Position numbers and translations under genes: made by a program. Shown piece by piece: positions 1 to 64,000 of a stretch of 64,000 nucleotides of DNA. The notes under the pieces were generated by a model. It searched no databases and had not been told where the DNA came from. It was given only the letters and a program-made list of their open reading frames with translations. This DNA comes from Phanerodontia chrysosporium (taxonomy: Eukaryota; Basidiomycota; Agaricomycetes; Polyporales; Phanerochaetaceae). The DNA is taken from the NCBI GenBank assembly GCA_001910725.1, contig MJGA01000028.1:124001-188000 (forward strand), given 5' to 3'. Positions within the stretch are counted from its first letter, which is position 1. Each line of letters begins with the position of its first letter.

Positions 1-60
1 CGCAAAGATGAGATGAAGGCTGCATATCGTCCCTGGATGAAAGTCGGCGACAAGGAATAG
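1..60 (+). CDS. 3' end of an unidentified gene (partial)
   Basis: The first 60 bases read as one open frame of 19 codons ending at TAG (58-60), with a basic C-terminus (ending MKVGDKE). It enters from the left edge of the window, so start, length and family cannot be seen. It could equally be a chance frame. It is listed because no stop occurs upstream in the visible part and AT-rich sequence without coding signal follows directly. Confidence 0.25.
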   Translation, partial: RKDEMKAAYRPWMKVGDKE

Positions 61-2588
61 ATGGGACGGAAACGACAAGACACGACGGTTCGCTGCGCGA
101 ACGGCTATGAGGTCACTTGCTTAGTCAGCACCGGCAATTGCACAGTGTTCGCTTGAACGTGAAAGCAGCCTTCAAATGTCTAGACGACGCTCAAGATATA
201 CCTCTCGAGGGATACATGCATCACATCTCTCATATAGGCCACATACATGCTACATAATCCATAAGATTAACCCTGGGTGCTGAAGATTTACCTTCAGGTC
301 ACGTGACGCTTCAGTTCTGGCGCTTATGAGCGAGGTCGTGAACCGCGCATGGATCCTCTTCACTTCGCACGGCCACGACCATCTCTCGCTGCTCTAACAC
401 ACGCCTGTGATTGGTTCTGCAGGTAGACACCCGCACTAATAACAAGCCAAGACGCAAGCATTACTCAAGAATCACCATTCTGCACGATGGATTTTGTGTC
501 ACCGTGCTATAATATAACGACGACCGCACCTCTGATCGTAATATTCAGCTCGGTCCACCGTGGCACTTACACTAGGCACTCGACTTCTCGACTCTTTTTG
601 AGTTGAGATGGAAAGCTCTGCGCTTGCCATCATCGCAAAATGCAGATGCTCGATAGTAGAGATTATCGAGGGCAACTTGAACATCGTGCTGAGTGCCGCG
701 TTCTCTTCGTCTTGCCATCCTCTAAGTGTTGCTCCGCATTAGTATCGAATATATAGAAACGCGCGAACGGAGCTCCTGAGCTTCAATCTTGAGCACGAGC
801 ACAACAGCCTCAGAAGCACGGCGTCATGATCGACGTTGCCTCATGTCTGCGCCGTGACCTCGAGTCGGAGGCTGTTGCATCTACTAGTCACCACGTTGGC
901 CCACAAGTGTTCAGCTGACGTGTTGTCAGAGAACGAGCTTCACTTCACCTCGAACCTTAGACACGCCTGGCTGCCTTCTCTCTTCATCGACGACAATCTC
1001 CAGAGCCGCCGATACAGTTTCGTTGAATGGATAGCTATTCTTGTCTTTGGGTAATTCAATTGCCCCTCTCCCGCTTTGTGGCACTCATCTCGGTACCGTT
1101 ACAGTCGACGAGGGGATGGCGTACGAGCATCGAACGGGGCGTCAGCGAGAGTACTGGAGGTAGGACAAAGTCTCTTCGTAACTTGGCATATGCACCGCTA
1201 TCCAAGCCTTCTGCACAGTCCTTGATCTTGTAAGCACAGTGCTCCGATAGGACCACCTGCTTTCGGTCGTCAAGGTAGGCGTCTCTGGCCGTTTCCAGTC
1301 ACCTCAGAGCTGCTGACCCTCCTTCCCACAGTGGTGTGAACAGCGAGCACGATTCCTGGAGCAGGACTTACGGACCGACCAACATTGCGTGGCAACCTTC
1401 CCTCGGTCGTGGAAGTACCGCTCTCTAGATCAGATGTTTATGTGGGACATCATCTAATATTAGGTGTCAAGGCGGTCGGCACCGTCGGAATATCTGTCGC
1501 ACAGACCGAAATCATTGGAGAAGCCTCTAGCCATAGTGGGTGGTTGTGCGGTTCTGCTCCACCTTGGCCGCCCTCGAGGCGGCATCGGGATTATCCACTC
1601 TTTCGTTTCCAAGGCTCTCGTGAGTCAATTCTGTCTGGTTTCTGTAGTTACTTGCGTTGCTGACTATCTTGAAGAGGTTTATCCAGGCTCAATAATGTGA
1701 CAGGAAGTATTTTCACGGAAGACCGGCTCCGACAGGTGAGCGGGTCCACCGGTTCGGAGTGAAAGTCTTTGACCCGAGCAGGCATCCTGGTTTGTGCAGT
1801 TCTGGCGTGATAAATTGCGAGTCAGGCTGTGAGCGTTCGGTTTTCGCATACGCAAGTTGTTCCACAGCACTTTCCCCATTGGCGTGTAGGGCGCGGGAGA
1901 GCAGTAGTTCAGATGGGTAGGTTCTGCTCGTGCGCGTCTTTGTTTCTAGAGCTCACCGAAATTGTTATGGATCGTGTCGAAAGACCAAGTCAGCTATTTG
2001 GGAGCCGACAGTTGGAATACAATCGGTGTGTTTCCGTGCTTAAGTCTGCACCCGTCAGATGACGGACAATCTGCTCATGAACCACCTCCTAGCAGCCAAC
2101 CCCAGTCTTCGGTATGCGAATGTATTTCTTCCCGAGGACGCCGTCTCTCAACCCAGCTGTCTGGACGTTATCACGTCCACTCACAGCAGAGAAGCAAGAC
2201 GACCTGGATGTGCTGAGTCGCCCTGGCCAATAGGAGCAGTGAACAAAGCCATGGGCTAGGTACGGCAGATCCTGCTCCTGTGTCGTGTGGGCATAACCAT
2301 CGTCCTTCCTGCAGACGCGACTGGGAACTCGGGCTGACGTCCTTGTGGTCGACGCTGTTCCGCCTGGTTTTCTCCCATCGAATACGGCGTTGCACGAGGT
2401 CGCTAGCGCAATCCTGAGGGAAACTCACGGTTTGCAGCACTCCGCGGCGGAACGACAGGCAGTACTAGCCATTACCGGGACTGCACGCCTCCACGGCCCT
2501 GCCTACGGCGCGCGGCTTGTCCGACTGCGGCAGCGCGTTGGCGACAATGCTTGTCTCAGACGAAACTCGTCATAGATATGGACCAGAG
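61..2588. other. Intergenic stretch without a supportable gene
   Basis: About 2.5 kb with only short overlapping frames on both strands, none with a recognisable domain, consistent splice sites or sustained coding character. The right end is the LiP1 promoter. Relics of decayed genes are possible but I could not identify one. Confidence 0.5.
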
Positions 2589-2595
2589 TATATAA
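2589..2595 (+). promoter_or_regulatory. TATA box of LiP1
   Basis: TATATAA lies 77 bp upstream of the LiP1 start codon. The other three peroxidase genes have a TATAAAA at almost the same distance. Confidence 0.7.
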
Positions 2596-2671
2596 GCAGC
2601 CTATGCACGATCGGTGTCTTCAGGTCATTCTCAGCCTCTTCAGACTCTCCAACGGTTGCCTTTGGACAGAC

Positions 2672-4267
<1,596 letters not shown>

Positions 4268-4706
4268 GCAGCCATCAGACTTCGGATTACACCCCGGTAT
4301 TGGCAAGGAAATTTAGAACGCAGATCGTCCAGTGTTTTGAAGTAGAAATGTGCTTGTACTGTGTAAACAGCTCTTTTGAGCGAATACACTCTGATTTCGT
4401 CGAGATACCATGTCCGAAATATTATGCATCAAACCCATCGTCAAACACTGGAGTTGCCAAACTTGGTCAAGAACCGCGGCGCTGACGTAGTCTGGTTGAG
4501 GTGCGCGTCGTGACGTCAGACGCTCCTCCTTCTGCTCTCGACAGTGACACTCCACAATGAAGCCTGTGAGGTCCGTCACGCTAGCGAGCGACGTTATAAC
4601 TGCCCGTTCTCGCATATTTTCTGTCCACAACGACGACGACGAACGCATAAACCTCGACATCGACGCTTCATTTGTCCCTCAAAACCACCCCTAGAACCTC
4701 TCCATC
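4268..4706. other. Intergenic region, LiP1 3' side to small-protein pair
   Basis: Contains the LiP1 3' region and presumably the promoter of the next gene. No coding signal or clear motif seen. Confidence 0.5.
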
Positions 4707-4985
4707 ATGTCGGAAGCTATTCGTGGCGACACTGCCGTGAAGAGCAAGCAGGATTTACCACCCCCGCGCGACCGCAAGGGCATCAAGCCCGTCTCTCCGC
4801 CACTGTCGAAGACCCCAATGTCGCGCTTTAACTACTACATTGCGCTCTTCGCCGCGCTGGTGCTCGCGTTCTACGCCTGGAGGTTGACCGTGTGGAAGGC
4901 GGAGGCAGGGTCGTGGTGGAATCTCATGCTGGGCAAGCAGCCGCCCGCAATGCGCAGCGGAAGTGCGGGAGTGGCAGCGGCGTGA
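4707..4985 (+). CDS. Small single-pass membrane protein, first ORF of a possible bicistronic pair
   Basis: An uninterrupted 92-codon frame. The first 38 residues are polar and basic (PPPRDRKGIKP), then a single hydrophobic span at about residues 42-62 (FNYYIALFAALVLAFYAW) and a short tail. No signal-peptide cleavage site is obvious, so a type II or tail-proximal anchor is likely. The family is not recognised. The stop codon TGA (4983-4985) is followed after two bases by the ATG of the next ORF. Confidence 0.6.
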   Translation: MSEAIRGDTAVKSKQDLPPPRDRKGIKPVSPPLSKTPMSRFNYYIALFAALVLAFYAWRLTVWKAEAGSWWNLMLGKQPPAMRSGSAGVAAA

Positions 4986-4987
4986 AC

Positions 4988-5377
4988 ATGGCGGATTTCA
5001 CCCCGACTGCAGGCAGTCGCGCGGACTTGACAGTCGAGGAGAGGATAAACGAGCTTGCGTCCGCGCTGGGCATGCCTTCCAAGGACCTTGCATCAGCCAT
5101 CGCTGTAGCCGTGCACGATTACGTGCCCCCTGCGACGCTTTCTTCGGTCGCTGCTCATCAGACTGGGTAAGTCGCAGTGCCCCTCTCTCTGCTCCGCGTC
5201 GTCTGACGAGCAAGATGCAGTGAGGCAGTCCAGTATCTTGTGGACCCCGAAGGAGCAGCTGAGTCTGACGCGTCGTCGACTGCAATCATACCTGTCGCCA
5301 CGAAAGGTGCGAAGGCACTTCACAAGGCATTCGACGCCGCCGTCGGGATGGAAGAGCCACCAAGCGAGATGTCGTAG
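4988..5377 (+). CDS. Small acidic protein, second ORF of the pair
   Basis: Two exons, 4988-5166 and 5221-5377, joined by a clean GTAAGT...GCAG intron, give 111 residues. An N-terminal part with an acidic helix (TVEERINELASALGM) is followed by an Ala-rich, acidic C-terminus ending EEPPSEMS. No known domain is recognised. The ATG lies only two bases after the stop of the upstream membrane-protein ORF, so one transcript would carry both. An alternative is a separate promoter inside the upstream ORF or an unseen splice form that joins the two. Confidence 0.6.
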
Positions 5378-5625
5378 ATCGAACCCCCATTGGACCTGTA
5401 ACACCTAGCATATACCTTGTACATTTTTCTGTATTTCCCTCGTTGCATTGAAGGTGGAGTATCACCCGTATACGAAACTCTTCCATACCCAGGGTGCTGT
5501 CCTTGGGGACCGTGTGTCTAGCCCCTAGTCCAGGGTCGTGACTTCCTGGTCACGTGCCTCGGTCCCGTCCCGCCGAGGAAGACGACTCGACCTGCCTCCT
5601 TTCTTCGACCACGACGACGACGACG

Positions 5626-7862
5626 ATGGCTTCGACGACATCAGCGATGCGAGGTTCGCCGCCGAGGGATATCACAGGCGAGTATGCCAGACATTCACAC
5701 CGCATATAATGTGTAATATTCTTGGTACTTGTGGTATCTGTTAGGCATCGCCCTCAGCGTCGAGAAGCATGGCGACGAGCCCCCGCAGGTCCTCACCTTC
5801 TACAAGCGCAATTCAGAGGTCATCCTCATCGGTCGCGATCCAGTCTGTCAACCAAGCCCCAGTCTGAGGAGAAAGACAAAGCCCTCTTCAGATGTCCGGT
5901 GATAAGCCGCAGGCATGCGAAGATCATCTTCACGCAGTATGGCAACGTACGTCTACCACGCCCTCTACACGAGTGCTTGCACCTAACACCCTAGCAGGTG
6001 TACCTCTCAGACTTGTCGTCGCACCACGGCACCCACATCCTCAGACCTGGTGAGAAGTCGCCGACAATGATCAAGCCTGACATCCCCAGCGTCCTCGCCG
6101 ACGGCGATACCATTACTTTCGGCAAGGCAGTCGGGCGGGAGGAGAGCACCGTACACCCCATCATCGCTAAGGTGCGCCTCCTCTTTGGAGCACCCTCGAC
6201 GCCGTCCGGGTCGACTTCAAGCTCCGCACCCACTACACCGGCGGCGCCGACTGCCGCCGTTCACACGTCGTCTGGGCGTTACGGTATCTACACGCCCGCG
6301 ATGACCTCCTCGAGCTCTGACTCGTCTGAAAGCGAGGAGATCGAAGAGATCTCACCTCCCCCGCAGGCGCAGCGTCCGTGCGCGCCGTTCACCTTCAGCT
6401 TTGGTCCCCGCAGCTCGTATCCCTCTCACCAGATGCATCATGTCTTCCACACCCGCCACGCACACCATACGCAGATGGTTCCCAATGCGCCTGGTCGTCT
6501 TAGTCTTTTACGCAGGATCTGCCCCGCGTCGGTTCTATCGAAGAAATTGCCACAGGTCATGGCTCTAGCAGGCTCTCGCCCATTTCCGTTTCGTCTATCT
6601 CGCGGTCACCATCTGTCGTAGAAGTGACCCGTGAAGACGTCAATCAGCCAGCAGAGCCGCAGATAGTTGACTCGGCTCCAGAGCCAATGGGTCAGCAGCG
6701 CGCCCCTTCGGTTGAGGAGGATATGGATCTTGAGAGCGATGCACCATCCGAGTACCCCAGCAAGCCTGATCTCGATGACCTGCCAGATCTTCAGGATGCT
6801 ATCTTCGACGGTTTCTTACCCGTTCTCGCGGCGTCCTCTCGTCTCTGTACCCCCGAGCCGGAGTCGGTAGTGTTAACGATGGACGACTTCCCGCAGCACC
6901 AGGACGAGAGCCACGAAAGCGACAGCGACAGCGACATGTATGCTACGCCAGTGCCGCCTCTTCTTCCTCCCGAACCCGCACAGCCTATGCAGCTCGCAGT
7001 ACCCATGGCAGTGCCGGCACAAATGGTTGAACCAGGTGTTTTGCGCTGGAGTACATCCGAATACTCCAGTCGCAGTTCATCTCCTTCCGAGTCCTCGTCG
7101 CCAATGCAGCCCTTCGACACACGCGTAGAACTGCTCAAGAGCCGCCTCGCGGATTTGGAGCAGCGCATGCGTGCATCGTCGCATGGCAGTAGTGCGGAGC
7201 CGTCGGGCGAAGCCGAGCCAGAGTCGAACGAGCAACCCGTTGCAGAGCCAGCGCAGTCGGAGCAAGTTGCACCTATGGTCGCGAGCCTCAAGGAGATGCT
7301 CCAGTGTAAGCCTGTCTCTCCACTGATGAATGCTAACGTCGGTGAACATCCGTCCTTATCAGCTCTCGACGAGCTTCGCAAGAAGGCGGAAGCGGAAATG
7401 ATGCGCGAACTCGATGCGATCCGTGCTCTACGAGCCGAAGCCGAGGCTGCTGCTGCCGCTGCGCTCTCGCGTGCCGTTGCCCCTGCACTGGCTGCTGAAG
7501 AGGTGCATGGCAGCGAGGGTGATACGGTAAGCACTACCGCCGAGCTCGGCTCTCTCTGTGACCCTCACCGCGCGCAGACCCCGACGGGCACGCTCAAGCG
7601 CAAGCGCGATGCGCTGGAGGACGGCGACGCCCCCGAGGCCGCTCTTCCTGTCGCTGCAGCCGCCGCACCCGTCACCCATGACGCTACCGTGACCGCCTCC
7701 GTGCCCTGCCAGGCGCTTTTCGACCGCCTCGCGGAGCCGCCGCGCAAGCGCTCCAGGCGCACTGTCGAGATCGCGCGGCGTGTCGTGCTCGGCGTTGCGA
7801 AGACGACGGCTATCGCAGCCGTGGGTGCGGTCGCCACCTGGTCTGCGCTTGCATATAGTTAA
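5626..7862 (+). CDS. FHA-domain protein with C-terminal membrane anchor (one-base frameshift)
   Basis: Model: exons 5626-5677, 5745-5946, 5998-6441, 6504-7305, 7363-7526, 7578-7862, about 649 residues if one missing base near 5840 is allowed. The N-terminal FHA (phosphothreonine-binding) domain shows ILIGRDP, then CPVISRRHAKI, then LSSHHGTHI, the three conserved FHA loops. A Ser/Pro-rich acidic middle, an Ala-rich helical stretch with heptad character (LDELRKKAEAEMMRELDAI) and a hydrophobic C-terminal tail (TTAIAAVGAVATWSALAYS) follow. FHA plus tail anchor resembles Far9/Far10/SLMAP proteins of STRIPAK complexes, but orthology is not shown. Intron 1 appears to be GC-AG (AG|GCGAGT). The 6442-6503 intron is inferred to restore frame. 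The FHA loops sit in two frames, so a base is missing between them. Confidence 0.75.
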
Positions 7863-8203
7863 AGGAGCGGCGCGCAAGCACGATTTCGTGTGTATGAGTA
7901 GCGGAGCGGCGGACGTACGGCTTGGGTATGCTCCTGAGAGGCCTCGTGGAAGCGAGTGGGGACGTTTTTCTTCTCATGATAATATGTAGTGTGTACTCTG
8001 TTATGGTGTATATCTTCGACCTTCGAGTCCGTCGTGTATGTATTTTGGAAGATCAGACAACTGGAAATATACTCGTTATGCAGCATCGGTTCCCTACGCA
8101 GGTACCTCATCAAGCTCGTTGTATGCGGGTGGGCTCAGGGGAGAATCCAAAGTCTGGCGAAGACTGCACTGCATAAATTACACAAGGATGCAGGGAAAGA
8201 CAT
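7863..8203. other. Convergent 3' region between the FHA gene and SEC13
   Basis: Two genes end toward each other here. No other feature seen. Confidence 0.5.
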
Positions 8204-9415
8204 CTAGCTGGTCATGTCACTGACGCACTCCCAGACGCCCTTGAGGTTCTCTTTCCACAGGGTGACCTTGCCGTCGCCGCAGCTGACTGCGAGGATGTTG
8301 CCGGCAAGGGACCACGAGACGCGCCAGACGACGTCGGGGAAGCGTCCGGGGCGCCACCGGCGGCAGCGCCCGCGGCGCCGCTCGCGCTCGGGTCGAGGGC
8401 GGTCTTGACCCAGGGCGCGGTGGGTGTGTCCTTGGTCCAGATGAGGACGGTGCGGTCCTGGGACGCGGTGGCGATGTAGCTGCGCGGGAGGCCGATGTTG
8501 GGCGCCCAGGCGACGTCGCGGACCCAGTCGGTGTGGCCGTCGAGGACGTCCTCCTCGGCCCAGGTCTGGGTGTCCTCGCGGAAGGCCCAGATCTTGACGA
8601 GGTTGTCGCAGCCCGCGCTCGCGAAGCGCTTCACGCCCACAGCGGGCTGCCCGTCGGCCGGCTGCGGCGCGATGAGCGAGCCCGGCTGCACGGCGGGCGC
8701 CCACGAGACGGCGTTGCAGCCGATTGCGTGCCCGATGAACATGTCGGCACCCCATTGGCCGTCGTCTGCGCTGGTGTCAGGAGGGGAATACGGCGCGCAG
8801 GCAGTGGTCACGTACTCTTGAAAGTCAGGACGGAGATCTTGCCGTCGGACGACGCGCAGGCGAGAATCGCGCCGAGTTCATGTGGTGCCCATGAGACAGA
8901 GTTCACTGCAGGCGGTCAGACACACAAAGAACCATGTCTCTACGGCAAGACTGCGCACCTGAAGCGTCATGCAGTGTGTGCTCCTTGATCTTTGCCCAGC
9001 CTCCACCGGCCTGCCCCGTCTGCTCCTTCCAGATGATGACCTTGCCGTCATACGAGCACGACGCGAGAATGTGGCCGTACTTGGGGTGCGCCCAGGCAAC
9101 CTGCCACACGGGCCCGGTGTGCCCCTTGAGCGTGTGCCCGCCCGTCCGCTGCGCCTCGCCGTCCACAACATCGAACACTTTGACTGTCCGATCCGACGAG
9201 CATGTCGCGAGCCGCTTGCCGTAGTAGTCCAGTTGCGCGTCGTGCTGCAGGGGCCGTAAGCACCACATGCATCTCAAAGTCCAGGATGACTGACAATCAT
9301 GTCCTCATGAGCGGTTTCGATGGGTATTGGGTCTGTTGCCGACTGTAGACTCATAAGATGTTACGCAGCGTATCACTATCATGCTACTCACTGCGCTGCC
9401 ATTTGGAACCGCCAT
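8204..9415 (-). CDS. SEC13: SEC13, COPII coat / nuclear pore WD40 protein (one-base frameshift near the 3' end)
   Basis: Exons on the minus strand: 9415-9392, 9342-9295, 9244-8959, 8905-8816, 8765-8204, about 336 residues once one base is restored. WD repeats are clear: [56 protein letters not shown] and a final [12 protein letters not shown], the six-blade Sec13 pattern. [18 protein letters not shown] at the N-terminus is typical. Sec13 forms the outer cage of ER-exit vesicles with Sec31 and also sits in the Nup84 complex. In the last exon the frame changes at a run of four G on the + strand (8348-8351): one extra base gives [15 protein letters not shown], the expected family sequence. Confidence 0.93.
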
Positions 9416-9690
9416 TTTGAAACGTAGAGCAAGGAAGAGGGAAATGGTGGTTGGCGTGTGGGTCAAGGTCGCGACGTGGTCAAAGGCGTCACCGGTTCGG
9501 TTGTGGTGAGAACTGATTCCATCAGATGAACCGATCTTCCGTGTGGTTAGGGTCAGCCTCTCTGAGCCCTGCCAAGTCAGTAAGCTACTGCTTCCATGTT
9601 CTTAGGGCTCACAACGCGACACTTACGCTAAAACAATCGCAGTACAACAACAGAATGTAACAATAACAAGAATTCTCAAGTGTAAATAAC

Positions 9691-10968
9691 TCATCCGAGC
9701 AACCTTTCACTCTCCTCGCCCTCATCCCTAGACTTCGTCCTCTTCCGGATGGGCGTCGTAAGCTTATACCACACGTGCCGCACTCCTTCCGCAATGCGGC
9801 CAACGAGCCAGTTTCGCGCACGCCAGACGGCATGGGGGCGACTGTCGATCTTGTCGGAGCGGATGCGGTGCTCGGCATCGACGACCACGCTGAGGGCAAG
9901 CACGGTGGTTACAATCGAGGCCAGTGCCGTGCAGCTCGAGATCATGAACATGATGACCATTTGCAGTCGCGCTGCCTGTTGCACGCTCGAGCCACCGAGT
10001 ATGGCACCCGTCATCATGCCGGGAATTGCAATGATGCCGAGCACACTGCGGATAGGAGATGCATGAGCTGCGGCTGAGGGTGGAGTAGTACAGTAGTGCA
10101 CACCTCATTTGGTTGATGTTCGGAGTCAAAGCGAGCCGCAGAGCGTCGGTCGCAATGGGCTTGCAAGCCTCGAAGCGCGAGGCACCGAAGGCGAGGTACG
10201 TTTCAATCTTGTCCCGGTTTTCGCTGCATGGCTTTAGTACCAGACAGTATTCCTCGATAACATGCCACTTACTAGAGTTCTTTCAAGACATAATTGCACG
10301 CGACAACAATTCCAGAGATAGTTGCTCCGCAGAGCATTCCGACGACGGGAACTGAGCGGCGACATGGGGTTAGCAGAGTGAGTAGGCGTGGACATGTGAC
10401 GCACTATATTGCTCTGGCTTCCAGAATGGGTCCACTGACATTGCATAGCGAATGCCAATGATAGAGACCGGGATGGTTGAGCAAAGCATTGCTGCGAGGA
10501 CCGAGGGAAACTGAATTGCAATATGTAAGTCTGCCTTGCATGCGGTAGAGGACCATACCATATAATCATATCTCCTCTTCGCCTTGTTGACAACTGCACT
10601 GGCTGATAAAAATCTCTTCACCAGACCGCATCCTATGACACGTACCAGTTTCAAGTGTTCCCATCAAGTTCAGCAAGACTGTTAGGTGACATGGTAGTGA
10701 GCAATTTTGTCCTGAACGGCGAAACAGGGTACTCACAAGCAATCCCGGCAACACCCCACGGGTTCTTGGCCTCGAACACTTTTTGCAGGATGAGCGACAC
10801 TAGGGTCAGCTGCACGACACATCGCACTGCAGCGGTCACGAGCGATGTCCCGACTCCGAGCTGGAACGTCCGCGATACGACCGCGTCGAAGATGATGAAG
10901 GTGAACGCGAGACCGACATTGTCCCACGTCAAGTCTGAAGCACGCTCGCCGCCGCCTGGGGCTTCCAT
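9691..10968 (-). CDS. UPF0014 family membrane protein (FetB/ALS3-like permease)
   Basis: Multi-exon minus-strand gene. Clear exons include 10968-10737, 10678-10646 and 10602-10559, then further exons to TGA at 9693-9691. The protein is hydrophobic with about six or seven membrane spans and carries the family signature IPGMMTGAILGGSS followed by AARLQMVIMFMISSCTALAS. Bacterial FetB is the permease half of a putative iron exporter and plant ALS3/STAR2 is linked to aluminium tolerance; the fungal role is unknown. The C-terminus is basic and cytosolic-looking (IRKRTKSRDEGEESERLLG). I start at Met 10968; an in-frame Met at 11073 would add a Ser/Thr/Arg-rich extension. Confidence 0.88.
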
Positions 10969-13112
10969 GGTCGGATGGGTGCGAAGTAATGCGTTGAAGG
11001 CGGTGGTGGGGGAGGTAGACGGCGAGAGGCGGACCCGCGACCTGCGGCTGGCTCGGGCGTGGGATGACGTCAAAGCCGTGGGAAATAGAATAAGCGCGGG
11101 CGCATCAATTGATGCGCTTTGCGCTTTTCCATGACGCCACGAAGCTCGCGAACCAAAAGGGAAAGTTCACCTTCTTTCCTCCCACCATCTCCTCGTCGAC
11201 CAATCGTCATACGTTTGTTACTCTCTCCCGCGTATTTTGATGAGAGAATATGAAAGATGAATCGTCTTTCCACCTACCTCTGAAGGGTAGTCGGCAATAT
11301 TATGACCGGTCTTCTGCCGCTGCAGGCTGCCAAATCGCGAGTGCTAGGTCAGCACACGCTTTCCACACATTTCTAGTGGTTGAACTGAATTTTGACTCGC
11401 TTGCTGCAGACTTTGTGAACTGCGCCGTTTGTTGCAGTGCTGACGTCAGCAAAGCAACAGGACTACACGGGAAGTCCCCAATATATTCATTGCGCATAAG
11501 TTCACCCCCGAACTTGGGAGAATTGCAGACGTCACATAGCGAACTACCGCCTTTTCATCTGAGAGAGTCCCAAGCTGGTATCGTGTTGCTCTGCTATGAC
11601 TCGCTGCCGTGGTCAATGTAGATCCGAACTATGTTTCCTTGGCTAATACCCGAGGATAGGTGCAGTGGTTAGTGAACTCTCCACGCGCACTTGGCACGCT
11701 GCCACAGTCCCTTGTCTGCGTTTCCCAGCCTGTCTATGGCGGTAACTCGAGACGTTGGGCGATTGGTGCTGATCGACAAGCGTGGCGCGATGCCGTTACG
11801 ATTCCCTACCAGCGTCTTCCTCAACTGATCCTAAACCTCGCTCGCTGGCCTAGGTCAACAAGCGCGGCGTTCCAGGCGGACCGGCATGTCAGTGCACCAT
11901 AGCAACAATCGTGGCAGCCTACATTGGCCGTGCGGAGCTTAAGTTGTCTCTGTGACACGAACAATGACACGGTGCGTTCTCTAGTTCTTCAACAAAGCTG
12001 CACACCGGGGTGGCTTGCAGATGGGTGTCTAGACAGATCGTAAACAAGTTTCGGGCATTGGCCAGACATCTTCCTGCTGTGAACTTCCCGCAGTATTGAA
12101 GTCCTTTGCTGACAAGCGCGTAATGTAGCTCTTCAGGCTGCATCCTCGCGTACCAGCCAAGGACGCAGAACGGCAAGGATGACATTGTCAAGCCACTATG
12201 TGAGGCACGCGATGTTATCACGATAGCGTTCTAGCGTCTCGACCGAACATATGCGGCCGCCAGTGATGGCACGTTTCGGATGCACCAAACCTAGAACGTG
12301 TCAATGCTTCTCCAGCGAACCCTTGGCGAAAATTCTCCTCGCCCGCCGACGCTTCTACTGATAAAGTTGGCGGTGTTTACGGGGAGGCGGGTGCGCTAGA
12401 CCCGCCGGCTGTCCTACTCTTGACGGTACTTTCTCGTTTTCGAAGGCTCAAAAAGATAGCTGATCTGGTTTGTGCTCAACTAAGCGGTGTCTTAGTATCG
12501 CGAAAGGCGATCCTTGTGCATCGTCCTCAGAGCTCGATGCCTGACGAGGATCGCTCCCACGCCTCGCTGGCAATTGGCAATGTTCGAAGACGCTCGATAA
12601 GGACTCCTCTCTATTATCCAGGCCTCCTGAGAGTTCCATCTGGCGAACTATCTCTCGTCACAACTTGTGCGCCCATCCGCGACGCTGCCAACACCAAACA
12701 GATGCCCTTGTCTGCCTCTGGGACTGCGATGGTCATCGACGGATGGTGGCGCTGGGACTCACGGAGAAACCGTGCTATCACATCTCTGCGGAAGTTTCCA
12801 TTCTTCCTCCCTGTCAATCGCTGACGCAGCGCGGCTAGGAGAACAGTGGATGGAACCAGCTACCGCGGGTGGCCGTCTGTCTGTACCTGACGGTTCCGCC
12901 ATGTCACGGTTTCTACCATCGGGTCGGTGGACCCCTGGTTACCGATTTTTGCTTTCGCCGGCCGCGTCCAGACTGTGGAGCCTTAAAACTCTCATGGCGC
13001 GAAGTGGGTGCCCCAGCGTTCTCCTCGCTACTTCTCGCTATCTTTCCAGTCTCTCGCCTTTCGGCCCACACACTCGTTTTTGCTACTCAGCAACTTCACT
13101 CTTTTGACCGCC
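10969..13112. other. 2.1-kb intergenic stretch
   Basis: Divergent promoter space between the UPF0014 gene and the secreted-protein gene. Short frames occur on both strands (longest about 130 codons) but show no domain or splice pattern. I see no RNA gene or repeat. Confidence 0.5.
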
Positions 13113-13740
13113 ATGTTCTCCCGCTTTGCCACCGTCGCGCTCTTCTCCGTCCTCGCGCTCACCACTGCGGCCCTCCGCCCGCAGGCGCGCGCCGCCCACG
13201 GCAACATTAGCCGCCGCACGCTCGCGGGCCAGACCACCGCCTTCACGTGCTTCGGCGGCGGAGGCAACTGCGAGTGCCCGGACGACAACAACGGCGACCA
13301 GGGTGTGCTCATCAACGTCTTCCCTGGCTATCAGTGTGCCTACGCTGGTGGTGCCTGCACCTGGGACGACAAGGTGCGTGTATGCTTGCATTAAGTATGC
13401 TCGCGCGTTGACCGCTTGTTCTTGGTGGGTGTAGACTGGTGAGCTGCAGAACCCGGGCCAGACCAACTGCCCGACCACCTCGCCCTGCAGCACCGACGCA
13501 GGCTGCGTCTGCCCCATTGACAACGACGGCAACACCGGCGTCATGATCCACCAGTTTACGGGCTACCAGTGTGCCTACCCCAGCGGCGCCTGTACCTGGA
13601 ATGGGGTAAGACTAGAGCTTATTTCCCTTGTCGCAGGACTGACGAATATTGCGTACGCATAGGATGGTGCGCTCCAGAACGTTGGCCAGACGAACTGCGT
13701 CACGCAGGCCAAGTGCAAGCAGTCCGGCGTTGATGCTTGA
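13113..13740 (+). CDS. Small secreted cysteine-rich protein with a repeated module
   Basis: Three exons (13113-13373, 13435-13605, 13663-13740) give 169 residues. The N-terminus is a signal peptide (MFSRFATVALFSVLALTTA) with a possible RR processing site before TLAGQT. The mature part has two clear copies of GYQCAY...GACTW preceded by CxCP-DN-G-D/N, and three copies of the segment between W and C with LQNxGQTNC in the second and third. Introns fall at the module boundaries, suggesting exon-linked duplication. No family name recognised; a small secreted protein with disulfides, possibly a cell-wall or effector-type protein. Confidence 0.82.
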
Positions 13741-14277
13741 GTACCTACAGCTGGCACGCAACCTAGTCTCGAGGATTACTGTAAGGTGGCTACTTGTAAT
13801 ATCTGGCCTTCTTGGACCATCTGTCGGTATACCCTACCTACCCGACTTTCGTTCTGTTATCTACTACCGGGGGCCATGGCGTTGAACATTTTGAACTCTG
13901 GACTGTGGATACTGTGCTGTCTATCTAGTAGTCATACTTGTAGACTATACAGTATCCCTTTTACTTGTCGATATCTATCGGCCGGCGGTTGCGATCATGC
14001 GTGCACGCGTCGCTTCTCCTTGACATGAACATGAAGACCTCCCCCCTGAGCATTGAGTTGCGACATACTTCTCTCCATACGTGCTGCCTGTTTGCCGTGG
14101 TGATAGAACAGGTTGGACATCGTTTGGCGCGTCAATGATGCGCCATCAGAGCCCGATTAGGTGCTGTCGGGGGTCCTCGGCTTGTGCGGGCGCCCTTTCC
14201 ACGTGCTTCAAGTCCGTCTAAATTTCGGTAGGCGCGCAGAGCGAGCTCTTCGTCGACGACCACGACGGCGGCGGGGG
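13741..14277. other. Intergenic region before MEF1
   Basis: No coding signal. The right end should carry the MEF1 promoter, with a purine/pyrimidine-mixed GC-rich stretch just before the start codon. Confidence 0.45.
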
Positions 14278-17098
14278 ATGTTCTCGCTAAATTCCTGCCT
14301 GCGGGCACCAGGCCCACGATTACTACCTTCCTTACCTTCGCTCGCTACCTCCGCCTTCAAGAGGCATGCCTCTGCCGCTGCCGCCGTGAAGCGCAAGTCC
14401 GCTGAACCGGAAGCCCCGCCCGTCTTCGAGCTCACCGAGGAGGACAAGACTCGTCTCAAGTACCAGAGGAACATCGGTATCTCGGCGCATATTGACTCTG
14501 GCAAGACGACTTTGACGGAGCGTATCTTGTACTACACTGGTCGTATTGGAGAAATCCACGAGGTTCGTCTTCGAGTCCAGTCATCGTTCTGTCCGCGGTC
14601 GCGACTTCTGTGAAGCGACTGTCCCAGCAGCGCCCTCCTGCTCAATACCAGTGGTATGCACAGCTGTACGCGTGTTGTTTTCGTGCAAGCTTCTGTGTTT
14701 CCTAGCCGTTCCCTGGCGGTAGCTTTGAAGCTCTGCGCGAAAAGCGCGCATACAGTCCAAGACCCCATCCGTTATAACGACCAAAGGGCCTATCACACAT
14801 TCTTTGCCAAACGCGCTGCTCAGGTCGAGGCGATGAGCTAACCAATGCTCGTGCAGGTTCGCGGCCGTGACAATGTCGGTGCTAAGATGGACAGTATGGA
14901 ACTCGAACGCGAGAAAGGTATCACTATCCAGAGTGCAGCGACATACTGCAACTGGCTAGCTACGGAACCGGTCACTGGCAAGAAGGAGAACTACCACGTC
15001 AACATTATTGACACTCCCGGTCACGTCGACTTCACCATCGAGGTTGAGCGCGCTCTGCGCGTCCTCGACGGTGCTGTCCTGGTTTTGTGCGCGGTCGCCG
15101 GTGTCCAGAGTCAGACCACGACTGTCGACCGTCAGATGCGTCGGTACAACGTTCCCCGGATTTCCTTCATCAACAAGATGGATCGGCCTGGCGCGAACCC
15201 CTGGAGGGTCATCGAGCAGATTCGGACGAAGCTTCGGATGCCGGCTGCTGCTGTTCAGGTTCCCATTGGTGTCGAGGACGATCTGCGCGGTGTTGTCGAC
15301 TTGGTTCGCTGGAAGGCTATTTACCACGAAGGCGAGAAGGGGTACGTTGTCCTCGCAATCGTGCAGTTCCATGTCGCTCATCTGATTTGTGCCCAGCCAA
15401 GTGATCGTGGAGAAGGACGAAATTCCGGATGAGGTCCTCGAACTGGCTAAGAAGAAGCGCGCAGAGCTCATTGAGCAGCTCGCCGAGGTCGACGAGCAGA
15501 TCGGCGACATGGTCATCATGGAAGAGGAGATCACTACGGAACACCTCGTCAAAGCCATCCGTCGTGCTACTTGCGCTCTCAAGTTCTCCCCGGTGTTTAT
15601 GGGTTCGGCAATCAAGAACACGGCCGTGCAGCCTATGCTCGACGGTGTCTGCGCATACCTTCCCACTCCCGACGAAAGCGTTGTCACTGCCCGGGACTCT
15701 ACTCTTCCTGCCAACGCCCCTCCGGTCCCTCTAGTTCCCGCTGCTGCTGCTCCGCTCGTCGTTCTTGCGTTCAAGCTTGAGGAAGGCCGCTTTGGCCAGC
15801 TCACGTACATGCGTGTCTACCAAGGCAGCATTCGCAAGGGCCAGTTCATCTTCCATGCTCGCACTGGCAAGAAGATCAAGGTTTCGCGTCTTGTCCGCAT
15901 GCACAGTAACGAGATGGAGGACGTCGACCACATTGGCCCCGGCGAAATTTGCGCTATCTTCGGTATCGAGTGTGCTTCAGGAGACACCTTTACTGATGGC
16001 TCCACCAACTACACCATGGTACGCACACTTCATATACCTGTATATATGCGGCCCTCTGACTGTAAAATAGTCTTCCATGTTCGTTCCCGAGCCCGTCATC
16101 TCGCTCGCCTTGAAGCCTGTCGGACAGGAGACGCCCAACTTCTCTCGCGCTCTCAACCGCTTCAGACGTGAGGACCCGACGTTCCGCGTGCACATCGACC
16201 CGGAGAGCAAGGAGACCATCATCAGCGGTATGGGTGAGCTCCACCTCGAGATTTACGTCGAGCGTATGCGCCGTGAGTACAACGTCGAGTGCACCACTGG
16301 TAAGCCGCGTGTCGCGTACCGCGAGACGATCACTTCCCGTGCCGACTTCACCTACACGCACAAGAAGCAAACTGGTGGTGCCGGTCAGTTCGCTCGTGTC
16401 ATCGGCTGGATCGAGCCCATGGAGAAAGACGAGGAGACTGGCAAGGACGTCGCGTTCGAAAACCAGCTCATGGGTACCAACATCCCCCACCAGTACATCC
16501 CTGGATGTGAAAAGGTAAGCGGGTGCCTGGTCTTCCCGCATTTTCGCGTGCTAACTGTTTGCTTTCACAGGGTTTCTTCGAGGCTCTCGAGAAGGGTACC
16601 CTCGCTGGCGCCCCCATCACTGGTATCCGCTTCGTGCTCACCGATGGTCTCGCGCACATCGTCGACTCGTCCGAGCTTGCCTTCCGTCTCGCCGTCATTG
16701 GTGCGATTCGTGAGAACTACTTCAGGGCGCAGCCTATCATTCTCGAGCCGATTATGACGGTCGAGGTCATCGCGCCGTCCGAGTTCCAGAGCGCAGTCAT
16801 CGGTGGTATCAACACCCGCCGCGGGACGATTCTCAACAGCGAGGTCCGCGAGGATGAGTTTACCATCACCGCTGAGGTGCCCCTCAATGACATGTTCGGC
16901 TACTCGAACGCGCTTCGTGGTGCTACCCAGGGCAAGGGCGAGTTCACTATGGAGTACAAGGTTCGTCTTGATGTTGTGCAGTGACATGGCGTGATACTGA
17001 CACGTCTCCCCCTGCAGACTCACCAGCCTGTCCTTCCGAACGTGCAGAAGGAGCTTGCTGAGGCCTACAAGAAGTCGCTTCCTCAAGCCAAAAAGTAG
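14278..17098 (+). CDS. MEF1: Mitochondrial elongation factor G (EF-G1)
   Basis: Six exons (14278-14562, 14857-15341, 15397-16018, 16071-16514, 16571-16960, 17018-17098) give 768 residues. The first about 45 residues are basic and Ser/Ala-rich with few acids, a mitochondrial import signal. The GTPase motifs are AHIDSGKTT (G1), DTPGHVDFT (G3) and NKMDRPG (G4). Later domains show [29 protein letters not shown] and RRGTILNSE, as in EF-G domains II, IV and V. It catalyses ribosome translocation in mitochondria. Paralogue MEF2 works in ribosome recycling; [14 protein letters not shown] and overall length favour MEF1. The first intron is 294 nt, about five times the local norm. Confidence 0.95.
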
Positions 17099-19159
17099 AG
17101 CTTCCACGTAGCCTACACGACGACTACCCCTAGAGTCATATAATACTGCCTGGATTAGAAACGTTTTGCATTTGCTGTCGGTTAAGTATTGTGTGTGCTA
17201 TAGATCATCAAACGTCTCCCCTTACTCATGAGACTGCTACGACTGCTTTCGTCGAGGACCACGAGTGCAGCACGCCTGACTTGAATTGATTTAGGGAGGC
17301 CAGGAGTCGGGGCCTTACCAAATGCATTGGCCAAGGCGGGCGGAGCCCAATTTTGTACGTGGTCGGTTGGCTTGGCAGGAGAAACTCTCACCAATGATCT
17401 GGTTTAATGCAGCTGTCAATACCAGGTCTGCCCCTGGGGCCATGCTGGTCGCGAGGTATATAGTATCGTTGGGTGGACGGCGGCGTACCTGCAGGCCCTC
17501 GCTCGCAGCACGAACGCTCCCCGCAAAGCTGACCGCGTTCCAGTCGTTTGTCCGTTCCCACCCTCTGGATCAACCTTCTCCTCCTGCTTCGAACCATGGC
17601 CAGTGGTTGCTGCGACTTCTTGCCCGTGCATCGACGAAAGGTCTTAAAATAGCACGCAGAGATAACCCTCCGAGTGTGCAGGAGAGGTGTGTCGCCGCCG
17701 TATACGGGGGTCTGGGACATGCGCGGTCGTCCGCTGGAGACTCTGTACGAACTCTTTCAGTCAGACTCGCTCCACTCCACTGACCAGACCTATCCCACAG
17801 CGCTGCGGCATACCCGGCATACCCATTAGCGGGTAACGCTGACCCGTTCGCACGGCGAGCGCCGCCCTGTGAACAGCGACGGCAGCCTGAGTGCCGCTGC
17901 TTGCAGCCGCAAATAAATGCCTCACATTCATCGCTGCGGACGATGTGCGACGATGTAGCCTCATCAGGCCGCACGGTCGTCGGTGCCGCCGCACTCACGC
18001 GCATTGCAGCCGCCCGCCCGACATCGCCGACCTCGCGCAGGGCCAGTGGTGTGCCGCCTCTGCTTAGTTTGGCTTTGGTCACTGGAGTGTGTGAGAGGAG
18101 TGCGCTCGGTCCGTCCTCGGATGTGGGAACCCCGTTATGTGCGCCGGCGAGCGGCAAGACAGACGAGCCTCCTCTCGTGCTACTCTTGCCACACTATGCC
18201 AACGAGCTTCTCACCATCGGCATCCCCTCGACGAGGCCGGAATGCATGGTTTTGGCAGCGTCCCATGCCCCGTTTGCCTGGGACATCCAGGTGGTCCACT
18301 TACTGGTGATCTGTTGGGGACGTTGAAGTCTTGCTCCGTGTCCTGGTGAACGATCAGTCGCAAGTAAGATGACCTACATCTACGTGGCGAATGGGTATTG
18401 ATTTGCGTTTTGTTCACCGACATGATCCTCACCAACCTTTTTTTTTTGACTCACTTTACCTATACACATCTGCATTCAGTCCTTCCAATTCTCTGACCCT
18501 AACATCCGGTAAATGTACCTTCAGTGATCGGGACGGAAGGTATGGGCCTTTCGCATAGGTGGGTAATCTGCGACTGTATGTTTTGTATGGTACTCTGAGA
18601 CAGTCACTTACTTGTTTCTGCTCGCTCCAGGTACCATTGTCCCGCCTCTGCGTGATTTCCGAGGCTGGACTGGCCCATCTTCTGCCCACCCTGTCCTCAT
18701 CTGCCAAGAGCCATCGGAATGCCAAGCCGTGACCACTCCAACCGGTCCCGTTCTCTCAGCCACTGCGCAAGTTTCTTACAGGAGGGCTGCTTCGCCGTTC
18801 ATTCGCGGCCTCCGGATAGCTAGGCTCGTCACAAATCTGGCGCATGGTGAGGGGGGTCGTGGAACGTAATCACAGCGGCGCGGCAACTGAGCTGACGCAC
18901 GGCCCCTCGCTATACCCCCCTCCCAAGCCGCGTATTGAGAACAGATCACGGATAGCTAGCGAGCTTCGATGCTCGTGGCCAATTATGGAAGCAGTCGTTG
19001 ATCGCACCGGTCCCGTACTGCCTTCGCTCACAGGCCGTGTTGTTGCGACACTCTCATTCGCTGGCTCAGGGTATTGTGCCTGTTTGCTGAGGCACAGTGC
19101 AGTCAATACACACTTGTCTCGTCAGGACGCGGTTTGACATTCCGTGGTGCGTCAAACGG
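17099..19159. other. Intergenic region upstream of LiP2, with duplicated blocks
   Basis: No supportable gene. Frames of 140-195 codons near 17570-18326 lie on opposite strands over the same bases and show no family signal. The block around 18525-18590 resembles blocks upstream of LiP3 and LiP4, and 19027-19067 is a second shared block. Confidence 0.5.
18525..18590 (+). repeat. Distal upstream block shared by LiP2, LiP3 and LiP4 (copy at LiP2)
   Basis: Begins TGATCGGGAC and runs through TTTCGCATAGGTGGG. Related copies lie at 36540-36605 (LiP4) and 24195-24232 on the minus strand (LiP3), each about 560-710 bp before the start codon. The LiP2 and LiP4 copies read as short open frame, then a GT...AG intron-like segment, suggesting a relic exon carried along by duplication. 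Confidence 0.5.
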
Positions 19160-19166
19160 TATAAAA
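19160..19166 (+). promoter_or_regulatory. TATA box of LiP2
   Basis: TATAAAA followed by GGG, 77 bp before the LiP2 ATG. The same GTATAAAAGGG string precedes LiP3 and LiP4. Confidence 0.8.
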
Positions 19167-19236
19167 GGGATACGCGATTTGCAGCATATCCTCAGGACAT
19201 TCGTCTTCTACAGCCCAAGTTCCAAGTCAAACGGTC

Positions 19237-20931
<1,695 letters not shown>

Positions 20932-22112
20932 ATTCTCGTCCGCGCGCGCCCTGGAGCGCAACCGGTTAGCATTGCCACACGAGAAGCTCTTCCCGTTGCT
21001 CCAACCTCGAGCTGTTAATCGCGTCCCAACCGCTCCACGCTACATCAATTTAGCCTCTCATGGGTACGGTGTATTCGGCAAGTTTATCTCACATAATAAG
21101 AAGGCACGCTATCATTCGAACGGATACAAAGAGACAGTGACCTTCGCTTCGTTTATGATATTGGTTCAACTGTTCGAGCTAATTTCTGAGGGTTAGCGCG
21201 CTCTGACATGATCAGCTACAGGAACGGAGGCCGTACCTTGAATGTGCCCATAAACCCGCTGTCTTATTCTTTTCAAATTGATTCATAATGTTTGAATCAC
21301 GTTTGCAGGTGCTTTCATGTACCTGCGGCGCGTACACGCGGTATGTATTGGTCGCAATCGCATCATGTGAGATCTTGGTCTTCACTCTTCGAAGTTGCTA
21401 CCGTATACCACCATGTGCAGGAATTCTCGTACATTCCCTGCTTTCTCCTCGAATGTATGTGAGCCAGGAAACCCTAACCCGGATTCTCGCTGAGATGCGT
21501 ACGATGCACGCGAGCGTAGGTCGCTGAGGTCCGCTCGCGCACGAAGCAGGGCCGTCCTGACCGTCGAAGGTCATGTCTGCGACATAGTCGGCTTCCAGGA
21601 GGACGATATCGACCAATACGTCAAAGGAGGAGACTGCGGGTCTAGGCTGGACGCTGTTTGCGAGGGCCCGGGGGAGAACGAGGCCATTGGGAGTCAGCGA
21701 GATTGTCGAGTAGTCGAAGGGTATTCATTGTGTCACTAAGGGAAACACTTCTGAGCCGCTGGTAGTACTCATGTATGCCTGGGTTGCTGCGCCTGATAAT
21801 TAGCCACGCTCCTCCGTTGATGTTGGGTTTTGGCAATAGACATTACCACTTTCACCGCGCGGACGCAATGCGAAGGGCACGAGTGGTATCTCAATATCTA
21901 GTTACCCTCTAAGACCCTCAATAATGATCGAAAGAAGAGGATGTGCACCGATATTTCGTAAACCCACGGCGGATATCGTAAGAGAGTAGACGAATAAGAT
22001 TCGTAGTCAGATGCAGAGATACAATGAATGAAATCTAGTAAAGCCGAAGTTCCGTCACGAGTTAGCCGGCCACCGTTACAGTCGGTTTGAGGCGTATTCT
22101 GTATGGAATCAT
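20932..22112. other. Convergent region between LiP2 and LiP3
   Basis: About 1.2 kb of AT-richer sequence between two converging peroxidase genes. Only short frames; no repeat or RNA gene recognised. Confidence 0.5.
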
Positions 22113-23670
22113 CTAAGCACCCGGAGGCGGAGGGCTGGAGAAGGAGCATATCAGCACAGATTACATTTCCTGAAAGATCTCATGGATTGTACTCACATGC
22201 GCTGGACGGACGTCTCGGGGCCCGGGAGAGTGGTGAGAGTCGGGAAGGGGGTCTCCGCACACTGTCATGCGATGATCAGCAGCCACTCTACTGCACAGTG
22301 GGGTGAAATACGCACCGCCTGCTCAACGTCCTTGATGGTCTTGCCAGCGGGGAAGAACGAGAATGGGAGGTTGCCAGGGATGGGCTTGGACTGCGGGATA
22401 ACATCCGAGCAGTCGGTCATCGCGTTCGGGTCCTGGCCGAGCTGGGTGAGGGCGAGGAAGATGAATTGGAAGTCATCGACGAGCTTGGACTGGTTGTTGA
22501 CGAAGGACTGCCATTCACACGCCGTGCGCGAGTCGCGGGCGATAGTGTGGTCGGACTGGATGCGAATTTCGCCAGGGAGCGGCGACTCGACCTCGCCTTG
22601 GTTGCCACCAGAGCCGGGGAAGGCGGTACCACGAAGCTGAGTCTCGACGAAGAACTGGGAGTCGAAGATTCCGGGGGTCGAGTCAAAGGGCAGACCCTGG
22701 ACGGTCGGGTCGACGTCGTTCACCGCTGCGACGGAGTGCCTGTCGAGGTCTCAGGAAGGGAGTGTCGAAGTCAACAGTGAGTGACTTACGCGGAGAGCAT
22801 CCAGACAAGCTCGAGCTCATCGAACTCGCCTGCGTCGTTGACACGGTTGATGATTTGGTCGACAGTGTCTGCATGCTAGTCAGTATAGACCGCACCTAAC
22901 TGCTTGGATAAGACCACTTACGGAAGGGCTCGGGGACAAGGCCATCAGGAGCGGGCTGGGTAGCTAAAGCAGACAGTTAGTTCGTACCATCCGCAAAGCG
23001 AGTTTTGCAGGCATACCAGGTGCACGACCAGTGAAGAAGTTCATCTGCGGGGCACCAGGGCAGTTGCTGAGCGCGACAGCACCAGCGAAGGCGATGAAGT
23101 CACCAGGGGTGACACCGTGCTTCTGAACGAATGGCTTCTGGAGCTTGACGATCTCGTCGAGACCGATGTTAGGGTGGAACGCAGTCTCGATATCGTCGAA
23201 GATCATGATGGAGCCGTCAGCACCACCGCCGCTGCAAGGAGGGATCAGCAAACGACTAGGTGGCGCAACGCGGGTGGCAACTTACCCGAACTTGCCCTGT
23301 GCCTCCATGGCGGGCGAAATTGCGATGGAGTCGTGGAAGACGCTGGGCGGGATGTTCAAACATGCATAGCAGGAGATCGCGACGGGATCACTCACAGACG
23401 AATCGACTCGTGCGCCTCAGCGCCGCACTGGCCGCCGTGGAACAGGTTCTGCTGGATATCATCCAGGACGTCGAACCAAGCGCAGCACGACGCATCGCCG
23501 ACGGTCTTGCCGTTGGAACAGGTGGCGCGCTTCTCGATCACCGCAGCCGCTGCACAAGACGACTTTCAGCATGCAGTCCACTGGTCAACGCTAACTGCGA
23601 TGGGCATACCGTTCGCAGCCGAGAGCGAGAGAGCGAGAGAGATAGCTGCGAAGAGCTGCTTGAAGGCCAT
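22113..23670 (-). CDS. Lignin peroxidase 3 (intact)
   Basis: Nine minus-strand exons: 23670-23610, 23549-23396, 23342-23286, 23231-23017, 22963-22922, 22868-22790, 22739-22316, 22261-22197, 22134-22113, giving 372 residues. Signal peptide [16 protein letters not shown], processing site IEKR, distal His in RLVFHD, catalytic Trp plus proximal His in VWMLSAHS, and C-terminus IPPPPGA. The Mn(II) ligands are incomplete (Ala for the first Glu, Asn for Asp), so it belongs with lignin peroxidase, not manganese or versatile peroxidase. The tail region [10 protein letters not shown] differs from the [10 protein letters not shown] of the other three. It is convergent with LiP2, showing that the cluster grew by inverted as well as direct duplication. 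Confidence 0.95.
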
Positions 23671-23744
23671 GTCCGCTGTGTTGCTGGTGCTGAGTGGGAC
23701 TGAAGAGACTGGATGTCTGAGGGACTGCGGTGGTCCTGTCGCCC

Positions 23745-23751
23745 TTTTATA
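23745..23751 (-). promoter_or_regulatory. TATA box of LiP3
   Basis: Reads TATAAAA on the minus strand, followed by GGG, about 75 bp before the ATG at 23670. Confidence 0.8.
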
Positions 23752-23841
23752 CCCTAGGCGTAGTCGACGTCCTGATATTGTTCGCCGTAGAACAGTGTCG
23801 AATCGACGTGACGCGGTGCAGCGGACATGCACAACACTGCG

Positions 23842-23882
23842 CCAGCCAATGAGGACGCTGCCAAAACGCAGCCTGTGAGCGA
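23842..23882 (-). promoter_or_regulatory. Proximal promoter block shared by LiP2, LiP3 and LiP4 (copy at LiP3)
   Basis: On the minus strand it reads TCGCTCACAGGC, a T-run, then CTCATTGGCTGG. Copies are at 19027-19067 (LiP2) and 36903-36945 (LiP4), 170-210 bp before each start codon. The LiP3 copy contains ATTGG, an inverted CCAAT box; the other two read ATTCG. Confidence 0.55.
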
Positions 23883-26130
23883 GTTGGTGCGGTGCCGGCA
23901 ACCATCACCGACTCGTCTCACATTTGGGCCACTGGCGTCGACGCGACGTTCGCGCCGGCACCGCTGTTGAATAGCACGGCGAGCTCTGCAAGAAAGAATA
24001 GGGCGGCCCATGAGAACAGAAATCCGAGTGAGAGGAATTAACTGCTCGTGCCGATGAGTTTTGACATGAGGATGATCTAACGAAGAGACCTTGCATTGAG
24101 CCGTTTCCAGTGCTGCCAGGGGTAATCAGTCGGCATTACTGCCAAGTCCGGGGATGTACTGCTAGCTCACTCCCATCGCAATATGTCACCGAGTATTGCC
24201 TTTGTGAACATACCATTGATTCGGTCCCGATCATGCACGAACGACTCCCGCAAAGTGGGGCCAGTGACTATCACGTCTGTGCTCAGCTGTCGAATCACTA
24301 TATGCCCAGCAATGTCAAGCAAACATGTCTGGTAGCAGAAAGAACAGCAGAACGGACCATACACCACCATGGGGCTCCTTGAGCTATACATTTCTTGCGC
24401 CACAGCGACACGAGATGGCGTCGGAAACCTGGGAACTTCCCAACCAGGCAGGTCACCTCTGGGATGCTAGAAGATTCGAATGTGAGAGGATCCCAAAGTC
24501 GAGGGCATTCAATCCAAGGTCTGCGATGAAACCCCTGATGGCAATGTCAGTGAAATTTCTTCTTGTAAAGATGCGAGAATACACTTGCCTAGGGCGCCTC
24601 TGCGTCTCGGGAACACTGGCGTTTCTCACACCCGGCTCCGGACAGAGTAACAGAGGCTCACGGGCACCTGAAACAGCACCAAATCATGCAAGACGAGCAC
24701 ACCATTAGCGCAGTTTTTCGAGGGCGGTACCGTGGTGGTGGATAGGAGGAATGGCGGCCCCGACGAGCACGAGGTTGAATGGGGCGTCTGGTCACACGCC
24801 GACCTCAGACCCGCAGGCCAGCAATTACAATAGAAATCAGTGAACGCAGCAAATGACGGCAACTGGAGGGTAAGTCGAGCTTTACACTAATGACGACATC
24901 CCTTTCGCTTGGAAGTCAGATTCCTCAGTACAAGAGATATCAGACGCAGACGGACGATAGAAAGGATGACTAGTCCTCTGAAATAGGCTTTTGCAGGTAG
25001 CATTCGCACCGGCTGTAACATTCGAGAGAACAAGAGCCAGGTGCCAGCGCATGCAACTACGCCAAGCCAAAACTGGTCTAAATTTAGAGAGAGGTTAGCT
25101 GTCATATTGCCAAGACCGCGTAGCAAGAACTCTTACAGACTCTCACACGCTGGAAAATAGAGAGTGGTAAGTCTGAGTCCGGGTACAGTGGATCCGTGAG
25201 AGTGCAACGCGCGCCAGATTTCGCGTTCACATCAATTGTATTTATTCACACGAATAGCTGAGTTTGTAAACAGTGTAAGTAACGATCGCTTACCTCCCGT
25301 CTAATGTGTGTTCTCCAGTAAGCGAAAGAGTTCACAAGCCACTCTTCGCCAGTCACGACTCACCACAACAACTCGACTACCGTAGTTCCCCTTAAGACGC
25401 AGCTGGTGGCTTCAGTGGCAGCAGCCTAGAGGAGTTGGCATAAGAACTTTTACATTGGATTCGTTTGCCATGTCGTAGAAGAGGTACATGCCGTGCGGAT
25501 ACCACAATGTGACACTACGACGACGGACCAGCACAACGAGAACCAACCCTATTCGCAAGGTGAGGAAATACACATACTCACCTTCGACATAGTGAGCTCA
25601 TAGGTCTACGTAGATGACGTTGTTGGGTGTTGCCTGTTCACCCTGTGGCCCTTGCTGTGAGATTGCAAGGCCGTCCGAGTCCTCCAAGTCCTGTTGTACC
25701 CCGGGCCTGCACAGATACTCTTGTGTACTGCTGCTGCATACGCCCTGGCTTGGGCTTGAGGCACCTCGGGGTACACCAAAGCGGTGTTGGCTCCTTGTTG
25801 TAACAATAACTGGTGCGCACAGCACTCTCGTCACGTGCTATACCAATCCAACAGAGGAGACTAGGACGCTTATACCAATGAACGTCGGATGAGTTACCCT
25901 ATTGTCATTTGCTGGATACAGAGAATTGTTGACACGGGCAGTTCCAGGCTGTTGCGAAGCTATGCTAAAGCATCAAGTGGCCGGCCTGACGCCACACCTT
26001 TCGCTCTATAAGCACCCCATTTACGTTTCCCTCTGAAATACAGGTCTCTGTCGGCTCTAAATCCCCGAGTTCAAGGCAAGCCTCCTTCAAGACAGCCACC
26101 ACGTCAATATCGGAAAATCGCTGTGTACGA
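23883..26130. other. LiP3 upstream region and 2 kb without a supportable gene
   Basis: Left part is LiP3 upstream DNA including the distal duplicated block (24195-24232). Farther right are short minus-strand frames, one hydrophobic (24887-25126) and one Gln/Ala-rich (25606-25834), that could be exons of decayed genes but lack connecting splice sites I can defend. Confidence 0.45.
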
Positions 26131-26481
26131 ATGGGCCAAATCATCGCGCTCTGCTGCATCTTAGCTGGGGCGGAGGTGGACGATGCCTTCGATGGCGACA
26201 GCGACTGCTTCCTAGGCTGCTGCTCCGACTCTGCATTCGACCGCGGCGACGTTATCATACTCAACAACGCGAACAACTTCCCAGACGTCCCCATCGGACG
26301 AACCTCCAGATCCGAGCGCAACATCAGACTCAGCCAGCAACGGCAAGCCGCAGCGGAGATGGAGATAGCCCAGCGCGAGCGCCGTCGTCAGCGCGAACGC
26401 GAGCAGGCAGAAGCAGAACGTCGAGCACGACAGGAGCTCTTTAGTGTAGGACCGAGTACGTCTCCGGTGAGAGTGACATGA
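26131..26481 (+). CDS. Small protein with N-terminal lipidation signal and charged coiled coil
   Basis: Single-exon 116-codon frame. The N-terminus MGQIIALCC has Gly2 for N-myristoylation and a CC pair for palmitoylation, as in peripheral plasma-membrane proteins. An acidic stretch with a second CC pair (DSDCFLGCCSDSAFD) follows, then a strongly charged helix rich in Arg, Glu and Gln (ERRRQREREQAEAERRARQ), and a short Ser/Pro tail. No catalytic domain. I do not recognise the family. Membrane-anchored adaptor is an inference from the N-terminus only. Confidence 0.6.
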   Translation: MGQIIALCCILAGAEVDDAFDGDSDCFLGCCSDSAFDRGDVIILNNANNFPDVPIGRTSRSERNIRLSQQRQAAAEMEIAQRERRRQREREQAEAERRARQELFSVGPSTSPVRVT

Positions 26482-26742
26482 GAGGGGCTAGCTATGCGTC
26501 ATGTGTGTCGTGTTGTGTGCGGGGCGAGTTCTACCTCTGTCGAACCTGACTCATGTTGCACTTGCGAGATCGATCCCCCCATCCCACCATTCAAATGAAT
26601 ATGCCCGTATACCCGGTATCAAAGACCGCAGCTTTGCTCTGGATGAAGCATTGGACTGAACTAGGAAAGCTAGCCTGCTAGGAGGGGAAATCCAAGTCTG
26701 CAGGGACAATATGGACGTTACCTGCACACTGCTGCAAGTGCC

Positions 26743-26748
26743 AAAAAA
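26743..26748 (-). terminator. Pol III terminator of tRNA-Glu
   Basis: Six T on the minus strand, two bases after the tRNA 3' end. Confidence 0.75.
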
Positions 26749-26750
26749 GA

Positions 26751-26822
26751 CTCCGATACGGGGAATCGAACCCCGAGCTATCGCGTGAAAGGCGATAATG
26801 TTAGCCGTTACACCATATCGGA
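26751..26822 (-). tRNA. tRNA-Glu (anticodon TTC)
   Basis: The minus strand folds as a cloverleaf of 72 nt. The acceptor stem is TCCGATA with TATCGGA. The D arm contains GTGTAACGG. The anticodon stem ATCGC/GCGAT closes the loop CTTTCAC with anticodon TTC. The T arm is CGGGG-TTCGATT-CCCCG. It has no intron. Confidence 0.96.
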
Positions 26823-26967
26823 ATACTTGCGACACTCGGCTAGTATTGTATAATCAGCAATAGCAATGATATTTCGACTTCATGAATCTATAAAGCTTAC
26901 ATAGACCCCTGCTGAAACCTCCCACTTCACCAGGGTCTGACGGGAGCCTATATTGGGCTGAAAGGAT

Positions 26968-28747
26968 ATGGCATCGGATGCGCGTATTCCTACGTTGCTC
27001 GCACGCGTATACCAGGCTTGTCACTTCTGCTGCAAGCCCAGTGCGCCGGAGGTGACGCTCAGGCGCTGCTCGCGCTGCCGCCGCGTGTGCTACGACACTG
27101 TCGGTGAGTCTTGCAGCCTGGCGCGTAGCATTCGTGACCAACATTTATTCTCTAGAGTGTCAAAAGGCCGATTGGCGTGAACACAAGGCGTTTTGCACCG
27201 CATACACCGACCTAGATCGCAACACCGTGGACCTACTCGGCATTCCTCCAAGTTATTTGACCACTGATGTCGGTGACCTCAAGGCGCGCGCGATGCTTCG
27301 AGTGCAGAAGAAGGCGCGCGTCCTGGAAGCGTCCCTCGGCGGACGCGACCTTGCTGTGTGGGAGCGCAACTTGCTCGGATGGGAGCCGCGGTGTCTCGGA
27401 TGGTGCGCCACAGCATGCCTTCAGCGACACCACTGCGGAGCTGACATACATGCAGCGCACGCACAGAAGGGGATGTACGGGCCTGTGGCGGACCAAATGC
27501 GCCGCTGGCACCTTGTGCAGACTGTCAGCTGACGTTCTTCTGTTCGTGAGTTGGCTGGCCGCGCACCCCTGTCTGTCTGAGCCCTGTAGTTCTGACCCCA
27601 CGAGACAGAGACGAGCATCGCTCTGCGACCCTGCACATGCACACGCATACTCCCGATCCGGACTCTGCAGCAGGGCTTTCGCAGTGCGCTATGAATCAGA
27701 CTATCCGCCAGGACGCGCTCATCCTCGGTGCCATAGACGAGCCGGTGCGTTGGGCACCAGAGCGCCAGAAGGCGCAGTGGGAATGTCTTGAGGGGATGAC
27801 ATGGGAGGCGAGTATAGCGAGGGGCTGCGGCGCATGGGCCTACCGCCGCCCGCAGTCGGCACGTTCCTTCGTGCGGCGACACACGGCCTCACATTCCCTA
27901 TGACAATTCTATGGGGCCTAGAGCAGCTGCATGGCGCAGACGAAGCATGGACGCAGAAGGATACACTGACAATTCACGTGAGTTACTACCGATATCTCTT
28001 GATCTGCACACGCTAAGACATACGCAGATAATCGGTGCAACGCAGGAGGAGCTCCTGTGCGCCATGCAATTCGAGGAGATTCTGCACCGCCTGCCAAAAG
28101 TGAAGATGCTCAGTGTCTGTCTCGCATATGATACTTTATGTTGTCATAGTCTAGCTCATGCTTTACCATGTGCAGCTCGTGTTAATCGGACCAGGAATGA
28201 GCCAAATACACGACGATGGGACGCCAATTCCGATGGATGTCTGCCCGGGCTGTGCTGCGCGCGGAAGGCGGCGCATGCACTTCCACCATTCTAGGTACGC
28301 TTTCTTGAGTCCTGTTCGAACATCAAGACGTTGATATCCTCACTCGCTTATGTATGAACGGCAGCCTGTATCACGACTTCGCCGCGGGTCAGGGGGCAAG
28401 CTGGAGCGCGCCAGACCTTGCAGTGGCCTTCAACTCGGGGTGCGCATCCGACGAGACGGAATCATGGCTGCCGACACTGTGTCTGCTTGCTGAGAAGGGT
28501 GTACCGAGCGTGTTCACGGTGGGTGCATATATGTTTCCGTGTGCCGGGGGTATTGATGGCGTGCCTTCAGGCCTTCAATCGCGACGAGAGTGAACGAGAT
28601 TCGGCACTGCTGCGCGCCTCGGGTGCCAATCTTGCACCCGAGCTTACGGGCCCGAATCCTTGGGCGAGCCTCGACCTGCAGCTTGAGCCGAATCGCGTCC
28701 GGGGGTACTATTCATACAATGGTTTTATTGCGGGTGTTTTCAAGTGA
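26968..28747 (+). CDS. MYND zinc-finger protein with MSS51-like C-terminal domain
   Basis: The N-terminal MYND finger is CHFCCKPSAPEVTLRRCSRC...CYD, continued across the first intron (donor at GTCG|GTGAGT, acceptor CTCTAG) by ECQKADWREHKAFC, giving the full Cys/His set. A second Cys pair CADC...FFCS lies near 27530. The C-terminal half, on several exons, shows GLTFPMTILWGLEQLHG, LTIHIIGATQEE, FEEILHRLPKVK, LIGPG, CPGCAARGR, PDLAVAFNSG and ESWLPTL. This order matches the MSS51-like C-terminal domain common in basidiomycete MYND proteins. MSS51 itself acts on COX1 mRNA in yeast mitochondria, but most basidiomycete relatives are uncharacterised and numerous. Internal exon borders between 27400 and 27800 are not fully settled. 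Confidence 0.8.
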
Positions 28748-28934
28748 GGCAGCGCCGATTGCACTGGTTAATGGGGATGTTAACATACGATTCGTCTGTT
28801 AATGTATAGTACACCGTCTATTTTTTGATACAGATATACCGATGCAGCGAGAGTGAACATAGAAATTGTTCGTGATCGGAAGATAGAGAATGAAGATGAA
28901 TAATGTGCGACGACCAGGAAGAAGCAACGACAAC

Positions 28935-31900
28935 TCAGTCGCGGCGATGAGACGTGAAGACATTTCGAACCTTTTCTGTACTCGAAACTGAGCCGCCCTT
29001 TTCCATCTCGGACATCGACTCCCCCTCCGCAATGGTAGACAATGACCCGCGACGCTGCTCGAGGACGCGCGCGGGCCAACCGGCATAGACGGCCCCACTT
29101 TCGGCGATGTCGCCGGACGGCAGAAGCGCATGCTCGAGCAGCATGCTGTACTCCTCCATCTGCGCACCTGAGAGCAGGCGGGACCCGGTACGGAGCGCAC
29201 ACCCTTCCGCAATGTGGAGCCGATTGAGAGCGAACTTGCCGCGGGAGTTGATGTGCGCGACGACGGAGCAGTCGTCGAGCGTGACACGGTCTCCAAGCGT
29301 GACGAGGTCCGGCTCCGTCATGAGGCCTGGGCGGCCGCCAGCCCAGATGGCGCAATTCGACCCAATCTTGGCACCGAGCGCGCGGTAAAACCAGACGATG
29401 TACGCAGAGCCTGTAATGGGTCCGAGCACACCGCCATTGCCGTGGCCGCGATATAGAAGACGTGACAACGTAAGGTGAAGCTGCCACCGTTGGCCTGCAG
29501 GGTGTGTGATGAGAGCTATGTGATAGACAACATGGACAGATGACTCACAATACGACGAAGTATCCCATGCACAGCTGCCTTCCTTGCGCCTGCCGATGAC
29601 GATCCATTTTGTGACGATCACCCAGGCGAGGGCGATGAGCGACTGCACGAAGAGAAGAAGAACGAACGCGCAGGCGATGAGTCCGTACATCGTCGCTGGT
29701 CGGTACCATGTCGCGGCAAAGAGATTCAAACGCGAGAGATGGATCTGGAACTGGCGAAGGATCTGTGCAGCGGCGACAGCCGGAATACTCCAGTAGGCAG
29801 CGGAACCAGCCGATATGAGGAGGTTGATGACGAGCAGGAGAGAGTACGGGTAGACGAAGTAGGTGGCCTCGCGTCTGTAGAAGGCTTTGCCGAAGGGCGT
29901 GATCGTGTCTTCGTCGAACTCGACACCGAGACCCTTCGAGAGCATAGCCGCCTCACCGCCGTCGTTGCCCAACCAAGTTGAGCCGTCCTCGTACACGCCG
30001 CCGCGCTTGCCCAGGGCACCCGAACCCATGACCGTGCGCTTGCCGACGCGTGAACCAGGAAGCAGCACCACGCGGTCTGCTATCATAGCACCACGACCGA
30101 TGGTTATCTTGGCAGATCCGATGCTGTCCGTGGTGAAGAGCTCAGAGCGGGAGCCAAACACGACGTCGTCGCCGATCTCGAGTAGCTCTGGATCCGGGCA
30201 GTAGATGCCAGACCCCGGCCAGTACACGCGCTTGCCGACCTTCGCACCCATTGCGCGGAATACCCACTACACGGACGGTCAGCGATGTGCTGATGGGAAG
30301 CATTGTTATAACTCACCGATGTAGCCTCATAATGGGTGCCAAAGACATCGAAAGCGTGTTTGAGCGTATGCTGCGAGAGAAGGATACCGTTGATGTACCG
30401 CCGGAGAAGCACCCACTCGCTCCACTCCTCCGCAGGGCCTTCTTTGTTGAGGCCCATGAGGCGCTTGACGATGATGCCGAAGAAGGTTTGAACGACAGGC
30501 GTCGCGACGACACGCAGGATACGTGCGAGGGCATGAAAGGCGATTCGGGTCGGATTGGCAAACCAGAACACGATGCTCTCGACCGAGTTGAGGTCCGGAC
30601 GAAGGATGGCGGTAGAGCTGACCATGCCGTAGATTGCCGCGAGCCAGGGAAGGTAAGCCACGAAAAGAACCAGGAAGATGACGGGGAAGGCGACGAACAG
30701 CCGCAAGAGCAACCTGGGCTTGCGGAACGTGGCTCGGTTGTACTTGACAAACTCCGGCGGCGACGGATGCTCGTGCGAGGACGCGTGGGGACCCCACACA
30801 GTGCCGGCTTCGATGGTTGCACCGGGCGCAATCTGCGTGTAAGTGTTGATGTGGGCGTCCTTGCCGATGATAATGGGCGCGAGACGGAAGAACCCATCTC
30901 GCTCGACGCAGAAACCGCGCACGAGTGCTTTGTCAATCTTGCACCCGTCGTGGAAGGTGAGCAGGTCGAACTCGCCGAGCGCAGCGGTCTGCGAAATTTG
31001 GCAGTTCTTGCCTACTTTGGCACCCATCAGGCGGCAGTAGAGATGGACACCTTTCGGGTGAATAGCGAAGATCCCACGGCCGGCCTGGCGGATGTATGCG
31101 TTGACTATCCACCAACGCAGGTGATAATTACTCCACCTACACGACAGTCAGATAGGATCACGGAACACCATGTGTAAAACTTACATGCGATACACGCCAG
31201 GTTTGTACCTGCCGATGACGACCCACTTGAGGACGATCGCTGAAACGGGGCAAATAATGCGAGAAGTCAACCGCGCAAGGGTGATCGCCGTCAGAAGGGC
31301 GACGGCGCGCGTCCAGAAGTCATGGTCCAAATAGTCGGCGAGGAACGCGAGAAAGACGAGAATGACAGACCCTGAGTACAGATGAGCAAGACGCCAGATT
31401 CAAAACCGGAGAGATACTCACAGTTCCACGCGGCCTTGAGCGGATAGAAGAACAAAATGGGAATAGCCTGCACCAGCAGGGAGAGCGGGTGCGTCTGGCT
31501 GCGCATCGGCTCAACGCTGGGCGTGTACTGGAAGCGCGCCGCGAAGTCGCCGCTGTCGTTCGGGCTGTCGGGCATCCAGTCGCCACGCGCCGAGGCGATG
31601 TGCATCGCTTTGTTGCACTCGTCGTCGATGAGCGCCGCGATGCCGCTGATCGTACTATGGTTGAAGAGGTCGGCGACACGAAGGGCAACACCTGTCTCCT
31701 TGCGGAGCGCGTACGCAAGGCGGCCGAGGAGCAGCGAGTTGCCGCCGAGGAGGAAGAAGTCGGTGTCGCCGGCGACGCGTGCAGGGTCCTTGCCGAGGAG
31801 ATCGCACACGACGTCGCGCACAACGAGCGCGCGAGGAGACATGGCCGCCGCGTTCTCTTGAGCGATGATGGCGGCGAGGGCGTTGAAGTCGATGGCGCCG

Positions 31901-34116
31901 TGCGTACGCGGAAGAGGCTTGTCGAAGACATGGATCTCCGTCGGCACGGCGTAGCCCGGCAACACTTCCTCGAGCGCGGACTTGAGGAAGCCGCTGTCCA
32001 CGCGAGCTTCGGTGCCGTACACGAACGCCTCAATGGTGCCATCCTCTTGTGTCCGCACGGCAACCTCTGCCACACCCTTTGATTGCGCCAAAGCAGCCTC
32101 CGTCTGAGTGACGTCGAACTCGCACTGCTTCGACAGGATCGGGGTCGAGAGAGGGACGTTCTTGTCTGGAGCGGTAGCTTCCCAGTGGCGCTGACGCGGG
32201 AACCACGCGTCGGTAGCCATACCGAGTCCGAGGCGCGAGCCAAGCTTGATACGGAGGGGCTTGCCTGCCTGGTTCTTCGGCAAGTCGTCCATGTAGACGA
32301 TGAGGAATGGCCATTTCGACGGGTGAAGCTGCTCCTTGAGAAGGTCCTGCAGCTGAGCGAGGCCGATGCGCGGGAGGTTAGACTGGGGAACGATGACGAC
32401 GCCGATCGCCTCCTGGAGAACATCGTGGTCGACGCTGAAGGCGATCGTCATCTTGACGCGCTCCTTCGCAACGACGAGAATGGCTTCTTCAATCTCGAAA
32501 GGCGAGATGACCTCGCCACCGCGGTTGATGATCTCCTTGCTGCGGCCGGTGATGAAGAGGTAACCGTCTTCGTCCATGTACCCGCAGTCTCCCGAATCAA
32601 ACCAGCCCTCGCTCGAGAACGCAGAGGTGTCGAGGGGAACACTACGGTCCGTCGTCGTCTCATAGCCGGTGAAGGTGGGCAATCCGCGCACAGAGACTGC
32701 GCCAGTCTGTCCGCGCGGCAGCTCGCGCTCCAGGTTCATTGGGTCGCGAATCGACAGGTACGGACCACACGCAATGCCCGAGCAGCCAGGCCTCTCGAGC
32801 TGGTAGGTCGTGGGTGGACTGGCGATTGGCATGCATTCCTTCGTCGGGTGTCAAATAACGGTCCGGAAAGAGAGCAGGGAGCAACTCACTGTCGAGCCGT
32901 AGGATGGCAGAATCACGGCACCAAATGTGCGCTTGAGCTCTTCCGCAAGCACCGGCAACAGGCCACCAGCCGCGTTACAAATCAGCCGGTATTTCGTATC
33001 CCGTGAAGGAACGATAGAATCCGGACGTGAGTTGAGGATGGCTTGGTGCATGGTCGGCGCGGCATAATACCTGGGATTTGTGAGGACGGGCACCCAATTG
33101 ATAAACATTTGAAACTCACCAAGTAGAACCGAGCTTCGTCGACAAAGACCAGAAGGCGGTAGCGTCAAAGCCTGCGCACATGATTGCACTTCCTCCGGAG
33201 AGCATTGGTGCGAAGAGGTTGCGGACGATGCCACCGACGTGGAAGAGAGGCATCATGTTCACTGAGGCACGAAGTCAGAACAAGGCAAGATCACAAGTGA
33301 CAGATACTCACTGTTGACGTCCACCTCCTTCAAATCCCAAGAGATAATGACAGCACATGTACCGATTATAAGCGACCGCAACGAATAAGGGACGACCTTC
33401 TTCTTTCCGCTGGTGCCAGACGTGTGCAGCACCAAGCTAAGGTCATCGAGGCCGTGAAGTCGGCTCGGTCTTGCAGCAGCGAGGAGAGCGGCGATGGAGG
33501 CGCGCTTCTGCGAGCTGACGGTCGACCGCCGCCGGCTGGCGCCGCTCATCCGTCGACTCGACATCGAGAGGCGGTTCTGCGCGGGCATGAGCTCCATGTC
33601 AAAGAGGCCGGTCGGGCCGTCGTCGCGTGGGTGCATGAAGATGATGTCGCAGCCGAGGTGCGCCTGCAGGCTGCGCAGCTCGAGGCGCTCCTCCGCGTCG
33701 GGGGTCGTGAAGACAGCGCGTGCGCCAAGGCGCTCGGCGTCCTCGAGCAGCTCGGCTGCCGTGCACGTCGCGTTCACCGGCGCCGCGGTGTGGTAGCACG
33801 CGAGAGCGAGCAGGGCGACCGCGTTCTCTGGGGTCGTCGGGAGCGCGACCATGACGCGGTCGTTCGGGCCCAGCCGCTTCGCGGGCGAGGAACATGGAAG
33901 GGCGAAGGAGGTGATGAATTCGTGGATCTCAGCGTGGGTGACTGGCTCGCGGGTGTCGTCGGGAGAGTACAGAGCGGGTCTGTCTGTGGTGGGAATGCAG
34001 TCGAGAAAGGTCTCCACCCGTCCGGCGTCGGTGACATGCGCTGCGACGTGGTCGCCGAGAGAGAGGCCTTCTGGCGGCGGGGGAAGGGAGGTCACGAATT
34101 CTAGAGGGATGGTCAT
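28935..34116 (-). CDS. NRPS-like A-T enzyme with Pls/PosA-type membrane and beta-helix terminal domains
   Basis: Large multi-exon gene, roughly 1,500 residues. Adenylation domain: VLHTSGTSGKKKVVP (A3), PLFHVGGIVRNLF (A4), PSYGSTE (A5), GWFDSGDCG and FITGRSKEIINRGGE (A7-A8), PKNQAGKPLR (A10). Carrier domain: DFFLLGGNSLLLGRL with the phosphopantetheine Ser. Then alternating hydrophobic segments and three left-handed beta-helix (hexapeptide) blocks starting MGAKVGKNCQI (31027), MGAKVGKRVYW (30251) and LGAKIGSNCAIW (about 29370). This A-T-TM-repeat plan is that of epsilon-poly-lysine synthetase (Pls) and the related PosA family. Core A4 has the FHxGG of acyl/aryl-CoA ligases and no NRPS-type Asp, so an amino-acid substrate is not assured. 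No tailoring genes flank it. Confidence 0.85.
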
Positions 34117-36539
34117 GGCAGGTTAGCACGAGAGGAGAGTGAAGGGGGACGAGGGGGGCGGGAAACTCACCGAACATAACTCTTATAGCTCCAAAGCCGG
34201 AGCGGAAGTAATCGAGACGAACGAGGGTCGCGCTGGGCTCCGCTTCCGAGGTATACGGCCAAAGGTGTCCACTACCTATCGACAGCGCAGTTATTTCGCG
34301 TCATCTGCGCCTCGCATAGTCCACTATAAGCCTGATTCGCGGTAGGGATCGCTTTTCTTCTGGGCTTGCACCTTCGAGGAGGGAAACATCGACCATGCGC
34401 CGCGGTGGACCGCAGTTGGAGACGGGCAGGCACGACGATACGGGTGCGGTGCGGTGCACCTTACGGGGCGCAGAAGGTTCCTGCGCGACTACCATAAGAG
34501 GTAATGCGGCAGCTTCGACGCCACCATGGGATCGCGGAACTTCAGAATTAGGAAAGAGAGAGGTGCGTCAGTCCAGATACGAAGCCGCGAAATGAATTAA
34601 GGGATCACCTCGCCGAAATGATTAGCATCCGCGGGGTGCAATGTCGTGCAAGAAACGGCGGCGGTCGAGGTAGCCATGGCTCGAGAGATGACGAACCCAT
34701 GAGCCTGAGGTTTGACTTGTGCTTCTCGAGATGGTATTGAGTGCACCTGGGTAGAAGTGCTGTGCTGTCTGCGGAAGGTCGTAGGTCCAAGAGGAGAGTG
34801 GTACGCTGTTCCTGGCTATCTGGAACATTAATGGAGTGTGGCGTATCATGCGAACTTCTCGGAGCGAGTAACTTTAGCGCAGGGCTGACATGGCGCGCCA
34901 GAGACAAAAAGATCGACCTCGCCAAGTGGAATACGCGGGTTATGTTGGGAAAGAGAACACCCGGTTGGGCTGCCGCTCCCAAGAGGCTGCACAGAGAGGA
35001 GTTTCTCACGGAACAGTTCAAAGTCAGGATATACACGGACCGCGAAGCCGGACAGAGCGTTCGAGCAGCGCACAATCTTATTGGATGCTTTATGCACTTC
35101 ATACCATACGATGGAAGTCTGCCCGTCATCTGCTGTACGTGCACATGGCGCTGCGCAGATTCACGGATACAGTGAGCATACTACGTGAAGAACTGCGCAT
35201 ATATGCGTACTATTTGCTCAATTGTGGGAGTACGTTGACTCAAAAGTCTGTTGCGAGTCGAATTAAGACTGGCTATCTGTTCACAATATCATGAACTGGT
35301 GAAAACCCGAATTGGTGTTTCCGACTTTGCGCCGTGACGATGAGGGATGCACCACGCCAAACGAATTGCAGGTGGTGTGTTCTTGCGTTCTTCACGGTTC
35401 ACGGCTGTGTTGTTACTCGTATGAGACGCGTGGAAATAGATATATCAGCGTGGCGAGAAGGAGAAGGAGATCCCAGTAGAGCAGGTCATAGCAGAGTGCA
35501 GCAAGCTTTGACGCGAAAGTCCGGAAGTGGTGTCCGGGGTCTTTACTCCCGGTAAGAAACTGGGTAAGTAAAATGAAAGGCCCTGAAGCTTACGAGGACC
35601 GGAAATACTTACTTTAATATCCTTACTATTTAAGCCGATAATGAAGCGGTATAGTGTAGCTCGATGTCATTTACTTGCAATACAATGCTTACTCTCCCCG
35701 ACGAAAACCTAAAAACCTCCATATTTCCTCGCGATCACGACGCCCCGCTTGCTATTGCACTCGCTTAGTGTACGCGTCAGATAACTAATGACATATACAC
35801 AACTGACTCAGTTACACTCGTAGATCGTGTCTCTCATGACTAGAGGGGGCCAAGCTCGAACCGCGACATGCAAGTCTCGCAGGTGCTGGCTCTAGGCACA
35901 CGTCCTGGTAGCTCTTCGACGTTCCCATTCTCTTGCCGTCGACCCCATACGCCTCATTACCCTCATCTGTCGGTGTGCGACAATTCTGCTCCCTTTGCCT
36001 CGTTTGCCTCGGCATGGACTTGCTATCCAACACTACCTTGAACCCTGTACAAAGGCCGTCGTGACGGCCCTGGTCTAGCGATGTGCTTTCAGTGCAGCAT
36101 AAGGCAACGTTCACAGGGATGCGTGAGCGCGACCCACCCGGTCCGACAGGGGGCGTGGGAGAAACACCGTCCCCGAGGGCGGGAGGCGCGCCAGGCAAGT
36201 GCGCTCATGTCCTTTTGCAACCGCCATAGCCTCGCCGTTCTCATCGTTTGCATTGGAACCGCCAGACACTTCTTCCCTCCAGGGGTATCGGTCGCACAGG
36301 CAACACATTCGTGGCACTCGCAGAGACATACCCGGTTGGGAAATATCACAGCTTCCGACGCCTGCAATCGTCACTGCACACGACACAAAGCTCGTCTGGA
36401 GGCGCAACATAAGCATACAGTCTATTTCTGTCTCAGCACTGCGTCGGTACCGTCATAACGAAGACATGTTGAGGATATCTCTGACACACGAAATGCAACC
36501 GCACTCTCCTGGCCCTATGCTGTGGTAAACTACACCAAC
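34117..36539. other. Intergenic region between the NRPS-like gene and LiP4
   Basis: Short overlapping frames on both strands without domain signal. The left edge is the NRPS-like promoter. I find no RNA gene. Confidence 0.5.
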
Positions 36540-36605
36540 TGATCGGGACCGAATCAACGGGGTTTTCACATAGGTATGTGATATGCAACTGTATGTCACA
36601 GCTGG
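36540..36605 (+). repeat. Distal upstream block shared by LiP2, LiP3 and LiP4 (copy at LiP4)
   Basis: Begins TGATCGGGACCGAATCAA, followed by TTTTCACATAG and a GTATGTGA...TTTCAG intron-like segment. It shares its first 18 bases exactly with the minus-strand copy upstream of LiP3. Confidence 0.55.
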
Positions 36606-37034
36606 GACTTCGAGGCACTTACTGAACCGCTTTCAGTCGTGCCAAGGGCAATCACGCCGGACCACGAGCAAGCACGGGATGGTGCTCATCCAGCGAGCGA
36701 CGCCGCAACTTCTTCTGCCAAGACAGTCGGTTGCCAAGAGCGATCCCTCTACCTCGGGACATGCTTCTCAGGAATGTCTCAACTTTCGTCCGTCGACCTC
36801 GCCGCCGCATTCACTTGCAGTGCCTGCATGACCCCTGCGCGTCGACGCTGCAGGCCCAAACTGGAGCAGAGTCGCTGATGTCGCCGGTGCCGCACAATAA
36901 TGGCTCACAGGCTCTGATTTTGCAGCACGCTCATTCGCTGAGGGCTTCCGTCTTTCGACTTTACAGGCCCATTGAATGTTGACGCGACGGGCATGCCAAG
37001 CCAGGTCCTGGCCGCTCGCTGTGCGCGACGTGCG

Positions 37035-37041
37035 TATAAAA
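37035..37041 (+). promoter_or_regulatory. TATA box of LiP4
   Basis: TATAAAA followed by GGG, 77 bp before the ATG. Confidence 0.8.
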
Positions 37042-37111
37042 GGGACGATGCGATAGCCAGTATTCTTCAGACACCCAGTCTCTCCTACAGCACCAGTCAG
37101 CCGAACCGGAC

Positions 37112-38656
<1,545 letters not shown>

Positions 38657-39003
38657 ATTCTTGCAGAATCGGCTGCGATGTTAACGGTTATCCTAGTCAA
38701 CGGTCCATTCGTCACGGAATATCGGTCTCTGTACTAGAAGTGTTCCTCTCGTGTATCCCAGTGTATTGTTTGCATCCCGTGTCCAAGAATCAATCCGGAT
38801 TGTATTCATCTATTTCAGTACCTGCATGAGTGTGATATTCAGCATTACCCCTCGGCCGGGCCGAATCAAGCTTTACGATCGCGTTCTCGAGTTACTTGGG
38901 TTTGGCTACTCACGGACCAATCAACGTGTTCGCGACTAAGTTGGCTCGAACTTTGATTAGGACAAACAAACGCGCACAGGACAAAGTGGAACGGAAGCAA
39001 TAT
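38657..39003. other. Convergent 3' region after LiP4
   Basis: LiP4 and the minus-strand orphan gene end toward each other. No further feature seen. Confidence 0.45.
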
Positions 39004-39489
39004 CTAAACTCTACCGCGCTGCCCACCAGGCCGGGCCACCTCGCGCTCGTCCCGAATCATCGCACTCTGGGGCCTCGCGACGTCCCCTTCGCCCTCTCCC
39101 CCGCGTTCCCCAATGTCGAAGCACAGCTCGTCGATCTTATAGCCGTCGACGCACAGGCGGTAGGTCACAACGAAAGTCGGGACTCCCTCGCCTTCCACAC
39201 GTTCTGACTGTCTGACGAGCTGCGGGGAATGTTCCGGTGCTGTGTCTTCCGCGACCGGCTGTGGCTGTATTGAAGAACGGCATCAGGAACAGACAAAAGC
39301 GCAGACAAAGAAGGCCGTTACCGTTTGGGCTGGCTGTGAGGCTCCCCGTGGCGGCGTGGGGTCGCAGTCTGTCTTGTCTGGACCGCGCGTGTGTGCGTGC
39401 TCGAGGATGTCGGGCTGATGCTGATGCTCCTCCGTGCAGGGCTGATGGTCGCTGGCGTCGGGAAAGCCGAATTCTTCGGTGATGAGCAT
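39004..39489 (-). CDS. Orphan two-exon protein of 142 residues
   Basis: Exons 39489-39322 and 39264-39004 joined at a phase-0 GTAACG...TACAG intron of 57 nt. The first half is acidic and His/Pro/Gln-rich with no fold signal. The second half contains a compact stretch VPTFVVTYRLCVDGYKIDEL that looks like a folded core, then a Gly/Glu- and Arg-rich tail. The frame stays open across the splice. Family not recognised, and no neighbour hints at a role. Confidence 0.5.
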
Positions 39490-40034
39490 CTTGTTGGAGC
39501 TTTGCGGAGAGCGGTAGAATCTGTTAGATGGTCATAGCAGCCGAGCTTGCAGGGCTTATATATCCTATGCCGCGCACAGCAGACGAAGTAGAGCTGGATG
39601 ACCAGCAGGTGTCTGTGGACATGTAGCTATGGTACCTGCGCCAGGATTTGTTGTCTGAAGGAAGGGCCCTTTGGTAGATACGCAGTGCCCCATATGTCGC
39701 ATGGACTGGGCCGCTGTGAGCAGCATGTACATGCTTGCGTCGCTAGAGAATGCGTCGCTATGAAACGTGGATACGTAGACGGGCCGCTGAACGGTAGCGA
39801 TTGCGCCACGATGATAGACTGCAAGCGCAATGAACCTTGTCATGGCGTCACTGCAGGTGTCTCCGTTACAGGCGCTACCCTCACTAAGGTGGATATACGC
39901 GTCTTCAAGCTTCAGGGTCAAAGATATGTCAGACAGACTAACAAGAACGCGTGGGTATAAGTCACATTGCCGCAATCTACAAGCTATAGCTTACACATGA
40001 GTAATACAGGATATAGTTAGCGCAAAGCAGCATC
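39490..40034. other. Intergenic region between orphan gene and HAL2-like gene
   Basis: Frames of up to 136 codons overlap on opposite strands with no domain. Nothing else seen. Confidence 0.4.
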
Positions 40035-41248
40035 TCACTGCGCAGCCTCTTCCTCCTTCGCCTTCTGCACTGCCTCGAGCACCTGAGCATGCACAGCTTT
40101 GCCCGCTGCCACCACACCGAAGTTCTCTCCCAAGCGTACGGCCAAGGCCAAAGTCCAGGGGAATGCCGCGCGAGTCAGAGATGACGCCACCAGCCTCCTC
40201 GACGAGCACGGAACCGGAGCATGGTCCTATCAGACTGTCAGCATCGCCATACCGCATGTATGAACAGCACATACCCAGATCTTCTCGCAATAGCCTGTGC
40301 CGGTGGGCATGCGCAGGTACACACCACCGTCACCACGCGCGAGGGCACAGTACTTGGCCTGGCTGTCCATCCGTGTCGGCGGACGTGTGACGCCGAGCAG
40401 CTGTGCGACACGCTCGTTGAACGACAGCTTGGCGTGCGCCTTCTCCACGCTCTCGAGGAGGTTCAAGTTTTCCTTCGCGAAATCGGGGATGGTGAGGCGC
40501 ACAGGCGCGCTGTTGTCGTGTGCGGAGAGCGGGAGCTGCCACGCGCCCTGCCCGCGTGCCGCGACGAACAGGCACCCACGGGGTCCATCCGGGTTAGCGG
40601 CGGACACAGGCAGGTTCGGGCAGCCCATAACGCCGAGCTCGACGCGCGCGTCGCGGACGAGTGCAAGGCAGACCGCGTATTGCTCGCCGCGCAGGAAGCC
40701 CTTCGTGCCGTCGATGGGATCAAGAGTCCAGAAACCTGCGCAACAAAGTCAGCAAGTACCATCAGGTATAAATTATAGCGACGCACGTCCTGTTCTGCCG
40801 CCATCGTAGTTCCCGCGGTCGATGACGTCCATGAGCTCCTCCGCACTCTGGGCATGTCCCGGGCCCAGTCCCCACGCCTCCTGCTCGCCGGGCTGCAGTG
40901 GCGCCGTCAAGGCTTCGTTTGCAAGCTCGACGATGCGCGCTCGGAGGGTTGAGCCGCTTTCTTCGCGTAGGTCTGCAGCGTCTTCCTCGCCGACAATAAG
41001 GTCGCTGGGGAAGGCACGGGTGAGGATGGTATTGATCACTGCCTGTGCAGAGTAGTCGCCGACTGAATGCCTTCAGCATGCTTCACATAGAAAGTTGCAG
41101 ACATGAACGCACTAGTTACTGGGCTCTTGTCTTCCTTGGTGAGTGTTTCGTTCTTCACAAGCTTGTTGAAGACTGATGCCGTCAGGGTGCACGCGCGCCG
41201 GACGGCGGCGATTGCGACCTGCTTTTCCGCTTCGTACGACTGAGACAT
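40035..41248 (-). CDS. 3'(2'),5'-bisphosphate nucleotidase (HAL2/MET22-like)
   Basis: Minus-strand gene with at least four exons, about 350 residues. The inositol-monophosphatase-fold motifs are present: IVGEEDAADL (Glu-Glu metal ligands), WTLDPIDGTKGFLRG (DPIDGT) and WDHAPGSVLVEEAGG (the WDxA metal-binding loop, with Pro after Ala instead of the common Ala). The enzyme removes the 3' phosphate of PAP, a by-product of sulfate assimilation, and in yeast is the Na+/Li+-sensitive target behind salt tolerance. The start is Met 41248 (MSQSYEAEKQVAI). Confidence 0.92.
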
Positions 41249-43431
41249 GGTGGTAGTGAGGTGTAAAGCGTCACCGTTGCGGGTTTTATAGCGTAAGGCA
41301 ACATCGTCGTTGGCGAGTAGAAATAAGAGGATTGCAGGCGGTGACGAAATCACCCGTGAGAAAGGTTCGTCTGCTTATGGCAATAAGGTGTAACCAGCCA
41401 ATCTCCCCTCGTCTTTTGCACCTTGATTCCAAATAGCCTTCTGTATCTACCTCTTGTGTCGAACGAGACCACATGACTGTACTCAGGTCCTTACAGAGCA
41501 TATGGAATTGTGCGCAAGGTGCGGCAGCAGATTGGTGTGTTCGATGTTCGATATTCGTGATTACTTTGGTCGTTTGACGTACGAGACTATCTTGTATCGG
41601 ACAGTTCGGATAGGATACTGGGACCCCCACGCGCGCCGCAATCATTCCAGCGACGTTGCAAGTGAGTATTGTACATAGGCTGCACGATATTGATACTGGC
41701 GGGTGGTTACATTCACATGGTGTTTTCTCTTCTTATTCGGGGCGAGCGCAAGCTAACGAACGAAAGGCTGCTTGCACTGCGAGCACATTGAGCGACCTTT
41801 CAAGGAACTGTGAAGGAAGTGCAAGCTAAGAGCTGGTGAGTAGCTGCGTAGCGCACGAATGACCTGGTCATTGCTTTCAGCAAAGGGCGCGTTTCTCAGC
41901 CCACCAAACTTCAAGCTTTCAAGCCGCAGTGTGGATACAATCCAGCTCTCGCCGCGGTATGCCTCGTATGTTCCACAGACTGGTCGACCCAAAGTTCCAG
42001 ACGCACCGGATAGATGTCCGGGAAAGCGCTGGACATCGCGCCTCCGAGGGGCACAAAAGGCGGAGAGGTGCAGATACGGTGCTGGACTGCTACTAATTAC
42101 GCAGCCATCTTCTCCCCTAGTAAGTACTGGCAGTCATGGTCATAACTTCGTGCTGAGTTACGAATTCCTTGTGCAGATCCAAACGGCGCATCAGATTGTC
42201 TTGATCCGCCAGCGGAGCGATCGGCATTGTCGTCCGGGTGGAATCCGACGATGTGTCGGATACACTCGGTCGATAGAACAAGAACAAAGTATATTTCGAG
42301 CTTCGTCGTGGTAGCGTGGCTCAGGAGCACTAATACAATAACTCGAGCATACCTTCGTCGTGGTAGCATGAGCTAAGGAACACGGTGAAGGAGGGCGCGT
42401 GATGAAGTCCGTGTCCGAACATGGCAAGTCTAGTAGTAACCCCACGCCAGGGTTACACCGGAGTCTTTGCGACACGCCTGGTGCAACCTAGGACAAGTCG
42501 GGAGAGAGGGAAAGAGACAATCAACATTTCGGGGCGCAAAAACCGGTTGTCAGATCCGCTGCAAGTCACCAGTCATTCTTTACACTTGTGGTTCACTATT
42601 TGACTAGGAGATACGGGCGCTGGCTAGGGTCTGACTGACTTGCCGGCAGCGCTCAAGGACACACATCCGCACATTGGCGCCGTCGCGATAAACTCGCCGT
42701 TTAAAATTCAGCAGACGGCAGGCCGTGACATCGACTCAAAGACACATACCAGCACGGTCTGACAGCAGCAGGTATTTCCGTTTCTTTGGTGTCTACGAGA
42801 GCACTTCTGTTGGTGCGTCAACTCGAGTGGAAATTGCCACGCACCTTTAGGCTCTAGTCGCTCACATATTTCGAGGTACCCCGGCAACGTGCGAGCTCCT
42901 CGTGCTTCTTGTCCTCGACTTAGGCTCCCATTTGAGGACCATCTGACAGCTTTCCACAAGCAAAACCGCGATATCCTGTGTCTTCGAGGATCGTGGCCAG
43001 ACGTCCACGTAAAGGTTCGTGATAGGTGGTGATCTCGCTACGACAACTCCCGTGCATTTAGTCAAACGTCTGTCAGCACGTGTATGGTATCTGAGCCGGA
43101 TCCGCGTGGAGATTTAGTACAGCCCTTCGCCCTGACTCCAACCCAGCTTTGCTGGTGCTTCGGTGCCACCTTGCGTTTGTGTCAGCGGAACCCACTCCAG
43201 ATTTCTCTGCAACTAGAATGTACCCCAACTCTCACCAACCTACACAGCTTTGGTCTCTCGACAATGGTCCTAAGGAAGCCTCGGACCTGAAATTCTTTAT
43301 ACGGACCTTATATCCACTCCTTGCATAGGAAGTCTCCGTGGTATTTCTGCCATTCGATTTAGTATGTATATGGTGGTCGGGGCATTGTCGACTATTCTTC
43401 ACCGTTGAGGGGATAGCAGGTAGCTTGGCTC
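41249..43431. other. 2.2-kb stretch without a supportable gene
   Basis: Left edge is the promoter of the HAL2-like gene. Elsewhere only short frames, plus an imperfect direct repeat at 42301-42330 and 42353-42384. Confidence 0.45.
42301..42384. repeat. Imperfect 30-bp direct repeat pair
   Basis: CTTCGTCGTGGTAGC occurs at 42301 and 42353, and the similarity continues for about 15 more bases with a few changes. No gene context explains it. Confidence 0.5.
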
Positions 43432-44196
43432 GTGGTGAGTAGAAGATGGTCAACAGAACGACTCTTTGTCCTCATCTATGACGCTGCTAGGCGGGTGTCA
43501 TGCTACAAAGACCCTATGAAGCGCGAACAATGTGCATGGGATGCTACACCTGCCGCTATAGCACGTATGAGACGTATTCACGCCAAAAGAAGATCGACAT
43601 ATTGCGCAAAGACCATCGCAAGCGCATTCCCCGGCGAGCAAGACTACATGTTCAACAGAGGTACGAAACCAGCCGAACCCCCTGGGTTTACATTCACAGA
43701 GCCCCGCGTGCTCTCCAACCTCTTCTCTACAATTGTCGTCCGCGCAGCTGCCCAGCTCGCGCCACCCACCGAGCTATGGACCGACCACAACATCGCGTAC
43801 CTCGGCGAGAACGCTGGACGCCGAATCCCACTTTTCCAGCAGCACACACCTGCGTCGCCCAAGCTCGAGTTCCTTGGCTGCTACCGCATCGTCCGCTGGA
43901 CGCTCTGCGAGGCGCAAGGGCCGGACGTCCTGGCGTTCGCCGAGCAGCTGCGCGCTATACATCCGGAGGAGGCTGTTGGCAAGTGGGCGCAGATGATCGC
44001 GAGGGACTGGGCGAAGGTGCAGCTAGAGAAAGTTGTCGACCCAATCTTGTCGGGACACTTGCACCACCGATACGTCGTCCGGTATGCATGGTACATGGCT
44101 TCCAGGGATGGTCCCAACGTTTGCCCACAAAGCATAGGGGATGCTGGACTGAGATCTCAGATGTTGAACAAGAGAGACGATACGGCATGCCTGTGA
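43432..44196 (+). CDS. Orphan ORF, possibly a gene with one optional intron
   Basis: An open frame of 254 codons, best protein-like between about 43700 and 44060 (TEPRVLSNLFSTIVVRAA, LGCYRIVRWTLCEAQG, GKWAQMIARDWAKVQLEKV). A 39-nt GT-AG segment around 43662-43700 could be spliced or kept without changing frame. The start is uncertain because the first 70 codons are less convincing. The LGCYxxxRW pattern faintly recalls short basidiomycete domains of unknown function, which I cannot confirm. It may be a C-terminal fragment of a longer gene. Confidence 0.4.
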   Translation: MVSRRWSTERLFVLIYDAARRVSCYKDPMKREQCAWDATPAAIARMRRIHAKRRSTYCAKTIASAFPGEQDYMFNRGTKPAEPPGFTFTEPRVLSNLFSTIVVRAAAQLAPPTELWTDHNIAYLGENAGRRIPLFQQHTPASPKLEFLGCYRIVRWTLCEAQGPDVLAFAEQLRAIHPEEAVGKWAQMIARDWAKVQLEKVVDPILSGHLHHRYVVRYAWYMASRDGPNVCPQSIGDAGLRSQMLNKRDDTACL

Positions 44197-45552
44197 GCGA
44201 GCGTTACTCCACGAAATGCCCAAGCTGCAAATATATACCGTACATCATTAGATAACACCTGTTCACACCATTTCCGTGTCAGAGTGCCATTTCGTGCTGC
44301 TACCACTGTCAGGGCTCTACGATAGGCCACTATCAAATATGATCGTCGCACTCTCCTGCGGTAATCGACATGCCTCGGGCATCGCGCCACCCGTATTACA
44401 CCTTACCTAGACGGTCGCGCAGAAGTTTCAAGCGCTAGAAATGCACTCTTCAGCATGCGCATGAGCAAGCAGGGACCACACCGACGTACCAAAACACCTC
44501 GCCTGTCTGCAGGTGTGGACAAGCTCTGACGCCGTTGCCACTGGCAGGTAGTAATATCCGAGGCCGCGCTCCGGGTCATACGTCACTGACGTATATGCAG
44601 GCATTATTAGCTTCAGCGGCGCCGAACACGGTCATGACGCTTCGAATAGACTTCGAGTAGGCGCTATGGATGTGCATTCACTTGGGCCCTGCAGGAGTGA
44701 GAACGTCAAATGCGGGGTTACCATTTACAAACGTGAGAATGCATTCTCCTTATCAACGTTCGCTCATCGTTGTGCTCCTAAAGGGTAGATACCGAGCGTG
44801 AAAGGTTTGACAACGTTTATTCTTAATGACTCACCTGTTAATGCCTATTCTGCTCCGCTGAAAACCCTAACATGGATCCCGTATGATTCCTCCACCACGT
44901 AGTATTCGTGGACATCTGGTAGGCGTACAAATAAAGGCACCCAGCCGAGCGATGCGGTGGAAATGTGGCACTGCCTAAGAGAACCAAGGTCAGCGAGTGA
45001 GTCGATTGCTATCCGAGAATTCCTGGGCTCACATAGAACGGTAGAAAGGATCAGATGGCCTGTGTTTCACTCATGCTGCGGATAATCTAACAGCATTATC
45101 GCCTCAGGAGGTTGAGGAGAACGATGAGCTGGCAGAGGGAGGCCGAAAGGCAGGATAGTGGTTAGAAACAAGCGGGTTACCAGACGCCCGCGAGTGTCTG
45201 GCCTTCAAATTAGGAGATGATAATGGTTTGACGGCAATTAGGAATGGCAGAGAGCATCGCGAGTTGCCCGTACGCGTATGCCGCTCAGCTGCCAAAGGTA
45301 AGCCTCCGTTTTCGCAATGTCAGCAGGAGTTAGGCTCATTCAGTCTCTGCACACTAACATACACCAGCGAGGCAAACGGAGCTCTGCTAACGCGCACACA
45401 TTTTCCAGAGGCCATTTACCACAGCAGATATAATGCGGTACAAAAGAACGGCAAGGTCAGAAACATATTCCTTATCGCTACATTATCTTAATTATGGACA
45501 TCATCTTGCATATGTACAGGAGATCTCGCCGAAACGGTACGATGCTGACACT
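44197..45552. other. Intergenic region without visible features
   Basis: 1.4 kb of AT-richer sequence with few frames longer than 60 codons. Nothing recognised. Confidence 0.5.
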
Positions 45553-46331
45553 CTAGAGAACGTAAGGCACGAATTTCCAAGGAACCCTCCGCGCATACTC
45601 CTCCCACTCCCTCCCGAACCGCCGCTTCATCATCTCGTCCTCGACGCCCGCGCGCCGAAAGAGGCCTACCGCACCACCGAGGGCCGCCACCGCCCACGCA
45701 TGCACGAGCCAGGACGCGTGCGTATCCATGAGCCCGCACTCGCGCAGGTACCCGCCGGGCGCGTGCCACACGACGAGGCCCGCGCCCATGAGCAGCCAGC
45801 CGGCGACGTACGACGGGTGCCGCACGTACGCGTACGGCCCGCCCGTGACGAGCTGGTGGTTGTCCTTGAGTGCCATGTGGAACGTGAAGAGCGGACCCAG
45901 CGCGCGGTAGCACCACACCCGGATCGCGGCCCCCGCGAACACGCCGGCGGCGCCGAGGACGAAACGCGTGTTCAGTTCAGCGAGGCGTGATAAAGAGGGG
46001 TCGCTCGTCGGGCAAAGGATGGGGACGATCAGTGTGGAAGCGCTGGGTGGTGCGTAGGTGAGAAGCAATATAGTGGCGGCATGGCAGGTCGTCAGGACCA
46101 AGGCGAACACCTGACCACGAGGTGAAAATTATAAGTCCACCGTATGCAAGAGGCCAAAGGAATACGTACCCTCAAGTACAGCGTGACAGGATAAGTGGTG
46201 GTCTCGAATAGCCTCCCACCGCGGTACGCAACTCTCTCCTGGCTTTCGGGCGGTGGGCTGGGAGATTTCGCGCCGAAATGGAAGGCGTCGCCGATCAGGA
46301 TAAGGAGAACCGCCTTGAGGAGGGGGTACAT
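45553..46331 (-). CDS. Isoprenylcysteine carboxyl methyltransferase family (STE14-like)
   Basis: Exons 46331-46170 and 46110-45553 give 239 residues, the usual STE14 length. Four to five membrane spans. The catalytic C-terminal part contains GPYAYVRHPSYVAGWLL, the RHPxY motif of the family's S-adenosylmethionine and isoprenoid site, and ends RFGREWEEYARRVPWKFVPYV. The enzyme methylates the C-terminal prenylated cysteine of Ras-type GTPases and mating pheromones at the ER. Basidiomycetes often have several paralogues, so this need not be the housekeeping copy. Confidence 0.85.
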
Positions 46332-47225
46332 CTTGCGAGCGTGGGTGATAGTTTGTCGACATCGCAGGGCATATTTGTGGTAGGTCACGGCGAACTGACG
46401 GCGTAGCATCTACATGCACATCAGGGCTTCGGGATCGCCGTTGATCCCAATAACAAGGATGTGAGATGGAGGAGAGGGATGCAAACCTTGACGGACCGTC
46501 GCCGTCGTATGCACTCGCATGTTACAGGCTTGCGCTGCAGTCTATTCTTGATATCTAGGGTCGCCGTGATATCGACGGAAGCGCGGATCAGCTGGTGCAA
46601 GGTTCTGCGTTTGCGGAGGACGCGAACGTGGCTTCGGCGATGATATTGATTGCAAAACGAGTGGTGTCGGGGATACCGGCAACGCGTGCTGATAAGTTAG
46701 TATGGTTCATGGGATTCGCAGAGAGCACTAGATTAGCTCCGAACACATACTACCGAAGTCAGGCACGACGAATTCGTTCAATCGTTTCATCTACATAATC
46801 ATCATCACGGTAAGGTGGTTGTGCACATGAGTGTAGACGCACTTGGGAAAACTATCGAGGTATATGGGTTATACATCGAGGGCTGACTTGTGGAACTTCT
46901 CCGTAGTTCGACAGCGCGTCGATACTGGTTAGAATCATCGGGATGTCAGTCGTCCGTAAGTATAAACACAATACCTGACGTACCGCCCCTGAAAATCACC
47001 TTGTGTGACGTGTATGAGAGAGAGTATCCGTCATAGAGCCTGTGCTGAATGAACTTGTTCAACGTCCGTTTCCAAATTCCAACTCGCCCCAGCAAGAGCT
47101 GGTCCACGTGCTCAAATGATCTAGCCCTAACCTCAGTTGCACCCGCTCCGTCAAGGTCGCCTCAGGTTGTCTTCTGCTACCACTTCCTCCAATCGACTAC
47201 CAGTCATGCGTAACTTACCTTCCAG
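46332..47225. other. Intergenic region left of the palindrome
   Basis: Contains the promoter side of the STE14-like gene and possible upstream exons of the interrupted gene. No exon here could be fixed. Confidence 0.4.
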
Positions 47226-47328
47226 AGGGAGCGTTTGATATACAACACGCCGACTACGGCGAGCTCGTACTTTGTGGCCAAGGATTGGCAAAGGTCGACT
47301 TTCTCCCCGTTCTCGAGCCCCTGCATCC
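47226..47328 (+). pseudogene. Candidate exon interrupted by the palindromic element (left part)
   Basis: After a good acceptor (TAACTTACCTTCCAG) the frame reads GAFDIQHADYGELVLCGQGL and is open to the element edge. Continued in the right flank at 63666, counting the 8-bp duplication once, it stays open to TAG at 63751-63753. A second frame is also open across the join, so the coding assignment is tentative. Confidence 0.35.
47321..47328. repeat. 8-bp target-site duplication, left copy
   Basis: CTGCATCC directly abuts the left end of the palindrome; the identical octamer abuts its right end at 63658-63665. Confidence 0.8.
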
Positions 47329-47329
47329 T

Positions 47330-48105
47330 ACGGTAGGCGGGAAGGCCATGGATGAAATCACGAACTGATGGCTACCAAGCGCTCGGCACGCGCGTGGGCG
47401 CTTCCGGTGCACCTCTCCCGCCTCCCGCTCTCAGATCATCTGTACGAGTGTTTGTATATACTGAGTCATTCTGCATTTATATGACCATCTGCCATGGGGT
47501 GGTATAGGCTGAGTGACCACTCGATTGTTCGAGGTCGATAGACGCTGATTTGACAGACCCGATACCAAGCGCCCCTCGGGAGACCTGCAGGCCGGTGACC
47601 TCCCCAGTTTGGTTGACTGAGCGTCTGTTATCATCAGATATGCTGGAAATATATCCACGTGTGCTTACCGCTCGGATTTGGGCGATGTGCAAGCGTGACT
47701 TCCAAATTCGGTCAGTATCCCTTGGCTTCGTCCGTCGCCTGTGTCCAGCGTCCCGCCTCTCACCCCCGTTGTCGATGCCGTCCCCAACGTCCACGTATTC
47801 CCAAGGCAAGGCACCGCATTCAAGGGCGGGCTATCCCACGAGGTGTCGATGTGCCTCCATCTGTGCAACGTGGACTTTCCCCGAGCCAGGAACGGCGGCG
47901 GCGGCGCGTTGACGGTGAATAGGAACCTGCGCACCGGGTGTCTCATTGGCAAAGGAAGACTTAACAAAAGTACGTGATAGTCAACTAAGGTGCAAGCGAG
48001 TATAAAATAAGGGCCTGCTTGCCGTCCTCTCAGCCGTTCTCCGCCTTCTCTTCCATTGCCTACGGCTGCCACGCCAAACCACATTCCTTTCCCTCGCATC
48101 CTACG
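47330..48105. other. Left-arm subterminal region
   Basis: About 0.8 kb between the terminus and the accessory gene, with overlapping open frames on both strands (for example 47741-47977 on +). No frame can be preferred. The mirror region is 62881-63656. Confidence 0.4.
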
Positions 48106-49195
48106 ATGAGTCTCGCAACCGCTCCCAGACAGTTTGCCCCCATCCGCCTAGCTGGCTCCGTGGATTCTTGCGGACACCTCCCCTTCAATAGGGCTGTTCG
48201 ACTCGGAGTTGCAGACGGGCATATTCCCGAGTTCAAGGGTGGGCGATTGATTTCTTGGCAATGGTATGTACGCATTCCTTCGTCTTCTACAGCTAACTGA
48301 ATCGACAGGCCCATACGTCCATGCGGACTCCCCGGCAAATTTGAGCGCGTCCCGCCAGATCAGTTGTTGGAGCATCGAAACGGCCACGAGTTCTCTGCGC
48401 CGGGCTGCCTCTGTGCTCAAGACTTGGACCAGCCTGCTTTCACCGAATCCAAGATCTTTTTTCTCAAGCTGACTGGTGATCGACACGTCGGTCAGTGGAT
48501 CGCTGCTTGCGCACGCGGGCACTGCAAGTATTGGGGTAAGTCTCACCTTATACGCCAGGAGCCCAACCAGTCTAATCCTCACACGCAGTAACCCTCGAGA
48601 AGGGCTACACCTCCCGCAACTGTTTGGTCCATCACTACCCACTCAAAGGTAAGTGTGGGCTTTGCTGTTGCATCTATCAACGCTCTAACTCACGCGGCAG
48701 CAGTTGCGCAGCACGATGACGAGCCCGTGGATATTATCTCAGGGGAGCAGTTCTCGTCCCCCTTATCCTCGCCTAGTGCCACTCCCAAACGTATGTCTCT
48801 AGACGTCTGTGGTCATCGCGGGGCTGATCATACCTACTCAGGCAAGCGTTTCTCCTCGGCGACCTTGTCCACACCCCGGAAGCGTAGCCGTCTGGCGGGA
48901 GGTACAGGTAGGTATATATCTTGTCGCAAATTTTGTAGCTCACTGTTGTGCAGTTTCAATTGGTGATGAAGACGTCGAGACGGAGATCTCGGACTTCCGC
49001 AAGCTCTTGAAGCTGGATGATCACCGCGCCCCCGGCTTGTCCTTGGCCGAATTCAAGAGGCTGTTTCGTCTTTGCAACTGGGGTCTCGTCATGACTGTCA
49101 GTGCGCACAGCATCCGCCATGAGTGTCCTGGCAAGGACACCATCGACCTGACCATCGACATCCGGGACACGGTTCAGCTCATCCGTGGTGCTTGA
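48106..49195 (+). CDS. Element accessory gene, left copy
   Basis: Six exons (48106-48263, 48309-48535, 48589-48648, 48704-48790, 48842-48907, 48954-49195) join in frame to 279 residues. The N-terminal third has several Cys and His residues (SCGHLPFN, PGCLCAQD, WIAACARGHCKYW) that could bind zinc in the manner of a GRF-like finger, though I cannot confirm this. The middle is Ser/Pro-rich with a basic TPRKRSRL that could be a nuclear signal. The C-terminal part is acidic and ends in a predicted strand-rich segment (DTIDLTIDIRDTVQLI). Intact in both arms, which suggests selection or recent amplification. Role unknown; DNA-binding partner of the transposase is one possibility. Confidence 0.65.
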
Positions 49196-49283
49196 GCACA
49201 GTTCTAATTATTTCTTGATTGCATTCTAGCATATGATCTGTTGTGATAATTTGCCAATATACACCCCACTCATTTAACGAGAC

Positions 49284-49800
49284 TCGACAGTTGCTGCCCT
49301 GTGGTGCCATTGCAATTTGGCCAGGTGTCATTCTCCATCCAGCGGCGGAGTGATGAGGCTTGTACGTGTAGTTACTTGATGATGATAACAACTTTCAACA
49401 TGTCGATGTCCAGCCGACGTCTAACACTCCACGGAAGCTGTCTGGCCAAACATGTCGTTCTTTGGAAAGGAGGGCAAGGTAACAATAGTTAATGTAGGAA
49501 CCGTCGAATTCAATGACACTGCGCAACCTGATCATGATAACGGCGCGAGAATCTTCTATGCTGAGCATGTTGAAGGCCTCCACGCAGCTGTTCGAATAGG
49601 TGCGCGTGAAGTCTACACCGTGACCTTCGGCAGTCACATTGACGATCTCCTTTCAACGAAAGACACCGCTTATGACGCTCTCGGAACACCATGTAGTAGA
49701 ACATGTTGAGAATCGTCTGCGTGGCGGACTCACTGATAGACTGTGCAGCCAGAGCACCGCACATCTTGCTGGGATGAGTGAGCGACTGGGATTGGTTGAA
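49284..49800 (-). pseudogene. RPB1 (RNA polymerase II largest subunit) fragment, left copy
   Basis: Minus-strand frames contain FNQSQSLTHPSKMCGALAAQ with SISESATQTILNMF, matching the FNQS...[25 protein letters not shown] segment of RPB1. A second frame has NSCVEAFNMLSIEDSRAV and VIEFDGSYINYCYLALL, matching the conserved segment roughly 300 residues later. In the same frame, after a stop, TPGQIAMAPQGSN matches LGQxAPxGTG. Internal deletions, a frame change and a stop show it is not functional. It reads as a host gene piece captured by the element. Confidence 0.8.
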
Positions 49801-49918
49801 CGTCGACCAGACTACACTGAGCACTCAAGGAAAATAGATTAAGACACCCGGTATATTTTATCTTTACTGAGAGCGGAGGCGTAGTGGATTTCGGCACATT
49901 AGGATGTGTAAATCGACG

Positions 49919-50450
49919 CTGGGTGAGCGGCGCGAACACTGACTGCGGTGTGAGGTACACGGGGTCCGCGGAATCTGGGGTCCCGAAACGGCGTCGACAC
50001 TGCATGGTGCGCAGCTCGCGTCTTGCTCATGCCTCTGCAACACTCCCTCCTCTGCACTTACATTGTTGTCATGAGCGACGTCTCTGGCACAAACGCCCCC
50101 TGAATCTCTGCTGAGCCTGCTGCCGCAAGAGTGCCATCCCTCCGAAAGACGACGAGGCTTTGTGTTGAGCGAGAGAGTGCAGCGGATGGTTTCGGATACG
50201 GTACGACACTAGCTCATTGAGGTCTCCAGGATGGGGGGAGTTCTTACATGCTAAGAGTCAGGTCCTCTGGGTTGTGCTTGAGCAGGCGCATCCGGTTGTT
50301 GCTCAGCTGCGTGACAACTCGTGCAGCCACCTCAAACCCGGTCGTGTACACATCCACAAAGCGCAGCCAGTGTGATGACAGACAGAGCATGCAGCTCAAG
50401 ACGCTGGTCCTCGTGGTGTATAGACTCATGGGGGTCGTTGTTACTTCCAT
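49919..50450 (-). CDS. Unassigned open frames in the left arm
   Basis: Minus-strand frame with FEVAARVVTQLSNNRMRLLK followed by plausible GT-AG joins to PKPSAALSRSTQSLVVF and beyond. Splice structure is uncertain (the first intron would be only 39 nt). A base difference turns a Gln codon in one downstream frame of this arm into a stop in the right arm. No family recognised. Confidence 0.3.
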
Positions 50451-50786
50451 TTCTGTACATGTCCATTCTCAATGGCAGTCTTCCATGCTCACCGTTCCTA
50501 TAGCCGTCGTGCTCCATGTAGTCTTATCATCTGCGGCTACAGGTGCTCACTTTACATGCGCACAATACTCTATTGGTCTCACTCATATTTGTGCGCCATG
50601 TCCATGCCCACATCGATACCAAGCACGGCACCCCCGCGGCAGTTAGTCTTTTGCCGATAGCATCCCTTCCTTGACCAAGGGCCCTATGGGTGAGATCGCC
50701 CTGTGCGTAAGTAGTGTCTCTGCAACTTCAGTATACCTCACTGCTTCTCTGTAGGCCGCTACTGAATCAGCTACCACTATGGCTGG

Positions 50787-50990
50787 GTGCTTCCTCGCCC
50801 GGTTGATGACGCGATGCCACCAGCGACACCCCCCAACGGCACGACTGTGCTAACCGTGCGTGGCTTGTACTTCACCACCAGCTGGGATGCTGTGCGCCTT
50901 CTCAAGTGCAACGGCTTGAACAGGCGTGTGATCAAAGCGAAGAACTATTGCCCGGGTAAATTCTGGCGCTGCTATTATGTCGTGGAGTAG
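50787..50990 (+). CDS. Small unassigned ORF, left arm
   Basis: 67 codons ending RCYYVVE at TAG, preceded by a possible intron (GTAAGTAG...CTCTGTAG, about 50700-50757) that would attach upstream sequence. It lies tail to tail with the transposase-like gene. No domain seen. The mirror copy is 59999-60202 on the minus strand. Confidence 0.3.
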   Translation: MLPRPVDDAMPPATPPNGTTVLTVRGLYFTTSWDAVRLLKCNGLNRRVIKAKNYCPGKFWRCYYVVE

Positions 50991-51035
50991 GTTGCCTGAC
51001 ATTCGTAACCTCGTGTATATATCCTATCTAATCTA

Positions 51036-54000
51036 TCACCCCCTCATACACGAACCCTCGATGAAACGCGGGAGCACAATAGTTGCTTTCCCGGAGCCCT
51101 TCCCAACCAGAGACGCACTCTTCTGTAGTGCCTTGTTATGAGCAGTCTCTGCGTTACAGACTTTGGTCCTAAGGCGCTGCAACTGGTCAGGAGTCAAAGA
51201 CATGCCGTCGTGTTCTCGTCCTTGCAAAGCTTTCGTTAGCTTTGAGCGAGCACGCTCGAGTGCCGAGAGCGTTTTCGTGACTTTGGTATTTGCCTCGCCG
51301 ATATTGTTGTCTGCTGTCATATATCGCTTACGACGAGCACGCTCTATTAGAATAAATTATCAATACACCGCCTATGTGAAATAAAAAAGCGAACACACGC
51401 TGAAGCTTGAGGGCGCGAAGGGCTTTGTCTGTATGTGAGCGGAACTTATACAACATGTCTACACCTGCTTCCTCATACATCTGAGGCCATCAGTTAGGTC
51501 GTCATAAAGGTAGAGCTCGTGAATTACATACCTTAACTGATTGAAGCTTCATGCGGTCAAGATGCTGTCCACGCACAATACCGCCCACCAGGCTACAGCC
51601 AACTCCCTCTCGATTGGCGTCTGCATGTAGAGCCTCAATCATGTTGCTATGGGGCTCTCCTGCTTGCCATATCTCATACGGTATCGCGCTTTTTGCCCAG
51701 CACATTCCCTCGAAAGCGAATTTACTTTTGATCTTGTCCTGTACCCAATCTAGGTGTGTATTTCCTCGTTAGCAGGGGCATCAGTCGGAATGAGAGACAG
51801 GCGCACCGTGAGCTGCCTTCCCCCCCATGTGGCATATCTGTAGTAGTGTCCCGTCCCAATCGTCGTGTTCCATACAAACCAGACTGCGCATAAGACGTTT
51901 AACATCATCGGAAACAGCACAGGTCTTGATATTGCGGTAGATGTGGACCGTGCAGAGTCGGAAGATGCGATGGAGATGTTCGTACGGAGTCAGGTCCACT
52001 AGCACCCGGCTCGGTTCATGTAGGTCATGCTTCGTGCGGTCGGTTCGCTTGCGGGAGACATCCTGCAAGTACAGACCAAGTCCTGAGTGTGTTTCAAATC
52101 CATAAGTACATCCCTTCCCTAGATCTTGTATGCGTACCCTTTGCCTGTCCAAGATGCTGGTCGGCACCAAAGTGCAAGATGCCGACATGGTCTTCGAGCG
52201 AGGATGAGTCAATGTGCCGCCATTGCAGGTTCGAAGCTGTATCCTGCTTGACTATCTCGTCGATTTTATGGAAGATGAAGCGGTGGATTGCAGCCGTCTC
52301 GCGGGTGAGGAGGATACGGCAGAATACGATACCTGGATCATGCGTGAGAGTTGAGTTGGCAGAATACAAAAAAGGAAACTTGGCCGTACAGGTTTTGTTG
52401 TCACGATCGACACCTGCGAGCTCGAACTCCTTCCAACCAGACACCCGCTTGAATGCTATGTCACTCTGGAGATATTGAGCCCTACGCAACCGACAGCTCT
52501 GGTCTCTTGACATACAAAGCACTATACGGACATTGGACCGATTCAAGTCATTCTCGGAGTCATTCTCGTCACTCGGTGAGCAATCTAGGAGTAGCTCACT
52601 GTATGTCACTTCCGCTGCGTAACGTATGTATAGCTCTCCATGTGAAGCACTTCCTGTATCCTGCAAGTGCTTCAGACGCAAGAGACCTAATAATCAAGTC
52701 AATTGTGAACTATCTCATCTCCGAGTCAAGCAGCGAGCGTACCCTCCCAGCCTGTACCATGCGGAAACTCCTTCTCCTTCACCACCTTGATGAACGAGCG
52801 TAGGTGGTCTTTGTTTGCAAGAGACGTGTGTAGATCACTTAACGTGGGGTGTGTGATGCTAGGAAGCAGCTGCCGAAGGCGGGCTTGTGTGAGGCTATGC
52901 CGGAGAAGTCTGCGAGGCGTCATATCCGCGAGGTCATGTCCTATGTCATGCAATAGTTCAAGGAGCTGGCCGCGGACATGGGGCAGAGTTTTCGTTGGTA
53001 AAGGGATCGGGTGCGTGTGTTTTCCGTGGCAGACGAGAAGCACGTATGGACAGACATGCCTGTATTCAGGAAGTGGCTCATACGATTGTAGCTTGCTGTT
53101 GCAGCGAAGTCGAACCATTTCAACAAGTGTGAGTTGCCCTTTATCGTTACAATGCTCATGTGCTGCCAACAGACGTAGCCAATCCACCATCATCAGCTCA
53201 GAGATTGGACAGTAGCAAAGTAAACAGGCTTACGACAATGCACACGGTTTGACGACACATTCACTACGGTTGTGCAAGATGCTCTCGGCCCATACCCATC
53301 TTCTTCAGCTAGCCTCTCCATGGCGTCCACCATTTGTTGGTCATGCAAGAAGACCGCCTCTATGTAGTCGAAATCGTACGAGCCATTGCCGACCGTGTAA
53401 TCAAGTAAGTGTTCACGGTTTCGGGCACTGTAATACTCGCAGCTGACAAGTTGGAGACTAAGCACGAGAAGATAAGACATTGAATGTCACGCACTGAATG
53501 TATGGCTCGCCGTCGTAGTCGTACGAGAGCATGAGACGGCCTGGGCAGTGCTCTGCTGGTGAGCATGGTTCATATCCCCGCCTTGCCTTTCTGATGGCCG
53601 CCGTCCATGCTGCCTGCTCATTCTCATCACCGTCACCAAGGCCTTCGCCCACTCGCTCTGTTGGTGGCACTGCCGTACCATGGATAGCAGCGGCGCTACA
53701 TCTGAGCTTGCGGAGTGCTGCGATTTTTCCGATTGTCCGCTCAAAGACGACACGGCTGGGTGAGTCACCATCCTCGCGGGCCTCACGTTCACCTATTAAC
53801 CGAGCCTTGAGCTCCTCTCGAGATGCGGAGACATGGGACGAGTGAAGAATGGCGTCTCCTGTGTTTGGACACGCCTTCATTCCTTGACCTAAGGTCAGTG
53901 TCATCAGTCATTTACAACGGTTCATGTACAATGGCAAGACATACATGTAGAGTGGCGCTCTCGGCAAGGTACCATCTGCCCCGTCTTCTCGTCGCGTAGC

Positions 54001-54806
54001 AGCATGCAATGCACAGGCTTCCCTTGCGCAGATGCTCCATGTGGTGCACCTTGTGCATATGCTACGCTGTCGGCCGGGTTAATCCAGTTGTCTGGATCGA
54101 GCTTGATGAGGTGGCCAATCCGTCCTGTGCAGCTTGTCTGCGGGTAATCCAGCACAGTGTTTAGCAGGTGCCGAAACAGTTGCTCTAGCCAGAAACTGCG
54201 GGTATACTGCACAGCGCTTTCGGGAGCAGAGACTGTGGGATCAGACTCGGCGGAAAGCGAGGAGAGTGCGCGAGTGGGTATGGTGGCTGGTGGAGGTTGA
54301 GACATGGAGTGTCGATCTTCAAAGTAGCCGAGCAAGGCAGCGATTGCATGGTGAACAGCGCGCGGGACAGTGATGGGGCTGTCACCACGCGGGATGGCAT
54401 GCCGCAACTGCTCAAGCTCCTCGCGAGCATCGATGGTCTCGTATGCAGATGAGGACCGTGTCGACGCTGGAGTTGTGACTGTACTGTGCGACGTTGATGG
54501 CGTCGCGGTAAGTCTACTCAAGTGTCGGGAACGCGGCGTTTGAGTTGTACAGGGGAGCACCGAGTCTGTCGCTGGTGCCACCGTAGTCATGAATGGATTC
54601 TCAGGGTCGTCATGGGTGAATACATTGTGTGTATCACGCTGCAGAGCAGGATTGGAGGCCTCAAAGATGCGGTTGTCAGTTGGCGTGGTGTCGGTGCCAT
54701 GTAGAACGCGCAGGGCACTGGTGTCTGAGTTGCCAAACCTGCGCTGGCGTGGTGTCGATGGTGTGACAGGTGCGGCTGGGTTCAGAAGCTGCGAGAGTGG
54801 TAGCAT
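51036..54806 (-). CDS. Transposase-like protein, left (intact) copy
   Basis: About nine exons and roughly 1,100 residues, from MLPLSQLLNPA at 54806 to the stop at 51036; an in-frame Met lies 20 codons upstream (54866). The N-terminal 280 residues are Ser/Thr/Pro-rich and disordered. A C..C cluster (CRERHSTCQGMKAC) and a zinc-like segment CPYVLLVCHGKHTHP resemble the WRKY-GCM1/FLYWCH type fingers found in MULE-like and related transposases. The core holds SLEDHVGILHFGADQHLGQA, then GLYLQDV, and IPYEIWQAGEPHSNMIEALH, with Asp and Glu residues suitable for a DDE/D site (inference). The C-terminus has heptad-like Leu/Lys/Ala helices. Superfamily not assigned. Confidence 0.65.
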
Positions 54807-55442
54807 AATAGAAGCTGTGGTAGAGATCGGACACTTCAGCGGAGGGTGTTCAGGCAGTGTATACACTATCTGGAAGCTGTCATCTAGTGTGCTCTGAGGG
54901 GCCTCGGTGCTCTACAACGTTGCTGCCCTTCCCTCGCCAAGGCCCCCTCTCTCCGACTCCATCGCAGTGGTGAAACCCTTTTTTCATGTTGTTTGCACCC
55001 TCATTTAGTCTCTGATGACTGCGAGGCAGTCCAACGCAGCGTGGTATCAACTTGAGCAGCGCTGCTATCCAATCCCGGCCCTTCTTCACACTTCCTCTCC
55101 CCAAAGGTCCGATGTTTTCGTGCATCTGCAGAGCAGTATAGTAGTTCCTGATGCCGTGCCTCACTGTTCGCTCATGATAAACCCGCCGGACAGCTCTCAT
55201 TGGCTAGCGGCGGTGTTCAAACCGGGCAACGGCGTACTAGCCTCGAACAACAGCAGTTACCATTATGGGCGTGTGACAGCCAAGGGAGACCCTTCCTTCC
55301 CGACCAACAACCCCAGGCTAAGGTTTATAGAAATGCACCCAAAGCGTTGCTCGATAGTCGCTCGCCGGAGGTCGGATGCCCCGGGATGCACGATTGATGG
55401 GCCCTGCGCGCCAATCAAGCTCGAGCAATCGAGCGTATACTC

Positions 55443-55550
55443 TGGTTTGCAATTGCTGAAGACAGGCTGCAAAAGCGGACACAGGCGCCAATCTGTGTGC
55501 AATAAGCGCCCGTCTGGTCGCAGCCCCGATCTTGGAATTTGAGCCTATAC
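55443..55550. other. Unique centre (108 bp) of the palindrome
   Basis: The only non-repeated part of the element. Both arms stop at GAGTATAC read outward from the centre, and the last bases of the centre on the right (CCTATAC) repeat TATAC next to the arm, a possible trace of a template switch. No ORF of its own. Confidence 0.85.
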
Positions 55551-56185
55551 GAGTATACGCTCGATTGCTCGAGCTTGATTGGCGCGCAGGGCCCATCAAT
55601 CGTGCATCCCGGGGCATCCGACCTCCGGCGAGCGACTATCGAGCAACGCTTTGGGTGCATTTCTATAAACCTTAGCCTGGGGTTGTTGGTCGGGAAGGAA
55701 GGGTCTCCCTTGGCTGTCACACGCCCATAATGGTAACTGCTGTTGTTCGAGGCTAGTACGCCGTTGCCCGGTTTGAACACCGCCGCTAGCCAATGAGAGC
55801 TGTCCGGCGGGTTTCCATGAGCGAACAGTGAGGCACGGCATCAGGAACTACTATACTGCTCTGCAGATGCACGAAAACATCGGACCTTTGGGGAGAGGAA
55901 GTGTGAAGAAGGGCCGGGATTGAATAGCAGCGCTGCTCAAGTTGATACCACGCTGCGTTGGACTGCCTCGCAGTCATCAGAGACTAAATGAGGGTGCAAA
56001 CAACATGAAAAAAGGGTTTCACCACTGCGATGGAGTCGGAGAGAGGGGGCCTTGGCGAGGGAAGGGCAGCAACGTTGTAGAGCACCGAGGCCCCTCAGAG
56101 CACACTAGATGACAGCTTCCAGATAGTGTATACACTGCCTGAACACCCTCCGCTGAAGTGTCCGATCTCTACCACAGCTTCTATT

Positions 56186-59100
56186 ATGCTACCACTCTCG
56201 CAGCTTCTGAACCCAGCCGCACCTGTCACACCATCGACACCACGCCAGCGCAGGTTTGGCAACTCAGACACCAGTGCCCTGCGCGTTCTACATGGCACCG
56301 ACACCACGCCAACTGACAACCGCATCTTTGAGGCCTCCAATCCTGCTCTGCAGCGTGATACACACAATGTATTCACCCATGACGACCCTGAGAATCCATT
56401 CATGACTACGGTGGCACCAGCGACAGACTCGGTGCTCCCCTGTACAACTCAAACGCCGCGTTCCCGACACTTGAGTAGACTTACCGCGACGCCATCAACG
56501 TCGCACAGTACAGTCACAACTCCAGCGTCGACACGGTCCTCATCTGCATACGAGACCATCGATGCTCGCGAGGAGCTTGAGCAGTTGCGGCATGCCATCC
56601 CGCGTGGTGACAGCCCCATCACTGTCCCGCGCGCTGTTCACCATGCAATCGCTGCCTTGCTCGGCTACTTTGAAGATCGACACTCCATGTCTCAACCTCC
56701 ACCAGCCACCATACCCACTCGCGCACTCTCCTCGCTTTCCGCCGAGTCTGATCCCACAGTCTCTGCTCCCGAAAGCGCTGTGCAGTATACCCGCAGTTTC
56801 TGGCTAGAGCAACTGTTTCGGCACCCGCTAAACACTGTGCTGGATTACCCGCAGACAAGCTGCACAGGACGGATTGGCCACCTCATCAAGCTCGATCCAG
56901 ACAACTGGATTAACCCGGCCGACAGCGTAGCATATGCACAAGGTGCACCACATGGAGCATCTGCGCAAGGGAAGCCTGTGCATTGCATGCTGCTACGCGA
57001 CGAGAAGACGGGGCAGATGGTACCTTGCCGAGAGCGCCACTCTACATGTATGTCTTGCCATTGTACATGAACCGTTGTAAATGACTGATGACACTGACCT
57101 TAGGTCAAGGAATGAAGGCGTGTCCAAACACAGGAGACGCCATTCTTCACTCGTCCCATGTCTCCGCATCTCGAGAGGAGCTCAAGGCTCGGTTAATAGG
57201 TGAACGTGAGGCCCGCGAGGATGGTGACTCACCCAGCCGTGTCGTCTTTGAGCGGACAATCGGAAAAATCGCAGCACTCCGCAAGCTCAGATGTAGCGCC
57301 GCTGCTATCCATGGTACGGCAGTGCCACCAACAGAGCGAGTGGGCGAAGGCCTTGGTGACGGTGATGAGAATGAGCAGGCAGCATGGACGGCGGCCATCA
57401 GAAAGGCAAGGCGGGGATATGAACCATGCTCACCAGCAGAGCACTGCCCAGGCCGTCTCATGCTCTCGTACGACTACGACGGCGAGCCATACATTCAGTG
57501 CGTGACATTCAATGTCTTATCTTCTCGTGCTTAGTCTCCAACTTGTCAGCTGCGAGTATTACAGTGCCCGAAACCGTGAACACTTACTTGATTACACGGT
57601 CGGCAATGGCTCGTACGATTTCGACTACATAGAGGCGGTCTTCTTGCATGACCAACAAATGGTGGACGCCATGGAGAGGCTAGCTGAAGAAGATGGGTAT
57701 GGGCCGAGAGCATCTTGCACAACCGTAGTGAATGTGTCGTCAAACCGTGTGCATTGTCGTAAGCCTGTTTACTTTGCTACTGTCCAATCTCTGAGCTGAT
57801 GATGGTGGATTGGCTACGTCTGTTGGCAGCACATGAGCATTGTAACGATAAAGGGCAACTCACACTTGTTGAAATGGTTCGACTTCGCTGCAACAGCAAG
57901 CTACAATCGTATGAGCCACTTCCTGAATACAGGCATGTCTGTCCATACGTGCTTCTCGTCTGCCACGGAAAACACACGCACCCGATCCCTTTACCAACGA
58001 AAACTCTGCCCATGTCCGCGGCCAGCTCCTTGAACTATTGCATGACATAGGACATGACCTCGCGGATATGACGCCTCGCAGACTTCTCCGGCATAGCCTC
58101 ACACAAGCCCGCCTTCGGCAGCTGCTTCCTAGCATCACACACCCCACGTTAAGTGATCTACACACGTCTCTTGCAAACAAAGACCACCTACGCTCGTTCA
58201 TCAAGGTGGTGAAGGAGAAGGAGTTTCCGCATGGTACAGGCTGGGAGGGTACGCTCGCTGCTTGACTCGGAGATGAGATAGTTCACAATTGACTTGATTA
58301 TTAGGTCTCTTGCGTCTGAAGCACTTGCAGGATACAGGAAGTGCTTCACATGGAGAGCTATACATACGTTACGCAGCGGAAGTGACATACAGTGAGCTAC
58401 TCCTAGATTGCTCACCGAGTGACGAGAATGACTCCGAGAATGACTTGAATCGGTCCAATGTCCGTATAGTGCTTTGTATGTCAAGAGACCAGAGCTGTCG
58501 GTTGCGTAGGGCTCAATATCCCAGAGTGACATAGCATTCAAGCGGGTGTCTGGTTGGAAGGAGTTCGAGCTCGCAGGTGTCGATCGTGACAACAAAACCT
58601 GTACGGCCAAGTTTCCTTTTTTGTATTCTGCCAACTCAACTCTCACGCATGATCCAGGTATCGTATTCTGCCGTATCCTCCTCACCCGCGAGACGGCTGC
58701 AATCCACCGCTTCATCTTCCATAAAATCGACGAGATAGTCAAGCAGGATACAGCTTCGAACCTGCAATGGCGGCACATTGACTCATCCTCGCTCGAAGAC
58801 CATGTCGGCATCTTGCACTTTGGTGCCGACCAGCATCTTGGACAGGCAAAGGGTACGCATACAAGATCTAGGGAAGGGATGTACTTATGGATTTGAAACA
58901 CACTCAGGACTTGGTCTGTACTTGCAGGATGTCTCCCGCAAGCGAACCGACCGCACGAAGCATGACCTACATGAACCGAGCCGGGTGCTAGTGGACCTGA
59001 CTCCGTACGAACATCTCCATCGCATCTTCCGACTCTGCACGGTCCACATCTACCGCAATATCAAGACCTGTGCTGTTTCCGATGATGTTAAACGTCTTAT

Positions 59101-59953
59101 GCGCAGTCTGGTTTGTATGGAACACGACGATTGGGACGGGACACTACTACAGATATGCCACATGGGGGGAAGGCAGCTCACGGTGCGCCTGTCTCTCATT
59201 CCGACTGATGCCCCTGCTAACGAGGAAATACACACCTAGATTGGGTACAGGACAAGATCAAAAGTAAATTCGCTTTCGAGGGAATGTGCTGGGCAAAAAG
59301 CGCGATACCGTATGAGATATGGCAAGCAGGAGAGCCCCATAGCAACATGATTGAGGCTCTACATGCAGACGCCAATCGAGAGGGAGTTGGCTGTAGCCTG
59401 GTGGGCGGTATTGTGCGTGGACAGCATCTTGACCGCATGAAGCTTCAATCAGTTAAGGTATGTAATTCACGAGCTCTACCTTTATGACGACCTAACTGAT
59501 GGCCTCAGATGTATGAGGAAGCAGGTGTAGACATGTTGTATAAGTTCCGCTCACATACAGACAAAGCCCTTCGCGCCCTCAAGCTTCAGCGTGTGTTCGC
59601 TTTTTTATTTCACATAGGCGGTGTATTGATAATTTATTCTAATAGAGCGTGCTCGTCGTAAGCGATATATGACAGCAGACAACAATATCGGCGAGGCAAA
59701 TACCAAAGTCACGAAAACGCTCTCGGCACTCGAGCGTGCTCGCTCAAAGCTAACGAAAGCTTTGCAAGGACGAGAACACGACGGCATGTCTTTGACTCCT
59801 GACCAGTTGCAGCGCCTTAGGACCAAAGTCTGTAACGCAGAGACTGCTCATAACAAGGCACTACAGAAGAGTGCGTCTCTGGTTGGGAAGGGCTCCGGGA
59901 AAGCAACTATTGTGCTCCCGCGTTTCATCGAGGGTTCGTGTATGAGGGGGTGA
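56186..59953 (+). pseudogene. Transposase-like protein, right copy with three frameshifts
   Basis: Same gene as the left copy. Single-base losses at 58009-58011 (CCC for CCCC, just after the HTHP finger), near 58525 (ATCCCAG for ATCTCCAG) and near 59164 (six G for seven) break the frame. There is one substitution giving Pro for Leu before NTVLDYPQ. Two of the three losses are in homopolymers. Either the copy is inactive or the assembly of this arm is less accurate. Confidence 0.65.
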
Positions 59954-59998
59954 TAGATTAGATAGGATATATACACGAGGTTACGAATGTCAGGCAAC

Positions 59999-60202
59999 CT
60001 ACTCCACGACATAATAGCAGCGCCAGAATTTACCCGGGCAATAGTTCTTCGCTTTGATCACACGCCTGTTCAAGCCGTTGCACTTGAGAAGGCGCACAGC
60101 ATCCCAGCTGGTGGTGAAGTACAAGCCACGCACGGTTAGCACAGTCGTGCCGTTGGGGGGTGTCGCTGGTGGCATCGCGTCATCAACCGGGCGAGGAAGC
60201 AC
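59999..60202 (-). CDS. Small unassigned ORF, right arm
   Basis: Mirror of 50787-50990, identical over the frame. Function not recognised. Confidence 0.3.
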   Translation of the reverse strand: MLPRPVDDAMPPATPPNGTTVLTVRGLYFTTSWDAVRLLKCNGLNRRVIKAKNYCPGKFWRCYYVVE

Positions 60203-60538
60203 CCAGCCATAGTGGTAGCTGATTCAGTAGCGGCCTACAGAGAAGCAGTGAGGTATACTGAAGTTGCAGAGACACTACTTACGCACAGGGCGATCTCACC
60301 CATAGGGCCCTTGGTCAAGGAAGGGATGCTATCGGCAAAAGACTAACTGCCGCGGGGGTGCCGTGCTTGGTATCGATGTGGGCATGGACATGGCGCACAA
60401 ATATGAGTGAGACCAATAGAGTATTGTGCGCATGTAAAGTGAGCACCTGTAGCCGCAGATGATAAGACTACATGGAGCACGACGGCTATAGGAACGGTGA
60501 GCATGGAAGACTGCCATTGAGAATGGACATGTACAGAA

Positions 60539-61070
60539 ATGGAAGTAACAACGACCCCCATGAGTCTATACACCACGAGGACCAGCGTCTTGAGCTGCAT
60601 GCTCTGTCTGTCATCACACTGGCTGCGCTTTGTGGATGTGTACACGACCGGGTTTGAGGTGGCTGCACGAGTTGTCACGCAGCTGAGCAACAACCGGATG
60701 CGCCTGCTCAAGCACAACCCAGAGGACCTGACTCTTAGCATGTAAGAACTCCCCCCATCCTGGAGACCTCAATGAGCTAGTGTCGTACCGTATCCGAAAC
60801 CATCCGCTGCACTCTCTCGCTCAACACAAAGCCTCGTCGTCTTTCGGAGGGATGGCACTCTTGCGGCAGCAGGCTCAGCAGAGATTCAGGGGGCGTTTGT
60901 GCCAGAGACGTCGCTCATGACAACAATGTAAGTGCAGAGGAGGGAGTGTTGCAGAGGCATGAGCAAGACGCGAGCTGCGCACCATGCAGTGTCGACGCCG
61001 TTTCGGGACCCCAGATTCCGCGGACCCCGTGTACCTCACACCGCAGTCAGTGTTCGCGCCGCTCACCTAG
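60539..61070 (+). CDS. Unassigned open frames in the right arm
   Basis: Mirror of 49919-50450. The difference at 61068-61070 creates a TAG in one frame where the left arm has a Gln codon. Same uncertainty about splicing. Confidence 0.3.
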
Positions 61071-61188
61071 CGTCGATTTACACATCCTAATGTGCCGAAA
61101 TCCACTACGCCTCCGCTCTCAGTAAAGATAAAATATACCGGGTGTCTTAATCTATTTTCCTTGAGTGCTCAGTGTAGTCTGGTCGACG

Positions 61189-61705
61189 TTCAACCAATCC
61201 CAGTCGCTCACTCATCCCAGCAAGATGTGCGGTGCTCTGGCTGCACAGTCTATCAGTGAGTCCGCCACGCAGACGATTCTCAACATGTTCTACTACATGG
61301 TGTTCCGAGAGCGTCATAAGCGGTGTCTTTCGTTGAAAGGAGATCGTCAATGTGACTGCCGAAGGTCACGGTGTAGACTTCACGCGCACCTATTCGAACA
61401 GCTGCGTGGAGGCCTTCAACATGCTCAGCATAGAAGATTCTCGCGCCGTTATCATGATCAGGTTGCGCAGTGTCATTGAATTCGACGGTTCCTACATTAA
61501 CTATTGTTACCTTGCCCTCCTTTCCAAAGAACGACATGTTTGGCCAGACAGCTTCCGTGGAGTGTTAGACGTCGGCTGGACATCGACATGTTGAAAGTTG
61601 TTATCATCATCAAGTAACTACACGTACAAGCCTCATCACTCCGCCGCTGGATGGAGAATGACACCTGGCCAAATTGCAATGGCACCACAGGGCAGCAACT
61701 GTCGA
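61189..61705 (+). pseudogene. RPB1 fragment, right copy
   Basis: Same order of segments as the left copy, on the + strand: FNQS...MCGALAAQSISESATQ, then KEIVNV, then the VIEFDGSYINY segment, a TGA at 61592-61594, and TPGQIAMAPQGSN. About 220 residues of RPB1 between the first and second blocks are missing. Confidence 0.8.
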
Positions 61706-61793
61706 GTCTCGTTAAATGAGTGGGGTGTATATTGGCAAATTATCACAACAGATCATATGCTAGAATGCAATCAAGAAATAATTAGAACTGTGC

Positions 61794-62880
61794 TCAAGCA
61801 CCACGGATGAGCTGAACCGTGTCCCGGATGTCGATGGTCAGGTCGATGGTGTCCTTGCCAGGACACTCATGGCGGATGCTGTGCGCACTGACAGTCATGA
61901 CGAGACCCCAGTTGCAAAGACGAAACAGCCTCTTGAATTCGGCCAAGGACAAGCCGGGGGCGCGGTGATCATCCAGCTTCAAGAGCTTGCGGAAGTCCGA
62001 GATCTCCGTCTCGACGTCTTCATCACCAATTGAAACTGCACAACAGTGAGCTACAAAATTTGCGACAAGATATATACCTACCTGTACCTCCCGCCAGACG
62101 GCTACGCTTCCGGGGTGTGGACAAGGTCGCCGAGGAGAAACGCTTGCCTGAGTAGGTATGATCAGCCCCGCGATGACCACAGACGTCTAGAGACATACGT
62201 TTGGGAGTGGCACTAGGCGAGGATAAGGGGGACGAGAACTGCTCCCCTGAGATAATATCCACGGGCTCGTCATCGTGCTGCGCAACTGCTGCCGCGTGAG
62301 TTAGAGCGTTGATAGATGCAACAGCAAAGCCCACACTTACCTTTGAGTGGGTAGTGATGGACCAAACAGTTGCGGGAGGTGTAGCCCTTCTCGAGGGTTA
62401 CTGCGTGTGAGGATTAGACTGGTTGGGCTCCTGGCGTATAAGGTGAGACTTACCCCAATACTTGCAGTGCCCGCGTGCGCAAGCAGCGATCCACTGACCG
62501 ACGTGTCGATCACCAGTCAGCTTGAGAAAGATCTTGGATTCGGTGAAAGCAGGCTGGTCCAAGTCTTGAGCACAGAGGCAGCCCGGCGCAGAGAACTCGT
62601 GGCCGTTTCGATGCTCCAACAACTGATCTGGCGGGACGCGCTCAAATTTGCCGGGGAGTCCGCATGGACGTATGGGCCTGTCGATTCAGTTAGCTGTAGA
62701 AGACGAAGGAATGCGTACATACCATTGCCAAGAAATCAATCGCCCACCCTTGAACTCGGGAATATGCCCGTCTGCAACTCCGAGTCGAACAGCCCTATTG
62801 AAGGGGAGGTGTCCGCAAGAATCCACGGAGCCAGCTAGGCGGATGGGGGCAAACTGTCTGGGAGCGGTTGCGAGACTCAT
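61794..62880 (-). CDS. Element accessory gene, right copy
   Basis: Mirror of 48106-49195 with the same six exons. It differs by loss of one codon (one Phe of the FFLK stretch in exon 2), which keeps the frame, so this copy also encodes a full protein of 278 residues. Confidence 0.65.
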
Positions 62881-63657
62881 CGTAGGATGCGAGGGAAAGG
62901 AATGTGGTTTGGCGTGGCAGCCGTAGGCAATGGAAGAGAAGGCGGAGAACGGCTGAGAGGACGGCAAGCAGGCCCTTATTTTATACTCGCTTGCACCTTA
63001 GTTGACTATCACGTACTTTTGTTAAGTCTTCCTTTGCCAATGAGACACCCGGTGCGCAGGTTCCTATTCACCGTCAACGCGCCGCCGCCGCCGTTCCTGG
63101 CTCGGGGAAAGTCCACGTTGCACAGATGGAGGCACATCGACACCTCGTGGGATAGCCCGCCCTTGAATGCGGTGCCTTGCCTTGGGAATACGTGGACGTT
63201 GGGGACGGCATCGACAACGGGGGTGAGAGGCGGGACGCTGGACACAGGCGACGGACGAAGCCAAGGGATACTGACCGAATTTGGAAGTCACGCTTGCACA
63301 TCGCCCAAATCCGAGCGGTAAGCACACGTGGATATATTTCCAGCATATCTGATGATAACAGACGCTCAGTCAACCAAACTGGGGAGGTCACCGGCCTGCA
63401 GGTCTCCCGAGGGGCGCTTGGTATCGGATCTGTCAAATCAGCGTCTATCGACCTCGAACAATCGAGTGGTCACTCAGCCTATACCACCCCATGGCAGATG
63501 GTCATATAAATGCAGAATGACTCAGTATATACAAACACTCGTACAGATGATCTGAGAGCGGGAGGCGGGAGAGGTGCACCGGAAGCGCCCACGCGCGTGC
63601 CGAGCGCTTGGTAGCCATCAGTTCGTGATTTCATCCATGGCCTTCCCGCCTACCGTA

Positions 63658-63665
63658 CTGCATCC
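63658..63665. repeat. 8-bp target-site duplication, right copy
   Basis: CTGCATCC, identical to 47321-47328 and directly adjacent to the right terminus. Confidence 0.8.
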
Positions 63666-63753
63666 CGTTGGCTGTCACTTTCTCGCTCTGCAATTCAGCG
63701 GTCCGTCACACCCTGTGGATATTTCTCGTGAGTCTTTACTCGAGCACTGGTAG
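63666..63753 (+). pseudogene. Candidate exon interrupted by the palindromic element (right part)
   Basis: Continues the frame of 47226-47328 as VGCHFLALQFSGPSHPVDIS and ends at TAG (63751-63753). Tentative because another frame is also open across the join. Confidence 0.35.
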
Positions 63754-64000
63754 TCAACCTCTTGACAGCTATATTGCACACCCTCAGGACCATGGGTCAC
63801 AGGCAGAGAAGCCCAGTTTTAAACGAAGGGAAGCACTCGATATCGTTGCGCACTCAACGACGCCTTGATTATGTGCTGCTTCTGGTGCTCTCGTCCAGAT
63901 ATGTACCTCCGCCGCCAATACCTTAGACATCAGAAGAATTGGCTCTGGAGACCATCCATGCTGCGAAAGCCGGCGGCGTATCCCGAGGGCACGGTTCATG
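63754..64000. other. Right edge of the window
   Basis: No supportable feature in the last 247 bases. Confidence 0.4.

Follow-up and report, generated by a model that had tools for sequence, protein, structure and literature searches.

A near-perfect gene-bearing palindrome in a fungal genome, probably built from two nested transposons by copying between inverted repeats

Introduction

How does a gene-bearing palindrome of about 16 kb arise in a fungal genome, and is it one mobile element or more than one? The question is raised by positions 47329-63657 of a 64,000-nucleotide stretch of Phanerodontia chrysosporium DNA (the window, that is, the whole stretch that was analysed), where two arms of about 8.11 kb lie round a 108-bp centre. 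The original prediction, made from the sequence alone, described a perfect palindrome and a single transposon with the entire coding unit in its terminal inverted repeats. The present analysis supports that interpretation in part. The palindrome consists of two nested transposons, of which the larger, B, entered the right terminal repeat of a short element, A, and was then most likely copied from arm to arm into the left repeat.

Results

The sequence 47329-63657 was aligned with its own reverse complement, and the two were 99.5% identical over the full length, centre included. The mirrored 8.1-kb arms are thus present as described. Their perfection is not: left B, compared with right B over about 7.93 kb, shows 5 substitutions and 5 indels; the outermost 182 bp of both sides are identical to each other. 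The mirror symmetry ends exactly at both palindrome ends, and the outer 60 bp beyond each end show no mirror-image resemblance between the two sides. Directly outside both ends lies the same 8-bp sequence, as had been claimed: CTGCATCC, at 47321-47328 and 63658-63665, the two copies of the target duplication of element A. At a fixed place such a duplication is expected by chance about once in 65,000. A fold-over assembly error should have extended the mirror into the flanks and is not expected to yield an 8-bp duplication, and it was rejected as the cause of the palindrome on these two grounds. When about 1.5 kb of each flank was searched against the assembly no second full-length copy was found; the 3 and 14 matches comprised the query itself (one each) and 2 and 13 partial matches of 66-76% identity. 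These data confirm the palindrome as a true feature of the assembly.

Genome searches revealed four further copies of A with both ends, 1.1-1.24 kb long and with terminal repeats of about 346-386 bp. Their ends are 96-98% identical to the left end of the palindrome (47329-47510, plus strand; A positions 1-182, TACGGTAGGCGGG...GGTATAGGCT), of which the right end (63476-63657, minus strand; A positions 182-1) is the reverse complement. In all four, the match to the palindrome ends breaks off at A position 182, and the only parts that they share with the palindrome arms are positions 1-182 and the centre. The predicted 108-bp centre was found at 55443-55550 (minus strand) and is asymmetric; it derives from A's right terminal repeat, of which it is the inner part (A positions 281 to 174), and 107 of its 108 positions are identical to the right repeat of copy L022. 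B is absent from the other two-ended copies (4/4), and none of the four carries the long coding repeats that other copies of a single palindromic transposon should have. The part of each arm that belongs to A is thus no more than its outermost 182 bp; A appears to be a small non-autonomous element. In three copies the length of the target duplication could be tested, giving 8 bp for the copy in the window, 8 bp for L021 and 6 bp for L020. The searches identified no protein or autonomous partner of A. Single-ended A-like termini were seen on contigs C87, C108, C62 and C15, adjoining DNA that we take from its translation to be the Prp8 gene; they were of no help in finding A's transposase. C108 also contains stretches nearly identical to C62 and C15.

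Beyond A's 182 bp, each arm consists of transposon B (7.93 kb). The left copy (47511-55442, minus strand, 7,932 bp, GAGTGACC...GTATACTC) and the right copy (55551-63475, plus strand, 7,925 bp) have terminal inverted repeats of their own, in which 26 of 35 positions match without gaps (p about 1e-9). Right B is flanked inside A by a perfect 9-bp duplication, AGCCTATAC, with the inner copy at 55542-55550 and the outer copy, within the A repeat, at 63476-63484; this is the one such case. Beside left B the outer target-site copy, GTATAGGCT (47502-47510, A positions 174-182), is present and the inner duplicate is missing, the inner terminus of B directly abutting A position 281. The termini of the palindrome are therefore 182 bp of A and the coding unit is the separate B, not one transposon with coding terminal repeats.

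Other copies of B were sought in the assembly, and the counts from these genome searches are lower bounds on its copy number. They turned up neither a further palindrome nor an 8-kb solo form; the nearest B-like DNA is a 1.33-kb piece at the start of contig C120, an 81% relative that ends at the same terminus as B. The transposase of B was found nowhere else: all 15 matches of the P0001-homologue search lay on C67 inside the two B copies, as did all three matches of an exon search. The 7.9-kb B DNA as query yielded three candidates, of which two were scored, and left its own two copies unlisted, so that this search says little about copy number.

As had been predicted, each arm carries an outward-facing gene set. 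In left B, a hand-made gene model of the transposase gene (51036-54806, minus strand) has 9 exons separated by 8 GT-AG introns (51-71 bp) and a reading of 1,105 aa with no internal stop. The right-hand gene (56186-59953, plus strand) differs from it by three 1-nt deletions, in exons 4, 5 and 6, two of them in homopolymer runs. A homology search with the protein gave 270 relatives at E<=0.001, mostly listed as "hypothetical protein" and from mushroom genomes. In an alignment of B with 40 homologues, picked from 120 listed of the 270, D704, D804, C855, H858 and E942 were each kept in 41 of 41 rows. The predicted DDE transposase thus has a conserved D, D, E with CxxH between the second D and the E. 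Pfam scans of the protein gave no model at cut-off and those of single exons nothing above it; the MULE model (PF10551) was found neither in the B protein nor in any homologue scanned (0/40). An hhalign comparison of the B family with 19 relatives of one PF10551 protein in the genome was not significant (probability 0.2%); the short aligned piece covers the CxxH motif in both families. PDB sequence searches with the protein and with the family profile returned weak matches only (best E 0.3).

Both B copies also carry a degenerate fragment of RPB1, the RNA polymerase II gene, at 49281-49824 (minus strand) in left B and at 61165-61708 (plus strand) in right B. The left fragment matches Pfam RNA_pol_Rpb1_5 above its cut-off (E 7.8e-8), gave a tblastn match (E 3.5e-20), and aligns in three pieces with an open gene on contig C13 (73-81% DNA identity). 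At gathering scores Rfam found nothing but the tRNA.

The data show that B is nested in A, that A and right B each have a target duplication, that the centre comes from A and that left B lacks an inner duplicate. Element A, short and with long inverted terminal repeats, sits between copies of CTGCATCC. A single jump would have placed B in A's right terminal repeat at positions 174-182, before or after A landed here, creating the 9-bp duplication AGCCTATAC. Repair or replication between the A repeats (gene conversion or synthesis-dependent repair) would then have copied B to the mirrored site in the left repeat; the repeats are near-identical and inverted, and so could support such copying. Loss of A's middle together with the inner stretch of its left repeat would have left an asymmetric 108-bp centre that begins exactly at the end of B. 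The left junction lies exactly at B's inner terminus, unlike what randomly stopping copying would leave, and either a cut there or a second event is therefore needed. The loss may reflect a transposase acting at the inner end of B or the instability of a perfect palindrome; perfect palindromes are unstable. Given the few differences between the two B copies, the duplication is recent or homogenised. Arm-to-arm copying between A's repeats is the most likely source of left B. The intermediate, A with a single B, and an empty site were not found in the assembly searches.

Part of the original proposal, an inverted dimer of an element that had lost one end, agrees with this scheme: there is an inverted duplication with a shared terminus. 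A lost end does not, the centre being the inner part of an A repeat. The proposed hairpin survives in another form, a one-step inverted copy made by template switching or fold-back during replication at A's tip, with the A repeats as primer. A is a natural hairpin, the arms mirror each other, and the centre ends near A's middle, about 3-4 bp from the point at which the L022 core's match to a separate small repeat begins. However, the differing, unmirrored flanks and the 8-bp duplication would confine the copying within A's ends, and by eye the left junction shows no microhomology when compared with L022, which leaves this route unlikely. Two independent insertions of B at mirror sites, followed by a deletion beside left B's inner end, would find an identical 9-bp target twice in A's repeats, and a junction exactly at B's terminus suits a transposase-made adjacent deletion; adjacent deletions occur beside Mu in maize. 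B would, however, have had to land twice at an identical base and in mirrored orientation, the two copies are nearly identical, and, as the searches located B's transposase nowhere but in these copies, a second independent landing is quite unlikely. Replicative intramolecular inversion by B was also considered and rejected, as it predicts that one copy would have the duplication of a new target at its outer flank, a pattern that the 9-bp flanks, worked through by hand, do not fit.

A single palindromic transposon with its entire coding unit in the inverted repeats would account for the same terminus and 8-bp duplication on both sides, yet it is very improbable given the ends and 9-bp duplication that belong to B and the B-free two-ended members of the terminus family; a distinct class of element is not needed. 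An artefact of folded-over reads or a duplicated arm, which would fit the 1-nt coding deletions in the right copy (as from weak polishing) and the near-identity of C108 to C62 and C15, is hardly credible against unmirrored flanks, separate 8-bp and 9-bp duplications, differences between the arms and no second full copy.

Discussion

With B probably copied between the repeats of A, this palindrome is a base-by-base record of how two ordinary transposons may give rise to a near-perfect gene-bearing palindrome, from a landing in one inverted repeat, through a copy into the other, to an asymmetric centre. For annotators it is a warning that what looks like a very long "terminal inverted repeat" can be a nested insertion. 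It also provides, for one member of the B family, a 9-bp duplication and terminal repeats. A wider reading, which we regard as doubtful, is that a transposon which has entered one long inverted repeat of another element might double by arm-to-arm copying without a second transposition, that the 16-kb composite, with its outer ends intact, might be mobile as a unit, and that B might found an undescribed DDE lineage widespread in mushrooms.

Element A resembles the IS3EU elements of rust fungi, for which the excerpted text of one report gives termini TAYGG...CCRTA and 6-bp duplications (PMC12730594). The A termini, TACGG...CCGTA, fit that pattern as given there, but the duplications of 8, 8 and 6 bp in three copies do not uniformly agree with 6 bp.

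Transposon B resembles Mutator-like elements (MULEs) in its terminal inverted repeats and in its duplication, which in the one copy available fits the MULE range of 8-11 bp (mostly 9). The predicted protein shares with them the D, D, E order with CxxH, a motif typical of MULEs, and the RPB1 piece recalls the host gene fragments aboard Pack-MULEs, the gene-capturing MULEs. In contrast, no sequence homology of B to MULE transposases (PF10551) was found, and assignment to MULEs by sequence failed both with Pfam, on B and 40 homologues, and with hhalign. Titles and abstract openings on Mutator-adjacent deletions and on Mutator families of fungi and mushrooms, and those on nested insertion combined with a palindrome or with repeat conversion, describe neither this transposase family nor the present configuration.

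In its arrangement the palindrome is similar to Galileo and other Foldback-type elements, in which, according to the excerpted text of PMC3573991, non-repeat DNA inverted beside the other repeat lengthens the repeats. The presence of B in both A repeats in mirror orientation corresponds to such an extended terminal repeat; the difference is that the DNA copied in the palindrome amounts to an entire foreign transposon (7.9 kb).

The palindrome and its flanks

The segment at 47329-63657 was originally predicted to be a perfect palindrome. Self-alignment gave 99.5% identity to its own reverse complement over the full length, centre included, with an asymmetric 108-bp centre at 55443-55550 and CTGCATCC directly outside both ends. 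The mirror arms, the centre and the flanking CTGCATCC were thereby confirmed, but not perfection: the left and right copies of transposon B, which fills most of each arm (~7.93 kb), differ by 5 substitutions and 5 indels. The outer 182 bp are identical on the two sides, and mirror symmetry ends at the palindrome ends, outside which the bases differ. When ~1.5 kb of each flank was searched against the 39.0-Mb, 145-contig assembly, no second full-length copy of either flank was found; matches besides the query (2 for the left flank, 13 for the right) were all partial, at 66-76% identity. Hence there was no empty site or second haplotype to compare.

Elsewhere in the window, four related copies (2795-4199, 19159-20710, 22190-23692 and 37034-38590; ~74-84% identity in aligned pieces) are read as a peroxidase gene cluster with one member inverted; two of the copies each have an open frame with the fungal peroxidase extension domain (PF11895). 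On the minus strand at 28935-32832, AMP-binding C-terminal and phosphopantetheine attachment domains share one frame and a hexapeptide-repeat domain lies in the next; the region may belong to an NRPS-like gene.

Element A at the outer ends

With the arm's outer 1.2 kb as query, the assembly yielded 14 matches: the two arms and 12 shorter ones. Paired up, eight of the latter (162-182 query bases) make four elements with two ends each, 1.1-1.24 kb long (L020 on contig C107, L021 and L023 on C58, L022 on C63), whose inverted repeats align across 346-386 bp. The other four are single ends of 41-54 bp on C87, C108, C62 and C15. The outer ends of the palindrome are thus assigned, by sequence similarity, to a small non-autonomous element with long inverted repeats, element A. 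Because L022 and L023 have one eroded end each, three copies could be assessed for target duplications, which measure 8 bp both at the window copy and at L021 (GACGGGAG in the latter) and 6 bp at L020 (CTCGGC). The A cores compared, those of L021 and L022 (~0.56-0.61 kb), match piecewise a separate ~0.84-kb repeat, which is TA-flanked in L045, the copy read.

The idea of a new class of element was not borne out, as the four two-ended A copies are too short for B to fit. Nor did any other copy with the same termini carry the whole unit, the 12 matches outside the arms being those four short elements and four single ends; no second copy of the 16-kb composite was found in the assembly in these lower-bound searches.

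Further repeats were also observed. At L023, a second long inverted repeat (3453-4720; 334-bp arms, 97.6%) adjoins the A copy on C58. The L045-type small element (CAGCCGTTTGCAAA...; ~0.83-0.84 kb, inverted repeats of 85-97 bp) occurs at five loci (L045, L046, L048, L049 and L050), with further partial relatives on C91, C113, C117, C79 and C93; in pieces it shares ~82-87% identity with the core of A. The single A-like ends of 41-54 bp at L024 (C87), L025 (C108), L026 (C62) and L027 (C15) are the exact start of a shared block of up to 4.96 kb, ~96% identical between C87 and the others, containing what we recognised as, and take to be, Prp8 sequence. On C87 the block seems to stop within the Prp8-like gene, so it may represent a gene fragment that was captured or duplicated. 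L025 shares >9 kb with L026 (99.9% identity) and likewise >9 kb with L027 (99.6%), pointing to haplotypes left uncollapsed in the assembly or to recent duplications.

Transposon B and its genes

Similarity to A breaks off at arm position 183. Compared with the reverse-complemented inner end of the arm (GAGTATACGCTCGATTGCTCGAG...), the bases from there on (GAGTGACCACTCGATTGTTCGAG...) agree at 26/35 positions without gaps (p ~1.3e-9). When the 300-bp ends of B were instead compared by a looser local alignment with no anchoring at the termini, the score was 27, above the 95% level of the shuffles (23) but below their maximum (29); what makes the terminal repeats convincing is thus their register with both termini rather than their length. 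A relative on C120, 81% identical over B positions 6595-7932, has exactly the same terminus and is cut on its other side by the contig start. The bulk of each arm is a second transposon, B, with a left copy at 47511-55442 and a right copy at 55551-63475.

All 3 matches to a B transposase exon and all 15 to its Sparassis homologue P0001 were on C67, the contig holding both B copies, and none fell outside these copies; the arm's inner 1.15 kb matched only these arms and C120 (3 matches), all assembly search counts being lower bounds. One search did not list the query's own two copies and was left out of the copy-number argument.

The left transposase gene, modelled by hand, has nine exons with GT-AG introns of 51-71 bp and encodes 1,105 aa without a stop. 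Its right counterpart lacks one nucleotide in each of exons 4, 5 and 6; as two of these three deletions fall in homopolymer runs, either mutation or faulty polishing could explain them. The genes diverge, each starting ~0.64 kb from the centre. A degenerate RPB1 fragment with internal gaps and a stop lies in the outer part of B (49281-49824 left, 61165-61708 right); its DNA is 73-81% identical to that of a C13 gene, which has a long open frame and contains YSPTSP repeats. These repeats and the Pfam match of B's fragment point to this gene as host RPB1.

A search scored over residues 480-1000 gave 270 homologues of the B protein at E<=0.001. The 120 listed are nearly all named "hypothetical protein" and come from mushroom genera, the closest of those listed being from Sparassis crispa (57%). 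Together with the peroxidase-extension genes in the window, these relatives mark the host as a mushroom-forming fungus. D704, D804, C855, H858 and E942 are conserved in 41/41 rows (B and 40 of the 120 listed homologues), the D/D/CxxH/E pattern of Mutator-like DDE enzymes. No Pfam family exceeded its cut-off in the B protein, 0/40 homologues scanned with Pfam matched MULE (the Mutator-like element family), and the nine families detected at E <= 0.1 among these 40 each matched a single protein. Against a profile of 19 relatives of one PF10551 protein of the same genome (18/19 carry PF10551), the B family aligned over a 53-column piece only, at a probability of 0.2%; this piece superposes the two CxxH motifs. 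B is thus like Mutator-like elements in its D, D, E and CxxH pattern and unlike them in that neither it nor the 40 homologues match PF10551. Since the pattern fits, yet Pfam cut-offs, MULE and the profile gave no significant match, B is predicted to work like a Mutator-like element but is not classed as one.

Junctions and proposed origin

The 108-bp centre corresponds to positions 174-281 from the A end in the right repeat of L022 (107/108 identical), and L020, L021 and L023 cover 85 bp of it at 81-83/85 identity; the centre is A sequence, not B. The order at the locus is A 1-182, B, A 281-174 reversed, B reversed and A 182-1 reversed. Around the right B, A positions 174-182 are doubled, forming a perfect 9-bp target duplication (AGCCTATAC at 55542-55550 and 63476-63484). 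The left B has the 9-bp sequence on its outer side only (GTATAGGCT at 47502-47510), and its inner terminus adjoins A position 281 directly. The single transposon originally described, with inverted repeats that make up the entire coding unit, resolves into one transposon nested in another plus a single copying event.

B would have inserted once, into the right repeat of A, either earlier or later than A's own arrival at this site. With A's repeats inverted and almost the same in sequence, the right one could have served as template for repairing a break in the left part, which would place B at the mirror position of the left repeat. The left copy would afterwards have lost, or never have got, the inner repeat. 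Because the left junction lies exactly at the B terminus, a second step probably occurred: either the transposase cut the B end, or a perfect palindrome formed first and its centre was then partly lost, as is known to happen to such palindromes. The nesting of B in A is read directly from the sequence; the copying and the second step at the centre are what probably followed. It is possible that the composite is mobile via the intact outer ends of A. In the passages of PMC3573991 considered, the terminal repeats of Drosophila Galileo are lengthened by recruiting internal sequence in inverted orientation, and among the passages considered Galileo is the closest precedent for the repeat lengthening seen here.
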